Shown here in pieces: positions 1 through 53,093 of a DNA stretch of 53,093 nt. A program made the translations under genes and the position numbers. The stretch covers positions 1-53,093 of the IMG/VR virus record IMGVR_UViG_3300047444_000359, one strand, 5' to 3'. Within the stretch, counting starts at the first letter, position 1. The number at the start of each line of letters is the position of its first letter. Source of the DNA: a virus. The notes below the pieces were generated by a model. That model saw only the letters and a list, made by a program, of their open reading frames with translations, was not told the origin of the DNA and made no database searches.

Positions 1-66
1 AGCCCTGTTGGGCTAACAAGCCTCATAAACTTGACACGGTTGGTTAGATTCCAACACCCGCTACCA
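1..66 (+). tRNA. tRNA-Met(CAT), 5' end outside window
   Basis: The D-arm, a CTCATAA anticodon loop, a T-arm with GTTGG/CCAAC, the 3' acceptor strand ACCCGCT, discriminator A and encoded CCA at 64-66 are present. The 5' acceptor strand lies before the window. One of two CAT tRNAs here, so it could be initiator, elongator, or a lysidine-modified Ile tRNA; the sequence alone does not decide. Confidence 0.85.
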
Positions 67-72
67 ATTTAA

Positions 73-147
73 CGCTGCGAAGCCGAGTGGCTCGGCGTCG
101 GCCTCATAAACCGATCTAGCTTGGTTCGATTCCAAGCGCAGCGACCA
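73..147 (+). tRNA. tRNA-Met(CAT)
   Basis: The acceptor pairs CGCTGCG with CGCAGCG, followed by A and encoded CCA. The D-stem is GCCG/CGGC, the anticodon loop CTCATAA and the T-loop TTCGATT. The body differs from the other CAT tRNA immediately upstream, so the two probably have different roles (Met versus fMet or Ile). Confidence 0.93.
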
Positions 148-159
148 ATTGAGGTAAAA

Positions 160-417
160 ATGCACTACTATCTAGCAAATGATTTCACGGTTGTAAAACA
201 GCTTGACAACGGTGAGAAGATAGAGTATACTTTTACCAGTCACGCACAGGCGAGACAGTTTGTTGAAGTCAATGCGGGGGTTAAGCCTCCGAAGAAACAT
301 CTACCTGTAAAACAGGGTCAGAACAGACGCGCAAACTCTACACCGATTGCTCCGCGTACAGCAGAGCAGGTTAAGTTAAGAGCCGAAGCGCTGAAGCAGT
401 TCAAAGGTTTAGTTTAA
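160..417 (+). CDS. small hypothetical protein between tRNA genes
   Basis: 85 residues, no family recognised. The N-terminal half is mixed and soluble (MHYYLANDFTVVKQLDNGEK); the C-terminal half is rich in Lys, Arg and Pro and may bind nucleic acid. The start at 160 is chosen because GAGG lies 5 bases upstream; an earlier in-frame start would fall inside the preceding tRNA. The stop codon ends only two bases before the next tRNA (420), so messenger and tRNAs share one transcript. Function unknown. Confidence 0.7.
   Translation: MHYYLANDFTVVKQLDNGEKIEYTFTSHAQARQFVEVNAGVKPPKKHLPVKQGQNRRANSTPIAPRTAEQVKLRAEALKQFKGLV
203..231 (+). promoter_or_regulatory. candidate sigma70 promoter inside the first CDS
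   Basis: TTGACA at 203-208 and TATACT at 226-231 are separated by exactly 17 bases. The match to consensus is 11 of 12, and the site points into the tRNA/RNase P RNA region. It overlaps codons for LDNGEKIEYT, so coincidence is possible. Confidence 0.4.
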
Positions 418-419
418 AT

Positions 420-493
420 GCGGCTTTAGTATAGTGGTTGTACGAGACCTTGCCAAGGTTTAAGTACGGGTCCGATTCCCGTAAGCCGCTCCA
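420..493 (+). tRNA. tRNA-Gly(GCC)
   Basis: The acceptor GCGGCTT/AAGCCGC is followed by T and encoded CCA. The anticodon stem AGACC/GGTTT carries loop TTGCCAA. The T-arm ACGGG/CCCGT is standard. It begins two bases after the stop codon of the upstream CDS. Confidence 0.95.
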
Positions 494-508
494 GTATTGA
501 ATGTAGCC

Positions 509-707
509 TTCTAGGGCACCTAAGGTGCTTAACGCTGGCGACCGCTGGCCACAGCGACCGTGAGGTAATGTGGCAAGACATTGATGTTCGCCAGCAGTAG
601 CGCGAGTAATTAACGCAGTCTGCACTGGCCGGAGCCTAGCCCCGAGAGCATAAAACATTGCAGTTAGTGAAAAAGTCTGTGGGTGAAATCCCCGCAACAA
701 ATTTATT
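509..707 (+). ncRNA. structured spacer RNA A, function unknown
   Basis: No open frame with a ribosome site is convincing here, but the stretch is full of pairing. There is a hairpin GCACC/GGTGC (516-528). A closing stem GCTGGCGA/TCGCCAGC (534-541 with 588-595) encloses two hairpins, CGCTG/CAGCG (543-556) and AATGT/ACATT (567-582). A long arm pairs 620-627 with 656-663. A T-arm-like hairpin GTGGG-TGAAATC-CCCGC lies at 679-695. I could not fit a tRNA or tmRNA. It may be a tRNA-processing spacer or an independent RNA. Confidence 0.4.
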
Positions 708-781
708 GCAGACATGGTATATAGGTTGTGCCCCGGCCTTCCAAGTCGGAGAAACGAGTCCGAGTCTCGTTGTCTGCTCCA
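708..781 (+). tRNA. tRNA-Gly(TCC)
   Basis: The acceptor GCAGACA/TGTCTGC is followed by T and encoded CCA. The anticodon loop CTTCCAA gives TCC, and the T-loop is TCCGAGT. The ATG of the GGQ protein gene lies three bases after its CCA. Confidence 0.94.
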
Positions 782-784
782 ATT

Positions 785-1123
785 ATGAAACTACTGTTCT
801 CACTAACGAAGAAAGACTTTGAGATACAAACTTTCCGCTGTGGTGGTAAGGGCGGTCAGAATGTTAACAAAGTAGAGACCGGAGTTCGGATTATCCACAC
901 CGCATCCGGTGCTCGTGCCCAATGTTGCGAACAACGTCATCAGCATCAAAACAAGATGACTGCATTTAGGAAGCTAGTCGAGACAAAGGAATTCAAAGCA
1001 TGGCACAAGTTACGATGTGCTGAAGCACTTAACCATGCTAAGACAGTTGATAAGATTGTCGATGAGCAGATGAACGAAAAGAATTTGAAAGTAGAATTTA
1101 TAGGAGAGTCGTATAACGGCTAG
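785..1123 (+). CDS. RF1-type GGQ-domain protein (peptidyl-tRNA hydrolase/ribosome rescue-like)
   Basis: 112 residues forming a stand-alone release-factor catalytic domain. Residues 15-40 contain CGGKGGQNVNKVETGVRI, the GGQ motif that enters the peptidyl transferase centre and hydrolyses peptidyl-tRNA. A codon-recognition domain is absent, as in ArfB/YaeJ and related rescue factors, but the strongly basic ArfB tail is not evident. The ATG lies three bases after the CCA of tRNA-Gly(TCC) with no Shine-Dalgarno site, so the processed message would be almost leaderless. The last codons and the TAG stop (1121-1123) lie inside tRNA-Trp (1102-1176), so excising that tRNA destroys the end of the message. 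The domain call is firm; its biological role is inferred. Confidence 0.85.
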   Translation: MKLLFSLTKKDFEIQTFRCGGKGGQNVNKVETGVRIIHTASGARAQCCEQRHQHQNKMTAFRKLVETKEFKAWHKLRCAEALNHAKTVDKIVDEQMNEKNLKVEFIGESYNG

Positions 1124-1176
1124 TACTCTGGTCTCCAAAACCAGTTATGGGGGTTCGAGTCCCTCCTCTCCTGCCA
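1102..1176 (+). tRNA. tRNA-Trp(CCA)
   Basis: The acceptor AGGAGAG/CTCTCCT is followed by G and encoded CCA. The anticodon stem CTGGT/ACCAG carries loop CTCCAAA. The T-arm is GGGGG/TCCCT-like with loop TTCGAGT. Its first 22 bases overlap the 3' end of the GGQ protein gene. Confidence 0.95.
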
Positions 1177-1182
1177 ATTTAT

Positions 1183-1257
1183 GGTCCTGTCGTCTAGTGG
1201 AAAAGGCCCACGCCTTCTAAGCGTGAGACGAGTGTTCGACTCACTCCGGGACTACCA
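1183..1257 (+). tRNA. tRNA-Arg(TCT)
   Basis: Acceptor GGTCCTG/CGGGACT (with G-U pairs), discriminator A and encoded CCA. The anticodon stem CACGC/GCGTG carries loop CTTCTAA. The T-arm is GAGTG/CACTC with loop TTCGACT. Confidence 0.94.
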
Positions 1258-1259
1258 GT

Positions 1260-1347
1260 TTTGCAGCACTCAGAAATTCCCGAGAACGGGTTCGTCCTCT
1301 CATCGGGTTAGTACGGAGTGTAACCGATGTGAATGATCGGCTGCAAA
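1260..1347 (+). ncRNA. structured spacer RNA B (closing stem with two hairpins)
   Basis: An 8-bp closing stem TTTGCAGC/GCTGCAAA (1260-1267 with 1340-1347) encloses hairpin CCCG-AGAA-CGGG (1279-1290) and a longer hairpin pairing ATCGGGTTA (1302-1310) with TAACCGAT (1321-1328). The layout resembles spacers A and C. It fills the gap between two Arg tRNAs. Function unknown. Confidence 0.4.
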
Positions 1348-1351
1348 GTTT

Positions 1352-1428
1352 GTCGCTGTTCCTCGAATGGAACGAGGCTTTGTTTCCTAAACAAATGAGT
1401 GCAGGTTCGACTCCTGTCAGCGACTCCA
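1352..1428 (+). tRNA. tRNA-Arg(CCT)
   Basis: The acceptor GTCGCTG/CAGCGAC is followed by T and encoded CCA. The D-stem is CCTCG/CGAGG. The anticodon stem TTTGT/ACAAA carries loop TTCCTAA. The T-loop is TTCGACT. Confidence 0.95.
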
Positions 1429-1437
1429 GTTTTAAGT

Positions 1438-1836
1438 TTGGTGAACTAAACTGTCGCGGAAGACGGTGGCTCCCTCAAGCCTAACGGCGTCGTCAAGGCG
1501 TACCTTGAGCATCGTTTATACAGGGGGCGAATTCTTCTGAGGAAGTTCAGAACACATCTCAACACTACACCGTGGAAGTTGCGGACATGGTAACATGATG
1601 GGTAAGCCTCGGTGCTCTCAAGAGCATCTTAACTTAGTTAAGACGCCCTTGAAAGCCATTGGAGCCGGGATACTCCCTGTAGGTGCAACCTCAAGTAGGG
1701 ACAGAGCGCTTGTTGAGCGTGATGAAGTCCGGGTGAGGGCATAGACGAATGACAGTTATATTTTGTGCATCAAAGATAGCCTCATAAGCAATCTTCGACT
1801 CACAAAATAAACAGAATTCTGGCTATTGTTCACCGA
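1438..1836 (+). ncRNA. rnpB: RNase P RNA (catalytic subunit of RNase P)
   Basis: About 399 bases with the universal RNase P RNA core. P1 pairs 1438-1446 with 1828-1836. P2 pairs AACTGTC (1449-1455) with GACAGTT (1751-1757). P4 pairs AG-U-UCAGAA (1544-1552, conserved bulged U at 1546) with TTCTGGCT (1817-1824). CR-I reads GAGGAAGTTCAGAAC (1539-1553); CR-V contains ATAGACGAATGACAG (1741-1755) and ACAGAATTCTGGCTAT (1811-1826), close to the bacterial TAGATGAATGAC and ACAGAACCCGGCTTA blocks. GGTGCAACCTCAAGTAGGG resembles the J15 region. An extra helix pairs TATTTTGTG with CACAAAATA between P2 and P4, in the position of P19. The ends sit between tRNA-Arg(CCT) and tRNA-Ser(GCT). It would cleave 5' leaders of the surrounding tRNAs; no protein subunit gene is in the window. 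Confidence 0.92.
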
Positions 1837-1849
1837 TAAAATAATTTAC

Positions 1850-1939
1850 GGAAGGGTGGCGGAGAGGCTGATCGCGTCACTTTGCTAAAGTGAAAAACCC
1901 TAACAGGTTTCATGGGTTCAAATCCCATTCCTTCCTCCA
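1850..1939 (+). tRNA. tRNA-Ser(GCT)
   Basis: The acceptor GGAAGGG/TCCTTCC is followed by T and encoded CCA. The anticodon stem TCACT/AGTGA carries loop TTGCTAA. There is a class II long variable arm, and the T-arm is ATGGG/CCCAT. It begins 14 bases after the RNase P RNA P1 helix. Confidence 0.94.
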
Positions 1940-1975
1940 GTTTCTATATCTTGTCAAGTATTTTTGGGAGAATGC

Positions 1976-2983
1976 ATGGGCGTGCCTACTAAAGCATCAC
2001 AGAATGTGTGGAAAACAGAGGGCGGCCAAGATTTTATCCAATTTGTATCTCAGACAGGAACTGTGGAATCTTGGATAGATTCAACCGGAACAGGGCAAGG
2101 TAATCTAGCTGGTGGTGGCATAACCGGCACTATCGCTGCCGGACAGATCGCTGTTGGGTCCGGAGTTAATACAATTGGCGGAAGCGCGAGTTTGACTTTT
2201 AGCGCTGGGTTTTTAGAAGCAGCGGCAACAGCTGGAATAGACATTACGGATGCCAGTTCTTCAGGAGTGACTATTTCTGAGACAAGCACCGGAAAGGTTT
2301 TTATCCGTGCAGACGCTCCTAGTCAGGGCATATCGCTTGAGAACGATAGTCTTTCAGCAGGGATTACGCTTCTTGATTTGAGTACTTCGGGTGGTGGTGG
2401 GGGAGGAATATTCATCAACCAAACCGGAGGCGCTGGAATCACAATCAGTGGTAGCGGCACAGGGTCGCTGATCGAGATAGAGAACACAGGTAACGGCGGA
2501 ACATTTATTGATGACTCAGGTGGCGGCGGAGTGGGTATTGATGCTCACGGTCATCTACTAGCTTTGAATGGTACAGCGGGCGGCACACTTTCCATAGGTG
2601 GAACCTCCGGAGTAACCGCAGGATCGTTTTCAACTGTATCGGCTATTCAGTCCAAGCAAGGAATTATTATTGCTTTGACCGGAACATCTGACGAGAGACT
2701 AAAGACCGACATTGTTCCCTTTGTTCGCGGTTTAGACTCTATCAACAAGATTAGTCCGAAGCTTTATAAGTGGAACGAAGAAGGACAGAAGAGAACAGGA
2801 TTCACCGCTGAACAAGAATTTGCGGGGTTTATTGCGCAAGATGTTCAGCAAGCAATACCGGAAGCAATCGGGCAAGAGGGTGATTATCTGTCACTGGATA
2901 CCCGACCGATAATTGCAGCGCTGGTAAACTCGGTAAAAGAGTTGACAGAAAGAATTAAGGTTTTGGAAAGCAGCCAGAAATAA
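1976..2983 (+). CDS. tail fibre/spike protein with C-terminal S74 chaperone domain
   Basis: 335 residues. The N-terminus (MGVPTKASQNVW, then VESWIDSTGTGQG) resembles that of the fibre at 29003 and probably attaches to the virion. The middle is Gly/Thr/Ser-rich repeat sequence typical of trimeric beta-helical fibres. Residues from about 236 form a peptidase S74 intramolecular chaperone: TSDERLKTDI with the expected cleavage serine at S238, then PKLYKWNEE, FAGFIAQDVQQAIPEA and a terminal coiled coil. S74 domains fold the fibre trimer and then cut themselves off. ATG 1976 is preceded by GGGAG at a spacing of 5; an upstream TTG is less likely. It is isolated inside the tRNA cluster, far from the other fibres. 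Confidence 0.88.
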   Translation: MGVPTKASQNVWKTEGGQDFIQFVSQTGTVESWIDSTGTGQGNLAGGGITGTIAAGQIAVGSGVNTIGGSASLTFSAGFLEAAATAGIDITDASSSGVTISETSTGKVFIRADAPSQGISLENDSLSAGITLLDLSTSGGGGGGIFINQTGGAGITISGSGTGSLIEIENTGNGGTFIDDSGGGGVGIDAHGHLLALNGTAGGTLSIGGTSGVTAGSFSTVSAIQSKQGIIIALTGTSDERLKTDIVPFVRGLDSINKISPKLYKWNEEGQKRTGFTAEQEFAGFIAQDVQQAIPEAIGQEGDYLSLDTRPIIAALVNSVKELTERIKVLESSQK

Positions 2984-3016
2984 GGTTCCACAAATATCGA
3001 TACCTGTCGAAAGACG

Positions 3017-3124
3017 CGAGAGCCTTAAATAGGTAGACACTTAGCGAGCACCCAACCGGGGCGTTGACCTAAGTGGACCTTGCAGCGAAAGCGACATGGA
3101 GTCTTAGCAAGGGGCTCTCGTCCA
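3017..3124 (+). ncRNA. structured spacer RNA C with TCCA end
   Basis: An 8-bp closing stem CGAGAGCC/GGCTCTCG (3017-3024 with 3113-3120) encloses two arms: CACTTAG/CTAAGTG (3038-3044 with 3069-3075) and CCTTGC/GCAAGG (3078-3083 with 3107-3112), the latter containing GCGAAAGC. The 3' strand is followed directly by TCCA, as in the tRNAs here. It is not a tRNA by length or arms. Function unknown. Confidence 0.45.
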
Positions 3125-3135
3125 AATTTTATGAT

Positions 3136-3215
3136 ATATGTGCATAGCGAATCGTCGCATATTGTTATGTCCACGGGCAGAGGTTTGTACCTATGGACAT
3201 ACAACCCGCGCATAT
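3136..3215 (+). ncRNA. structured spacer RNA D (closing stem with two hairpins)
   Basis: ATATGTGC pairs with GCGCATAT (3136-3143 with 3208-3215). Inside are GCGA-ATCG-TCGC (3147-3158) and TATGTCC/GGACATA (3166-3172 with 3195-3201). The architecture matches spacers A-C. There is no coding signal in 2984-3257. Confidence 0.4.
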
Positions 3216-3257
3216 TTCGACCACTACTAGATAATGAGTTGTGGATGTGGTTTTAAC

Positions 3258-3344
3258 GGAGCGCAGTCGGCAATGGTGCCTCACAGTCTTGAAAACTGTA
3301 CCACGCGCAAGCGTGACGGAGTTCGATTCCCCGGCGCTCCTCCA
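3258..3344 (+). tRNA. tRNA-Ser(TGA)
   Basis: The acceptor GGAGCGC/GCGCTCC is followed by T and encoded CCA. The anticodon stem ACAGT/ACTGT carries loop CTTGAAA. The long variable arm (CACGC/GCGTG) is typical of class II tRNAs. Confidence 0.94.
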
Positions 3345-3351
3345 GTTCTAT

Positions 3352-3450
3352 ACCTGAGTCAGGGTCAAACCTGATTCGGGTGCCAATGACGTTGTTTGCC
3401 TCACCGCAGGCGGCGTCACCATCCGGTGTTTCAAGGTCGAACCTTGACAC
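3352..3450 (+). ncRNA. structured spacer RNA E (three consecutive hairpins)
   Basis: A 12-bp hairpin (3352-3363 with 3370-3381, including G-U pairs) is followed by TGACG/CGTCA (3387-3391 with 3414-3418) containing GCCT/AGGC, and then TCAAGG/CCTTGA (3431-3436 with 3442-3447). No frame with a ribosome site is present. Function unknown. Confidence 0.35.
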
Positions 3451-3458
3451 TGGACCAT

Positions 3459-3533
3459 GCGCGAGTAGCCAAGTGATAAGGCTGATGTCTGCAAAACATC
3501 TATACAGCGGTTTGATTCCGCTCTCGCGCTCCA
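3459..3533 (+). tRNA. tRNA-Cys(GCA)
   Basis: The acceptor GCGCGAG/CTCGCGC is followed by T and encoded CCA. The anticodon stem GATGT/ACATC carries loop CTGCAAA. The T-loop is TTTGATT. Confidence 0.94.
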
Positions 3534-3541
3534 ATTTCTAT

Positions 3542-3611
3542 GCACGATAGGCCGAACGAGGGATTCTAGAAGCCCTAGTGGTGGAGGTCATAACTCTAAC
3601 TTCGTGCTCCA
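3542..3611 (+). other. tRNA-like element or decayed tRNA with CCA
   Basis: 70 bases with an acceptor-like stem GCACGA/TCGTGC (3542-3547 with 3602-3607) followed by T and CCA, just like the neighbouring tRNAs. Inside are an AGGG/CCCT hairpin with TTCTAGA in its loop and a T-arm-like hairpin TGGAG-GTCATAA-CTCTA. No D-arm can be drawn and the T-loop lacks the usual TTCRANT. It is either a degenerate tRNA or a CCA-ended decoy. Confidence 0.35.
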
Positions 3612-3617
3612 GTTTAT

Positions 3618-3691
3618 TGCCTTGTCGTTCAATGGTAGGACGTGAGACTTTGAATCTCACTATACACGTTCGAGTCGTGTCGAGGCAACCA
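3618..3691 (+). tRNA. tRNA-Gln(TTG)
   Basis: The acceptor TGCCTTG/CGAGGCA is followed by A and encoded CCA. The anticodon stem TGAGA/TCTCA carries loop CTTTGAA. The T-arm is ACACG/CGTGT with loop TTCGAGT. Confidence 0.94.
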
Positions 3692-3736
3692 GTTCGATCT
3701 GTGAAATCGTTGGTCAGGTAACTAGGGAACAACAGC

Positions 3737-3798
3737 AAGGTGGTACTGCCTTAGTGAAAACGACCCCTTCGCCCTAGCGGGAACGAAATGGCCACCTT
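3737..3798 (+). ncRNA. structured spacer RNA F (closing stem)
   Basis: AAGGTGG pairs with CCACCTT (3737-3743 with 3792-3798) around two smaller foldable stretches, ACT/AGT and CCC/GGG. It lies between the two Gln tRNAs. Function unknown. Confidence 0.3.
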
Positions 3799-3810
3799 AC
3801 AAGTTTCTAT

Positions 3811-3884
3811 TGGGATGTCATACAATGGTAGTATGCTGCTCTCTGAAAGCAGTCATCTAGGTTCGAGTCCTAGCGCCCCAGCCA
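3811..3884 (+). tRNA. tRNA-Gln(CTG)
   Basis: Acceptor TGGGATG/CGCCCCA with one A-C mismatch and one G-U pair, then G and encoded CCA. The anticodon stem CTGCT/AGCAG carries loop CTCTGAA. The T-arm is CTAGG/CCTAG with loop TTCGAGT. Confidence 0.92.
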
Positions 3885-3893
3885 ATTTGTCGA

Positions 3894-3954
3894 GCAGAGG
3901 GTCACGATTTGTGAACGACAGTCTACGCTAGGTGCTCTGCCAAGGACGCGTAGA
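3894..3954 (+). promoter_or_regulatory. candidate H-type pseudoknot in a 5' leader
   Basis: GCAGAG (3894-3899) can pair with CTCTGC (3935-3940), which lies in the loop of stem TCTACGC/GCGTAGA (3922-3928 with 3948-3954). A hairpin TCAC/GTGA (3902-3914) lies between. The element ends 11 bases before the ATG of the membrane protein gene at 3966 and could control its translation. Confidence 0.4.
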
Positions 3955-3965
3955 AAGAGAACCGT

Positions 3966-4283
3966 ATGAAGTTTCCTTACTGGTATCTTCTAGCTGTCCC
4001 TACTGCTTTGTATTATTTAGGTTCTGCAATGAACTTGATTGTCATGGCGTTAAACCATGGTCAGATGCCTGTTCAAATCTCACCTGAGCTAGTCGCCCAG
4101 ATGGATTTTGACGCACGGCACACTATCATGACCGCCCAGACACATTTTAAGTTCTTTTGTGACTGGCTTAATCTTGGAGAAGGCATCGCGAGCCCCGGTG
4201 ATTTATTCATCTGGCTCGGCATGTCTTGCTCTAATATGTGCGCAGCTATATGGGCTGTGCTGATGATTAAAGACAGACAATAA
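3966..4283 (+). CDS. small membrane protein, unknown function
   Basis: 105 residues with two predicted membrane spans, about residues 5-30 (rich in Leu, Val, Tyr, Ala) and 79-101 (FIWLGMSCSNMCAAIWAVLM). Between them is a polar segment with His, Asp and Lys. The ATG follows AAGAGA with a spacing of about 6. It sits between tRNA-Gln(CTG) and tRNA-Pro. No family recognised; holin or superinfection-exclusion roles are possible but unproven. Confidence 0.7.
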   Translation: MKFPYWYLLAVPTALYYLGSAMNLIVMALNHGQMPVQISPELVAQMDFDARHTIMTAQTHFKFFCDWLNLGEGIASPGDLFIWLGMSCSNMCAAIWAVLMIKDRQ

Positions 4284-4289
4284 TTTTTA

Positions 4290-4363
4290 CGGGGACAAGT
4301 GTTATGGCAGCACGCACGCTTTGGGAGCGTGTCGTCCGAGTTCGATTCTCGGGTCCCCGACCA
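4290..4363 (+). tRNA. tRNA-Pro(TGG)
   Basis: The acceptor CGGGGAC/GTCCCCG is followed by A and encoded CCA. The anticodon stem CACGC/GCGTG carries loop TTTGGGA. The T-loop is TTCGATT. Confidence 0.94.
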
Positions 4364-4385
4364 TTTCCTTAGCAGGGTAGTATTT

Positions 4386-4459
4386 CGGGAATTCTGATAA
4401 TGGTAATCTACGCGCTTCGGATGCGTGAGACGGAAGTCCGATTCTTCCATTCCCGACCA
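4386..4459 (+). tRNA. tRNA-Arg(TCG)
   Basis: The acceptor CGGGAAT/ATTCCCG is followed by A and encoded CCA. The anticodon stem ACGCG/TGCGT carries loop CTTCGGA. Last tRNA of the cluster and the third Arg isoacceptor. Confidence 0.93.
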
Positions 4460-4523
4460 AAATTTAAGAAAGCAATAGCTTGCCTTCCCGTGATGGAAGG
4501 CATTTTTGTTTTCAGGAGAAAAG

Positions 4524-5801
4524 ATGGCTGCTACACTTAACGCTCTGATCGGTCAGTATGCAGGTTCTAGTTGGGATGCTGCGTTTCCTCAACCTCCGGG
4601 TGAGTCTCCGAATCTAGATTTGATTCATATTCGCGGGATCGGTAATCAGGTTCTAGCAGTTGTCAATCATGCCGGTGCGGTCAGCGGTGGCTCGACATCA
4701 GCGTTAGTTCTTACCTCAGTTTCAGTAGCATCATTGGTTCTTACCTCAGTTTCAGTAGCATCATTAGTTCTTACCTCAGTTTCAGTAGCAAGCCTAGTTC
4801 TCACTTCAGTAGTTGGTGCAACCGGAGTTTATCACGGTACCATTACTGGTGGTGCAGCCAACGCATTCGTAGGGAAAACAGTCATCATTGCTGGATTTGC
4901 CACCGGAGGAAACAACGGAAGCTTCGTTGTAACTGCGTCAGACGCCACAACAATTACAGTTGCGCCCACAACCCAAGTTGATGAAACTCATGCCGGAACC
5001 GCCGGAATTGTTGGCACAACTCTTGTGACCTACAATGGTACTATTACTGGCGGAGACACAAGTGCATTTGCTGGAAAGAGTGCAATCATTGCTGGGTTCG
5101 CCACAAGCGCAAACAACGGGACATTTACTCTGACAGATTCGTCAGCTACAACACTAGTCACAACCTTGACCGCGCAGGTTAACGAAACCCACGCTGGTAC
5201 TGCTGGAATCGTAGGAACAACTCTTGTTACCTACAACGGTACTATTACCGGTGGCGGCACAAATAACTTCGCCGGGAAGAACGCTCTTATTGCTGGATTC
5301 TCAACCAGCGCGAACAACGGCACATACGCTGTTGTGTCAAATACCACAACAACCATAGTGGCTGTATTGACCGCACAGGTTAATGAGACTCACGCCGGAA
5401 CTGCGGGAATTGTCGGCACAACTCTTGTCACCTACAACGGTACTATTACTGGTGGGGGTTCAAGTGCGTTAGCTGGCTCAACCGCTGTGTTCGCCGGATT
5501 TACTAACAGCACTAACAACACAACACAGGTAATCACATCATCAACCGCATCAACCATTGTTGTGCCTTTGATAGCTCAGGTGAACGAAACCCACGCTGGA
5601 ACAGCTGGAATCACACTGTCCTTTGTTGCGGGTGGAACACGCATCGGAACATACAAGACATTCTTGGACAACACTGCCACAATAGCAGCGCTGTTTGCTA
5701 ATGCATTTGCCAACCCATCACAGCAAGACATCCTTCAGATTGTATCTCCAGCCGGAGAAAACGTAGTCAACTACATTGACTATCAGGGTGTGTCTCACTA
5801 A
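4524..5801 (+). CDS. repeat-rich virion surface/fibre-like protein
   Basis: 425 residues. After about 60 N-terminal residues there is a run of the 10-residue repeat SVASLVLTSV, encoded by near-identical 30-bp DNA repeats (4711-4800). Four copies of a module of about 67 residues follow, with signatures GTITGG, AGFATxxNNGTF and QVNETHAGTAGIVGTTLVTY. The C-terminal 55 residues are unique. The module resembles small beta-sandwich repeats of phage structural proteins, and a single related copy occurs in the fibre at 29003. ATG 4524 follows AGGAGAAAAG; the longer in-frame TTG start is less likely. First gene of the virion module. Exact role unknown. Confidence 0.75.
   Translation: MAATLNALIGQYAGSSWDAAFPQPPGESPNLDLIHIRGIGNQVLAVVNHAGAVSGGSTSALVLTSVSVASLVLTSVSVASLVLTSVSVASLVLTSVVGATGVYHGTITGGAANAFVGKTVIIAGFATGGNNGSFVVTASDATTITVAPTTQVDETHAGTAGIVGTTLVTYNGTITGGDTSAFAGKSAIIAGFATSANNGTFTLTDSSATTLVTTLTAQVNETHAGTAGIVGTTLVTYNGTITGGGTNNFAGKNALIAGFSTSANNGTYAVVSNTTTTIVAVLTAQVNETHAGTAGIVGTTLVTYNGTITGGGSSALAGSTAVFAGFTNSTNNTTQVITSSTASTIVVPLIAQVNETHAGTAGITLSFVAGGTRIGTYKTFLDNTATIAALFANAFANPSQQDILQIVSPAGENVVNYIDYQGVSH
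4711..4800 (+). repeat. three tandem 30-bp repeats inside a CDS
   Basis: Units begin at 4711, 4741 and 4771, are nearly identical, and encode LTSVSVASLV. A degenerate fourth copy follows. The near identity suggests recent slippage-type expansion. Confidence 0.9.
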
Positions 5802-5806
5802 ACTGT

Positions 5807-5853
5807 GGACACGCAATTGTCCGTGGTGTAACCGGTTATTAGAAAAACACCAC
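5807..5853 (+). terminator. paired hairpins after the repeat protein gene
   Basis: GGACA-CGCAAT-TGTCC (5807-5822) is followed at once by GTGGTGT/ACACCAC (5823-5829 with 5847-5853). There is no clear T run, so this may be an attenuator or RNA-stability element instead of a full terminator. Confidence 0.4.
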
Positions 5854-5899
5854 CCATTAGACATAGTTAAGTGTGTTTGCGGCTGGATTTGGAGATGAT

Positions 5900-6664
5900 A
5901 TGGGATTCTCGCTTATAAGAACAGGACAAGATGGTTTCCTTCGACCGGATGAGAATCCGATCACCCCGGCTAACTGGGGTCCAGTTTCGACAGATAATGC
6001 GCTAGCCATACTTAATAACCAAGCTGTCCCGACCTTTCAGGCATCCGGGAGTTTTTTCTATGGTGCAAACTTCTGGACAGGTAGTTCTGTAGGAAATGAC
6101 CAGTACGCTTCTGTTCAGGTTGAGTACAAAACTCCTGCTCCTATAACTTCAGCTGTAGATTTATATCTTAGAACAGCGGCAAACTTTTCAACATCCTATA
6201 ATGTAGATTTATTCGGTGCAGACGGAAATATTTGGAATCTCGGAATATTTGGCGGCGGCATTAACACTCAGGTACAAGTTCCTGTCCCCGGAAGAGTAAC
6301 AACCATAACCGCAGTAGTTATAGGAACGTCTGTTTACGCTCTGTATAACGGGGTTATAGTCCTATCTGCTACCGATGCGGCTCTCTCCTCCGGTTCGGTT
6401 GCTATAGATTTGTTCACAGTCTCACCGGGACTACAGACAGATGTAGTATACACTTTCTTTGAGGCCGGAAACGTCGTACCAAGTTCTAGCCTGATAGACA
6501 GCAGAAATTACGGGAACTTCCCGAATGAAGCGGTCGTAGAAGGTGGAACAGCTGTTTATACTTTCCAAACAGAATCTCGGACAGCGGGAGCGCCGTTAGA
6601 TTGCAGAACAGCGGGTGCCCCGCGAGACTCGCGTGTAAATCCACCACAAAATTCTAGGTCGTAA
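5900..6664 (+). CDS. putative virion surface protein, concanavalin-like
   Basis: 254 residues. The body (residues 1-210) is beta-rich with a jelly-roll flavour: VQVEYKTPAP, NVDLFGADGNIWNLGIFGGG, TTITAVVIGTSVYALYNG. This pattern is common in LamG/concanavalin-like phage proteins that bind carbohydrate. The tail carries a short Arg-rich repeat, SRTAGAPLDCRTAGAPRDSR. ATG 5900 has GGAG five bases upstream; an earlier GTG at 5873 is less likely. It belongs to the cluster of decoration/fibre-like genes between the tRNAs and terminase. Fold assignment is by eye only. Confidence 0.65.
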   Translation: MGFSLIRTGQDGFLRPDENPITPANWGPVSTDNALAILNNQAVPTFQASGSFFYGANFWTGSSVGNDQYASVQVEYKTPAPITSAVDLYLRTAANFSTSYNVDLFGADGNIWNLGIFGGGINTQVQVPVPGRVTTITAVVIGTSVYALYNGVIVLSATDAALSSGSVAIDLFTVSPGLQTDVVYTFFEAGNVVPSSSLIDSRNYGNFPNEAVVEGGTAVYTFQTESRTAGAPLDCRTAGAPRDSRVNPPQNSRS

Positions 6665-6673
6665 CGGAGTATC

Positions 6674-7057
6674 ATGGCTATCACACAGATTAATGTAAGC
6701 AGCCCGACAAATGAGATTGTATTCAACGACTCAGCGATGGGCAACACCGCAGACGGAGTTAAGTCTAGTTCTGCGCTTGTCTATTCAGTCACAGTTGATA
6801 ACTCATTGAATGGCGGCTCAGCTAGCTATGTTAAGTTGTTTAACCTAGCGTCAGGCTCAGTAGTAGTCGGCACAACTGCCCCGGATGAAATTATTTATGT
6901 TCCGGGCGGTGCGGTAATAACTCAGGTTTATTCAACTAGTGCTGCTCCCGGAAAGACTTTCGGAACCGCCCTAAGCGCATTTTGTGTTACAACCGGCGGA
7001 ACAGCTGGCTCAACTTCGCCGTCAAGCAACGTATCAGTAACAATTAACTATAAGTAA
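6674..7057 (+). CDS. small beta-rich virion protein
   Basis: 127 residues, Ser/Thr/Gly/Val-rich and without charged clusters: MAITQINVSSPTNEIVFNDS at the start and SVTINYK at the end. Such composition fits a head decoration or fibre-associated protein. ACGGAG upstream serves as ribosome site. No family recognised. Confidence 0.65.
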   Translation: MAITQINVSSPTNEIVFNDSAMGNTADGVKSSSALVYSVTVDNSLNGGSASYVKLFNLASGSVVVGTTAPDEIIYVPGGAVITQVYSTSAAPGKTFGTALSAFCVTTGGTAGSTSPSSNVSVTINYK

Positions 7058-7068
7058 CGGAGATTTCC

Positions 7069-7284
7069 ATGGCGATGTCAAACGAAGAAGCAAAGACCAA
7101 GGCAGCTAAGAAAAAGGCTCCCATGGCTCATTCAGGTCAGGCAACAACATCAACAAACATTGACGAAGCATTGGGCGGAGCCACAAAGAAGAAGGCACCA
7201 ATGGCTCATTCAGGTCCTATGTCAACATCTCACAAGGATGAGGCATTGGGCGGCATGATGAAGAAAAAGCCGACAATGGTATAA
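7069..7284 (+). CDS. small basic repeat protein
   Basis: 71 residues built from two copies of KKKAPMAHSG separated by a T/S-rich stretch ending in DEALGG, and a third KKKPTM at the C-terminus. The high Lys content suggests DNA association or packaging with the virion. ACGGAG precedes the start. A hairpin terminator follows. Confidence 0.6.
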   Translation: MAMSNEEAKTKAAKKKAPMAHSGQATTSTNIDEALGGATKKKAPMAHSGPMSTSHKDEALGGMMKKKPTMV

Positions 7285-7300
7285 GCTATTCTTTGTAACA

Positions 7301-7323
7301 AAACCCCCTTATTCAGGGGGTTT
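7301..7323 (+). terminator. rho-independent-type hairpin
   Basis: AAACCCCC pairs with GGGGGTTT across a TTATTCA loop. A strict U tract is lacking, but the GC stem with A/T flanks at the end of a gene block fits a terminator. Confidence 0.65.
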
Positions 7324-7388
7324 CGATACAAGAAAATCAACTGACTTTAAACTATGGGTTGCTAGTCAGTCAACCGTTAAAGGTGACT

Positions 7389-8135
7389 ATGACATACAAG
7401 AAGAACTTTGTTGCTGCAATAAAAGTAAACGGCCAAATACTTCGCGAGTCCTCGGACCGCGTCGAACTGCCATTCGGTTCAGAATATTCTATTCTACTGA
7501 AGAATCTAGATACAGTTCGCATGCAGGCCCGTATCTCAATCGACGGCAAGCCCGCTACATCATGGCTTGTTCTAGGTCCTAGACAGGATATAGAAGTCGA
7601 GAGATTTGTTGAGGACTTGAACAGTGGCAACCGTTTCAAGTTTATCGAGCGCACTGAGCGCGTTGAACAACACCGTGGCATCGGTGTCGAAGACGGTTTG
7701 GTCCGTATCGAATTCAAGCGTGAAAAAGTTTACCCGATTAATTACAGTTATAATTATAATTATAATTATAATTATAGTAACCTTAATCAGCATGCCCTAT
7801 ATAGCAGTCCGGTCTATAACACGAGCGCTGGGTCTGTAGGTGCATTGCGTGGTGCCAATCTTTGTTCTGCACAGAGCACTGTAAGCGCAGTACAAAACGA
7901 CACCGGGATCACGGTTCAGGGGTCTCTGAGTGACCAGAAGTTTGTACTTGTGTCGAACTTCCAGACCGAGCCAGAAGAAGTAGTCATACTACATCTAGTA
8001 GGCAAGACCGCAGACAAGATTGTTAAAGTAGCAAAGACAGTCAAGCGCAAGATCGAATGCGACACATGCGGTAAGAAAAATAAATCATCAGCGAAGTTCT
8101 GCATAGAATGCGGAACCGGACTGGAAAGAATTTAG
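7389..8135 (+). CDS. hypothetical protein with C-terminal zinc ribbon
   Basis: 248 residues. Residues 1-110 are a beta-rich domain (IKVNGQILRES, ILLKNLDTVRMQARISIDG, SWLVLGPRQDIEVERF). A Tyr/Asn repeat (YNYNYNYNY, encoded by a TAATTA microsatellite at about 7743-7776) acts as linker. The C-terminus has CDTCGKKNKSSAKFCIECG, a four-cysteine zinc ribbon. ATG 7389 is chosen because AAAGGTG lies just upstream; an in-frame TTG at 7359 is possible. It may assist head or tail assembly; no specific family recognised. Confidence 0.65.
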   Translation: MTYKKNFVAAIKVNGQILRESSDRVELPFGSEYSILLKNLDTVRMQARISIDGKPATSWLVLGPRQDIEVERFVEDLNSGNRFKFIERTERVEQHRGIGVEDGLVRIEFKREKVYPINYSYNYNYNYNYSNLNQHALYSSPVYNTSAGSVGALRGANLCSAQSTVSAVQNDTGITVQGSLSDQKFVLVSNFQTEPEEVVILHLVGKTADKIVKVAKTVKRKIECDTCGKKNKSSAKFCIECGTGLERI

Positions 8136-8223
8136 GTTACGCACTAAGCGAACCTATAAAGCGACTGCCAGCGTAAGTACCAATAAAGGTAGCGTTGTCA
8201 GCACGTACATAAAGGAGAAGTAA

Positions 8224-8868
8224 ATGAGCGTAATCGAACAGTATCAGGTAAGTACCTCAAACCCGTCAATTGTCGGCGGAACCGGTACAACCATTAAGTA
8301 TTTTGCAAGCAACCCGCCACAGTCATTGTGGAACAGTGGAGTTACCGGAGTTAACTCTCCGATCACCGCTTCACAGCTTGGAGCAACCCCGTCAAGCACA
8401 AGCGCAAACGGTCAGTTGTCATTCGACTCAGTAGCCTACAAGCTACAGGGCGGCCAGTTCAGGATGGTTGCAAGCGGAACCGCGACTGCTACAGGCACAC
8501 CGACTGTAACAGCCACAGTTCAGATCAACACCGGAACAATCGCATCACCTTCATACGCAACATTCTTGAACGGTGTCGCGTCGAACGCTGTTGTGACCAC
8601 GATCCCGATAGCTTGGTCTATCACGGCTGACTTGTTCTATGACCCAACCAGTCAGACATTGAGCGGCTTCCAGTCTTATTTCTATGCCAACGCAGCAACC
8701 GGCGGAACAGATAAGAGTCAGGTCCCGGTAGCAATCACAGCTGTACAGTCTGTGACCGCTGGTGGATTGTACGCAACACAGTTTGGATTCGTTGTCGGTA
8801 TCACGTTCAGCACATCGAACGCTGCTAACACCGCAAGCTTGTACGAATTCAAGATCATCCAAGCTTAA
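8224..8868 (+). CDS. putative structural protein, strongly translated
   Basis: 214 residues, low in charge and rich in Thr, Ser, Ala, Gly and aromatic residues, consistent with a virion beta-protein. The ribosome site AAAGGAGAAGTAA is the best in this part of the window, suggesting high expression (decoration protein or fibre subunit). Its 88-base leader can form a small TACC/GGTA hairpin near 8178-8192. No family recognised. Confidence 0.65.
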   Translation: MSVIEQYQVSTSNPSIVGGTGTTIKYFASNPPQSLWNSGVTGVNSPITASQLGATPSSTSANGQLSFDSVAYKLQGGQFRMVASGTATATGTPTVTATVQINTGTIASPSYATFLNGVASNAVVTTIPIAWSITADLFYDPTSQTLSGFQSYFYANAATGGTDKSQVPVAITAVQSVTAGGLYATQFGFVVGITFSTSNAANTASLYEFKIIQA

Positions 8869-8884
8869 CATTTGAATCGTGACA

Positions 8885-8958
8885 GGCTACGCATACAGAT
8901 AGTAGCCTTCCGTTCATAACCTCTGTGAAATTCAGAGCGTTCCGGGTTATAGCCCCGG
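8885..8958 (+). terminator. hairpin-rich intergenic leader
   Basis: GGCTAC pairs with GTAGCC (8885-8890 with 8902-8907), followed by T-rich sequence. A second hairpin CCGGG/CCCGG (8942-8946 with 8954-8958) lies just before the next ribosome site. The first may be a weak terminator, the second a leader hairpin. Confidence 0.4.
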
Positions 8959-8979
8959 CAATTTCATAAAAGGATTATC

Positions 8980-9339
8980 ATGACCCCGTTTAGCCAGATG
9001 TCTGTCGGAGAATTCATATCAAGCATACGTGATATCATATTCATATTTGGAACCTTAACCGTCGGCTGGAAAGTGAGATCATGGGTACAACCTGTATTTG
9101 ATTTCTTTAAGCGAACCAATGAATTTTTTGATCTCAGTGAAGCACATATTAAGCGCGTAGAGTCCGGCATGCAAGTGCTGCTAAATAATCACTTGAGCCA
9201 CATCCAATCTGACTTAGGACATTTGTCAGGTAGAGAGCCTAGACATTCGTCGTATTCGACAGACTCCCACGAAGAAATGCCAGAGGCTACTTATGCCAGC
9301 AGTAAGCAAGAAACAACAGATAGCGATGGCAATAGCTGA
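8980..9339 (+). CDS. small membrane-anchored protein, unknown
   Basis: 119 residues. One hydrophobic segment lies near residues 17-36 (RDIIFIFGTLTVGWKVRSWV), followed by a soluble helical part (FKRTNEFFDLSEAHIKRVES) and a polar Ser/Glu-rich tail. AAAAGGATTATC precedes the ATG. The 3' end overlaps the next gene by 47 bases in another frame. A holin-like role is conceivable, but only one span is clear. Confidence 0.6.
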   Translation: MTPFSQMSVGEFISSIRDIIFIFGTLTVGWKVRSWVQPVFDFFKRTNEFFDLSEAHIKRVESGMQVLLNNHLSHIQSDLGHLSGREPRHSSYSTDSHEEMPEATYASSKQETTDSDGNS

Positions 9340-9478
9340 GCATCATCCAGAAGACCTGAATGAGAAGAATAAGGGACTACTGGATATGTCTCATAAGCAG
9401 TTGCACGATTTTGCTTCTACACCACGGAAACACCTACCGACATACGCACACGCACGCAAAGCGAGAAAGGAATCTTAA
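9293..9478 (+). CDS. DUF3008-like small basic protein
   Basis: 61 residues starting MPAVSKKQQIAMAIAEHHPE and continuing with MSHKQLHDFASTPRKHLP. This N-terminal signature is widespread in small basic phage and bacterial proteins of unknown function (DUF3008/DUF6496-like). It overlaps the previous gene in a different frame, and its TAA shares a base with the next ATG. Confidence 0.65.
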   Translation: MPAVSKKQQIAMAIAEHHPEDLNEKNKGLLDMSHKQLHDFASTPRKHLPTYAHARKARKES

Positions 9479-9696
9479 TGGCTACCGAACAGGATAAGGC
9501 AAATTTAACTGCTACTCGTGGTAAACAAGCCGCCAACATATCAGACTCTGACGAGCGTAAAGCTTATATTGCAGGTTCGGGTAATGTTGACAAGGACTAC
9601 CAAGGCACCGCTGAAGAGACCGCTGGCATGGGAAAGAAGCAGCAGACTCAATCAATCATGAGCGACTATGGTATGGCCCGAGACGCAAGGAAGTAA
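9478..9696 (+). CDS. small hypothetical protein
   Basis: 72 residues, hydrophilic and probably helical (DSDERKAYIAGSGNVDKDYQ). It starts in a TAATG overlap with the DUF3008-like gene, showing translational coupling. No family recognised; likely a minor virion component by position. Confidence 0.6.
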   Translation: MATEQDKANLTATRGKQAANISDSDERKAYIAGSGNVDKDYQGTAEETAGMGKKQQTQSIMSDYGMARDARK

Positions 9697-9697
9697 C

Positions 9698-10117
9698 ATG
9701 GCTGACAAGCTAACTAAGATTCAGGTCCGATATGAAGTGCCAGCCAAGGGAATGGACCACTGTAGGGATTGTAAACATTTTATAGGACCGAATCGTTGTA
9801 AGATTGTTGAAGGGGATATACAACCTAACGGTTGGTGTGAGAAATTCGAGGATAATAAGATGGCAAAGAAACACCACAAGTATACACATTCGACTGTCGA
9901 GCATCATGACGATGGCTCGCACACAATTACTCACCACCACGAAGACGGCAAGTCGCACAAGAAGTACGCAGCGGCTGACCACGATTCCATGATGGATGGT
10001 ATGATGGATCACACTAGTGCGCCTAATCCGGGTGAAGCAGAAGCGGCAGCAGGAATGCCTCCAGCAGGCGGAGCACCAGCGGGTGCGCCTCCGATGGCAC
10101 CTCCAGTAGGAGCGTAA
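9698..10117 (+). CDS. four-cysteine (HiPIP-like) and His-rich small protein
   Basis: 139 residues in three parts. Residues 18-50 contain DHCRDCKHFIGPNRCKIV and then NGWCEKF: four cysteines in C-x2-C-x8-C-x12-C spacing with a Gly-Trp-Cys end, recalling high-potential iron-sulfur or zinc-binding peptides. Residues 55-95 are His-rich (HHDDGSHTITHHHEDGKSHKK). The tail is Ala/Pro/Gly-rich. An internal ATG at 9860 with GAGG upstream could yield a second product lacking the Cys motif. Metal identity cannot be read from sequence. Confidence 0.65.
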   Translation: MADKLTKIQVRYEVPAKGMDHCRDCKHFIGPNRCKIVEGDIQPNGWCEKFEDNKMAKKHHKYTHSTVEHHDDGSHTITHHHEDGKSHKKYAAADHDSMMDGMMDHTSAPNPGEAEAAAGMPPAGGAPAGAPPMAPPVGA

Positions 10118-10118
10118 T

Positions 10119-10310
10119 ATGGCCGAGCATAACGTAAGCTTGTACCGTGCCATGCACCATCTACGTAAGGGTGGATTGCACAAGGCTCTTGGTGTACCAC
10201 AGGGCGAGACTATTCCTGCGGACAAACTAGAATCAGCAAAGAACAGTTCGAACGAGCATGTAAAGAAGATGGCTAACTTCGCAGCAACCATGAAGGGCTT
10301 CAAACACTAA
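10119..10310 (+). CDS. small conserved phage protein
   Basis: 63 residues: LYRAMHHLRKGGLHKALGVP, then ETIPADKLESAKNSSNEHVK and a basic end. This short Lys/His-rich protein type recurs next to DUF3008-like genes in phage late regions. Function unknown. It follows the previous stop by one base. Confidence 0.65.
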   Translation: MAEHNVSLYRAMHHLRKGGLHKALGVPQGETIPADKLESAKNSSNEHVKKMANFAATMKGFKH

Positions 10311-10317
10311 GGTGACT

Positions 10318-10548
10318 ATGCCGGAAGACTATAACCTAACCAATCCGGCACCTGACATCAATCCTGTAACAAAGCTTGTTGGGTGGCTGCAAGGCCGAAC
10401 AACAGGCTGGTTGATTTCTTTCTTTATCACCGGAAATTTGTTCCACTTAGCTCATCATCTCGATGCTACTTACATAACTTTTATGACAACCTTTATGAGC
10501 TTCGTCCTAGGCCACAGCATAAAGGAAGATTACTTTGATAAGAAATAG
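10318..10548 (+). CDS. small holin-like membrane protein
   Basis: 76 residues. Two hydrophobic stretches occupy residues 29-45 and 49-66 (TGWLISFFITGNLFHLAHHL, then ITFMTTFMSFVLG), with a charged C-terminus IKEDYFDKK. Size and topology fit a small holin or another membrane accessory protein. ATG 10318 is chosen with AAGGTG upstream; a GTG two codons earlier is possible. It ends in TAG. Confidence 0.6.
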   Translation: MPEDYNLTNPAPDINPVTKLVGWLQGRTTGWLISFFITGNLFHLAHHLDATYITFMTTFMSFVLGHSIKEDYFDKK

Positions 10549-10556
10549 GGAGACTT

Positions 10557-10859
10557 ATGGCACACTCAGTTACTTTGACTTGGACAGCATCAACAGACTT
10601 AACCACCCCGCCAGCAGCAGGGACCGGATACAATGTTTATCGTAGTACAACAGTCGGCGGAGAAAAGGCCCCGGCGTTAAACGGCGCACTAGTCGCAGCA
10701 AATACATATGTGGATACTACTGTAGCAGCCGGACAGGTTTATGATTATGTAGTAACAGCGGTAGGGGCGGGAGGCGTGGAATCAATCCATTCGAACGAAG
10801 CGTCTAACGTACAGGTGCCTATTCTACCTCCCACAGGACTTTTGGCTGTGGCTGCTTAA
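10557..10859 (+). CDS. fibronectin type III domain protein
   Basis: 100 residues, essentially one FN3 domain: VTLTWTASTD, GYNVYRSTTVGGEK, TYVDTTVAAGQVYDYVVTAV and SNEASNVQVP. FN3 domains are common add-ons of phage surface proteins and probably bind carbohydrate or host surface weakly. GGGAG precedes the ATG. Free-standing here, so possibly a decoration protein. Confidence 0.8.
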   Translation: MAHSVTLTWTASTDLTTPPAAGTGYNVYRSTTVGGEKAPALNGALVAANTYVDTTVAAGQVYDYVVTAVGAGGVESIHSNEASNVQVPILPPTGLLAVAA

Positions 10860-10884
10860 GATACTAGAATTTTGGAAGTGGTGA

Positions 10885-11499
10885 ATGACTGACCAAGTAA
10901 TTGCGTACATTGGAAGGCACGGGACCACCGAACTCAACAAAGAGGATCGATATCGCGGACAGAAGGACATTCCTCTGGACGATCAGGGCAGGCAGGACGC
11001 GAAAGACCAAGCCGAGTTCTTGAAAGATAAACCAATCGGTCAGGCGTGGACCAGCCCGTTAAGTCGAGCTAAGGACACCGCCAAAGAAGTTCTGAATGGG
11101 CGTGGTATAAAAGCCGCGCCTGTTCAAGCTTTGTTGCCTCTTCACGCCGGTAAGTATACCGGTGCTAAGAAGTCAGACAACAAAGAACAGATGAAGTATT
11201 ATCACGAACACACAGATATTCCTATCCCCGGCGGAGAGTCTATTGATGATATCAATACTCGCTCTCGCCGTCCACTACTTAAGGGCTTCAGAGTAGCTTT
11301 GAAGACCGGAAAGCCGAGCTATTTCTCAGTACATTCAAGCATCATACACTCCCTAGGACAACTTCTGCACAACGACCATAAGCACGCGTTGGTAGAACCC
11401 GGAGGAGTAGTAGCAGTTACGTTCGATGGAAAGAGATTCCATGCGACCCCGGTTTTTAAGCCGAAGAAAGAATCAGAAGATACCGCCTACGCGTCATAA
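10885..11499 (+). CDS. histidine phosphatase superfamily protein (phosphoglycerate mutase-like)
   Basis: 204 residues. IGRHGTTELN holds the phosphorylatable His of the RHG motif. SPLSRAKDTA, PGGESIDDI and SVHSSIIHSL match the later phosphate-pocket motifs. The substrate cannot be predicted. It lies directly upstream of the terminase gene, separated by 12 bases, so it is expressed with packaging genes; it could act on a phosphorylated metabolite or protein during assembly. GGAAGTGGTGA serves as ribosome site. Confidence 0.85.
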   Translation: MTDQVIAYIGRHGTTELNKEDRYRGQKDIPLDDQGRQDAKDQAEFLKDKPIGQAWTSPLSRAKDTAKEVLNGRGIKAAPVQALLPLHAGKYTGAKKSDNKEQMKYYHEHTDIPIPGGESIDDINTRSRRPLLKGFRVALKTGKPSYFSVHSSIIHSLGQLLHNDHKHALVEPGGVVAVTFDGKRFHATPVFKPKKESEDTAYAS

Positions 11500-11511
11500 T
11501 AGCAGGACAAT

Positions 11512-13785
11512 ATGCCTTTAACAGGACAGCAAAAGAAAGATTGGGAATTCGTCAGTCACCGTGCGAAGAAGCAGACTGGATTTTGGTCGAAGCTTGTAAA
11601 AGCGGAAATTGATGGCTTAGACTTATCAAAAGTAGACCCAGAAATTCTTGCATGCTGTTTAGAAGGTAAGTATTTCCGTGGAGAAGGGCATATAAGCCCG
11701 TCTGATGGCACAGGCCGACAGAAGTCTCCGATGGAAGAACTATGGCTATTGTACATCGGCGTAGAAAACTTATCCGAAGAAGATGAGAATCGCGGAAAGA
11801 AAAAGAAGAAGCAGAAAGATTTAGCTATCGAGCCGATAAAGTCGAGACGTGTAGCCGGATTCCCTGTACTGGATAAGAACAATATCCCGACAGGCGAGTA
11901 TGTATACGGAGTAAATTATCACGACGACGGCTATCTAGACTTTCCAGCATGGCTGTACGCTAGAGACCAAGCCCGAAAGGACTTGCTGTGGCTAGCAAGA
12001 GAAGTTCTAGGTGAGACTCTTGTAGTTGGAAGAGTTCATCAGGTTGTCTGCGACCAATTCGTATCCAAGAACTTTGATGGAGTATACAGACCGGGATACG
12101 GAATAGAAGAACTGACCGGAGTTATCAAGAGACAGAATCGAGTTCCTACACGCTGGGACCTCGGTACAAAGAATTATGTTTTCAGGACTTCGACTGACCT
12201 AGAGACCCCAGAGAACTACGAAAAGTTGTCCATGACCCAAGACGCCCGAGACTTTTTCAAGTCAACCATCGGACGTGCCGATGCGGTCCAGTGGATGCTA
12301 GCAGTTCCTGACATAAGCATGATTATTCTTTGCGCAGATAACAACCTAGCAGAGATATTCGTGAGCCAGATTAAATCAAAGTTTTTCCTAGCTGCCGGAG
12401 CTACTCCAAGTCCGTTGCATCTGCTTTTTCCAGAGTATGTTTTACGCGGAGTTAAGGGAACGTCATCTGAACCTATTCAGAGCCCTGCTCGCCGCTTAGA
12501 GCGTACCTACCCAACATTGTGGGCCGATTCTATTGACTCCACATTGTCTGGTTTGCATTGCGATGTCCTAAAGTTCGATGACGTGGTGTCAAACACCAAC
12601 TGTCAGACTCCAGTGACTCGTGAGAAGTTGAAGAATCACATTGATACCACCATGTCGGTTTGCGACACTTGGGGCTGGGTCGATATGATCGGCACTAGAT
12701 ACTTCCCAGATGATTATTATGGATATATAGAAGCAGCTGCTATCGAGAAGCCGGAAGTTCACGGGCTCAAGTTGTTCAAGAGAGCAGCGTGGTATGTAAA
12801 GCCTGAGTTTGCCCATATCGGAAATAAGAAGGTTAAAGAGCTTCAGGAACACATGGTCACTCTGACTTTTCCTGAGCACGCTAACTGGAGATTCCTACAG
12901 GGCAAGCTAAGAAATGAATACACATTTAGATGTCAATATTTGAACGAGCCTGTATGGGGCACGGACAGCATTGACATGCCGTTAGAGTTGTTGAAGGCCC
13001 ATCAGATGAGTCCGGTGGAGTCTGAGACCCTAAAGGGCGAGATTTACATCATGGGCGATATGGCGAAGGAAGCGAAGAAAAATTCAGACTATTCGACATT
13101 CGCAGCAGTTAAGATTTATAAGGCAAGAGACCAGCGTACCGGACTGCAAGACGGAATGGTATGTGTGGTTGTTTTAGAAGTAGTGTTCGGTAAGTGGACC
13201 CAGACTGAGACCGCGCAAAATCTAGCATCGCTCAACCAACGATGGATGCCAAGACGAATACATGTCGAGGACACCGGTGGATTAGAGAGTTTCTGGATGT
13301 ACGCTATCCCAGAGGCATTTAAGAAAACACGACTGCCTTGGTACCACATATTCAGAGCACCTGTCGAGCAGGGCTACGACGCAAAGCGCAATCGTATTAA
13401 GGGACTTGAAGTTTTGTTAAAGTCCGATAGATTGTGGTTTGCCATGGGGCCATGGAACGACGAAACTTTTACTCAACTTAGCCAGTATACTGGAGCAAAG
13501 AGTACTCGCTCCCGTAAAGACGATATTCCAGATGCGCTATCGTTTATTAGCCGATATCTTCCTAGCAGTTCTCCAAAATCTCCTGAGCAACAGCAACAGG
13601 AAGTGGAACAGCAAGAGAAGGAAATAGGCGCAAAGATTTTAAGAGCACAGCACGAAGCAATGTTTGGTAGGACCAATTTTAATCCGAGCCCAACATTCGA
13701 AACACCAATACAGACCAGCCACGAAGATTCGCCTAGCAGTGCTATCGCTAATAGGATATTCGGAGGTAATGGCTTGAGAGCATAG
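11512..13785 (+). CDS. terminase large subunit
   Basis: 757 residues. The C-terminal RNase H-fold nuclease is visible as GDMAKEAKKNSDYS (Asp516), RIHVEDTGGLESFW (Glu586/Asp587) and RKDDIPDALSFI (Asp670, Asp671, Asp674), the usual order of acidic residues. Upstream, HCDVLKFDDVVSNTN is a Walker B-like segment of the ATPase; a textbook Walker A is not obvious. The Gln-rich tail may contact the portal. It powers DNA packaging into the prohead. The portal gene starts three bases after the TAG stop. No separate small subunit is recognised. Confidence 0.88.
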   Translation: MPLTGQQKKDWEFVSHRAKKQTGFWSKLVKAEIDGLDLSKVDPEILACCLEGKYFRGEGHISPSDGTGRQKSPMEELWLLYIGVENLSEEDENRGKKKKKQKDLAIEPIKSRRVAGFPVLDKNNIPTGEYVYGVNYHDDGYLDFPAWLYARDQARKDLLWLAREVLGETLVVGRVHQVVCDQFVSKNFDGVYRPGYGIEELTGVIKRQNRVPTRWDLGTKNYVFRTSTDLETPENYEKLSMTQDARDFFKSTIGRADAVQWMLAVPDISMIILCADNNLAEIFVSQIKSKFFLAAGATPSPLHLLFPEYVLRGVKGTSSEPIQSPARRLERTYPTLWADSIDSTLSGLHCDVLKFDDVVSNTNCQTPVTREKLKNHIDTTMSVCDTWGWVDMIGTRYFPDDYYGYIEAAAIEKPEVHGLKLFKRAAWYVKPEFAHIGNKKVKELQEHMVTLTFPEHANWRFLQGKLRNEYTFRCQYLNEPVWGTDSIDMPLELLKAHQMSPVESETLKGEIYIMGDMAKEAKKNSDYSTFAAVKIYKARDQRTGLQDGMVCVVVLEVVFGKWTQTETAQNLASLNQRWMPRRIHVEDTGGLESFWMYAIPEAFKKTRLPWYHIFRAPVEQGYDAKRNRIKGLEVLLKSDRLWFAMGPWNDETFTQLSQYTGAKSTRSRKDDIPDALSFISRYLPSSSPKSPEQQQQEVEQQEKEIGAKILRAQHEAMFGRTNFNPSPTFETPIQTSHEDSPSSAIANRIFGGNGLRA

Positions 13786-13787
13786 AC

Positions 13788-15902
13788 ATGACGGAACCGC
13801 TAAACAACCACGCGGCTGAAACCCTTGAGAGAAGGGCAGTCGAGGCTGTAGGCAATATTACGTCAGATGACATACACAAGGACCCAGAAACTGGGACCTA
13901 TATGTTTGATGACGAGGCAGCATTAAAATTAGTTCTCGACGACACAGCGCGTGCCGATAACTACATTAACGTAAATCAATGGGCATCGGGCTGGATAGAT
14001 TCTGGAGTTATCTTTCAGAGTCCTAGACAGGCTGGCGCATTCGACGGCGGAAATGTAGCTCAAGCGAATGTTCCGAAGTTTACAGTATCGAACCATATTA
14101 GTTCGATTGCTCCTAAGATTGTTGAGGGCTTGTTTTATGAGGACCCTCCGTTCTTGCTGCGTCCCCGACCGGGAACCAAGCAGGAAGTTACTCGTGCAAA
14201 GACCGCATTGTTTTCCGCTCAGCTATGGGATATGAAGTTCAAGACCCAGATCGAACGCGGAGTAGATCAGATGGCTCTGTATGGCACCACCATATTCAAG
14301 TGGGGCTACTTAGAGCGAGTAGAGAAGGTTAAGAAGTACCGTAGAAAGCAGGTACCTCTAAACCTTAACACATCTGTGCCGACCCCGGCGATAGATACTC
14401 CGGAATCGGATGACTACGAAACCTATCTGGATGATGTAAGAATTAGCCGCCCGTGGATTAAGTTCTGTGACATACGTACAGTCCTAGTAGACCCCGGATG
14501 CAGAGTCGGAGATATCCGCGAGGCAAAGTGGGTTGTCTACCGTGACTATGTCACATTCGAAGATTTAAATTCATGGCGTGATCTTCCGGGATATAACATT
14601 CCTAGCGAAGAAGACTTGCAAGCGTTCTTTTTGTCAGGGCCTACAGTTAAGCCAGACAACTTGACCTTGACCATACCGGAAGGCATGCGTGGATATTTAC
14701 AGCATGCGCTACCGAGAACATTTAAGAGCAGCGCCGATCCTCTAGATAATCCAATGGAGATTCTAGAGCGTTGGGATAAGGGTAAGATTATTGTCGTGTT
14801 AGCATTCAACGGCAAGAACATCCTTATTCGAAACGAAGCTAACCCATACGGAGCAATTCCGTTCTTTAGCGCAAACTGGAGAAACATTCCGGACGCTTTC
14901 TATGGGCAGGGCTTAGGGCTATTAATCGGAAGCGAACAAATCGTTGAGCAAGGTATTACAAACCTAGCTCTCGACTTGCTAGCATACGGTTTGCAGCCTA
15001 CCGCTGTACGTAAGAAAGGATTCAATGTCCCGACACAGATGATTCGTTGGAAGCAGGGCGGCATCATTGATGTGGACGACGACGTAGAAAAGTCATTCAA
15101 GTTCCTCCAGATGCCTCCAGTGCCTTCAGAAGCATGGCAGTTCTTGCAGCAAGCGAGAGCAGCCGCACAGGAAACATCGGGAGCTAACGAGCAAGTTATG
15201 ATGGGCGCAGGAGCAGCCGGGGTTAAGACAACCGGTATGCGTTCGGGAACCGGAGCAGCCGCTGTAGTTCAAGCTAACGCTTCTAGACTCGATGGCCCGA
15301 GCAGCCGTTTGATAGATCAGGTATTCGTACCATGGTTATATCAGATGGACGATCTAAACAATCAGCTACTCCCTACCGCAGTTTTACGCCGAGTTCTTGG
15401 CGATGAGTTAGGGGAAGCTTACATGGGCGATCATATTGACTTCCGTAACTCGAAGTTCGAATATGAAGTCCTAGCAGGAAGTCACTTGGGCGCAAAGAAG
15501 GAAATGGCTCAGGCGCTACCGATCATTATTCAGTTATTGAACAATCCAACATTCGTTAAGAATGTGAACGACGGCCACTATCAGTTTGACGCGGTCGCAA
15601 TCTTCAAGGCATTTACGGACGCAGCTGGCTGGAAGTTCAGTCAGGACTTCCTACGTAAGATGACCGATGAAGAGGTTCAAAAGTACGAAGCGAACTCTCC
15701 GGCGGCATTGCAGCAACAACAATTGAAGGCTCAGCAAGCAATGCAGCAGCAGAAGTTCCAGCAAGAACAGCAATTGGAAGATCAGCGTACCTTGGGCAAG
15801 GCCGGAGCAGAAGTTCTCCGTTCAGCTACAGAGCACGCAATGCAGGGTGAAGTTACCGGACAGCCGTCAGATGTAGGCTACGGTTCAACTACTACTCTAT
15901 AA
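13788..15902 (+). CDS. portal protein
   Basis: 704 residues, a size typical of P22/N4-type portals. Order: acidic N-terminus, APKIVEGLFYEDPPFLLRPR, MALYGTTIFKWGYLE, IKFCDIRTVLVDPGCRVGDI, a stem region near YGQGLGLLIGSEQIVEQGIT, and a long Gln-rich helical tail (ALQQQQLKAQQAMQQQKFQQ). It forms the dodecameric DNA entry ring. Position right after terminase and before scaffold/capsid supports the call, although no single diagnostic motif exists. Confidence 0.85.
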   Translation: MTEPLNNHAAETLERRAVEAVGNITSDDIHKDPETGTYMFDDEAALKLVLDDTARADNYINVNQWASGWIDSGVIFQSPRQAGAFDGGNVAQANVPKFTVSNHISSIAPKIVEGLFYEDPPFLLRPRPGTKQEVTRAKTALFSAQLWDMKFKTQIERGVDQMALYGTTIFKWGYLERVEKVKKYRRKQVPLNLNTSVPTPAIDTPESDDYETYLDDVRISRPWIKFCDIRTVLVDPGCRVGDIREAKWVVYRDYVTFEDLNSWRDLPGYNIPSEEDLQAFFLSGPTVKPDNLTLTIPEGMRGYLQHALPRTFKSSADPLDNPMEILERWDKGKIIVVLAFNGKNILIRNEANPYGAIPFFSANWRNIPDAFYGQGLGLLIGSEQIVEQGITNLALDLLAYGLQPTAVRKKGFNVPTQMIRWKQGGIIDVDDDVEKSFKFLQMPPVPSEAWQFLQQARAAAQETSGANEQVMMGAGAAGVKTTGMRSGTGAAAVVQANASRLDGPSSRLIDQVFVPWLYQMDDLNNQLLPTAVLRRVLGDELGEAYMGDHIDFRNSKFEYEVLAGSHLGAKKEMAQALPIIIQLLNNPTFVKNVNDGHYQFDAVAIFKAFTDAAGWKFSQDFLRKMTDEEVQKYEANSPAALQQQQLKAQQAMQQQKFQQEQQLEDQRTLGKAGAEVLRSATEHAMQGEVTGQPSDVGYGSTTTL

Positions 15903-15910
15903 GGAATACA

Positions 15911-16261
15911 ATGGCAAACAATAAAGAACCACTATTGTCAGATCAATTGACAGAAACTCAGCGCTTAAATCTTTCAGCTATGCGGCAACATCCGGGATTT
16001 GCGGTTCTCGAACTGATGCTTACAGAAGCTTGCAAAAGGGCGACTGAGGAAGTAATTAAACTGGACCCGATTGAGGAGGGATACGAGCGAAAGCTTAAGT
16101 CCCTCCAATCTAGAGCCCGAGAACGAAATGAATTTTCTCTTCTACTATTAGCGTCTGTAGACTGGCAGCACAGGTATTCGGAACTGGAGCAACAGTCTAA
16201 GAAGCCGGTAGAAGCCGAACCGCAACAGAATCGAATCATTAAGACAATCAATAAAGGATAA
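15911..16261 (+). CDS. hypothetical protein between portal and scaffold
   Basis: 116 residues, mostly helical and charged (LTETQRLNLSAMRQHPGFAV, LMLTEACKRATEEVIKLDP). Position suggests a minor head assembly or head-closure factor. AAGGAATACA precedes the ATG. No family recognised. Confidence 0.65.
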   Translation: MANNKEPLLSDQLTETQRLNLSAMRQHPGFAVLELMLTEACKRATEEVIKLDPIEEGYERKLKSLQSRARERNEFSLLLLASVDWQHRYSELEQQSKKPVEAEPQQNRIIKTINKG

Positions 16262-16266
16262 AATAA

Positions 16267-17457
16267 ATGAGCGTAACCGCCGGATTAACTCCCGAGACTT
16301 TGACCTTTGACGAAATCAAGCGTTGGAGTGCTCAGGAAATGAAAGATCAGATGAGAAGGTCTGATGAAATGAGAAAGAAGGTCTATGAAGTTGTTAGAGC
16401 CCAGAGTCTATCAGACATCGAATCGGCTCAGCAACAGATAGACACTAACCCAACTACAACTTTGACTGTCGAGGCTCAGGAAGAAACTCCAGTGCCCGAT
16501 CAGCAGGCGGAAGCAGAAAAGCTCGCCGCAGATGCCCGAGAAGCTGAGAAGCAGAAGGCCATCAAAGAAGAAAACGATCAGTTAGCGGCTGCTGGTATAT
16601 CAGTTGTACGGGACCAGTACGGAAACATAGCCAAGCTAATACAAGATTATCAAGCTACAGACGAGAACGGAGCGGCCATCGGTCGCCCGACTCACCTAGA
16701 AGCCCGATCATGGCCAGAGATGGCTATGAAACAGCGTGAAGCGCACACTCAAGCAGTACGCTGGGGCCATAGACTGAAGCAGCAGAAGGTCTCGTTTAGA
16801 GAGACTGTTCCGCAGGCTCAGCAGAATTTATCAGACGCCGACCTTCTAGAAACAATGAAGGATTTGAAGTCTGACGATCCACAGAAGCAGCTAGCAGCTA
16901 TCCGAAAGGTGCAGAAGTCCGAATCGGATAAGATAGAAGCTCAGAGACTTGAAACTGAGAGACAGGCATCGGTAAGCCGTCGCTTCTTAGCTAGACACAA
17001 AGAAGATTTTTACAATTGCGAAGCAAACATCAAGGAAGTCAGGGACTACTTTGTAGAGAATCCTGACCTTACTTGGACAGATGACAATCTAGAAATTTGT
17101 TTTCTAGCAGTTGAACACAAGCTTGCAGCGTTCCCTACGCCAGAACCAAAGGCGGAGTTGACGCCACAAGTTACACCAGTAGTTGTACAGGCTGTGCAGC
17201 CAGTACAAGCTACTCCGGTACAAGCAGCAGTCGTGACCAATACACAGACTGTTGTTCAACGACCGGGAGTTAATGGCGGAGTTGTTCCGGGAGAATCATC
17301 AGCTACACGTCCCGGCCCGACTAAGGCTAGGAAACTCACAGCAGAGGAAGTTAAGTCTTGGTCTTACGAGCAAATGAAGAAGTATAACCGTGATCCGGTT
17401 ATGCGGCCTCTAATCGAGGAATTCGTACGTGAGAGAAACCAGAGGGCTAAGCGATAA
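16267..17457 (+). CDS. putative scaffolding protein
   Basis: 396 residues, highly charged, Gln/Glu/Lys-rich and predicted helical. The first and last 30 residues are related: FDEIKRWSAQEMKDQMRR versus AEEVKSWSYEQMKKYNRD, suggesting a duplicated capsid-binding helix. The middle contains coiled-coil-like segments and a Val/Gln/Pro-rich linker. Position directly before the major capsid gene is where scaffolds normally lie. No protease motif is visible. Confidence 0.75.
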   Translation: MSVTAGLTPETLTFDEIKRWSAQEMKDQMRRSDEMRKKVYEVVRAQSLSDIESAQQQIDTNPTTTLTVEAQEETPVPDQQAEAEKLAADAREAEKQKAIKEENDQLAAAGISVVRDQYGNIAKLIQDYQATDENGAAIGRPTHLEARSWPEMAMKQREAHTQAVRWGHRLKQQKVSFRETVPQAQQNLSDADLLETMKDLKSDDPQKQLAAIRKVQKSESDKIEAQRLETERQASVSRRFLARHKEDFYNCEANIKEVRDYFVENPDLTWTDDNLEICFLAVEHKLAAFPTPEPKAELTPQVTPVVVQAVQPVQATPVQAAVVTNTQTVVQRPGVNGGVVPGESSATRPGPTKARKLTAEEVKSWSYEQMKKYNRDPVMRPLIEEFVRERNQRAKR

Positions 17458-17504
17458 TCTGCACCCCGCGTAAGCGGAGATAAGGCACATTGGAGGGCAC
17501 TGCT

Positions 17505-18539
17505 ATGGCAGGCTCACCTAATCCGTCAGCAGCAAATGTTGGGAATATATTGACGGCACAGAGTATCCTTTTCGATAAGGAACTTATTCCTAACCTGAAG
17601 GGAGAAACAGACGCGTTCTTGGTAGCAGCAGAGAGAAAGGTTCAGCCTTTGAATGCTGGTATCAACCGTCAATTCTTTCAGTACAACACCCTAACTGGCG
17701 ACACAACACAAGCCGGTGATGGTGTGATCGGCGCACCAGAGTTCGTCGGACAGATCAGTTCTCCGGCTCAGGTGGGAGAATGGAACAACTATTCAAACTT
17801 CAGCAGCTTTGTTATTGCTTCTAGCTTGGACGATGTCGTTGGAAACAGCGCAATCGAACTTGGCTATCAGGCAGGCCAGAGCATTTCTGAGTTGTATAGC
17901 GCGGTAGCTGACGCAGCGGGCGCAAGCTCAGTTGACAGTCAGGTTAACCAGAGCAGCTTGCTAAGCTCTCCGTACACCATCGACTTGGGCACAATCCGTG
18001 AATTGAAGCAGCAGCTTGTTTCAAAGAACGTGTTGCCAAATCGTGGCGGAAAGTACGCAGGCGTTGTTTCACCGAACGTCCTAGGCGATATCTACAACGC
18101 AACAACTGTGAACAACAGCATCGTTGACTTGTGGAAGCTAGGCAACATCGAGAAGTTCGATAAGATGGCTGGCGCAGACCAGAAGATGGACATCGAACTT
18201 CCGGGTACAAACATTGTGCTACGTCAGACACCGTTTGTTACCACAACCGCGAACTACCAGTCAACTGGTAAGATCGGATACCGCACCTATGTGTTCGGTA
18301 ACTACGCTTTGATCGGCGTATGGTTGGAAGTTCCGGGCGACACCGACCTTCACGAAGGCGACTGGCGCACAATCGATTGTTCAGTTGTGGACAACGCTCC
18401 TAAGAGCAGCTTTGACCCGACCGGCACAATCGGTGGATGGTGCTCATACAAGTTCCATCAGACTGTAACTCTACCGCCTGCCCGTGGTGCAAACACCCAG
18501 CGTATGCGTTGGATCGACTCAGTCCCGGCAATTCAGTAA
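17505..18539 (+). CDS. major capsid protein (N4-gp56-like)
   Basis: 344 residues. Position after the scaffold gene, a near-perfect GGAGG eight bases before ATG 17505, and many frequent codons point to the major capsid protein. GGKYAGVVSPNVLGDIYN and NIVLRQTPFVTTTANY, followed by TYVFGNYALIGVWLE, recall HK97-fold coats of the N4-gp56 group. The C-terminal PPARGANTQRMRWIDSVP may be a peripheral arm. Capsid identity is secure from context; the family name is tentative. Confidence 0.85.
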   Translation: MAGSPNPSAANVGNILTAQSILFDKELIPNLKGETDAFLVAAERKVQPLNAGINRQFFQYNTLTGDTTQAGDGVIGAPEFVGQISSPAQVGEWNNYSNFSSFVIASSLDDVVGNSAIELGYQAGQSISELYSAVADAAGASSVDSQVNQSSLLSSPYTIDLGTIRELKQQLVSKNVLPNRGGKYAGVVSPNVLGDIYNATTVNNSIVDLWKLGNIEKFDKMAGADQKMDIELPGTNIVLRQTPFVTTTANYQSTGKIGYRTYVFGNYALIGVWLEVPGDTDLHEGDWRTIDCSVVDNAPKSSFDPTGTIGGWCSYKFHQTVTLPPARGANTQRMRWIDSVPAIQ

Positions 18540-18551
18540 ATCGGCATTAAC

Positions 18552-18571
18552 GGGGGCAGGAGACTGCCCCC
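18552..18571 (+). terminator. hairpin after the major capsid gene
   Basis: GGGGGCA pairs with TGCCCCC across GGAGAC, 12 bases after the capsid stop. No U run follows, so it may be a partial terminator or 3' stabiliser that keeps capsid mRNA levels high. Confidence 0.6.
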
Positions 18572-18594
18572 AATTCCAATATAAAGGACTGCTA

Positions 18595-19245
18595 ATGGAT
18601 TATAAACCACCACTGCAAAATGTTGACGACCCTTGGAAAGAGCGTCATAATTTGAAGGTCACGCAAGAGACAATCAAGAAACTTCTTGCTGGCGGAACCC
18701 CAAATTGGTTCAAGTGGCCGAAAGACTATAAGGCATTTGCCCAAGAAGCCGTGCTCGCTGACAAAGAAGTGTCAGACAAGATGGCGCACCGGTATAAGAT
18801 GGAAGACCAAGAGTTGCTGCTCAATCAAGTGGCAAGAAAGGTCAATCCAATCCGTACTCGGGACTTCATCGAGAAGCTACGCAACTCAGGCATTAAGTGC
18901 TACACCATTGACAACGGCTTTCCACCGGCGACAGTGGCATTATGGGCTTTCAAGCCGGGAACGGATCATGTCGTACCAGTGTGCTACCTCCAAGTGCCCG
19001 CTATGTATGAATGGTCTGTCCTACGACTAGACAAGCGAGGAATTCCCGCTGGAGAGGCGTTCCGAGGTTGGCGTACAGTCGAAGTCCAATTGATCGAAAA
19101 AGGAATCATCTCGGAGGATGAAGCTAACGAGATATTCGGTCGACCTGCTGACGGACCAGTCAGTAGGAGATTCCGCAGAAGCCTCCACTGGTACCGCAAT
19201 CGGCGGGAACTGTTGAGCGATGCAACTTGGGCAGACCAAGACTAA
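18595..19245 (+). CDS. hypothetical head/neck-associated protein
   Basis: 216 residues, soluble, Trp/Lys/Arg-rich: PNWFKWPKDYKAFAQEAVLA, KVNPIRTRDFIEKL, GEAFRGWRTVEVQLIEKGII and a basic C-terminus SRRFRRSLHWYRNRRELL. ATG 18595 follows AAAGGACTGCTA; longer in-frame starts would overlap the capsid gene. Unknown family; position suggests head completion. Confidence 0.65.
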   Translation: MDYKPPLQNVDDPWKERHNLKVTQETIKKLLAGGTPNWFKWPKDYKAFAQEAVLADKEVSDKMAHRYKMEDQELLLNQVARKVNPIRTRDFIEKLRNSGIKCYTIDNGFPPATVALWAFKPGTDHVVPVCYLQVPAMYEWSVLRLDKRGIPAGEAFRGWRTVEVQLIEKGIISEDEANEIFGRPADGPVSRRFRRSLHWYRNRRELLSDATWADQD

Positions 19246-19325
19246 AAATTCTGACGGCAGTAGTTTAACCGAAAACAACCACACCGGGGTTAACCGGACA
19301 GGGCTGTGCCCTAATCGAGAACAAC

Positions 19326-19856
19326 ATGACAGACCAGACAAAGCCGGTTCAGGGCACAAGCCCTTCGCCGCAACCAGTAGCAGCACCACCAGCAACTGAC
19401 GCAGCTACACTACAAATGCTAGTACAGCTTTTGCTAGCTGAAAGACAGGACGCATTACAAGAGCGTGAAGATAGGAAGCGTGTCAATAAGGTACGTGACG
19501 ATCAGCGCCGAAAGAATGCGGAATACGTAGTTGCCGATAAGATTCATAGTCAGTCGCTATGTACCCACAAGAAAGGCGGTAAGGGTTTGAAGTCACCGAA
19601 GGTAGATTACGCGGTGTACGCTCACACCTTCACCAACAATGTTGCCTACATCCGATGCCAAATTTGTGGCATGAAGTGGCGCAATGTTGATACCAAGGAG
19701 TTCTTGGTAAGAGGCGGAAAGAAGATTGAGAATCACACTGGCAAAGGCTGGCGTGAAGCTCTTGACATGCTTTCCGAATCTACGAACACGCCGAGTTCGT
19801 CAGAAATTCAAATGGCCACACAACCAATCGCCACATCCGTCGGTGATTTGGAGTAA
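19326..19856 (+). CDS. hypothetical zinc-binding head-associated protein
   Basis: 176 residues. A Pro/Ala-rich start leads to a charged helix (LLLAERQDALQEREDRKRVN). Then come SLCTHKKGG and, about 50 residues later, YIRCQICGMKWRNV, which could form a Cys/His zinc site. The Ser/Thr-rich tail is probably disordered. No family recognised. Confidence 0.6.
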   Translation: MTDQTKPVQGTSPSPQPVAAPPATDAATLQMLVQLLLAERQDALQEREDRKRVNKVRDDQRRKNAEYVVADKIHSQSLCTHKKGGKGLKSPKVDYAVYAHTFTNNVAYIRCQICGMKWRNVDTKEFLVRGGKKIENHTGKGWREALDMLSESTNTPSSSEIQMATQPIATSVGDLE

Positions 19857-19877
19857 TTTTAGCGCAGTCTCAGGGAT

Positions 19878-19912
19878 AATCGCGACAATAATCACGACAA
19901 ATTGTCGCGATT
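19878..19912 (+). terminator. strong hairpin (12-bp perfect stem)
   Basis: AATCGCGACAAT (19878-19889) is exactly complementary to ATTGTCGCGATT (19901-19912), with an 11-base loop and CCCAACTTTT after it. It is the best terminator-like structure of the + strand, lying between head genes and the connector/tail block. Confidence 0.75.
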
Positions 19913-19924
19913 CCCAACTTTTCT

Positions 19925-20013
19925 AGGAGAAAACTCTGATATACCATCTCTAATCCACTACAGACTACGCTAGGACGGTCTGTATCCCGCCTTCCGTAGC
20001 CAGAGTTTAACCA
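19925..20013 (+). promoter_or_regulatory. folded leader bringing a distant ribosome site to the start codon
   Basis: AGGAG (19925-19929) lies 83 bases before ATG 20013, and no closer site exists. AAACTCTG (19931-19938) pairs perfectly with CAGAGTTT (20001-20008), enclosing a further hairpin ACAGAC/GTCTGT (19960-19965 with 19978-19983). Folding leaves only one base before the stem and AACC after it, so the ribosome site is placed at normal distance from the start. Confidence 0.6.
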
Positions 20014-21107
20014 TGGCTAATTCACAAAGCAAAATCACACTACAAAAGATGCTCGACAAGGTTCTCCCTCTAGGGGACGTGAACCCTGTGCTTAGTAATG
20101 TTAGCGGCTACCAGTTAGAGCCGTTCATAACTATCTGCACGGATGTTTACAATGAAATTGTCGGATTGCCATTTCCCCATAAGTGGAATGAAGTTAAAGT
20201 CCCATTGTTTTATTCAAACAGTTGGCAGCAGGACTATGCGTTAATCAACCCGAACGGCACATCGGTATATAATATCGAATGGCTAACTCGTGGTATCGCT
20301 ATTGATATGTCAAGCAACTCCATCCCCAGATCATGGGGTTATGTTGAGTGCGGACGTGAACTCAGCCAAGCTACAGGATCGTTTATTCAGCCAAGCAAGT
20401 GGAGAAATCCTACTTTCTTGTGCAACTGGTTTCCTAATTCCACTTTGTACTACGGAACTTGGGGATCGCCTGATCTAGGCGGACCAACAACCGGAAACAA
20501 TCCGGGACCGAATGCTATCTACATAGCACCGTTGACCGCTCAGGGAAACAGTCAGCCAAATAACCCGATTACCCAGATCATAGACCCTAACGGTAACATT
20601 CAGGTTGTCACAACATATGGAACTTGCGGAGCAGTTGCCCCTAACTGGCCACCGGCTAACTCAACACCGGGAACAGCTACTGTAGACGGTTCTGTCATCT
20701 GGCAGGTAGTCGATCCGAATGGTGTTGGCATCAGAATATTACCGGTTCCGTCGCAGACCGGATCAGTCTTCCAGTTTAACTTGATTGGACAGATGCCGGG
20801 AAGGCAGTTTTCAAGTTTGTCAGATACACTTTCACCATTTCCAGATAAGTATGAGCCCTACTTTAGGCAGGGAGTTATTGCTCAGTGCTACCGATATAGT
20901 TCGGTCGCATCTGTGCAAGCTAAATTCGAGAAGAACTATCAACTGTGGCTAAAGAGTCTTAATGATCTTCGTGCTACAGAGGATAGAGAACTCGAAGAGA
21001 ATATGTTCATCGCAGACCAGTCGATATTCAGTCGTGGCGGCGGAAGCCGTGGCGCTGGATGGCGTGGCGCTGCGTATCCATTCCCCGGACCGGGACAGGG
21101 ATTCTAA
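20013..21107 (+). CDS. putative head-tail connector (tail tubular A-like) with inserted repeat
   Basis: 364 residues. The N-terminal helical part (QKMLDKVLPLGDVNPVLSNV and beyond) and the C-terminal part (YEPYFRQGVIAQCYRY, then a helical segment) resemble short-tail adaptor proteins. Between them is an extra domain of about 90 residues containing IIDPNGNIQVVTTYGTCG and TVDGSVIWQVVDPNGVG, which is the same repeat type found several times in the gene at 21842. Translation probably depends on the folded leader upstream. Connector function is inferred from position and general pattern. Confidence 0.65.
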   Translation: MANSQSKITLQKMLDKVLPLGDVNPVLSNVSGYQLEPFITICTDVYNEIVGLPFPHKWNEVKVPLFYSNSWQQDYALINPNGTSVYNIEWLTRGIAIDMSSNSIPRSWGYVECGRELSQATGSFIQPSKWRNPTFLCNWFPNSTLYYGTWGSPDLGGPTTGNNPGPNAIYIAPLTAQGNSQPNNPITQIIDPNGNIQVVTTYGTCGAVAPNWPPANSTPGTATVDGSVIWQVVDPNGVGIRILPVPSQTGSVFQFNLIGQMPGRQFSSLSDTLSPFPDKYEPYFRQGVIAQCYRYSSVASVQAKFEKNYQLWLKSLNDLRATEDRELEENMFIADQSIFSRGGGSRGAGWRGAAYPFPGPGQGF

Positions 21108-21110
21108 TTT

Positions 21111-21842
21111 ATGGCTAACCTTCTTAGCGATACTATTAATTTTATGACTCCGTTCTGTCGCTATCAAGCAGCGGCAATCGGAACAAGCGACATGCCCCTA
21201 GTAGGATTTGCGAGCATTGTTCGTAACATTATCTTAGCTGCGCCATTCACTTGGCGGTTCAACCGTAATGTAGTTAACTTGACCGGACCAGTTGTTCAGG
21301 GGACTCAAGACTACACACAGAGCATTGCAGACTTCGGGTTCTTAGAGAAGGCAACTGCAACAGGCCCGGATAATAATAATGTGATAACTAGCTGGGAATT
21401 AAAGGATATGAAGAACAACGAAGCGTTGGCATCATCTCTAACCCAAGCTAGGCCGATGTCTATTTCAGTTTTCAATGACGACGGAGCAAGCAATTTCACA
21501 TTCAGACTATCAGCAGTTCCAGAACAAGCGTACACGATTAATCTAGTGTATCAGAAGGCTCCAGTTAAGTTCACTGCGACAACTGACTCGTGGGCTCCTA
21601 TTCCGGATTCATTCTCAGATGTGTACAACAATCTCTGCTTGGGCTACTACATGGACTCGTGCCAAGACCCGAGAGCACCGCAATACATCGCTCGTGGAAT
21701 TGCCGGACTCCTAGCTCGTGCGCAAGGATTGAGTTCAACAGATAAGGCGATATTCGCAGCTAGCTACATGAACTTTAACGCTCAAATGATCATAGATCAG
21801 TTAAGAGTACAGCAAGGACAACAGGCTCAGGGAGCTAGATAA
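21111..21842 (+). CDS. putative second connector/neck protein
   Basis: 243 residues. Helical start (SDTINFMTPFCRYQAAAIGT), a beta-rich middle (SISVFNDDGASNFTFRLSAV) and a C-terminal helical Gln-rich end. Only three bases separate it from the preceding gene, and the stop overlaps the next ATG. Probably part of the head-tail joining complex. No strong ribosome site, so it may be coupled to the upstream gene. Confidence 0.6.
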   Translation: MANLLSDTINFMTPFCRYQAAAIGTSDMPLVGFASIVRNIILAAPFTWRFNRNVVNLTGPVVQGTQDYTQSIADFGFLEKATATGPDNNNVITSWELKDMKNNEALASSLTQARPMSISVFNDDGASNFTFRLSAVPEQAYTINLVYQKAPVKFTATTDSWAPIPDSFSDVYNNLCLGYYMDSCQDPRAPQYIARGIAGLLARAQGLSSTDKAIFAASYMNFNAQMIIDQLRVQQGQQAQGAR

Positions 21843-24800
21843 TGGCAAGTCAGTTCGAGACAGTAGGAGCGCAGCCACGGAATCCTAGTCGCGGTAAGCC
21901 GATTCACATCGCGAGAATAGAGACCGGACTGTTTACGAATCGTAGCCCGATTCACGATCCTGCGTCTTGGTATGTCTCAAAGTACGGTGGTTATCCTGAC
22001 GCTTTGATTGACGGCAGCAACATGGAAATAACCAACGCGCTGACCTTGGCTAGGCGTCCGGGATTGTCACAATGGTCATCAGTTACAGTTCCAGATCAGG
22101 TTAACTGGTTTTATAACTGGAGAACTTTGACCTGCGGACCGAAGGTTATCGTAGATACAAGTACTTCAACATACTTACAGACCACAACAACTCAAAGCAC
22201 TTTATTCACTAAGAGTGTGACAGCTGGACAAGGGTACTATCAAGGTGTTGCAAACACTCTGTACTACGGGGATGGAGTCGATCTCCAGAAGTTTATCCTA
22301 GGTACCGATTGCATAACCGCAAACGGCAAGACTTGGAATTGGGGAATATCTCCTCCATTAACCGCTCCGGTTGTAACAATCACTCCTAGCGCAAGCGCTG
22401 CGGTAAATTGGCAAGCAAGCACTGTATTCAGTACCATGGGTTTGATAGTTGACAGCCAAGGAAATATTCAGCAGCTTATCGGAGTTAATGCAAGCCCTGT
22501 TCAGTTCCCAAACACAACACAGTTTGGAGAAAGCGGAAATGGGCAGCCAGCATGGAACCAGACCCCCGGCGGAACAACCCCCGACAATGCGTGGAACTGG
22601 ACAAACTGGGGACCTATTGTCTCTTGGACAGCTAACACAACATATAACAATGGTTCGGTTGGCGGAACACTTATAAATCCGTGTATTATTTATGACCCTG
22701 TCACAAAGTGCTGCTTTGTAAATGCCAACCCGTCAAACGCGCAAGGAACTAGTGCGCTATCAGGACCACCAGCATTCCCATCTGCGCCGGGGTCGTCTAT
22801 TACTGAGGGTTCGGTAAAGTGGTTTAACCTAGGATCACTTAAGACTCCGCAGCAATGGCTACCTAGTCATTCATACCCGAAGTTGGGGGCAGTGTCAAAT
22901 GACGATTCTGTTTCCGGAATTGCCGAGCCTGTAAGCTTGGCCGGTGGATTGCCTACGATGCCAGTTGTGTACTGGCAGGTTAACAATACCGCTGGCACTC
23001 AGACTTCAGGAACAGGCGGAACTGCACCGCCATGGACCGCAGGATTAGGAAACGGAACAGGAAGTCAGACTTCCGACAAACAATTATTGTGGCTCAGTTT
23101 AGGTTCTGGGACGAGAGTTACAAATCACACATATGTACCATGGACTGCGCAAGGGGCGACATTCTCTGTAATTGTGGACTCCAACAACAATTTCCAAGTT
23201 TGTACTACAAGTACAGGTCCTTCTTCGTCAACCGCAACTGGTAGTATTGTTTGGGCTACCGGATACAATCAAACAACAGCTGACGGTGGAGTAACTTGGA
23301 CTTGTGTTGGGCCTAAAATGACATGGGCTGCGAATACTATCTGGTACTTGCCTACATCCGGATGGTTTCCGCCAAGTGGTTCTATCCCGTTCGGTGGCGC
23401 AGTAATCACGGATAGTAATGGCAACGAGCAAGGTGTTATCGTATCCGGACTATCCACCACACCAACCCACCCTGTCTGGGCTACGACCCCCATCGGCGCT
23501 CCAACAACAGACGGCGCTGCGACTTGGCAATTAGTCGGGCCAGCGGTAACATCCGGACTGACCCTAACGAAGGGCGCAAGTTGGGCATATAGTTATAAGA
23601 GCAGGACTGCGGACGACATCTATAACACTACTGCGCCTCCGGACTGGCCGAGTGCTTTAGGTCCTCCTACAGGTGCAGAGACCGGACATATATCTACCGC
23701 GTCACCGTTATTTACAGTCACAACTGCTACTCCATCTAGCGTATTTACTCTGGTTATTCCGGGCTCAGCTGATCCACAAGTAGATACAATCGTAATCTGG
23801 AGAACTTTGGACGGCGGAAGCACGTTGTTCTTCTTGACAGAAGTTCCGAACACTCCACCTATTGGCGGAGTTCAACAGTTCCAGACAGTTCAGGATACTG
23901 CGCCAGATTCAGTTATAAATGAATTCATCACGGCTCCAATCGACGGAACAAACAACCCGCCACCGGCTGGATTCTTGCCGATGGCATATCACTTTGAAAG
24001 AATATGGGGAGCAGTTGGAAACTTTGTATACGCATCAGGCGGAGCAGACGTAGTAACCGGAGACCCGAACGAATCATTCAGTGCTCTGGACTTTTTCGAG
24101 TTCCCAGAGCCTGTGACACGTATTGTTCCTACAGCAACTGGTATATTGATATTCCTTACATCAGATGTGTACGCAATCTTGGGCGGTCCGGTATTCACTA
24201 CATTCTTCGCAACACCGATGGTGCCGGGAGTAGGCTTGCTGCACTACAATGCTCTAGATATTCACGGCGGCGTGACCTATCTCTACACTTCTGACAATCA
24301 GTTCATCTCAATGGACCCGAGTGGCGGAGCGCAGAGAATGGGCGGCGGTATCGCGGACAAGCTAGCATTGTTTGATGCTACTAAGGTTTACGTAACTGTT
24401 CACGAGAGCGGAAACGACAACGCTATATTCGTAGCTGACGGCTCAACTGGATGGTACAGATTAAACCCAAGTCAGTTTCCTAACCAAACTCCGGTATGGA
24501 GCACGTTTGCAGCTATCACCGGTGGTCTAGGTGCTCTAGAGTCTATTGAAGTTTCAAACGGTGTCCATAGGTTGCTAGCCGGTGGAATCGGAAGCAACAA
24601 GCCGATCCTACAGAGAGATTACAGTACGTATCAGGACAATGGAACACCATTCACATGCTTCTTCACCATGGGAAGTATTAACCTAGTAAATCCGGGGCAG
24701 ATTGCCGGACTAACTTTTGTTAACTTACGAGCAACTAGGGTAGGAACAAGTCCGACATGTGCGTTCTTGCTGAACGAGGTCTCAGGAACATTCACTACGT

Positions 24801-25012
24801 TCCCAAGTAGCCAAGCATACCCATGGCAAATTTGGGGAGCGGCTGGACAGCCAACAAGCCTGTTCTCTAATGCGTATTACTTTAGAGCAGCGGGAGTGCC
24901 AGCGCTAGCTGAGCACATGCAAGTTAAAGTAAGTTTCCCGGCTGAGAATGTGGCAAACGAAATACTAAGTTTGACTGTCTGGGGAGTTATAGAAGAAGTT
25001 CCTGAGGAATAA
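21842..25012 (+). CDS. large tail tube/hub-like protein (tail tubular B-like) with repeats
   Basis: 1056 residues. The first 110 residues (YPDALIDGSNMEITNALTLA, then RRPGLSQW) match the opening of nozzle/tail tubular B-like proteins of short-tailed phages. Residues about 180-600 hold repeated modules with the signature I-V-D-S-x-G-N-x-Q, a Gly/Thr-rich turn, PxW and a TTDGxxTW-like end. The C-terminal half (AYHFERIWGAVGNFVYAS, VTRIVPTATGILIFLTSDVY, HYNALDIHGGVTYLYTSDNQ) is a beta-propeller-like platform. It overlaps both neighbours by ATG/TAA sharing. Confidence 0.7.
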   Translation: MASQFETVGAQPRNPSRGKPIHIARIETGLFTNRSPIHDPASWYVSKYGGYPDALIDGSNMEITNALTLARRPGLSQWSSVTVPDQVNWFYNWRTLTCGPKVIVDTSTSTYLQTTTTQSTLFTKSVTAGQGYYQGVANTLYYGDGVDLQKFILGTDCITANGKTWNWGISPPLTAPVVTITPSASAAVNWQASTVFSTMGLIVDSQGNIQQLIGVNASPVQFPNTTQFGESGNGQPAWNQTPGGTTPDNAWNWTNWGPIVSWTANTTYNNGSVGGTLINPCIIYDPVTKCCFVNANPSNAQGTSALSGPPAFPSAPGSSITEGSVKWFNLGSLKTPQQWLPSHSYPKLGAVSNDDSVSGIAEPVSLAGGLPTMPVVYWQVNNTAGTQTSGTGGTAPPWTAGLGNGTGSQTSDKQLLWLSLGSGTRVTNHTYVPWTAQGATFSVIVDSNNNFQVCTTSTGPSSSTATGSIVWATGYNQTTADGGVTWTCVGPKMTWAANTIWYLPTSGWFPPSGSIPFGGAVITDSNGNEQGVIVSGLSTTPTHPVWATTPIGAPTTDGAATWQLVGPAVTSGLTLTKGASWAYSYKSRTADDIYNTTAPPDWPSALGPPTGAETGHISTASPLFTVTTATPSSVFTLVIPGSADPQVDTIVIWRTLDGGSTLFFLTEVPNTPPIGGVQQFQTVQDTAPDSVINEFITAPIDGTNNPPPAGFLPMAYHFERIWGAVGNFVYASGGADVVTGDPNESFSALDFFEFPEPVTRIVPTATGILIFLTSDVYAILGGPVFTTFFATPMVPGVGLLHYNALDIHGGVTYLYTSDNQFISMDPSGGAQRMGGGIADKLALFDATKVYVTVHESGNDNAIFVADGSTGWYRLNPSQFPNQTPVWSTFAAITGGLGALESIEVSNGVHRLLAGGIGSNKPILQRDYSTYQDNGTPFTCFFTMGSINLVNPGQIAGLTFVNLRATRVGTSPTCAFLLNEVSGTFTTFPSSQAYPWQIWGAAGQPTSLFSNAYYFRAAGVPALAEHMQVKVSFPAENVANEILSLTVWGVIEEVPEE

Positions 25013-26754
25013 TGAAGCTTTCCGAATACTATCCGTCAATGCAGGGCGCGACACCAGTTGGACCGGTAGTTCCGGCAGCTGCACCGCCTGTGATACCTAA
25101 TGACCAAACACAGGTTACTAGGTATCTAAGGACAACCCTTCCGCTTCCTCTACAGTATTCGCCGGATACTTTGAAGCAGTACAACCGTCCGGGATTGAGT
25201 TCTTTTAGAATCGCTCCCCTACCTCCGGGTGGAAATCCGGCGGTTAACGCGTCATCGACTTCAACTTCTACATCTAATATCCAGCAGTTTGTGAACACAG
25301 CAGCTAACGGCCCAAATGGAGCAATTCAATTTAATGTTGGTGGTGCGTTAACTGGAGTAGCTCAATTTGAATGGGATAATATTGGAAGTAATCTTCTAAT
25401 AACTGGCGGAGCATCAATATCAGGGACTGTGGCAGGGTCTATATTTAATGCTTCCACAGGATACAGAATCGCCGGTGCAGCAGGATCGGGGCAGTTTCTT
25501 CGCGGCGACGGTGTTAACTTTGTTTCCTCACTTATACAAGGCAGCGATCTCCCGACCTTTAGTCAAGATGTGACAAATGTTGGGTCTGTGATGACTGTTG
25601 TCGGGCTACAGACAAACCCAGTATCATCTCTAGACCCGGACCCCGGTGATGTTTTGTTGTGGACCGGAACAGCATGGGTGCCGACTGCGAATCCGTTTCC
25701 CGGAGTCGTAACAGTTTTGTACCTGACCGATGTAGCATCAGATATAGTTCCGTATCAGAATTGGACAACAAGTCCTAACACAACAGCAGAGCACGCATAT
25801 ACTGCAAGCTTAGGGTCTGGTGCTGTTGGCGCGACAGATATTCAAGATTTCGCAACTGTGGTAGGATATCCGGGTACTACACTTGTACCGGAAGGAAACT
25901 GGTCACTTGAGACTTATCTTAGCGCAACTGGAAGTCCGTCGCCGCAGTTGACAGTAACTGCAACAGTCTATAAGCGTACATCTGGTGGAGTGGAGACCAG
26001 TTTGTTCTCTGTGACAATAGTGAGTTCGGCTATTATACCGTCCACTGCTACGCAATATGTTACACAAACAGTTCAGCCTGCATTTGTGATTGCTAACACG
26101 GATAGACTGGTTGTTAAATATTCTGTTTCTAAGGCATCTGGCGGAGCCACAGTTGTATCGTTGTATACTTGTGGTAATCTACACAACAGCCATGTCCACA
26201 CCACGTTTACGGTGGGGACTGCTCTTGTCCCGATATCATTAGGCGGAACAGGTTCTGACTTATCTCTGACTGGAGGAACGAGTCAGGTCCTTCGACAGAG
26301 TTCTGTCGGTGCTAACATAACTGTAAGTCAACTATCGTATTCTGATATTTCCGGGACTATTCCGTCCACCGGAATTGTATCGGGCTCAGTTAACCTAGCG
26401 ACCCAAACTGCTAATCACGCAGCAGCAACTTTGTTCGCAACTGGAGTATCAGGAGCCGGGACTTATCTAGTGACTGTTTATATTGTCGCTAGTCAGGCGG
26501 CAACAACCAGTTCTACTTTACCAGACAGTCGAATCATTTTTACTGACAATGAAAGCGGGGCAACAATTACGGTCCCGGTTACATCAGGGCTGACAACAAA
26601 TACGACTTCTACTTTCGCACAGGCCACGTTCATTGTTAATGCGAAAGCTTCCACGAACATACAGTATGACATCGGGCAAGTGACTCCGTACGCTTCGGTC
26701 GGCGGAACCCCGATGCAGTTTGCATATCACGCACGGGCGGTATTCCTTGGCTAA
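25012..26754 (+). CDS. tail fibre-like protein
   Basis: 580 residues. A Pro-rich virion-proximal start, then QFVNTAANGPNGAIQFNVGG and GTVAGSIFNASTGYRIAGAA, a pattern typical of fibre shafts. The last 110 residues form a beta-domain ending in YHARAVFLG that is paralogous to the small proteins at 28061 and 28587. Coupled to the preceding gene (TAATG). Confidence 0.65.
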   Translation: MKLSEYYPSMQGATPVGPVVPAAAPPVIPNDQTQVTRYLRTTLPLPLQYSPDTLKQYNRPGLSSFRIAPLPPGGNPAVNASSTSTSTSNIQQFVNTAANGPNGAIQFNVGGALTGVAQFEWDNIGSNLLITGGASISGTVAGSIFNASTGYRIAGAAGSGQFLRGDGVNFVSSLIQGSDLPTFSQDVTNVGSVMTVVGLQTNPVSSLDPDPGDVLLWTGTAWVPTANPFPGVVTVLYLTDVASDIVPYQNWTTSPNTTAEHAYTASLGSGAVGATDIQDFATVVGYPGTTLVPEGNWSLETYLSATGSPSPQLTVTATVYKRTSGGVETSLFSVTIVSSAIIPSTATQYVTQTVQPAFVIANTDRLVVKYSVSKASGGATVVSLYTCGNLHNSHVHTTFTVGTALVPISLGGTGSDLSLTGGTSQVLRQSSVGANITVSQLSYSDISGTIPSTGIVSGSVNLATQTANHAAATLFATGVSGAGTYLVTVYIVASQAATTSSTLPDSRIIFTDNESGATITVPVTSGLTTNTTSTFAQATFIVNAKASTNIQYDIGQVTPYASVGGTPMQFAYHARAVFLG

Positions 26755-28057
26755 CGCAACAAATAAGTACGTGACTCCGGTAGGTCTTCAGCAGCCCGCT
26801 GCGGCAGACTTATCGGACGGTACTACTGGTAGCGGAACAGTCGTATTGAGCAATAGCCCAGTACTGACCGGAACCCCGACAGCTCCGACCCCGGCAGGTG
26901 GAGACAACAGCACAAATATCGCCACAACCGCGTTTGTTGTCGGCGCATCGTCTGGCGCTGACACATTGAATGTCAACACAACAGTTGTTGTGAATCCGTT
27001 TAGTCTTAATGTTCTAGTAAATGGTCTAGCTCCGGTCGGTGAGACTAAGGTAAACAGCCAGTTTGTTACTAACAACACTCCATGCATGTCGCAGTATTTC
27101 ATGCAAAACGCCGCGTCCGGTACTAGGGCTATGGGGACTGTATATCAGAATAACACAGGGCATCCGATATATGTTGTTGTTGACGGCTTTGGAACCGGCA
27201 ACATGACATCGATAGCAGTTTCGGGTACCACTCCTAATCCAACTACTCAGGTAGCGGCTGGAATAAATTCGAATACTTCCGGCGCTCACATAACGATTAA
27301 CTTTTTTGTGCTTCCGGGAAATTTTTATAAGGTAACATCAGCAGTAGCCATATCAATCTGGACAGAGTGGGTTTTACTTAACGGTACCTTTTCGGACAGC
27401 GGAGAAATTCACGCAAGCCGAGCACTCGGTACTATATATCAGAACAATTCGACAAGCGCCATGTTTGTCGCGGTGCAGGTAAGCGGAGCGAGCGCCAACA
27501 GCGCGACCGCCGCAGTGTCCGATCCCGTAACCCCGCCAGTAAATCAGGTGGACACAGTTTCGCAGGGGTCTAACACCACAGCTACCATAACTAGTTTCTT
27601 TATTGTTCCGCCGGGACACTACTACAAGGTTACCGCTGCGTCTGGGTCTCTGGCGCTGTGGCATGAGTATACATGGGGAATACCGTGTATTCGATCTCTA
27701 GATTTGAGTTCGAATACAGTCATGAACGGAAGCAGAAGCATTGCAGCCGTAAGCCAGACAATAAACACCGGAACGACTACAGCGGCTTCAGTAGTGCCAT
27801 GGGTTTACATTAATAGCAGCCCGACACGAGTTCGTTGGGTTCAAGCCATCACTACCAATTCTTCCGGATTAAATTATTGTTTTATGTCGTCAGGCGAGTC
27901 ATACCCTCTTTTGTTAGCTTACCTGAATTGGCAGCAGAGCGGTGCGGTTGCTAGGACTGTTAAAGTGCCGGTCGAGCCGGGGCGATTTTACGGCGGTGTG
28001 GATAACGCGGCGGGAACACTTACTATCAATCACTGGTGGGAGTATCAACTAGGATAA
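26747..28057 (+). CDS. tail fibre-like protein, TTG start
   Basis: 436 residues if started at TTG 26747 (M)ANATNKYVTPVGLQQP, overlapping the previous stop by 8 bases; a TTG at 26720 is an alternative, and no ATG is close. NSPVLTGTPTAPTPAGGDNS is the fibre motif often seen near tail collar domains. Two related 100-residue segments contain TVYQNNTGHPIYVVVDG and TIYQNNSTSAMFVAVQV with VLPGNFYKVTSA/VPPGHYYKVTAA, so the distal part is an internal duplication. Confidence 0.65.
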   Translation: MANATNKYVTPVGLQQPAAADLSDGTTGSGTVVLSNSPVLTGTPTAPTPAGGDNSTNIATTAFVVGASSGADTLNVNTTVVVNPFSLNVLVNGLAPVGETKVNSQFVTNNTPCMSQYFMQNAASGTRAMGTVYQNNTGHPIYVVVDGFGTGNMTSIAVSGTTPNPTTQVAAGINSNTSGAHITINFFVLPGNFYKVTSAVAISIWTEWVLLNGTFSDSGEIHASRALGTIYQNNSTSAMFVAVQVSGASANSATAAVSDPVTPPVNQVDTVSQGSNTTATITSFFIVPPGHYYKVTAASGSLALWHEYTWGIPCIRSLDLSSNTVMNGSRSIAAVSQTINTGTTTAASVVPWVYINSSPTRVRWVQAITTNSSGLNYCFMSSGESYPLLLAYLNWQQSGAVARTVKVPVEPGRFYGGVDNAAGTLTINHWWEYQLG

Positions 28058-28060
28058 TTT

Positions 28061-28585
28061 ATGGCACAGACAATTAATTTCAGTAACACAACTCCGGCGG
28101 CGGCGACTAACACAGTCAATGTTAGCTGGCAGAACGACAACAGTAATCCTCCAAACATATCAGCCAATGTTCCGTCCGGAGTTGCTGGTGTGGCAAACAT
28201 TGTCGCGAAATCTATCCTTACTGCGCAAAGTGCGGCTATTGCAGCCACCACTATTTTTGCGGTCCCGTCAACCGGTGCTGGATTGTATAGGGTTAGTTGG
28301 GTTGCGACAGTGACACAAGCAGCAACGACCCAATCAATTCTCGGTGGGACTTTTGGGTTTCAGACGAAATACACAAACGGAAACGGGGATACAGTAGTAA
28401 AGACAATTAATCCAACACAGTCTTCTAACGCAAACGCGAACACAACAGGTACTGCGATAAGCGGAGTTGAGTTAGCATATTGCGGCGGTTCCACAAATTT
28501 ACAGTATCTATTCGATTATATGAGTGCAGGCGGAACTGTAATGAACTACGATCTCGCAATCTATGTAGAGTTTCTAGGAGCATAA
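28061..28585 (+). CDS. small fibre-tip-like paralog
   Basis: 174 residues. TTIFAVPSTGAGLYRVSWVA, STNLQYLFDYMS and YDLAIYVEFLGA correspond to segments of the C-terminal domain at 25012-26754 and of the next gene. Such single beta-domain proteins may add to fibre tips. AGGATAATTT, partly inside the previous stop codon, is the ribosome site. Confidence 0.6.
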   Translation: MAQTINFSNTTPAAATNTVNVSWQNDNSNPPNISANVPSGVAGVANIVAKSILTAQSAAIAATTIFAVPSTGAGLYRVSWVATVTQAATTQSILGGTFGFQTKYTNGNGDTVVKTINPTQSSNANANTTGTAISGVELAYCGGSTNLQYLFDYMSAGGTVMNYDLAIYVEFLGA

Positions 28586-28586
28586 T

Positions 28587-29000
28587 ATGGCCGGAGCAAA
28601 CGTATTAACATATTCTACCCCGATCACGGGATATGATAACACTGGACTGACTGCAAACCTAGGTGCGACCACAGTATATGCCATCCCTGCTGGTCGTGCA
28701 GGTATTTACAGGTGCCATCTTTGGATTAAGGTCACGACAGTTGCAACAACTTCCACTTTACCGTCAGCTGATTTGGTTTTCACCAGCGGCGGTACTGCGA
28801 TTACTACTGGTACAAGCACCGGCGCTCCCGGTCACTTGATTGCAACTAACACTGGAAACGCTTTGACAACATCCGGTACTGCGACAGTCGATCTCTACTG
28901 TGACGCTAGCACTAACATACAAGTAGTGACCGCAGGTTATGCGCAGACCGGAGTAAGTATGGTATACGAGCTTAGAGTCAGATTGGAGTACTTAGGATAA
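28587..29000 (+). CDS. small fibre-tip-like paralog
   Basis: 137 residues. TTVYAIPAGRAGIYRCHLWI, TSTLPSADLVFTSGG, ASTNIQVVTAGYAQTG and ELRVRLEYLG align by eye with the preceding gene and the C-terminus of the 25012 protein. AGGAGCATAAT precedes the ATG and overlaps the upstream end. Confidence 0.6.
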   Translation: MAGANVLTYSTPITGYDNTGLTANLGATTVYAIPAGRAGIYRCHLWIKVTTVATTSTLPSADLVFTSGGTAITTGTSTGAPGHLIATNTGNALTTSGTATVDLYCDASTNIQVVTAGYAQTGVSMVYELRVRLEYLG

Positions 29001-29002
29001 TT

Positions 29003-31087
29003 ATGGGCATACCAACTAAGAACGCAGTTATCGGACAGTTTGTTAACGGTAGGAATGCGCAAGACGATTTCTTGCAGCTAGCTACCAACCACGGTGGAAC
29101 TGTGTTCGCATGGATCGACTATCAGGGAAACTTGATGGGGACATTTGCAGTCGGTAACCCCGGCGGTTCTAACACCAATGTTCAGTTTAACAACAATGGT
29201 ATACTAGGAGGAGACAACGGATTTAATTATGTATCTTCAAATCCGTCTCCGTCGCTAACCAACATTTCTACTCTACTTATATCAGGAAATGGGGTCGGCC
29301 AGAGTATCCCTGTTCTAGAAATTCAGGGAACAGGAACAGGACAAGGTAACGGACCTGTTGTGTTGATAACCCCTGTTTCGGGAGCAGGAAACACCGGAGC
29401 GACCAGAGCCACATTTTTGGAATTCGATATGGACGCGTCTGGTGGTGGCGGATTTACTTTCACACAGAATAACCGTGCTGGCGGCGGAGTTACATTTCAA
29501 GGTACGGCAGGCACAACTCCCGGTGCGTTAGAAGTCGGCATATTTGGTATAAGTAACAACAACGCACTTACCGAATTTTTCTACGTCCCAGATGGCGGAA
29601 TAAACGTATTTTTGAACAACACTTCAGGCATCGCTGATATCAGTATGGCTGTCGCAGGAACATCATGGGTTAATCCAGCCGCTGCGACATCGATGGTAAA
29701 CCAAGACTCTCCTGCGCTAGTATTGACAGGACAGGCGTGGGTTACATCACCGGGACCAGCCAGTCAGACAGTCACCTATTCAATTCAGAATAAAAACGGA
29801 GTCTTACAGTTTACCCAAACCGCTGGACCGGGGCCATCACAGTTCCCGTTTCAGTTTAATGGGCAAGTTAATTTCACAGGTACTACTCTTTTCGGAACTG
29901 CGGATTTTGGTTTCCAGACAGGCAACGGCGGGGCAGTATATACAATAACTTCTGTTGCAAACGCAGTAGGAGCTTTAACTACATATACGTTCACGACTGT
30001 TGGTTCCGGTGGACAGCCAACCGCAGGTCAGAATATAACAATTGCGGGATTTGTGACAGGCGCTAACAACGGTAAGTTTGTTGTTCAAACAGCAACAACA
30101 TCTACTGTGACTGTTTACAACTCAAGCGGAGCTTCTGAAACTCACGCGGCTACAGGAACCCTAGATACAAACTATGATTCCAGCATCGGGCAGTATTCAG
30201 CGCAGCTAGCTGTTACGTCTTCCAATAATTTCCCGATTGAGGGGACCAGTTATCTGCCAAACAATGTATTCAACAGCTTCCCGAACGCCCCTCTGTTCGT
30301 TATGAACCAGAAGGGTAACTCAGTTGACGCGGCGTACGTTCGAATTTTGAATGACGGCGTTACCGGAAACCACGGATTGGAGATTGGAAGCATCATTGAT
30401 TCAACCGGAACGGCACCAGTAACTTTACAGCTAGGCCATTTCAACGGCAACAGTTCGTTGAGGCTTGGGCAACCTATTGCAGCGACAGGCGGGGCTAACC
30501 AGTCATCCAACTTCCTAGCAATTGAAGGTAAGTACTGGACAGGTTCTGTGTCTGCGGCAGATGTCTGGAGTTTCCAAGATTCCCTAGGAGCAGGCGCAAA
30601 CCCAAGCAGTACGTTGTTCCTGTCACACGCTGGAAGCGGCGGCTCCCCGTTGTTCTCTATCGGGACAATCGCGCTCACCTGTGGTCCTGTGAATTGCCAG
30701 ACTATATCGCTGGGCGGCAACATTGATTTCGCTGTTGCTAGTGCGACCGGAGGCGGAAACGTCAATTCTTACTTGACTGATATTCGCGCTTCTTGGTGGG
30801 ACGGCGCAGCGGCACAAACATCAGTAACATCGATTCAGGAAATCATGGGAGCGGGGACCAACCCGACTACGGACACTCTGGTAATCAGTAACTCCGGCTC
30901 GCATGCTTGGTCAGGAGTATCCGTACTCGGAATCTTGACCGGACAGACCTTGATTGAGAGCAACACCCACACCCCAAGTTCAGCAGCGGACACAGGAACA
31001 ACAGGTCAGATCGCTTGGGACGCAAGCTTTATCTACATCTGTACAGCACCAAATACATGGAAGAGAGTCGGAATCGCAACTTGGTAA
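29003..31087 (+). CDS. large tail fibre protein
   Basis: 694 residues. The N-terminus MGIPTKNAVIGQF and TVFAWIDYQGNLMG resembles that of the S74 fibre at 1976, pointing to a shared attachment domain. The middle has GNPGGSNTNVQFNNNG, typical of fibre shafts, and one copy of the module AGFVTGANNGKFVV...SETHAATGT found four times at 4524. The end (TPSSAADTGTTGQIAWDASF, then YICTAPNTWKRVGIATW) is a common phage fibre C-terminus. No S74 chaperone is present here. Confidence 0.72.
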   Translation: MGIPTKNAVIGQFVNGRNAQDDFLQLATNHGGTVFAWIDYQGNLMGTFAVGNPGGSNTNVQFNNNGILGGDNGFNYVSSNPSPSLTNISTLLISGNGVGQSIPVLEIQGTGTGQGNGPVVLITPVSGAGNTGATRATFLEFDMDASGGGGFTFTQNNRAGGGVTFQGTAGTTPGALEVGIFGISNNNALTEFFYVPDGGINVFLNNTSGIADISMAVAGTSWVNPAAATSMVNQDSPALVLTGQAWVTSPGPASQTVTYSIQNKNGVLQFTQTAGPGPSQFPFQFNGQVNFTGTTLFGTADFGFQTGNGGAVYTITSVANAVGALTTYTFTTVGSGGQPTAGQNITIAGFVTGANNGKFVVQTATTSTVTVYNSSGASETHAATGTLDTNYDSSIGQYSAQLAVTSSNNFPIEGTSYLPNNVFNSFPNAPLFVMNQKGNSVDAAYVRILNDGVTGNHGLEIGSIIDSTGTAPVTLQLGHFNGNSSLRLGQPIAATGGANQSSNFLAIEGKYWTGSVSAADVWSFQDSLGAGANPSSTLFLSHAGSGGSPLFSIGTIALTCGPVNCQTISLGGNIDFAVASATGGGNVNSYLTDIRASWWDGAAAQTSVTSIQEIMGAGTNPTTDTLVISNSGSHAWSGVSVLGILTGQTLIESNTHTPSSAADTGTTGQIAWDASFIYICTAPNTWKRVGIATW

Positions 31088-31101
31088 AAATAGGAGCAAC
31101 A

Positions 31102-31335
31102 ATGGCAGACGAACAAGTAGTACCACAATTAGCACCAGAAGAAAGACTAGCTATCAGAGAGTCACAGTATCAGGCATTGCGACTTAGGGAGCAGGCAAGA
31201 ATGTTTACCGACAAGGCAAGCCAGATCGACCAGCAAACCGCAGCGTTCATCAACAAGTTTGCAACTGATAAGCAAGTCGATCCGAAGGTTTATAGTTTCG
31301 ATATCGACACACTACTGTTTCATGCAACAGTTTAA
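31102..31335 (+). CDS. small helical hypothetical protein
   Basis: 77 residues, charged and probably coiled coil (EERLAIRESQYQALRLREQA). ATG 31102 has AGGAG seven bases upstream. The stop codon overlaps the next ATG. Perhaps a fibre or tail chaperone; unknown. Confidence 0.6.
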   Translation: MADEQVVPQLAPEERLAIRESQYQALRLREQARMFTDKASQIDQQTAAFINKFATDKQVDPKVYSFDIDTLLFHATV

Positions 31336-31766
31336 TGGAACTAGTCGCATCAACCGAGCAAGACATCGATCAGCTACTGGAGTGGATTTTACTGGACCCT
31401 TATCATAAGGACCAGATAAATCCATTCTGGTGGTTGACCGGAAACGGAATCCTAAGCTACAAGATAGTTGATAGCCAAGGGGTTACGATGTATGTCAGGC
31501 TCGAAGCAGAAAACAAGCTGATGAGAATTCATACTCAGTTTGGGCCTGAAGATCAAGTAAGTAAGCTGAGAGTCATTAAGAGTCTTTTCTGGACCTTGCC
31601 GAAGATGGAAATTATCGGCAACAAGCACGATCTGACTGGATTTGTTTTTAAGTCAACAAGTCCGACACTAATTAAATTTATGGTATCTAAGTTTGGATTC
31701 ACTCCGATTGGCAACGATGACTATTCGAAGCCTTTCGAGGAGATAATGCATGTGCGGACCGAGTAA
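31335..31766 (+). CDS. GNAT-like/internal virion protein A-like
   Basis: 143 residues. The pattern LVASTEQDIDQLLEWI near the start, a beta-strand pair, then FVFKSTSPTLIKFMVSKFGF followed by TPIG resembles the N-acetyltransferase fold used by T7 gp13-type proteins. The position just before ejection-type proteins agrees. The acetyl-CoA loop is not clear, so activity is doubtful. Confidence 0.55.
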   Translation: MELVASTEQDIDQLLEWILLDPYHKDQINPFWWLTGNGILSYKIVDSQGVTMYVRLEAENKLMRIHTQFGPEDQVSKLRVIKSLFWTLPKMEIIGNKHDLTGFVFKSTSPTLIKFMVSKFGFTPIGNDDYSKPFEEIMHVRTE

Positions 31767-32424
31767 TCAGCAAAAGCAGATAGGCGCTCAAGAGCAGTCA
31801 TTCACAAACACTCTGCAAAGTAATTATAATCAGTACTTCGGAAATCAGAGTGAAACCCTATCAAAGCTGAATAACATATTCACTCCGATAGCGGAGGCCG
31901 GTCCAGATCAACAAGGATTCGGTCCGCAGGAATTAGCGGCTTTAAATACCAGCGCCGGAGAAGGCGTGGGACAGAACTACGCTAAGGCCACCCAAGCACT
32001 CAATACAAATTTATCGGCACGAGGCGGCGGCAATGAGTTTTTACCATCCGGCGCACAGGATCAGTTGAAGGCTGCACTAGCATCAGCCGGTGCAAACCAG
32101 ATGTCCCAAGAGCAGCTAGGAATTACCAAAGCAAACTACGACCAAGGTCGAGCGAACTTTGGTAACGCGACAGCCGGACTAAACGCACTAGCTCAAGAGT
32201 ACAATCCGAACGCAATTGCCGGTCAGACAACTGACGCAAGTAAGAATGCATTCGGTGACGCTACTGAAATTCAACAGATGCAGAATCAGAAAGAGTCAGC
32301 TATAGCTGGCGGCATTGCATCACTCGCAATGGGCGCTGCAACATTCGGCGCAGGCGCACTCACCAATGGCGGCGGATTCAGTGGCGGTTTAAAGGCTTTG
32401 GCCGACCCGAAGAGTTTAGGATAA
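31750..32424 (+). CDS. putative internal virion (ejection) protein
   Basis: 224 residues. It starts MCGPSNQQKQIGAQEQSF, the short Met-Cys opening typical of gp14-like ejection proteins. A polar Gln/Asn/Ala-rich helical body follows, with a hydrophobic Gly/Ala segment at about 185-207 (SAIAGGIASLAMGAATFGAG) that may insert in the host membrane. It overlaps the previous gene by 17 bases. Confidence 0.62.
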   Translation: MCGPSNQQKQIGAQEQSFTNTLQSNYNQYFGNQSETLSKLNNIFTPIAEAGPDQQGFGPQELAALNTSAGEGVGQNYAKATQALNTNLSARGGGNEFLPSGAQDQLKAALASAGANQMSQEQLGITKANYDQGRANFGNATAGLNALAQEYNPNAIAGQTTDASKNAFGDATEIQQMQNQKESAIAGGIASLAMGAATFGAGALTNGGGFSGGLKALADPKSLG

Positions 32425-32433
32425 GAGGATATA

Positions 32434-34617
32434 ATGGGACTACTACCAACACAAGCAGGACAGCTTCCTATAAACCCGCAGACTTTGATGCCGCCGGTGC
32501 AGGGGCAACCTACTGCCCCAACATCGGATCAGACGACCGGATCGCCGCAACCGAATGCAGCCGGGGCTGCTGCGCTATCCTCTCCAGAGGGCGACCAGAC
32601 TTTGCCGATGCCATATACTAATGGCGGGGCTACTATAGGTCAGAGATATCTCAGCACACTGTCTAGTGAAACCAACAAAAATACTAAAGCTATGGGTCCA
32701 GCGGCAGCTGCGCCCGGAGCGTGGGCGCGTAGCCTACTTTCCGGAGCGTTGTCCGCAATAGGCGGAGGCTCAACCGAAAGCGAAACTGAAGGCAAGCCTC
32801 AGAGTACTGCCCAAGGTGTAATTAACGGAATAGGTGGTATGTTAGGCGATGCTTCAGCAGCCGGACAGCGTGGCGATGGCGGAGCGCTAACCGGAATCGC
32901 CAAGACCATGGCTGCACGCAGTCAAAGATTGGCACAACAATCTGAAGCGATGTCGAAAGAAAAGACCGCACAGCTTCTCCGTGCCGAGACCACTCAGCGT
33001 ATCGCTGCGAATACTAGAAATGTGTATCGCCAAGATCAGCAAGATCGAACCGCAGCGTATAATGCTAACGCAACATTCATGGCTAGTCTTCGTAAGAGAT
33101 ATGATACCCAAGACGACCAAGATAATGTAACTCAGAGTCAGCTAAATGAAATGGCCAAGGACCCTGAGTTCTGGAAGACCCACACAGGACGTGCAGTCGG
33201 AGAAGAACCGGTTCTAGACGGTGGTAAGCAGGTAATGGACAAGAACGGAAACCCAGTCATGTCTCCGTTGTATTCTGTCAGCAGCACAAAAGGTGCAGCT
33301 GAAAAGACTCACCCGCTGACCGCAGCTGAAGCTACATACATTAAGAATAATGCGGGAGATAACGTGACTCCCGGAACAGAACTGACATTACAGAATTTCG
33401 ATAATGTTATGATTCGTGCAGATGCTGCAAACCAAACACGACAGAAGATAGAAAAGGCAAACGACGAGGAGTTATCTGCGGATCAGGCAAGGCAGCTAAA
33501 CACTGTTATGCAGGACCCGAGAATCCAGCACTACATGGCTATGAATCCGGGCGAGCCGCTAGCAGGACTATACTCAGCTGCAAAGAACACTCAGGCCCAT
33601 GTCAACCAGATAGATCAGATGATTCAGGCAGTCCAGCAAAAAGTTCCGACTCAGCCGGGACAAGTTAATCCTACAGTTCAGGCTCTGCAACAGAAGAGAC
33701 AAGAGTTTGTTCAGGAAGGCCAGAACATTGATAAGGCTGTGTCAGGATTCAACGAGAAGGCTAAGGATGACTTTATCAAGCGTCAGGATGACCTAGCTAA
33801 GGAACAAGAAGTTGAGAGGCATAATAGGGCAGACGAAGACATTAAGCGAGCAGAAGCAGTGGCTAAGAAAGGCGGCTTTACCGGAAATCCAGATGCTAAA
33901 TCTCCGGAAGAGTTCATGGCTAGCCTAGCACCGCCAGAACGTGCTACGATTAAAATGATCGGAGAAGGTAGAGCACCAATACACAACCCATCATATCTAC
34001 TAGCTCGTAATCCGGAAGTTATGAAAGCAGTATCCTTGGCCTATCCTGATTTTGACATAAGCAAGATAGATGACTATCAAAAGGCTTATGTGAACTTCAC
34101 TTCCGGAAAGACTTCGCAAGACATTAAGGCAGGAGGAACTGCTCTAGAACACTTAGCGCAGCTACAGGCTTTGAATACTAATGCAAGTCACGTACCGCAC
34201 ACCGCAGCATGGACCGCGTACCAGAACAAGGCAGTAACTTTGGCGGGAGAACTAGCAAGGTTTTACGGCACTGATACTGTTGAAGGTATCGCTAATATCA
34301 AAGACACTTTGACATCGACACTACCGGGGAACCGAGAAGCAGCTATCAAGACTCAAACTGAATCTATGGGAAGTAAATTTAGTAACATGGAACAGGAGTG
34401 GAAGAATGCGGCTCCTAGTAAGGTGTATCAAGACAAGATGCCACAGGTTAGCTTGAGCGCTAAGCAGGCTCGTGCTAAGTTAGACCCACAATATGCTGCG
34501 GACCACCCAGAGCTAGGCGTAAAGTCTAGCGTACAGCCGTCACAACCGACTCCACCGGTAGGATCGCAAACAGCAATTAGAGACCCAAAGACTAATCAAA
34601 TAATCGGGTACAGATAA
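32434..34617 (+). CDS. putative internal virion (ejection) protein
   Basis: 727 residues, Gln/Ala/Asn-rich with a Pro-rich start and long helical stretches (KRQDDLAKEQEVERHNRADE). It resembles gp15-like internal core proteins in size, composition and place. AGAGGATATA precedes the ATG. The stop shares a base with the next start. Confidence 0.62.
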   Translation: MGLLPTQAGQLPINPQTLMPPVQGQPTAPTSDQTTGSPQPNAAGAAALSSPEGDQTLPMPYTNGGATIGQRYLSTLSSETNKNTKAMGPAAAAPGAWARSLLSGALSAIGGGSTESETEGKPQSTAQGVINGIGGMLGDASAAGQRGDGGALTGIAKTMAARSQRLAQQSEAMSKEKTAQLLRAETTQRIAANTRNVYRQDQQDRTAAYNANATFMASLRKRYDTQDDQDNVTQSQLNEMAKDPEFWKTHTGRAVGEEPVLDGGKQVMDKNGNPVMSPLYSVSSTKGAAEKTHPLTAAEATYIKNNAGDNVTPGTELTLQNFDNVMIRADAANQTRQKIEKANDEELSADQARQLNTVMQDPRIQHYMAMNPGEPLAGLYSAAKNTQAHVNQIDQMIQAVQQKVPTQPGQVNPTVQALQQKRQEFVQEGQNIDKAVSGFNEKAKDDFIKRQDDLAKEQEVERHNRADEDIKRAEAVAKKGGFTGNPDAKSPEEFMASLAPPERATIKMIGEGRAPIHNPSYLLARNPEVMKAVSLAYPDFDISKIDDYQKAYVNFTSGKTSQDIKAGGTALEHLAQLQALNTNASHVPHTAAWTAYQNKAVTLAGELARFYGTDTVEGIANIKDTLTSTLPGNREAAIKTQTESMGSKFSNMEQEWKNAAPSKVYQDKMPQVSLSAKQARAKLDPQYAADHPELGVKSSVQPSQPTPPVGSQTAIRDPKTNQIIGYR

Positions 34618-37600
34618 TGACAGATCAGCCACTAGCACAAGGGATGATGCGCGACCTTCAGGGGAATGTAGTACCAATTCCCCAAGGTGCGCAGCAAGAA
34701 CCAATTGCGCAGCCACAAGCTGCACAATCACCAGACGACAACATGATGACCGATCTGCAAGGAAATCGTGTCCCGATTCCTAACGGAGCGGTTCGAGAGC
34801 CTATAGACAATCCTGTAGGTTCTAAGATGACTGGAATTAGTGCGCACACTCCGACCTTATGGGAGCGTGCTAAGAATGTTGTCACCGAAGGAATTCCTCA
34901 GTTCTCTAGCCGTACTGTAAATAACCCGAAGTACGGTCAGGAACAGTTTCTAGCTCCGGAAGAAGCGATGACCCCGATGGAGCAGTCTGCGCACCCAATC
35001 TTGACAGGTAGTTTGGAAATGGCAGGCGGATTGAGCAGTCCAGAGAATATCACATTGATGGCAGCAACAGCCGGACTAGGAGAACTAGCCGGTCCTGAAG
35101 CTAAACTAGCTGCTAAAGTTATACCTCGTTTAGCATCAGGTATATTCACCGCCCAACAAATTTGGGGCGCTGCAAAAGAATCCCCGGAATTATGGGCGGC
35201 TATTAAACGCGGAGATGAATCGGAGTCCCTAAGATTAGCTACTCATATTATCGAAGGCACTGCGATGGCAGCTATGGGAGCACAACATGCTGCGGGAGTA
35301 GAGGCTACTCCGTCTACAGAAGTAGGCAAGGTTATACAGGCTCCGATTGATAGAATGAATAAGGCAATAGCTACTAGATTGCCTCAGGCATTCAGGTCTG
35401 ATGCAAACGCAATGGCTACTGCGAATGCAACCCACCGTGCTGCTACTGTGATATTCGACCAGCGTATTAATGAGCATGAGATGGCGGTAGATCAGGCTGT
35501 CCGTGCAACAAAGGCTGCGGACGAAGCAAAGGTCAAGTTCACTAACGGCGAGATCACTCCGAAGGAATTAGATGACGCCAACACCACAGCTTCTAAGGCA
35601 GCAGCGAATGCAAACAAGGCAACCAAGGCTCTAGCAGACGCTCACGAGAATTTGAACATAGCTGGTGCGGAAGTTGACCGTATGGGTAGGAAGATCGACC
35701 GTTCACGAGCTAAGAGCACAGAGAAACAAGACAAGGCTGTTGCTGGTGCGTTAGAAGATTTCAAGAGAATGGCACCACCGACAACTACTCGTCAGGGGCA
35801 ATACTCAGACAAGGATTTGAAAATCGCAATGGGCTACTCAGAAGCAGAACATGCTAATGAACCGATTGTGACAGTTCAAGACCACGCTGACGCCCTACAG
35901 AAAATTTCTGATGACATTGACAACGAAGTTGGGCAGCATGTTCAAAAATATGGAAAGGACCCAATTACAACCAATGTCAAGATGGATGTTGCCGATAAGC
36001 TTAGAGAAAGTCCGCAAGTTAACTTTGTTCATGATGGATTAAACTATCTAGCAGACAATTTTAACCTGACCGACCCGACTCTCGAAGAAGCGCAGAAGAT
36101 TTTAACAGATATGAATGCGCTTAACCATGGAGTTCAAAAGAAGAACATGTGGGACGTAGCGACTGCGCTGCGTTCGGACCCGGAGTTTGCTGCGCGATAT
36201 TGGGCTGCGGATAGCCTACGAAGCGGAATTGACGGAGCGTTGGTTGACCGTGGAATTGAGGGTGTTCGTGAGAAGCGTGCAGACCAAGCTGCGGTCATAC
36301 GTGTTAAGACAGCAGTCGAGAAGGCTGTAAGTAAGGGCGGTCAGCGTGTTCGTGGCTCTGGCTCATCTGGAGCCATGCGTCTGCTGTCCAAGGGTTCGAC
36401 AATGGCTGGCGCTGGTGTCGGTGCGGCAATCGGTGTAGCAACAGGCATTCCCGGAGCAATGGAAGCGGGAGTAATGGGCGGCGGATATCTTGGAAAGAAG
36501 CTTGGGGATAGAATCGCTCCGGGTGACTTGACCAGAGATGAACTAGCTGCGAGAGTCCACACAACTTCTGGCAAGGGATATAACACCACAAACATAACTG
36601 ATGAAAACCAGCCTGCGGGACAATACAGCGCACCTAGTCCGGTAAGTCCAGTGATGCAGATGTTCACTCCTCAACGCGAGATGACTCCGTTGCACAGCGC
36701 ACTAGCTACTCACTACAACGAACTAGTTGGAAAGTCTAGCTACAACGATTTAGAGCAACGATTCATGGCAGATATGGCTAGCAAGACCGCACACAATCTA
36801 CCGATAGAGCCGGACGAGAAGAACATATTACTTCAGATTAACGATGCTAATATGACAGATTTCTTGGCTGCTCAGAAGCAGATGCAAGAGCGTAACGGTG
36901 CAGGCGGCCCTACTCCGCAAGCTACATTACCAGAGAACATAGACCGAAACGGACTCCAGCACCCACCGCAATCAAAGCTAGCTGAAGGTATGGATACTGA
37001 GAAGGGCATTGTTCATGACTTGGCCCACATTGTTGTCGGTAATGAGATGGGCATCAAGTTTAATGATGGAATCGGAACCCACCTTCACCCGGATGTAGGC
37101 ACTGGATTAATGGTCGCTCCTATTGATTGGTCTCCGTTCATGAACGAAGACGGAACAATCAATCATGACAAGTTGCGTGCAAAGCTTCCACAGATTGCCG
37201 CTACGTATATGGCTGGCGGGGTTGCAAACGATTTGTATCATAATATCCCGCTGCACGAAAACCACCACTTAGGCGCTGATGTACGAATCTTGAAAGGTTA
37301 CCTGACCGACCTAGGTTTTAGTGCTTCAGATGCCACAAAGCTTATCATGAAGGGTGCGGACGATGCTGCGCAGATTTTGCAGCGACCCGGAGTGCAGGAC
37401 ATTCTAGAACAGCACGCTTCAGTTCGTGAAGCTGGGCTGTCAGATAAGTACCATGTGTCACCAGAACGTGCAGAACAAATTCTACAGGATGTGAAGGGAG
37501 CTACCAGTGAATATAAGACAGGGAAGTCTACAGGACCTAATGCAGCAGGCGAGGGACGAAGTAAAGAACCTAGAGCCGGAACAGAAGTTAAGCCTAAGGA

Positions 37601-39425
37601 CAGGGATTCAGAAGGGCTTCGATCAGAGAGCAAAGGAACTGACCAAGGAGAAGCAGGACCAGTTCAACAAGCTAAACCAAGCGGCCCCGACACCGAACCC
37701 AAGCCTACCCGCGCCAAAGATGTAATAGGCGAAAGACCGCCGGAGTTCGAGCCGATTAAGCGACCTGAGGGCGGCTGGCAAGGCACCAAACCAGAGCAGC
37801 CACAGTTAGGTGAGGACGACGAAGATAAGTTTCAAGCTAATGAGTTGCAGCATCCGTTAAAGCGTAACTATCCTATGCAGATTATAGATCGGGAAGGAAA
37901 CAGCAAGAATGTTGATGTCCCGGCGTTCTCAAGCAAGGACGCGGTCAAGACTGCGCAGAAATTATATCCGGATAGTTCACAGTGGGGTATTGCTCAACCA
38001 GACAGTCCTGAATTTGTATCAAACCCTATTCGTCAATCCGGCGGATATCAGATTCCTAATCAGAAGCGTTTGACCATCAAGAATAGGGAGGCTCACAACG
38101 CGGATAGAGTTGAGAAGCACGAACTCGGCCACGGTCTAATCGGCATACGTGAGGGGTTAAATTCGACCGGAATGTTGCGCCACACCCACCCTAATTTAGC
38201 TAACACTAACGGGGTCGCAGCGGTGCAGTGGGCCGGAATGAAAGATTTGTTCGACCCAACAACAAGAAAGATACGTCCGGAAAAGGCTCACGGGCTTCTT
38301 CAGATGCTTATGGGCGGAATTGCGGCAGATGAAATACATGGCATCGACCGAAACAGTAACCATAACTTCAATATTTTATCTGACGGCTCTGACGCTAATT
38401 CCGCATATAGACTTTTGAAGAGCACAGGACTGGAGCACGAACAAATAGGTGCATTAATGCATCAGGCTGTAGACGAAGATAAACAGTACTTGACAAAGCC
38501 TGAAGTTAATGATGTAATACAAGAGAACTTAGGAAAGCGCGAAGCGGGGCTGTCGAGACAATATCACTATAGTCCGGAACGCATGAGCGCGATGCATCAG
38601 GAGATTCAGAGGAGAGCAAATGGACAACCTAACATCACAGCAACTAGCGGACAAAGTGGCGGAGGAAATCCGCCAAATGTCCCCGGCGGAGAAGGAACAG
38701 ATCAGGCAGGAATTACTGAAGCACCTGCCAAAGCGGCAATAATCCCCGAGAACCCTAATTTGGGAGGGCTTGTAGAGCACACAACAGGCTCGCCAGACGA
38801 CGATCAGACAATTAAGGAGTCTGGGGCCATACCTGCGGGAATAATGTTCCCCGGCACCGATCTAGCGATAAAGATGTTCCACGATCCGAAGACAGGCTCA
38901 ACCCTAGGCTTCAAGCCGGGAGAACCGGTCACCCCGGAAGCGATTCAGCAGAAGCTTGCTGACAGCCGTAAACAGTTCGGCATTCAGCCAGAGAATCCGC
39001 AGCTAAGCGCTGTAGAACCTCAGGCTGCTAGTCCTGCGCCGGGAGTCCCGCCACCGAGTCAGGTTAAGGGGATGATTACGCCGGGAAATTTGAACTTAAA
39101 CACTAGACCGATAATCAAGAATGAAGACGGTAGCCATAGTTCAGAGTACTCTATCAGTGTGGAGGACGAACACGGCCATGAAGTTCTTGTTCCGACTATT
39201 GTTGACGGCAAGTTCTTAACTCCAGACGGAAAGAAGCCTAAGCCGGGAAGTCCGGAAGAGAAGCAGATGTTTAAGGAAGCTTGGAAGCATTATGAGAAGA
39301 CAGGCGAGCACCTAGGCATATTTGATACCCCAGAGCACGCTGACCAGTACGCTCAGTTGGTTCACAACAGAAAACAAGTCTCTAACCCCGGTGTAGAGGC
39401 TTTGAGAGGCAACAATGGCAAATAA
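34617..39425 (+). CDS. giant internal virion protein with two M41-like peptidase modules
   Basis: 1602 residues. It opens with two copies of M(x)DLQGN-VPIP. A helical region (about 200-600) precedes a Gly-rich hydrophobic stretch near 590-630. Module 1 (about 785-960) has HDLAH at 800-804, then YMAGGVANDLYHNIPLHENH. Module 2 (about 1150-1330) has HELGH at 1168-1172, then LMGGIAADEIHGID and SDGSDANSAYRL, matching the HExGH, GGxAAE and Asp-ligand regions of FtsH-type M41 peptidases. Both modules end in a similar REAGLS-x-Y-x-SPER segment. The last 110 residues carry NLNTRPIIKNEDG and DEHGHEVLVPTIVDGKFL, a domain common at the end of such proteins. Probably ejected with the DNA; module 2 may cleave cell-wall or host proteins. 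Confidence 0.75.
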   Translation: MTDQPLAQGMMRDLQGNVVPIPQGAQQEPIAQPQAAQSPDDNMMTDLQGNRVPIPNGAVREPIDNPVGSKMTGISAHTPTLWERAKNVVTEGIPQFSSRTVNNPKYGQEQFLAPEEAMTPMEQSAHPILTGSLEMAGGLSSPENITLMAATAGLGELAGPEAKLAAKVIPRLASGIFTAQQIWGAAKESPELWAAIKRGDESESLRLATHIIEGTAMAAMGAQHAAGVEATPSTEVGKVIQAPIDRMNKAIATRLPQAFRSDANAMATANATHRAATVIFDQRINEHEMAVDQAVRATKAADEAKVKFTNGEITPKELDDANTTASKAAANANKATKALADAHENLNIAGAEVDRMGRKIDRSRAKSTEKQDKAVAGALEDFKRMAPPTTTRQGQYSDKDLKIAMGYSEAEHANEPIVTVQDHADALQKISDDIDNEVGQHVQKYGKDPITTNVKMDVADKLRESPQVNFVHDGLNYLADNFNLTDPTLEEAQKILTDMNALNHGVQKKNMWDVATALRSDPEFAARYWAADSLRSGIDGALVDRGIEGVREKRADQAAVIRVKTAVEKAVSKGGQRVRGSGSSGAMRLLSKGSTMAGAGVGAAIGVATGIPGAMEAGVMGGGYLGKKLGDRIAPGDLTRDELAARVHTTSGKGYNTTNITDENQPAGQYSAPSPVSPVMQMFTPQREMTPLHSALATHYNELVGKSSYNDLEQRFMADMASKTAHNLPIEPDEKNILLQINDANMTDFLAAQKQMQERNGAGGPTPQATLPENIDRNGLQHPPQSKLAEGMDTEKGIVHDLAHIVVGNEMGIKFNDGIGTHLHPDVGTGLMVAPIDWSPFMNEDGTINHDKLRAKLPQIAATYMAGGVANDLYHNIPLHENHHLGADVRILKGYLTDLGFSASDATKLIMKGADDAAQILQRPGVQDILEQHASVREAGLSDKYHVSPERAEQILQDVKGATSEYKTGKSTGPNAAGEGRSKEPRAGTEVKPKDRDSEGLRSESKGTDQGEAGPVQQAKPSGPDTEPKPTRAKDVIGERPPEFEPIKRPEGGWQGTKPEQPQLGEDDEDKFQANELQHPLKRNYPMQIIDREGNSKNVDVPAFSSKDAVKTAQKLYPDSSQWGIAQPDSPEFVSNPIRQSGGYQIPNQKRLTIKNREAHNADRVEKHELGHGLIGIREGLNSTGMLRHTHPNLANTNGVAAVQWAGMKDLFDPTTRKIRPEKAHGLLQMLMGGIAADEIHGIDRNSNHNFNILSDGSDANSAYRLLKSTGLEHEQIGALMHQAVDEDKQYLTKPEVNDVIQENLGKREAGLSRQYHYSPERMSAMHQEIQRRANGQPNITATSGQSGGGNPPNVPGGEGTDQAGITEAPAKAAIIPENPNLGGLVEHTTGSPDDDQTIKESGAIPAGIMFPGTDLAIKMFHDPKTGSTLGFKPGEPVTPEAIQQKLADSRKQFGIQPENPQLSAVEPQAASPAPGVPPPSQVKGMITPGNLNLNTRPIIKNEDGSHSSEYSISVEDEHGHEVLVPTIVDGKFLTPDGKKPKPGSPEEKQMFKEAWKHYEKTGEHLGIFDTPEHADQYAQLVHNRKQVSNPGVEALRGNNGK

Positions 39426-39651
39426 ACCATCATATTCGGCTGCACGCAAGGCTCGCGGCACTGCTACCATGACAATCGAGCCGATGCCGGAAAAGAAATC
39501 GTTCTCGGATGATAATCTGGAAAAGGGTTACGGAGAGGGCGGGGCAAACAATGTCTCGACTGATTCAGCTAAGCCGGGAGGCTCAATTAGTCCTGAGCTA
39601 AAGGCTACTCCAAGTATGCATCACGATCCTATGACTCTGTCAAAGACTTGA
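39415..39651 (+). CDS. small hypothetical protein at the end of the late operon
   Basis: 78 residues, hydrophilic, Ser/Gly/Lys-rich and probably disordered (SYSAARKARGTATMTIEPMP). It overlaps the giant protein gene by 11 bases. Its last 23 bases overlap the converging gene on the other strand. Confidence 0.55.
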   Translation: MANKPSYSAARKARGTATMTIEPMPEKKSFSDDNLEKGYGEGGANNVSTDSAKPGGSISPELKATPSMHHDPMTLSKT

Positions 39652-39799
39652 TCTTGTCCCGGTAGACTTGACTTGCAGGGACAGCTATCTTCCGTTCTTC
39701 GGCGGATAGACTGTCCCACTTCTTCGCAAGCATCCCAATTTCCCATGGCACAAAGTACCATTCGTCATACTTCTTTTTCAAATCCTCAATTGAACTCAT
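39629..39799 (-). CDS. small hypothetical protein, last gene of the leftward operon
   Basis: 56 residues: MSSIEDLKKKYDEWYFVPWE, LAKKWDSLSAEERK and a basic tail, amphipathic and helical. AGGATCAA precedes the ATG, which overlaps the upstream TGA (ATGA). A bidirectional hairpin lies inside the frame (39678-39717). Unknown function. Confidence 0.65.
   Translation of the reverse strand: MSSIEDLKKKYDEWYFVPWEIGMLAKKWDSLSAEERKIAVPASQVYRDKIKSLTES
39678..39717. terminator. bidirectional hairpin at the convergence point
   Basis: GGGACAG-CTATC pairs with GATAG-A-CTGTCCC with one bulged A, and the inner loop adds CCG/CGG. It lies between converging operons and could stop transcription from both sides, although it sits inside a small CDS. 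Confidence 0.6.
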
Positions 39800-40002
39800 T
39801 TGATCCTCATGTATTGAATCAACCTACCTGCGTCTTTGAAATCCCAAACTTGATCTATCTTCATGTCCTTGAATCCTAGTTCATTAGCTTTGCGCCTCCA
39901 CTCTGGCCATCTACGGGCGCACTCCAGCAAATCCCTTTCCCAGATGTGAAAGCTTGTCATGAATTTATTCTTGTGTTCTAGCTGTTCCTTGTTTAGAGCC
40001 AT
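39796..40002 (-). CDS. small hypothetical protein
   Basis: 68 residues, helical and Trp/Lys/Arg-rich (FHIWERDLLECARRWPEWRR). AGGTGAATGA precedes the start. Its TGA overlaps the next ATG. Unknown function. Confidence 0.65.
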   Translation of the reverse strand: MALNKEQLEHKNKFMTSFHIWERDLLECARRWPEWRRKANELGFKDMKIDQVWDFKDAGRLIQYMRIK

Positions 40003-40024
40003 TCATTCACCTGATTAATGGCGG

Positions 40025-40234
40025 TCAATACGTTGGAACAGCCGCGCATGGGCCGTCATGCCCTAAATATCTGGTACAAATCCAGCCTTCTGGGGCTTTA
40101 CTAGTTCCACACTGGGCAACCGGGAGATTTAGAATCGGCGCAGATGTAGTACATGAGTGAACCAAATTTAAGTACATTTGGCACCCGCACCGAACACAGA
40201 TTCCGCTCTTTTCGGGATTAGATGTAGTTGTCAT
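40025..40234 (-). CDS. small cysteine-rich hypothetical protein
   Basis: 69 residues. CVRCGC near residue 13 and QCGTSKAPEGWICTRYLGH followed by DGPC provide six to seven cysteines; the latter motif recurs in small phage proteins that may bind zinc. ATG 40234 is preferred because GGCGGTGA lies just upstream; the in-frame ATG at 40246 is possible. Confidence 0.6.
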   Translation of the reverse strand: MTTTSNPEKSGICVRCGCQMYLNLVHSCTTSAPILNLPVAQCGTSKAPEGWICTRYLGHDGPCAAVPTY

Positions 40235-40258
40235 ATTCACCGCCATTCATTTGCTTCA

Positions 40259-40429
40259 TTAATTGCGCTTGTTCTCTAAGTAAATGTAGCCATTCTTATC
40301 AGTGTATTCGATAACAACAGCCTGATTGTGGCTCAACCAGAATAGCATTACACATACCTTGCACTCGGAGCGAGGATATCGCTTCGCTTGATACCTACGG
40401 TGTGCCGAACATCTCAAATCGAGTTTCAT
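40259..40429 (-). CDS. small zinc-finger-like hypothetical protein
   Basis: 56 residues: CSAHRRYQAKRYPRSECKVC offers a C-x2-H...C-x2-C site, followed by a hydrophobic beta part ending YTDKNGYIYLENK. GGTGA precedes the ATG, as for its neighbour. Unknown function. Confidence 0.6.
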   Translation of the reverse strand: MKLDLRCSAHRRYQAKRYPRSECKVCVMLFWLSHNQAVVIEYTDKNGYIYLENKRN

Positions 40430-40459
40430 AGTTTCACCGCCACAAATGTACTCAATTAA

Positions 40460-41302
40460 CTACTCTACTGATTTTAATATTGTGTCTATGCACGGTAGAA
40501 CAGTCAGGAACTCCGGGTCTCCATACGCGGACTGGACCCTGAATGAATCTGTCGTATAGACATGCTTGAAATACTTTTTAAGCGGGCTCAAGGACTTGCT
40601 AAACAGCCCGTGGGTCACATATAGATACAAATGTTTCTCTACCCCGGCACGTCTCAACGCTTCCGCGATGCCGATGAAGGTTCCGCCGCCATCACAGATA
40701 TCATCAACAATCAGAATGTTGTCCCCAAGGAACCCACGGATATCGGGGACCGAGAAGCCGGTCAATTTGCCAGTTTCGGGGTCTCGTAGTTTGCTCGCCT
40801 GTACTGCGGCGAATCCGTATCGCTCTGCACCCTTGTCCGGCAGAAGAATGTTGGTCGAACCGGGAATCAGGTTGATAGTCTGTTGAATCAGCGGCTTTGG
40901 GCTGACATCGCTGAAGTGCCGGATGTACTTCGCCGCCTCCGAACTGTGAGCGTCCAGAGTAACAATATCGACCCCGGCAAATGTATTTAACAGCTGTGCG
41001 AATACTTGCAGTCCATTACAGTCCCCAAGAGTGAACCTGCGGTCTGCCCGACCATACGGGAGATATGGCATAACAAGCAGGATGTCTGCGGACGTAGCCC
41101 CGCGAATAGCGTTCAGCAATTGAGCGACCGGTACAATGTCTCCGTCCGTGATTCTAGCGACAACTGTTACTGTCTCTACAATCGGATTCTTGATCTGGTC
41201 CGTGACCACGGTACCCAAGCGTACCTGTACTTCGCCGCCGGGATAACGAAACATGTCGAATGCGCCGAGTTTGTCTTCGGGGTATTTTATAATAAAATTC
41301 AT
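40460..41302 (-). CDS. prs: ribose-phosphate pyrophosphokinase (PRPP synthetase)
   Basis: 280 residues, converting ribose 5-phosphate and ATP into PRPP. PYGRADRRFTLGD resembles the family Arg-rich flap. VDIVTLDAHSSEA matches the DxH metal site. LLPDKGAERYGF and the PRPP loop ILIVDDICDGGGTF are clear. ATG 41302 (MNFIIKYPEDK) is chosen because it overlaps the TGA of the upstream peptide gene; a TTG at 41335 is less likely. With the NAMPT gene at 41615 it supplies the co-substrate for NAD salvage. Confidence 0.92.
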   Translation of the reverse strand: MNFIIKYPEDKLGAFDMFRYPGGEVQVRLGTVVTDQIKNPIVETVTVVARITDGDIVPVAQLLNAIRGATSADILLVMPYLPYGRADRRFTLGDCNGLQVFAQLLNTFAGVDIVTLDAHSSEAAKYIRHFSDVSPKPLIQQTINLIPGSTNILLPDKGAERYGFAAVQASKLRDPETGKLTGFSVPDIRGFLGDNILIVDDICDGGGTFIGIAEALRRAGVEKHLYLYVTHGLFSKSLSPLKKYFKHVYTTDSFRVQSAYGDPEFLTVLPCIDTILKSVE

Positions 41303-41382
41303 TGTCGGTGTCCGGTTCCGCCTATCGCTAGGCAAATCAAGATGACTAAAACTATCGCTAGTAGAATCACGCTAATGTTCAT
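41299..41382 (-). CDS. 27-residue membrane peptide
   Basis: MNISVILLAIVLVILICLAI followed by a short polar end: one membrane helix. It is joined by ATGA overlaps to both neighbours, so a chance frame is unlikely. It sits between the NAD-salvage genes; function unknown. Confidence 0.65.
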   Translation of the reverse strand: MNISVILLAIVLVILICLAIGGTGHRQ

Positions 41383-41618
41383 GGAATGACTTCTTTGATA
41401 GTAGACTTGATCTCGACCGCAGTCTTTTGAAACATCGCAACCCGGACAAGCTGGTAGATTCCGACTTCCTTAGGATGCCGGGTTGTGTCCACAGCCTTAT
41501 CTAGATCATCGAAGGCCACACTCAAATCTTGTGTCACCCCGCTACCAAGATAGTTAGTATGCGTGCTGACATAGATTCTTTCTGGAAATCCGTTCATGCA
41601 TGTGTCATCGTAATTCAT
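41379..41618 (-). CDS. hypothetical protein in the NAD-salvage operon
   Basis: 79 residues, mixed alpha/beta: FPERIYVSTHTNYLGSGVTQ and KEVGIYQLVRVAMFQKTAVE. Coupled upstream (ATGA with NAMPT) and downstream (ATGA with the membrane peptide). No family recognised. Confidence 0.65.
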   Translation of the reverse strand: MNYDDTCMNGFPERIYVSTHTNYLGSGVTQDLSVAFDDLDKAVDTTRHPKEVGIYQLVRVAMFQKTAVEIKSTIKEVIP

Positions 41619-43126
41619 GACCGCACCCGCTTCCTGATATCATCGAATTTGTGATCCACTAACAGGTTACCGTTAGAGTATACCTTAACAAAGTCACAAT
41701 TGTCAAGGTCTTTCGGTGACTTCATGTCCTCGACATAATAGTCCCCGTAAATTTTGTAAGGCTCGACTGACCCTTGTTCGTAATTGTAGCTAGCGCCCAT
41801 CCCTACCTGTTTGCGGTAGACCGCCGGGATTCCTTTCAAACTCTTCTTAACCCCATCATCGGTCTTGGGGTCTTTGAAGATAGGAATAACTTCTGTACCA
41901 TTACGTACAGCGGTTGCCTTCATCGCGTGACCGTAGGTATCTCGGGTCACATACTCATATGTATAGCTTCCGATACCAAACACCATATTGTACGGACTAA
42001 GCTTCAGTTCATCGATAATGCGGGTCAGAATCTGGTCTGCACGTTCGATTGTGATTGCATCTCCGTAGATTGCACCAGCCTTGTTAATCTTTGACAGCGC
42101 TGGATTGCCGCCGATGTAGTTTGTCCCTAGGACGTTCTCCAGCAATCTGAGAGTGCCTTGATTCGCTGGCGAGCCTGCCGGGGCATCTTTATCTCCGCAG
42201 ATGATCTTGACAGGGTCCCCGGAGTCTGGCCGGATGACAATCTTGCCATCTCGGGCAAGAATCTTATCACGCAGTTGCGGGATATACTCGGTCAGTACCT
42301 TCCACAAATCCCAAGTGTCCGAAACAACAGAAACAATTCCGGTCGGGTAGACATCCTCAATCAATCGGCGGAAAGTCTCTAGTTCGCCTTCTTTACCGCC
42401 TGAGCACATAACCGAGTGCTCTGTAGCAGGGACCGATCCGCCGCAGCTGTAGTCTGCTCCGTAGTAGTCATGAGCGGCTAGGATGGCTGGGACTGAGTCT
42501 GTGCCATTGAAGCTGGTCAAGTGGCCCATGCCGGACAGTATGACATCATCTAGTCCTGACATACCGCGCATTGAGAAGTCATGACCCTGCCAGTCGATGA
42601 AACCAAGATCGGTTTCGCCGGAACGTAACGCATGCTTGACAAATAATTTCCGGTACTGTTGAGCAGTTGTAGCTGAAGTGCTAGGCTTCCACAGATACGC
42701 AGACATCACTGACTCAATGTAGTTCGGGAGCCAATAGCAATTGTCATCTGTGTTAGTAACAACCACTGAAGGCACTCGAATAGGAACAGTTACACCCTCA
42801 GGCAACGCATAGATGTCAAGCGGGAGATATCCTAGATCATGGAGATACTTGATGTGATCGGTCTTCGGGTTGTCAACTCCTAGGGTCTTCTTGATTACTT
42901 CGCGGTATTCGGATTCAATTAATTCCCACGGACTACCGAAGAAATTTTTATCGAACTCTTCGATCAGAATCTTTTTGATGAAGTACTGGAGACCGAAGAA
43001 TACCACACTGTTGCGTCCGGTCCGTGAACTTCGGGCGGTCCAGTTCGACCAGACCTGTTTGGTCCCCGGCGCATATTGCGACACATGGCCAACCTTATAG
43101 AAGTCGATGTAGAAAATGGGATTCAT
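41615..43126 (-). CDS. nadV: nicotinamide phosphoribosyltransferase (NAMPT/NadV)
   Basis: 503 residues, close to the usual length. It joins nicotinamide and PRPP to give NMN. Visible family segments: FYKVGHVSQYAPGTKQVWSN at the start, GFIDWQGHDFSMRGMSGLDD, SVPATEHSVM, VSVVSDTWDLWKVLTE, KIVIRPDSGDPVKIICG and FGIGSYTYEYVTRDT, covering the catalytic His and phosphate-binding residues. Coupled by ATGA on both sides. No NMN adenylyltransferase is seen in the window, so the last step to NAD may use host enzyme or a gene elsewhere. Confidence 0.95.
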   Translation of the reverse strand: MNPIFYIDFYKVGHVSQYAPGTKQVWSNWTARSSRTGRNSVVFFGLQYFIKKILIEEFDKNFFGSPWELIESEYREVIKKTLGVDNPKTDHIKYLHDLGYLPLDIYALPEGVTVPIRVPSVVVTNTDDNCYWLPNYIESVMSAYLWKPSTSATTAQQYRKLFVKHALRSGETDLGFIDWQGHDFSMRGMSGLDDVILSGMGHLTSFNGTDSVPAILAAHDYYGADYSCGGSVPATEHSVMCSGGKEGELETFRRLIEDVYPTGIVSVVSDTWDLWKVLTEYIPQLRDKILARDGKIVIRPDSGDPVKIICGDKDAPAGSPANQGTLRLLENVLGTNYIGGNPALSKINKAGAIYGDAITIERADQILTRIIDELKLSPYNMVFGIGSYTYEYVTRDTYGHAMKATAVRNGTEVIPIFKDPKTDDGVKKSLKGIPAVYRKQVGMGASYNYEQGSVEPYKIYGDYYVEDMKSPKDLDNCDFVKVYSNGNLLVDHKFDDIRKRVRS

Positions 43127-43365
43127 TTTTGCTCCTCAATACTGCGAACAACCGCAATCTCGTGCCCTTGAATAGCCGGACCACGGCGTTCGAATAGCCT
43201 GCGTTCGACATCATGGTCTAACCTTGCAGTGTGCAATTCTGCGTCGTGAACAGCCTTCTCGACAGGTCTTAATTCATCGAACAAATCCATCATCTTTTGA
43301 AAGTCCGGATTCGGTAGACTCATTTCCAGTAATACTTTTTGTAGTCTTGCTCTTGGACACGCCAT
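43123..43365 (-). CDS. small helical hypothetical protein
   Basis: 80 residues, charged coiled-coil-like (FDELRPVEKAVHDAELHTAR). ATG follows the upstream TAG directly; its TGA overlaps the NAMPT start. Unknown. Confidence 0.6.
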   Translation of the reverse strand: MACPRARLQKVLLEMSLPNPDFQKMMDLFDELRPVEKAVHDAELHTARLDHDVERRLFERRGPAIQGHEIAVVRSIEEQK

Positions 43366-43548
43366 CTAGTCCTCCAATAACTTTTTCATTTCTTGACGTA
43401 ATTGTTTCTTACCTTGCTCTATTGCGCCGAATATCAACTTACCCATAAAATAATCGATGACTCGTTCTTGCGGACCTGTATTGTCGGTGTACTGAACTAC
43501 GTACTTGTTGTCATCTCGACCAATCAGTTTAATGTTGTGTGGTAGCAT
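43366..43548 (-). CDS. small hypothetical protein
   Basis: 60 residues: beta-rich start (IKLIGRDDNKYVVQYTDNTG) and a basic helix at the end (QGKKQLRQEMKKLLED). It starts inside the 3' end of the membrane protein gene at 43529. Unknown. Confidence 0.6.
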   Translation of the reverse strand: MLPHNIKLIGRDDNKYVVQYTDNTGPQERVIDYFMGKLIFGAIEQGKKQLRQEMKKLLED

Positions 43549-43675
43549 CGATGACCGCCTTTATGTTAGTTGGCGGGTTCGGCCTATGGGAATCACGATA
43601 GACATACTCTGCGCACAGCAGCATGAACATGATCGCAATAAAGCCGAACCCGATTACTATACGCTTAGAGAGCAC
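43529..43675 (-). CDS. small membrane protein, GTG start
   Basis: 48 residues with one membrane span (VIGFGFIAIMFMLLCAEYVY) and a polar tail. The GTG start overlaps the end of the upstream SWIM-like gene by 11 bases. An internal ATG at 43630 is the alternative. Unknown function. Confidence 0.5.
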   Translation of the reverse strand: MLSKRIVIGFGFIAIMFMLLCAEYVYRDSHRPNPPTNIKAVIDATTQH

Positions 43676-44114
43676 GGACACAACGGAATCCGGTGTCGCT
43701 GAAGTTGCGCAAATCTTTTTCAGCCGCAGCCTTTGTCGAGTATTCTTTCGGAAGATCGATTGAACGGTACCCTCCGTGTGTAGTGAATATCCCGTACCTC
43801 TTTTTCACTGGTTGTGCTAATGCCGTAGTCCCGCACGGCTTCTCTTTTCGGGGGACCGCCGTACCCACGCGGAATGTAAACTTGTGTTTGATATCCGCGA
43901 TGTGGGCAAGAACCTGCCTGCCGTGAGTGCAGTGTGAAAAACCACCGGTCCCATATAGCGGTAACCTGCGGGTCATGAAATCTTTACAGTCACAGAACAG
44001 AGTAGCGCCGTTCATGACTACGATGTGTTCGTCCCCGCCGGACTTCGACGGAACATAGTACACAATTGAGTGCTCGTAAAGCTTTGTCTTTGCAGTCCTG
44101 ATATTTGTTTTCAT
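43665..44114 (-). CDS. SWIM-type zinc-finger protein
   Basis: 149 residues. LFCDCKDFMTRRLPLYGTGG followed by CTHG gives the C-x-C...C-x-H arrangement of SWIM zinc fingers, used in DNA, RNA or protein binding. The remainder includes a basic region and YGIFTTHGGYRSIDL. ATG 44114 is preferred over 44144 because TAGGAGACCAT precedes it. Target unknown. Confidence 0.65.
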   Translation of the reverse strand: MKTNIRTAKTKLYEHSIVYYVPSKSGGDEHIVVMNGATLFCDCKDFMTRRLPLYGTGGFSHCTHGRQVLAHIADIKHKFTFRVGTAVPRKEKPCGTTALAQPVKKRYGIFTTHGGYRSIDLPKEYSTKAAAEKDLRNFSDTGFRCVRAL

Positions 44115-44122
44115 ATGGTCTC

Positions 44123-44386
44123 CTATAGGATTTTCTGATACCACTTCTTTGGGGCCGGTTGATCTGTGCCATGAATCATGAGTTTTAACAGACTGAATAC
44201 TCCGACCAGACTTTCACCGGTCGCTCTGATGATAAGCTGGTTATCTTTGATATCGGCCATATCTGCTACCGGAATCCGGTCCGGCGGAGTTAACTTCATT
44301 GTAAAGTTTCCGCCCTTAGTTAACTGGACAACTTCGATTACAGTACCACAGTTCAGCATCGCCTTAACCGAATAGTTTGGAGTCAT
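44123..44386 (-). CDS. small hypothetical protein
   Basis: 87 residues, beta-rich: SVKAMLNCGTVIEVVQLTKG, FTMKLTPPDRIPVADMADIK and QLIIRATGESLVGVFSLLK. ATGA overlap with the upstream gene. Unknown. Confidence 0.6.
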   Translation of the reverse strand: MTPNYSVKAMLNCGTVIEVVQLTKGGNFTMKLTPPDRIPVADMADIKDNQLIIRATGESLVGVFSLLKLMIHGTDQPAPKKWYQKIL

Positions 44387-44610
44387 ATCCTGTACCTCAC
44401 TTCAAATGATTTTGCCAGCGCTCTAAACATCCGTGCTCTGGACTTGTGCCCGCCAGCTTCGCACTGCGAGCCGATCAGCCTTAAGCGGGCGATGAACTCG
44501 TCCAGCATCTGGTCGATTATCTTAGCCTGCTCAGCGACCGATCCATTAGTGACATGACCGTCGTACTTGACCGCCGCTTGTGCAAATTTTTCCTTCCATT
44601 CATTGTTCAT
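44383..44610 (-). CDS. small helical hypothetical protein
   Basis: 75 residues, helical, with CEAGGHKSRARMFRALAKSF near the end. Start 44610 is chosen because the ATG overlaps the TGA of the membrane protein gene upstream; the longer frame to 44670 lies within that gene. Unknown. Confidence 0.6.
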   Translation of the reverse strand: MNNEWKEKFAQAAVKYDGHVTNGSVAEQAKIIDQMLDEFIARLRLIGSQCEAGGHKSRARMFRALAKSFEVRYRI

Positions 44611-44759
44611 ATTTTTGAGAATGAAACCAGCCCCATTATCACTCCTAAATACCACCCAATTGCTAGCCATACAGTGTTCGAATCATTATCTACATACCCA
44701 ATGTAGGCTAGAAAACCGGCTACACACAACAAACACATCATTGCGAGAAATGTTCTCAT
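44607..44759 (-). CDS. small membrane protein
   Basis: 50 residues with two membrane spans, about 3-21 (TFLAMMCLLCVAGFLAYIGY) and 29-47 (TVWLAIGWYLGVIMGLVSFS). AAGGAATCGCAA precedes the ATG, and a promoter lies upstream. It is the first gene after that promoter. Unknown function. Confidence 0.65.
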   Translation of the reverse strand: MRTFLAMMCLLCVAGFLAYIGYVDNDSNTVWLAIGWYLGVIMGLVSFSKI

Positions 44760-44796
44760 TTGCGATTCCTTAAAGGCTAACAAATTTCATGTATGT

Positions 44797-44825
44797 ATCC
44801 TACCACCAAGATTTCAGATTGTCAA
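44797..44825 (-). promoter_or_regulatory. sigma70-type promoter
   Basis: On the - strand TTGACA (44820-44825) and TAGGAT (44797-44802) are 17 bases apart, in the gap between two gene blocks. Downstream, a six-codon frame MKFVSL ends at the ribosome site of the first gene. Confidence 0.7.
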
Positions 44826-45007
44826 GCGTTTTCTTTATACTGAAAGTATGTCCGGTGAACCGATTGGACATGGCGCATCCTGTAGCTTGTCCAGCCGCCA
44901 AGTGTAGGTCCGATTTTCGGCCTGCGGAATACAAACCCGTACTTAAGGTAGTATTCGTAGTCTTGTCGGAACTTCCGGACAAAACCTAAATACAATGTGT
45001 ATCTCAC
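44822..45007 (-). CDS. small hypothetical protein, GTG start
   Basis: 61 residues, aromatic and Arg-rich: RYTLYLGFVRKFRQDYEYYL and RRPKIGPTLGGWTSYRMRHV. The GTG overlaps the upstream TGA (GTGA), with GGAG seven bases before. Unknown. Confidence 0.55.
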   Translation of the reverse strand: MRYTLYLGFVRKFRQDYEYYLKYGFVFRRPKIGPTLGGWTSYRMRHVQSVHRTYFQYKENA

Positions 45008-45378
45008 AGAGTCCACTCCGCATAGATCATAGCTTCGCCCTTGACATTCTTGGGCGGGATAACTCCGACCCCAACCCTGACACGGTACACTTCACCGGCG
45101 TGGTGGTTCATTACAAGAATCTTCATTCGTGCAACCGCTATCTGTGTCAGCTTTTCGCAGCTAACAGCCTCGTATGGTCCCGGAAACATCAACTCCTGCA
45201 TTGTCCGATTCACGTCTAACTGATCGACAACAAAGCCGTGTTCGTCCAGATTGTCATCGGTCTCGATCTCACACTCGTATCTGTACTCTTGAATCGGCTG
45301 ACGGTCTGTGCCGCACCGGTTGTCGAAGTTAGACCAGTGGCATTTAAATGTACCGGATCGTTTTAGGGTTATTCGCAT
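45004..45378 (-). CDS. hypothetical protein, possibly pterin-synthase-like fold
   Basis: 124 residues. YRYECEIETDDNLDEHGFVV is followed by VDQLDVNRTMQEL, and SCEKLTQIAVARMKILV by a final beta pair. The order resembles the 6-pyruvoyl-tetrahydropterin-synthase/QueD-like fold, but the zinc histidines are not convincing. Function uncertain. Confidence 0.55.
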   Translation of the reverse strand: MRITLKRSGTFKCHWSNFDNRCGTDRQPIQEYRYECEIETDDNLDEHGFVVDQLDVNRTMQELMFPGPYEAVSCEKLTQIAVARMKILVMNHHAGEVYRVRVGVGVIPPKNVKGEAMIYAEWTL

Positions 45379-45604
45379 TGTATACCATTCCTCCTAATTC
45401 TAAACAGCCTTGGCACTGATGATCGAATTTGCCGCCATGCGCTGATTCCTTATGGTGGTTAAACTTTTGTTCCGGGGTAGCGAGAGTTCTCCACGGATGA
45501 TGCCCCAATATAGGCATATCACGAACAATCGGTATAATCCTGAATATTTTCACGACCTGTCCATTAGGTAGACCTTCTGGTTCTTCATCTGTACGAGCCC
45601 GCAT
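45344..45604 (-). CDS. small hypothetical protein
   Basis: 86 residues: KIFRIIPIVRDMPILGHHPW, HHKESAHGGKFDHQCQGCLE and a short end. The His/Cys segment could bind metal. It overlaps genes on both sides in different frames. ATG 45604 is used; TTG 45613 is possible. Confidence 0.5.
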   Translation of the reverse strand: MRARTDEEPEGLPNGQVVKIFRIIPIVRDMPILGHHPWRTLATPEQKFNHHKESAHGGKFDHQCQGCLELGGMVYNANNPKTIRYI

Positions 45605-45750
45605 ATTGTGCATACCCTGCGCTGATTTTCAAACACGCCTAAAATTGTTCTTTCTCCCGGTCTGGTTATTTCGCCCTTGTGGGCGGTCTCCCAATTACCC
45701 CAGCTGTGAAACAGGAAGTGCATCTTTACTAACTTGATTAGAAATTTCAT
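45550..45750 (-). CDS. small hypothetical protein with Cys pair
   Basis: 66 residues: MHFLFHSWGNWETAHKGEIT and RRVCTICGLVQMKNQKVYL. A similar short layout is common in phage small proteins. ATGA overlap with the BCS1-like gene. Unknown. Confidence 0.6.
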   Translation of the reverse strand: MKFLIKLVKMHFLFHSWGNWETAHKGEITRPGERTILGVFENQRRVCTICGLVQMKNQKVYLMDRS

Positions 45751-46952
45751 ATTTGCTCCATTCTGCGCTCCATTAGCGCTTGCTGCAATTCAGCCATAGA
45801 CATTTGCTTCTCCAAATACTCGTCTGGACACTGTTGGCCGGGAAAAAACCGGTCGTATAGCTGCTGCTTTTGTCCGGTAGTAGCATACGTGATATGAAAC
45901 TGCATGTCAACTCGGCCCGGACGAACCAGCGCAGGGTCCAACTTTTCCTTGTGATTCGTGGTCAAGACAAACACAGCGCCAGACGGACTGAGCACACCGT
46001 CAATCACATTCAGCAGTCCTGATAAAGTAACTCCTCTTAGCTTAGGGTTAGAGTCCACGTCTTTAGAGTCCCGATCTTTACTAGCGTTGACTGTATCGAT
46101 ATCCTCCATAACAAGAAAAGAATTTTCTGCAACTGTGCTGATAGCCTCGCGCAAGGTAGCGTCTGTCATATCAGATAGCTTAATGACATAGACATTTGAC
46201 TTAAAGTGACTAGACAACCCTGTCACCAAACTTGTCTTGCCGGTACCCGGAGGCCCATGAAACAAGTATCCCTTGCGATACGGGATGCCCATGTCTCCGT
46301 ACCACTTTCGGTTTGTGCGGAAGTGCTCAATATCCTTAACAAGTTTTTGCTTATCAGAGTACGGTAAAATAACCGAGTCGAGTGTTCTAGGAACATAACC
46401 ATGCACCATCGACCACTCACCGTATGAGCCCCACGCATGTAGCTCCGGTTTCTTCTCTTCTTCTTTGACAAACTCATTCCTAATATCCAACATCAAACTG
46501 CGAAACAAATTCTGCTTGCGTCCGATGGTGGTCATGGTCAGAGACTCGGACCGCCTGCCCATCCAATTTTCTTTCGCGGCTTTTTCTTCAGTCCTAGAGA
46601 TACGAATAATTATCGGTCTCCATTTGTACCATATCCAATGCTTTCCCGGTGCCGGGATTAGCGCGTAGGTCTCCGGACCGCGATTCATGACATCAAGATG
46701 GCGGGTCCGCTTAGTTGAGTTGCGGGTCTCCAACCATACCTTGGTCCAGTAGTATGCTCTCTGGTCATCTGTGACCGCAATAGACACTGTAGTCTGGTGG
46801 ACAATCCATGCCCAAATTTTGATCGGAATCTTCCGTAGACTCGCTCCGATTGCTCCGATGGCCATGAGCAACATGCCGCCGGACGCAAACTGGTTCGGGT
46901 TGTGGAGAAAAGTATTTATCGTGGTTTGAATAAGTTGTCTGATAGTGTCCAT
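45747..46952 (-). CDS. BCS1-like AAA+ ATPase
   Basis: 401 residues. Residues 25-55 form a membrane-helix region. Residues 55-190 match the BCS1 N-terminal domain (WTKVWLETRNSTKRTRHLDV, ESLTMTTIGR). The AAA module has GIPYRKGYLFHGPPGTGKTS (Walker A), SFLVMEDIDTVNAS (Walker B), VFVLTTNHKEKLDPALVRPG and RVDMQFHI (sensor 1, Arg finger). BCS1 proteins translocate or remodel folded proteins at membranes; the phage role is unknown. Start 46952 overlaps the upstream TAA. Confidence 0.88.
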   Translation of the reverse strand: MDTIRQLIQTTINTFLHNPNQFASGGMLLMAIGAIGASLRKIPIKIWAWIVHQTTVSIAVTDDQRAYYWTKVWLETRNSTKRTRHLDVMNRGPETYALIPAPGKHWIWYKWRPIIIRISRTEEKAAKENWMGRRSESLTMTTIGRKQNLFRSLMLDIRNEFVKEEEKKPELHAWGSYGEWSMVHGYVPRTLDSVILPYSDKQKLVKDIEHFRTNRKWYGDMGIPYRKGYLFHGPPGTGKTSLVTGLSSHFKSNVYVIKLSDMTDATLREAISTVAENSFLVMEDIDTVNASKDRDSKDVDSNPKLRGVTLSGLLNVIDGVLSPSGAVFVLTTNHKEKLDPALVRPGRVDMQFHITYATTGQKQQLYDRFFPGQQCPDEYLEKQMSMAELQQALMERRMEQI

Positions 46953-47395
46953 TATAGCCACTCAGGTACTACACATGTTCTTCGAAAGAACCATCGGTCC
47001 GGGGACTGTTTGTCCGGGGTCCTGTGCTCGACCACAGTATTCCTTAAGGCCACAATATCTCCCGGCGCTGTTTGAATCTCAGTTCCGTCTGGTAGTTTAA
47101 TTTCGGTTCCCTCGCGGTTAGACCACACAACCATCGCTGTGTCTCCGGTACCGTCACGGTGCCAACGGTGTGAAGTTCCGTGTTCTCTTACCACTACGTG
47201 ATTATCAGGCGATCTCACTTCTGCCGCCTCGTCATAAATAGACCATGAAGAACTCGGCCATGCGCCGTAGTCCGGCATTCTTTTCATACCGAGACTATTT
47301 GTGAGCTCTAAAAGTTTTTCCCCAATTACCGCAGGGTCATATGTTTCTGGCATGTAATTTCCGATAATCATGACTCCCGGAGCTATCTGTTTCAT
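46952..47395 (-). CDS. putative 2OG-Fe(II) oxygenase-like protein
   Basis: 147 residues. HRWHRDGTGD supplies an HxD pair, and LRNTVVEHRTP supplies the distal His about 50 residues later, followed by Arg residues. This is the facial-triad layout of Fe(II)/2-oxoglutarate oxygenases. ATG 47395 is chosen with AAAGGA upstream and ATGA overlap with the HNH gene. Substrate unknown. Confidence 0.6.
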   Translation of the reverse strand: MKQIAPGVMIIGNYMPETYDPAVIGEKLLELTNSLGMKRMPDYGAWPSSSWSIYDEAAEVRSPDNHVVVREHGTSHRWHRDGTGDTAMVVWSNREGTEIKLPDGTEIQTAPGDIVALRNTVVEHRTPDKQSPDRWFFRRTCVVPEWL

Positions 47396-47733
47396 AGTAG
47401 GTGTCCTTTCCTGACACAAAATATTAGCACAGCGGCAACACAAAAGTCAACAACTAATTTCCATAAACTAGTATCTCCGGCAAATATTTTCCCCGGACTC
47501 ACGAGCAGTTTGTTTTTCCGGTACGCGTGGACTGCCCTAAATTCATCAAATGTCAGACAACCTTTCTCCATATTGCAACGATTGCAGCATCGAACAGTGT
47601 GACCGTGTAACTTCTTAACTCCGCCGCGCATGATCGGAGTTAGGTGGTCTCTGGTTTCATAGTTGGCCGGGAGCGGCTTCTTCTTGCCGCCCCTAGCGGT
47701 TGTCATCTGGATTCCACAGTAGTAGCAGTTCAC
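47392..47733 (-). CDS. HNH endonuclease-like protein
   Basis: 113 residues. CYYCG and CCNRCNMEKG provide the zinc-binding cysteines, and ETRDHLTPIMRGG the HNH catalytic His. The C-terminus carries a hydrophobic segment (WKLVVDFCVAAVLIFCV), unusual for this family and suggesting membrane contact. Coupled to both neighbours. Confidence 0.8.
   Translation of the reverse strand: MNCYYCGIQMTTARGGKKKPLPANYETRDHLTPIMRGGVKKLHGHTVRCCNRCNMEKGCLTFDEFRAVHAYRKNKLLVSPGKIFAGDTSLWKLVVDFCVAAVLIFCVRKGHLL
47421..47450 (-). promoter_or_regulatory. extended -10 promoter inside the HNH gene
   Basis: TTGACT (47445-47450), an 18-base spacer ending TGC, and TAATAT (47421-47426) give a promoter with extended -10. 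The transcript would begin with GTGTC-AGGAAAG-GACAC, a hairpin holding the ribosome site of the oxygenase-like gene. Confidence 0.5.
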
Positions 47734-48659
47734 AGTTTGAATCCTAGTCCGGCCTTCTCAACCCATTCCTTGCGGGACTGGATTGCACCTTGAACCTGAG
47801 TGTATTGTTCGGTCACATTGCCCGCCGCGTGTCCGGCCCAGAACTTGACTAGCGGGTCAGGAACTCCGGCTAGACGAAGATGGGTGATACGGAATCGCCG
47901 GAGAGTATGGAAGCCGCCGACAATGCCGTCCTTTTCGAGCGAGTCCCGGTAGCAGTTCTCGCAATCTGAAAATATTAGCTCCCCGCAACCGAGAGGCTGT
48001 GCGCCGTCTTTCGTGATGTTAATGAACGCATTGAGCGCACTGTTCAAATCGGCTGACAAATCCACTTCCCGAACTCCAGCCTCAGTTTTGACCGGGGCTA
48101 GTCCGTTCCGGGTCATCTGCTGCCTGATTACCAGCTTAGACTCGGTAGGAAGATAGCTAGAACTAACACTGTCGTCAACCCGAGCTACGATCAAAGCCCT
48201 TGCCTCATTGATACGGAGCCCTGTGCCAGCCAACAGAGCGTACAATGCCTTCCGCTCCGGGGTAGCCTTGGATAATGCGTCCTGTAGGCTCTGGACGCTT
48301 ACAACAGCCTTATTATCGTTGCTGACAGACGGAGCATCGATAACTTCAGTGTTCCACTCGTACGGGAACAACTGGTCCCCATTTGGGGTTAATGCACTCT
48401 TTCGTATCTTCTTGATAACAACCACGTTAAGGGCGATTGTACGGGCCGAATAGCCCTGATCGGATAGTTTCTGGACAACCTCACTAACTACTTTGTTTCC
48501 AACATCTTGGAGATAAAGGTTGCCAATCAGTTTCTTAAGGTTGACAATAGTGGTGTTGTAGGTTCGCACCGACGCTGGACGGATGGGATTGCGCTTCCGG
48601 GACTGGCTGTCGGCCAAGAACTTGTCGGCCTGTTGGCTGAATGTGATCTTGGATTTCAT
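47730..48659 (-). CDS. int: tyrosine recombinase/integrase
   Basis: 309 residues. N-terminal SAM-like DNA-binding domain (residues 5-90), then the catalytic domain: TGLRINEARAL with the first Arg, a Lys in the beta-hairpin, HTLRRFRITHL with His-x-x-Arg, WAGHAAGNVTEQYT with the second His and the Tyr nucleophile. All key residues are present, so it is probably active in integration, resolution or inversion. It lies in the middle of the early operon, not at a module edge. Coupled by ATGA to the upstream gene. Confidence 0.92.
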   Translation of the reverse strand: MKSKITFSQQADKFLADSQSRKRNPIRPASVRTYNTTIVNLKKLIGNLYLQDVGNKVVSEVVQKLSDQGYSARTIALNVVVIKKIRKSALTPNGDQLFPYEWNTEVIDAPSVSNDNKAVVSVQSLQDALSKATPERKALYALLAGTGLRINEARALIVARVDDSVSSSYLPTESKLVIRQQMTRNGLAPVKTEAGVREVDLSADLNSALNAFINITKDGAQPLGCGELIFSDCENCYRDSLEKDGIVGGFHTLRRFRITHLRLAGVPDPLVKFWAGHAAGNVTEQYTQVQGAIQSRKEWVEKAGLGFKL

Positions 48660-48856
48660 TGTTTCACCACATGAACTTCAATCTTCATTCCAGATGTGCG
48701 GACATCGTTGCGCTGTTTCCTGTCTAACGTAGACCAAAAATCTCCGACAGCGTGAGACACAGCTGCTCGAATCGTACTCGCTGTGCGGGTCACTGAGCGT
48801 CCCGTGCCGGGGCCTTGCTTACGATCTGTGAAAGACAATCGAATGTTGTAAATCAT
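48656..48856 (-). CDS. small hypothetical protein upstream of the recombinase
   Basis: 66 residues, basic: RLSFTDRKQGPGTGRSVTRT and LDRKQRNDVRTSGMKIEVHV. GGAGG lies five bases before ATG 48856 (another ATG directly precedes it). It is the first gene of a transcript from the strong promoter at 48902-48930. It could help the recombinase, but this is only positional. Confidence 0.65.
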   Translation of the reverse strand: MIYNIRLSFTDRKQGPGTGRSVTRTASTIRAAVSHAVGDFWSTLDRKQRNDVRTSGMKIEVHVVKQ

Positions 48857-48867
48857 CATATCCTCCA

Positions 48868-48892
48868 GAGGTACAATTAGTACTTATACCTC
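48868..48892 (-). promoter_or_regulatory. inverted repeat between promoter and ribosome site
   Basis: GAGGTA and TACCTC are separated by 13 bases including AGTACT. It lies downstream of the -10 box and directly before the ribosome site, so it may be a repressor operator or a 5' hairpin. Confidence 0.5.
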
Positions 48893-48901
48893 AACAAGGC
48901 T

Positions 48902-48930
48902 ATAGTAGCATATTAAACCTCAGATGTCAA
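48902..48930 (-). promoter_or_regulatory. strong sigma70 promoter for the recombinase block
   Basis: TTGACA (48925-48930), 17 bases, TACTAT (48902-48907) on the - strand. This is the best promoter in the window, in a low-GC stretch. Confidence 0.85.
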
Positions 48931-49056
48931 TGCATATTTTGAAAATTTCTCATAGCACGGGAAGGTAGCAGAAGGAACTGGAGTACTATAAGCCCAGATG
49001 GTCTTGCACGCCATCGCTGTAACAATCGCAGTCTGCATTAGTAGTATTATCTCCAT
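48913..49056 (-). CDS. small hydrophobic peptide gene overlapping a promoter
   Basis: 47 residues with a hydrophobic start (MEIILLMQTAIVTAMACKTI). Its ATG overlaps the TGA of the upstream gene (TGATG), supporting translation, but its 3' end runs through the -35 box. A chance frame cannot be excluded. Confidence 0.4.
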   Translation of the reverse strand: MEIILLMQTAIVTAMACKTIWAYSTPVPSATFPCYEKFSKYALTSEV

Positions 49057-49271
49057 CAATTCTCCATCTTTAGCGGGTGTCCCGCCGGTAACTGCTTCTT
49101 TAGCTTAAGGATAGCCTGCTCTACACACTTCCTACAGCCGCCAACACCATTCAAAAGTATGATGATTCTGCGGCCATGGGGCCTGCAATAGTCTGGCTGC
49201 TTTCGAACTTTCCAGTCCCAAGTCGGCTCGAACTCGTCTTTGGGCTTATTTTTGTTCCTCCAGTTTTTCAT
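49056..49271 (-). CDS. small hypothetical protein
   Basis: 71 residues, basic, with YCRPHGRRIIILLNGVGGCR and KCVEQAILKLKK: three cysteines and a His may form a small zinc site. Start 49271 is set by ATGA overlap with the upstream gene. Unknown. Confidence 0.6.
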   Translation of the reverse strand: MKNWRNKNKPKDEFEPTWDWKVRKQPDYCRPHGRRIIILLNGVGGCRKCVEQAILKLKKQLPAGHPLKMEN

Positions 49272-49432
49272 GACTGGTCCTGCCAACTTTCTTGCGGAGT
49301 CTTGTCGCCTATTTCTTTTCTGACAACCTTGAGGAGTCTTTCGACTTCCGCAATCTGAGAGTATAAGTCGAACTGACGACTGATTAGCTTGTCCCGGTAT
49401 TCGATCAGATTCTTTAAATAGACTTCACTCAT
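49268..49432 (-). CDS. small coiled-coil protein
   Basis: 54 residues, one long charged helix (LYSQIAEVERLLKVVRKEIG). GGTGGGAA precedes ATG 49432. It overlaps the previous gene by 8 bases. Unknown. Confidence 0.6.
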   Translation of the reverse strand: MSEVYLKNLIEYRDKLISRQFDLYSQIAEVERLLKVVRKEIGDKTPQESWQDQS

Positions 49433-49829
49433 TTCCCACCTTGATATCGAAGCTGCCGAATGCCCCAATGAATGGGTGACATTTTCTTATTAGTAGATTA
49501 TACATCCTCTTAGCACCGATTGGGTTTCCGGAGTGAATCAGAATCTCACCCTTAAACTCATCCCGGTCTAATTGCTGTGCTGCCTTCCAGAATGTGTTCT
49601 CCAAAAACATCGGGTCAGTGTGGTCCAAGACCATACTGATTCCAGAGTCATGATCTAGGAACACTATGTCAAAATGTTCAGACTTAATTAGTTCGACCGC
49701 CTTGTCAGGGGTTTCGGCAATTTTATAGCTTAACCCTCGCAGCTTATGTCGAAACCACTCGTGTCTGACTTCAGAGTCTTCGACCACTAGGCACCGATAG
49801 TGACTAGGAATTATAATTGTGGTTTTCAT
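49425..49829 (-). CDS. receiver-like protein with LDHD motif (cyclic-phosphate processing receiver-like)
   Basis: 134 residues. RCLVVEDSEVRHEWFRHKL starts a receiver-like fold, HFDIVFLDHDSGIS carries the LDHD motif, and GEILIHSGNPIGAKRMYNLL is the following strand-helix. In the cREC family the DHD histidine suggests handling of cyclic phosphates and not phospho-relay. It may modify RNA ends or signal nucleotides. ATG 49829 by ATGA overlap. Confidence 0.65.
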   Translation of the reverse strand: MKTTIIIPSHYRCLVVEDSEVRHEWFRHKLRGLSYKIAETPDKAVELIKSEHFDIVFLDHDSGISMVLDHTDPMFLENTFWKAAQQLDRDEFKGEILIHSGNPIGAKRMYNLLIRKCHPFIGAFGSFDIKVGNE

Positions 49830-50152
49830 AATTTTCCGGTACCGTGGCAGTTGGGGCACCTTTGGTCAAAACCTAGAGCATCTACTCTAACCCCTGAGCC
49901 ACTACACTTCACGCACACTTGGTCGGCGGGCGGGTCGATGGGCAGGGTAAATCCCAGAGCCTCATTTAACTCGGCTATCGAATTTATTCCCGTCCCATGC
50001 TTTTCAAGATATTTTTGCGCCCTCTCCCGTATCTCTTCAACCGTCTCGCGGTCGTGTGTGGCGATCTGCTTCTCTAGCCACTCTCTATTCCATCTTTGAC
50101 GCCATTCTACTAGTAGCGTATCCGCGAACGCTTTCGCCGTCTCTCTAGGCAT
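49826..50152 (-). CDS. protein with DnaJ-type zinc ribbon
   Basis: 108 residues. A helical charged N-terminal part (ETVEEIRERAQKYLEKHGTG) is followed by CVKCSGSGVR and CPNCHGTGK, two CxxCxGxG repeats as in the DnaJ cysteine-rich domain, with no J domain. AGAGGAAAT precedes ATG 50152. Function unknown. Confidence 0.65.
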   Translation of the reverse strand: MPRETAKAFADTLLVEWRQRWNREWLEKQIATHDRETVEEIRERAQKYLEKHGTGINSIAELNEALGFTLPIDPPADQVCVKCSGSGVRVDALGFDQRCPNCHGTGKL

Positions 50153-50351
50153 TGGATTTCCTCTTCCTAGGCCCAACATGCACCAGCGCATCTACGTTCC
50201 ACATGGAGAATCCGTCAATCTTTCTATCCAGCATGACCGACCCTTGCCGTTTGTCGATAATGTGCTGAATGTAAGCACGATTATTGAATCCCCTTACTCG
50301 TACTCGGTCACCTTCTCGAAACTTAGGCTTCGCTCGCTTACTCTTTGGCAT
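50145..50351 (-). CDS. small basic hypothetical protein
   Basis: 68 residues: FREGDRVRVRGFNNRAYIQH is a KOW/Tudor-like beta start, and the ends are Lys/Arg-rich, so nucleic-acid binding is plausible. AGGTGAG precedes ATG 50351. Confidence 0.6.
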   Translation of the reverse strand: MPKSKRAKPKFREGDRVRVRGFNNRAYIQHIIDKRQGSVMLDRKIDGFSMWNVDALVHVGPRKRKSNA

Positions 50352-50961
50352 TGGACTCACCTTTCACGGCGCGACGGAATTCGGCCATATAATTTTCAAG
50401 CCATTTATCGAAGTCGCGGTCATACACGTTCCAGTTGGTGTAAATTCGCTCCGCTTCCTCCAACCGCGCCTCGTCCAGCCGCCTATCGAGTGCGGAGGCG
50501 TAGTCGGTGGGGGTGGCTGATAGCCGCTCAATGGCTTTCTCTGCGCAGTCTTGCATCTCCGTGAGAGCATCACCTAAAGCCATGCTGTTATAATTGCCAT
50601 TCCAATATTCCATGATGTGTAAAAAGTCATTCTTGTCAGACTCCATCACCGCCGCAAACTCAGCTTTCAGTTGCTCGTTATGTTGTATAACTCTTTCGGG
50701 GGACATCCAACCTTCCATGCTCACCAGATGGTCTAAGTGTCGCTCGACTAGTTCCTTGTCATGCCGCGCGAGTGCGGAGGGTTGGGGGATGAGTCTGGTA
50801 ATACGATCCGCTATCGTCCCAGCCACATAAGGACTCGCTAAATCTCCTATAGGAGCATTCCAATCATCCCATACTTGCGACAGGGCATCCCGCAACGCCG
50901 CCTCATTCGCAGCTTGGAGGAGGGCGTCTACCTGAGATTGGGTGTAGAGTTTGTCGGTCAT
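50338..50961 (-). CDS. hypothetical helical protein
   Basis: 207 residues, acidic and helical: MTDKLYTQSQVDALLQAANE, DKELVERHLDHLVSMEGWMS and NWNVYDRDFDKWLENYMAEF. ATG 50961 overlaps the upstream TGA. No family recognised. Confidence 0.6.
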   Translation of the reverse strand: MTDKLYTQSQVDALLQAANEAALRDALSQVWDDWNAPIGDLASPYVAGTIADRITRLIPQPSALARHDKELVERHLDHLVSMEGWMSPERVIQHNEQLKAEFAAVMESDKNDFLHIMEYWNGNYNSMALGDALTEMQDCAEKAIERLSATPTDYASALDRRLDEARLEEAERIYTNWNVYDRDFDKWLENYMAEFRRAVKGESNAKE

Positions 50962-51167
50962 TTCGATGGCTCCTGCAATGTGTGGCGCATCGGATTCTTG
51001 GCGTCTCTGCCAATTGAGATCATCTGTTCGTAGCACCAACGCATAAACTCTTCAGGGTCACGACTGAGAATCTGAGCAGAATCAGGTATCCGAAAAGCCA
51101 CCACGGTTCCGCCGAGTACGCCTTTATCGTCAACGTAACGGTAAAAATCAACGGTGATTTCGCTCAT
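50958..51167 (-). CDS. small hypothetical protein
   Basis: 69 residues: MSEITVDFYRYVDDKGVLGG and PEEFMRWCYEQMISIGRD. GGACGGAGA precedes the ATG, which overlaps the previous TGA. Unknown. Confidence 0.6.
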   Translation of the reverse strand: MSEITVDFYRYVDDKGVLGGTVVAFRIPDSAQILSRDPEEFMRWCYEQMISIGRDAKNPMRHTLQEPSK

Positions 51168-51343
51168 TCTCCGTCCCCTTTCGCGCCACGGTCCTCAACG
51201 TATACGTTAGCTTCACATTTGGAACAAGCTGCCCCCTCTATGGCATCGTAACGGCCCATTCCCGGCACAAACGTAGCTTGCAAGTTGGTATCTTTGTGAA
51301 TAAAACAACGTCCTGTAAAAAGCTCGTATAAGAATCGGATCAT
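51164..51343 (-). CDS. small hypothetical protein
   Basis: 59 residues: MIRFLYELFTGRCFIHKDTN and AACSKCEANVYVEDRGAKGD, with one CxxC. It is preferred over the overlapping longer frame because both of its ends interlock with neighbours by ATGA. Unknown. Confidence 0.6.
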   Translation of the reverse strand: MIRFLYELFTGRCFIHKDTNLQATFVPGMGRYDAIEGAACSKCEANVYVEDRGAKGDGE

Positions 51344-51495
51344 CCCCTCCCGCCTTTCGCGCCCAATTTACGTAATGCTTCTTCCATTTCTCGGCGCTCA
51401 TCTTGATAAGCTCTCCAGTCAGCTTCAGAAAGAGCACTGACGTTTAATTTCTTATGTATGGAAATCATCAACTCAAGAATTCTTTTTCGGCTCAT
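51340..51495 (-). CDS. small helical hypothetical protein
   Basis: 51 residues, charged helix: MSRKRILELMISIHKKLNVS and WRAYQDERREMEEALRKLG. ATGA overlaps on both sides. Unknown. Confidence 0.6.
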   Translation of the reverse strand: MSRKRILELMISIHKKLNVSALSEADWRAYQDERREMEEALRKLGAKGGRG

Positions 51496-51872
51496 TTCGC
51501 GCCCCGGTCTTTTAGGGCTAGGATTTCAGCTTCGGCTTTGTCAAATTCAGCTAACATATCAATCTCTGCCCCGCCAACTTTCGCTTCACGAATCCACGCC
51601 TCGCGTCGTTCTAACACTGTTTCAGCATCCCTCTTCCCGCGCTCGTAGGCCGCTTGGACTTCGGCGCAGAGGGTGCAATGCCATTGACGCGGAGGGTTCT
51701 CCCACAATTCGAATTTACCGAATTTCCTCGGATGCCCGCAGTCTGATTTCTCTGTCTCGGAGTTCAGGTGGGATTCGAGTTCCTTGGCGCATAATTTCTT
51801 GGTTAAATTTACCTGCGAATGCGCAGTAGGATCATCCGTATTCCACTTCTTAACTAATTCTGTCAGCTTCAT
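51492..51872 (-). CDS. hypothetical protein with Cys/His zinc site
   Basis: 126 residues. DCGHPRKFGKF and WHCTLCAEVQAAYERGKRDA supply a C-x-H...C-x2-C site, followed by a long charged helix. ATG overlaps the TGA of the lysozyme gene. Unknown. Confidence 0.6.
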   Translation of the reverse strand: MKLTELVKKWNTDDPTAHSQVNLTKKLCAKELESHLNSETEKSDCGHPRKFGKFELWENPPRQWHCTLCAEVQAAYERGKRDAETVLERREAWIREAKVGGAEIDMLAEFDKAEAEILALKDRGAK

Positions 51873-52408
51873 TGATGTGCTCCAGTCAGGGTCAGGACTT
51901 TTGCAGCGTAACCGATCCCGCCCATTCCGATATCGTCTTTGCCGGTCCCATAGTAGCGGATTAGTGCCCCGTGGACCCCGTACTTTTTAATCAATTCGGA
52001 CATAATCGTGGTTCCGACCATCATATTATCTTCTGGGTTAAACAAATTAATTTTAGTGAAATCAAAACGCTTTGACCACACCTTCGGGACAACCTGCATC
52101 AATCCGATGGCGTTCCGATTGGATACAGCCATAGGATTGCAAGTAGACTCGACTGCAATGTGGGACGCTAGGAATCCGGCGCTTATGCCCGATTTAATTG
52201 AATATCTTGCAGTCATCTCCGCTAACTGCTCGTCACCGCAACCGGCGTGACCATATGCTTTGGCCGCTTCGAATAACGCGGTCTGGTATTGTGGAGTGTG
52301 TATATCTTGAATAATGGCTACCGGGGATTTCGGACGGCTTATAAGAATCATTCCGAACGCCACGATACCCAGCACAGTTCCGATCATTCCTGCAAGTGGT
52401 CCTCTCAT
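51869..52408 (-). CDS. lytic transglycosylase (SLT domain), membrane-anchored
   Basis: 179 residues. Residues 4-24 are a membrane anchor or signal-arrest segment (GMIGTVLGIVAFGMILISRP). The SLT domain has HIAVESTCNPMAVSNRNAIG with the catalytic Glu, GLMQVVPKVW, and ALIRYYGTGKDDIG. It would cut peptidoglycan for lysis. GGAGGTAAT gives an excellent ribosome site, and a promoter lies just upstream. Confidence 0.85.
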   Translation of the reverse strand: MRGPLAGMIGTVLGIVAFGMILISRPKSPVAIIQDIHTPQYQTALFEAAKAYGHAGCGDEQLAEMTARYSIKSGISAGFLASHIAVESTCNPMAVSNRNAIGLMQVVPKVWSKRFDFTKINLFNPEDNMMVGTTIMSELIKKYGVHGALIRYYGTGKDDIGMGGIGYAAKVLTLTGAHQ

Positions 52409-52423
52409 ATTACCTCCATGAGT

Positions 52424-52452
52424 ATGATGCCACAGCCAGAGCTAATTGTCAA
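52424..52452 (-). promoter_or_regulatory. candidate sigma70 promoter for the lysozyme gene
   Basis: TTGACA (52447-52452) and CATCAT (52424-52429) with 17 bases between, on the - strand. The -35 box is perfect and overlaps the end of the upstream gene; the -10 box matches four of six. Confidence 0.55.
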
Positions 52453-52825
52453 GTGTTTCTACAAACTCAGGCAAATACTTGGCGACAGTCTCTTTGATAA
52501 CTTCGTCGCTACCCTTTTTAATTTCATCCATTTTAGACGAGTCTGGGGCTCCGTATGCCAGACCGATCAAATCAAGCATCTCACCGGCAACCGCGTTTGA
52601 GTAGATGGTCAGTACTTGAGTTACGTACTCCCGGTTATTTTCTAGGCGGTTATGCCTAATTTCATTAATTCTCTTTACTGCTTCCTCTGGTCCGGTAATT
52701 CCTAGATTAGTACTAGCCAGACCAAAAGCGCAAGCCTGAACTGATTTCTTGGTAACTCCATCTTCTGACAGAATTTCGATAATTCGGTCAGTTGTATCTT
52801 TGGGCAGCTGTTCAATTGTTAGCAT
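52442..52825 (-). CDS. hypothetical helical protein
   Basis: 127 residues, helical throughout: TIEQLPKDTTDRIIEILSED, GITGPEEAVKRINEIRHNRL and YSNAVAGEMLDLIGLAYG. GGAGGAAAT precedes the ATG. No family recognised. Confidence 0.65.
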   Translation of the reverse strand: MLTIEQLPKDTTDRIIEILSEDGVTKKSVQACAFGLASTNLGITGPEEAVKRINEIRHNRLENNREYVTQVLTIYSNAVAGEMLDLIGLAYGAPDSSKMDEIKKGSDEVIKETVAKYLPEFVETLDN

Positions 52826-52837
52826 ATTTCCTCCGTT

Positions 52838-53093
52838 TTACCACAAGTCGTCAAATGCATTCTTATTTGCTAGATCGTGCATACATCTTTGAAACTTCGG
52901 TCCGTGCTGCTTAAGTTCGTGCTCGTCCTCGACAAACAAATTTACATGGCACATTTCGTGTAACAAAGTGAATCTACCTATGGTCTCTGACAGTTCGTAT
53001 GTAGGGTTAAAATTAATGGTACAAACCCTGCCTACAACCCCGCATTCTGTTACTGCTTCCTTGTCCGGGTCCCTGAGTGTATGCCCGATTTGC
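52838..53093 (-). CDS. SprT-like zinc metalloprotease, 5' end outside window
   Basis: The frame is open to the window edge; 84 residues are visible. TLLHEMCHVNLF carries HExxH, and EHELKQHGPKFQRCM gives the downstream His/Gly pattern of SprT-like proteases, which act on DNA-bound proteins. TAA at 52838-52840 ends it. Partial, so completeness and start cannot be judged. Confidence 0.7.
   Translation of the reverse strand, partial: QIGHTLRDPDKEAVTECGVVGRVCTINFNPTYELSETIGRFTLLHEMCHVNLFVEDEHELKQHGPKFQRCMHDLANKNAFDDLW

What the first reader, a model, noticed from the sequence alone, without database searches (positions are those of the whole stretch)
785..1176. GGQ hydrolase message loses its stop codon when tRNA-Trp is excised
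The frame runs 22 bases into tRNA-Trp. RNase P cleavage at 1101/1102 would leave a non-stop mRNA of 105 codons plus two bases, while 3' processing of tRNA-Gly(TCC) would leave an AUG only three bases from the 5' end. The encoded protein looks like a rescue factor that acts on non-stop ribosomes, so the arrangement could be self-regulating, by analogy with E. coli arfA, whose mRNA is made non-stop by RNase III.
Basis: partly seen in the sequence, partly recalled or inferred. Interest (0 to 1): 0.85.

Follow-up and report, generated by a model that had tools for sequence, protein, structure and literature searches.

The report
Phage release-factor gene between two tRNAs
A phage gene for a small ribosome-release enzyme is squeezed between two tRNA genes so tightly that cutting out the tRNAs should leave its message with no leader and no stop codon; the arrangement recurs in unrelated phages, but nothing yet shows that it is a regulatory switch rather than tight packing.

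Summary
ORF 785-1123 (112 aa, RF-1/GGQ domain) starts 3 nt after tRNA-Gly(TCC) and ends 22 nt inside tRNA-Trp(CCA). RNase P cleavage at 1101/1102 would leave 105 codons plus 2 nt. The arrangement is not unique. In other phages, short GGQ genes start 0-8 nt behind Leu, Asp, Trp, Ser, Thr, Lys, Ile or Pro tRNAs, usually without a Shine-Dalgarno site, and four other GGQ lineages also end inside the next tRNA (Thr, Glu, Arg, Ser). But 15 of 70 other ORFs in the same tRNA arrays do this too, and most GGQ homologues have ordinary stops. The family's natural C-terminus falls at the tRNA boundary; the last six codons and stop are tRNA-Trp sequence. Relatives of this phage have the same tRNA order but no GGQ gene. 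The best reading is a rescue-type GGQ hydrolase gene inserted into a tRNA array and using tRNA-Trp's stop, probably expressed from a tRNA-punctuated transcript. arfA-like self-regulation is possible but has no specific support, and the protein lacks the ArfB basic tail. A larger side finding: this phage lineage, and about 18 other viral contigs, carry an RNase P RNA inside their tRNA arrays.

The parts
708..781 (+). tRNA-Gly(TCC), CCA encoded; its 3' end lies 3 nt before the GGQ start codon
   Evidence: ARAGORN, Rfam RF00005 48.6 bits; orthologous tRNA in relatives G003/G004
782..784 (+). 3-nt leader (ATT) between tRNA-Gly and the ATG; no Shine-Dalgarno within 20 nt
   Evidence: sequence; SD scan
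785..1123 (+). GGQ (RF-1 domain) peptidyl-tRNA hydrolase-like ORF, 112 aa, stop TAG at 1121-1123
   Evidence: PF00472 E=6.9e-20; phrog_3122; AF2 model mean pLDDT 86.9 with RF1/RF2 GGQ-domain matches
785..1101 (+). part of the ORF left after RNase P cleavage: 105 codons + 2 nt, covers the whole conserved core
   Evidence: last nearly invariant residue E104
1102..1176 (+). tRNA-Trp(CCA); its first 22 nt encode the end of codon 106, codons 107-112 and the stop of the GGQ ORF
   Evidence: ARAGORN, Rfam 58.4 bits; orthologue in G003/G004 with the same TTTAT leader
203..231 (+). promoter-like site (TTGACA-17-TATACT), the only forward match in 1-5000
   Evidence: consensus scan, 6 found vs 4.9 expected over both strands: weak
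4481..4502 (+). terminator-like hairpin + T-run after the last tRNA of the array
   Evidence: weak, consensus scan
1437..1841 (+). RNase P RNA (class A-like) between tRNA-Arg(CCT) and tRNA-Ser(GCT); Rfam match 1511-1841, P1 5' strand read by comparison with relatives
   Evidence: RF00010 32.7 bits, E=9.8e-9, below the gathering score; relatives 102.6 and 72.7 bits

Best explanation
A short, tail-less GGQ hydrolase gene of a widespread phage family has been inserted between tRNA-Gly(TCC) and tRNA-Trp(CCA) of a phage tRNA array. [Shown] Its start lies 3 nt behind tRNA-Gly, its natural C-terminus coincides with the 5' end of tRNA-Trp, and it has no stop of its own, using the TAG in the D-loop region of tRNA-Trp. 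[Inferred] The array is transcribed as one RNA; maturation of the flanking tRNAs by RNase P (perhaps with the phage's own P RNA) and 3'-end nucleases releases a message without leader and, for the cleaved fraction, without stop, as in mitochondrial tRNA punctuation. [Inferred] The protein releases peptides from stalled ribosomes as part of the phage's translation-maintenance kit. Missing its own stop is tolerated because tRNA-Trp supplies one in uncut RNA and because the 105-codon remnant still encodes the full domain. Feedback through non-stop translation may follow from this layout, but there is no evidence that it was selected.
For: Coordinates. Empty-site comparison: relatives with a terminase 76-84% identical have tRNA-Gly(TCC)-tRNA-Trp-tRNA-Arg(TCT)-tRNA-Arg(CCT)-tRNA-Ser in the same order without GGQ (gaps of 7 and 127 nt), and the TTTAT leader and tRNA-Trp are orthologous. 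12 of 65 family members end exactly 2 residues after the conserved NLKxE motif, which is codon 106 here, the codon straddling the tRNA boundary. Recurrence: GGQ genes start within 10 nt of a tRNA in 9 of 12 array cases against 14 of 67 control ORFs (p=0.0005; 0.0012 without this window). tRNA-adjacent GGQ genes rarely have an SD-like site (2 of 11 against 46 of 75, p=0.009). Rescue context: permuted tmRNA next to GGQ in Tunturi_4; tmRNA, RtcB and Pth with GGQ in M. abscessus prophages. An ORF entering this tRNA-Trp without its own stop meets one by nt 22 in two of three frames.
Against: No transcript, processing or protein data. Transcript boundaries rest on weak consensus scans. The sets are small and biased: GGQ loci were gathered by similarity to this protein and to L005. 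Control ORFs were called mechanically and some may be spurious. The hydrolase activity is assumed from the GGQ motif and fold. The host is unknown, so leaderless translation cannot be judged.
Confidence: 0.62

Rival explanations
1. One reading: the overlap is a selected arfA-like switch. RNase P makes the message non-stop, host tmRNA tags and destroys the product while trans-translation is adequate, and active GGQ protein accumulates only when tmRNA is saturated; released GGQ protein then rescues its own ribosomes.
For: The geometry gives a non-stop message whose 105 codons hold the full conserved core. Four other GGQ lineages also end inside a downstream tRNA: L005 -27, L155 -15, L110 -10, L040 -1. 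Nominal excess over control ORFs, 5 of 9 vs 15 of 70, p=0.04. arfA precedent: RNase III cleavage makes a non-stop mRNA (PMC8012679).
Against: The excess is p=0.09 without the discovery case, 0.34 without it and L005, and 0.11 among ORFs ending within 20 nt of a tRNA. Sister prophages of L155 keep a stop 6 nt before the tRNA; most homologues have ordinary stops. The arfA feature of an unstable hydrophobic full-length tail is absent (tail IGESYNG). No ArfB-type sensor tail.
Confidence: 0.13
2. Pure packing with no processed message: translation occurs only from uncut polycistronic RNA or from an unrecognised promoter, runs into tRNA-Trp and stops at TAG; cleaved RNA is simply degraded.
For: Overlaps of ordinary ORFs with tRNAs are common in these arrays (15 of 70), including HNH-like, RNase H-like and phosphatase-like genes.
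Against: With the ATG 3 nt behind a folded tRNA and no SD, initiation on uncut RNA should be hindered (inference).
Confidence: 0.2
3. The GGQ reading frame is a non-functional insertion or a chance ORF.
For: It is absent from close relatives.
Against: Intact 112-aa frame, 41-62% identical to 53 aligned relatives, with the GGQ loop and other invariant positions kept; confident fold.
Confidence: 0.04

Closest known systems
Phage RF-1 domain peptide chain release factor family (phrog_3122; mycobacteriophage RF-1 genes, Tunturiibacter phages)
   Same: Short stand-alone GGQ domain of 105-135 aa, V-x-x-x-M-x-x-x-N-L-K-x-E C-terminal motif; often near tRNAs
   Different: Most members have their own stop, and many sit in ordinary operons
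ArfB/YaeJ and ICT1 ribosome rescue factors
   Same: Codon-independent stand-alone GGQ domain
   Different: No basic C-terminal tail and below the NCBIfam cut-off (34.2 vs 100 bits); ArfB needs its tail for ribosome binding and hydrolysis (PMC3950681)
PrfH (with RtcB)
   Same: Matches the PrfH profile (57 bits) and a relative has an RtcB neighbour in M. abscessus prophages
   Different: PrfH retains a codon-recognition domain (PMC6514570); this protein does not
E. coli arfA regulation
   Same: A rescue factor whose message would be made non-stop by an RNA-processing enzyme
   Different: RNase P/tRNA excision instead of RNase III; the product would itself be the hydrolase; no unstable full-length tail; regulation untested
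Mitochondrial tRNA punctuation
   Same: ORF bounded on both sides by tRNAs; excision leaves no leader and an incomplete 3' end
   Different: Poly(A) could not complete a stop here (AU + A gives AUA AAA); in L040, where the cut leaves UA, it could

Membership tests
RF-1/GGQ domain (PF00472) | Profile match over the curated cut-off with a GGQ loop | tested here: met
   71.6 vs 35 bits; GGKGGQ at residues 20-25
Phage short GGQ family (phrog_3122) | Stand-alone domain with the NLKxE C-terminal motif | tested here: met
   E=2.9e-22; N100 and E104 in 90% or more of 54 aligned sequences
ArfB/YaeJ | Basic C-terminal tail that enters the mRNA channel | tested here: not met
   Net charge of the last 25 residues -3; family median -2; requirement from PMC3950681
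ArfB/YaeJ | NCBIfam NF006718 cut-off | tested here: not met
   34.2 vs 100 bits, residues 5-39 only
ArfB/YaeJ | Peptidyl-tRNA hydrolysis on non-stop ribosomes | not testable with these tools
   needs a biochemical assay
PrfH | Codon-recognition domain and profile cut-off | tested here: not met
   57 vs 166.65 bits; 112 aa only
arfA-type self-regulation | Message made non-stop by a specific nuclease | tested here: inconclusive
   Predicted from ORF/tRNA coordinates; no RNA data
arfA-type self-regulation | Product level set by trans-translation | not testable with these tools
   needs expression in a tmRNA-deletion host
arfA-type self-regulation | Conserved loss of the stop among orthologues | tested here: not met
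   Five overlapping lineages (four besides this window); most homologues have ordinary stops, and sisters of L155 stop 6 nt before the tRNA
RNase P RNA class A (RF00010), window copy | Score over the gathering cut-off | tested here: not met
   32.7 vs 100 bits, E=9.8e-9; relatives 102.6 (met) and 72.7, other contigs 76-104

The most novel reading that the evidence does not exclude
Phages with large tRNA arrays express a dedicated ribosome-release enzyme by tRNA punctuation: leaderless and, in some lineages, non-stop messages are released by RNase P, in this lineage perhaps with a phage-encoded RNase P RNA made from the same array, so that tRNA maturation, trans-translation load and rescue-factor output are coupled in one self-limiting circuit.
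Probability: 0.12. Interest if true: 0.9.

Novelty: new variant of a known kind. Interest (0 to 1): 0.55.

Why it matters
If messages released by tRNA excision are really translated, phage tRNA arrays are also expression platforms for leaderless genes, and a rescue factor encoded by a possible rescue substrate would be an easily tested feedback loop. It also points to an unassigned role for a large phage GGQ family that lacks the known sensor tail, found next to tmRNA, RtcB and Pth. The accompanying RNase P RNA suggests that some phages bring their own pre-tRNA processing ribozyme.

Tried and rejected
(1) That the 3' overlap is specific to GGQ genes: control ORFs in the same arrays overlap too. 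(2) That the gene is an ArfB: no tail, low score. (3) That the overlap is conserved in the phage's own lineage: the close relatives lack the gene, and 17 contigs with RNase P-like RNA showed none (an empty answer there is weak). (4) A phage RNase P protein in the window: none found. (5) An independent + strand promoter just ahead of the gene: none in the scan, which is weak. (6) A special fold of the excised message: z=-0.67. (7) GenBank phages with a DNA match to the RNase P RNA: none at blastn sensitivity. (8) Literature on phage RNase P RNA or on tRNA-punctuated phage rescue genes: nothing found in the held library, which lacks most subscription papers.

Full report
OBSERVATION. Every coordinate of the finding holds. 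tRNA-Gly(TCC) spans 708-781, the ATG is at 785, the TAG at 1121-1123 and tRNA-Trp(CCA) spans 1102-1176. Cutting at 1101/1102 leaves 317 nt of ORF, i.e. 105 codons + 2 nt, and the excised piece would read AUUAUG...GAAUUUAU. The window is a linear IMG/VR virus record with a terminase large subunit and a portal protein.

PROTEIN. The 112-aa product matches PF00472 (71.6 bits) and phrog_3122, and an AlphaFold2 model (mean pLDDT 86.9) matches the GGQ domains of RF1/RF2, PrfH, mtRF-R, ICT1 and ArfB. It has no stop-codon-reading domain. It also lacks a basic C-terminal tail: the last 25 residues have net charge -3, family median -2. In E. coli YaeJ/ArfB the tail is needed for activity, and deleting 101-140 abolishes ribosome binding (PMC3950681). 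It therefore works, if at all, as a GGQ hydrolase with an unknown sensing mode and is not an ArfB. Similar genes occur in 261 GenBank phage records and in a large number of IMG/VR contigs.

RECURRENCE. In 86 clusters of phage GGQ proteins (a few of them fragments of full-length release factors), about 23 lie in tRNA-rich loci. Starts 0-8 nt behind a tRNA were seen after tRNA-Gly (window), Leu (L005, L162), Asp (L142 group, L155), Trp (L040), Ser (L151 group), Thr (L052, L085), Lys (L037), Ile (L070) and Pro (L099). These tRNA-adjacent genes seldom have an SD-like site (2 of 11 vs 46 of 75, p=0.009). Ends inside the next tRNA were seen in the window (-22), L005 (-27), L155 (-15), L110 (-10) and L040 (-1). 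The annotated M. abscessus prophage prophi86-1 shows the same packing for RF-1 and for unrelated small CDSs.

CONTROL. Taking the last ORF of at least 80 aa in each tRNA-tRNA gap of the same loci, 15 of 70 non-GGQ ORFs and 5 of 9 GGQ ORFs end inside the next tRNA (p=0.04); limited to ORFs ending within 20 nt of the tRNA, 15 of 42 and 5 of 7 (p=0.11). Without the discovery case p=0.09, and without L005 as well 0.34. Overlap is thus mainly a property of tRNA arrays. Adjacency to the upstream tRNA is stronger for GGQ (9 of 12 vs 14 of 67, p=0.0005; 0.0012 without the window). The sets are small, gathered by similarity to this gene, and the ORFs were called mechanically.

HOW THE OVERLAP AROSE. 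The nearest relatives found through the terminase (76-84% identical) have the same order tRNA-Gly(GCC)-Gly(TCC)-Trp-Arg(TCT)-Arg(CCT)-Ser but no GGQ gene; Gly(TCC) and Trp are 7 or 127 nt apart. tRNA-Trp and its TTTAT leader are orthologous. So the GGQ gene most likely came in between two existing tRNAs. 12 of 65 family members end two residues after the conserved NLKxE motif, which is codon 106 here, the codon straddling the tRNA boundary; L040 keeps that end, with its TAG overlapping the tRNA by 1 nt. The window gene lacks a stop there and uses the TAG inside tRNA-Trp. Residues 107-112 are tRNA sequence read as protein, outside the conserved core.

MECHANISM. Shown: geometry, recurrence, missing SD, complete core before the tRNA. 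Inferred: one array transcript (forward promoter-like site at 203-231, terminator-like hairpin at 4481-4502, both weak); excision of the two tRNAs; translation of a leaderless message. Leaderless translation is robust at least in mycobacteria (PMC4633059); the host here is unknown. With the message cut, ribosomes would stall with codon 105 in the P site and two bases beyond, a substrate for tmRNA or a release factor. That this makes a regulatory loop like arfA (PMC8012679) is possible, but no result here favours selection for it, and related prophages differ: L155 overlaps the tRNA while its sisters stop 6 nt before it.

ROLE. A ribosome-rescue role is supported only by company: a permuted tmRNA (79.2 bits) starts 5 nt after the GGQ stop in Tunturiibacter phage Tunturi_4, and M. 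abscessus prophages carry tmRNA, RtcB and peptidyl-tRNA hydrolase with it. PrfH-RtcB pairs are interpreted as responses to ribosome-targeting conflict (PMC6514570).

SIDE FINDING. Between tRNA-Arg(CCT) and tRNA-Ser(GCT) lies an RNase P RNA-like gene: 32.7 bits, E=9.8e-9, below the gathering score. Two relatives score 102.6 (above it) and 72.7. A 15-base signature found 89 viral stretches, about 18 of which have the flanking RNase P motifs; all seven tested score 76-104 bits among tRNAs. The Rfam matches cover the whole model; catalysis is untested, no RNase P protein gene was found in the window, and no DNA match was found among 50,697 GenBank phage records.

VERDICT. Observation confirmed; interpretation partly supported. 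New variant of a known kind (phage GGQ protein in a tRNA-punctuated setting); interest 0.55.

Noticed in passing
window 1437-1841 (+); L178, L179, L204, L207, L228, L231, L240, L253, L260: Phage-encoded RNase P RNA (RF00010-like) inside tRNA arrays, in the window and relatives and in about 18 other viral contigs; many share the signature GAGGAAGTTC...CCGTGGAAGTTGCGG. No RnpA gene found in the window; no blastn match in GenBank phages; no paper found in the held library. Deserves its own study.
   Followed up: partly
L030 4986-5747 (Tunturiibacter phage Tunturi_4, PP885687.1): The GGQ gene is directly followed by a permuted tmRNA (RF04321, 79.2 bits) that is not annotated in the record: two ribosome-rescue genes side by side in one phage.
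   Followed up: partly
L177 (prophi86-1) and L142/L147/L150: Several small CDSs begin exactly at the base after a tRNA (0-nt leader) and may overlap the next tRNA; in L142 a tmRNA and a GOLLD RNA lie in the same array.
   Followed up: partly
window 1258-1351 (+): Spacer between tRNA-Arg(TCT) and tRNA-Arg(CCT) folds into a compact closed junction (TTTGCAGC/GCTGCAAA stem, z=-2.3); possible small RNA.
   Followed up: no
window 494-707 (+); L181 (reverse complement) about 7152-7278: Long non-coding spacers between tRNAs; the one in the window has no unusual folding energy (z=-0.7); the one in relative G003 occupies the site of the GGQ gene and was not folded.
   Followed up: partly
window 45747-46961 (-): Phage protein with a BCS1 N-terminal domain plus AAA ATPase (PF08740 1.7e-21, PF00004 5.8e-20), an architecture best known from mitochondrial BCS1.
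   Followed up: no
window 47730-48659 (-), 49425-49859 (-), 41615-43126 (-), 40460-41335 (-): Tyrosine integrase-like gene (possibly temperate phage), a cyclic-phosphate-processing receiver-like domain, and a nicotinamide phosphoribosyltransferase with a PRPP synthetase-like neighbour (NAD salvage).
   Followed up: no
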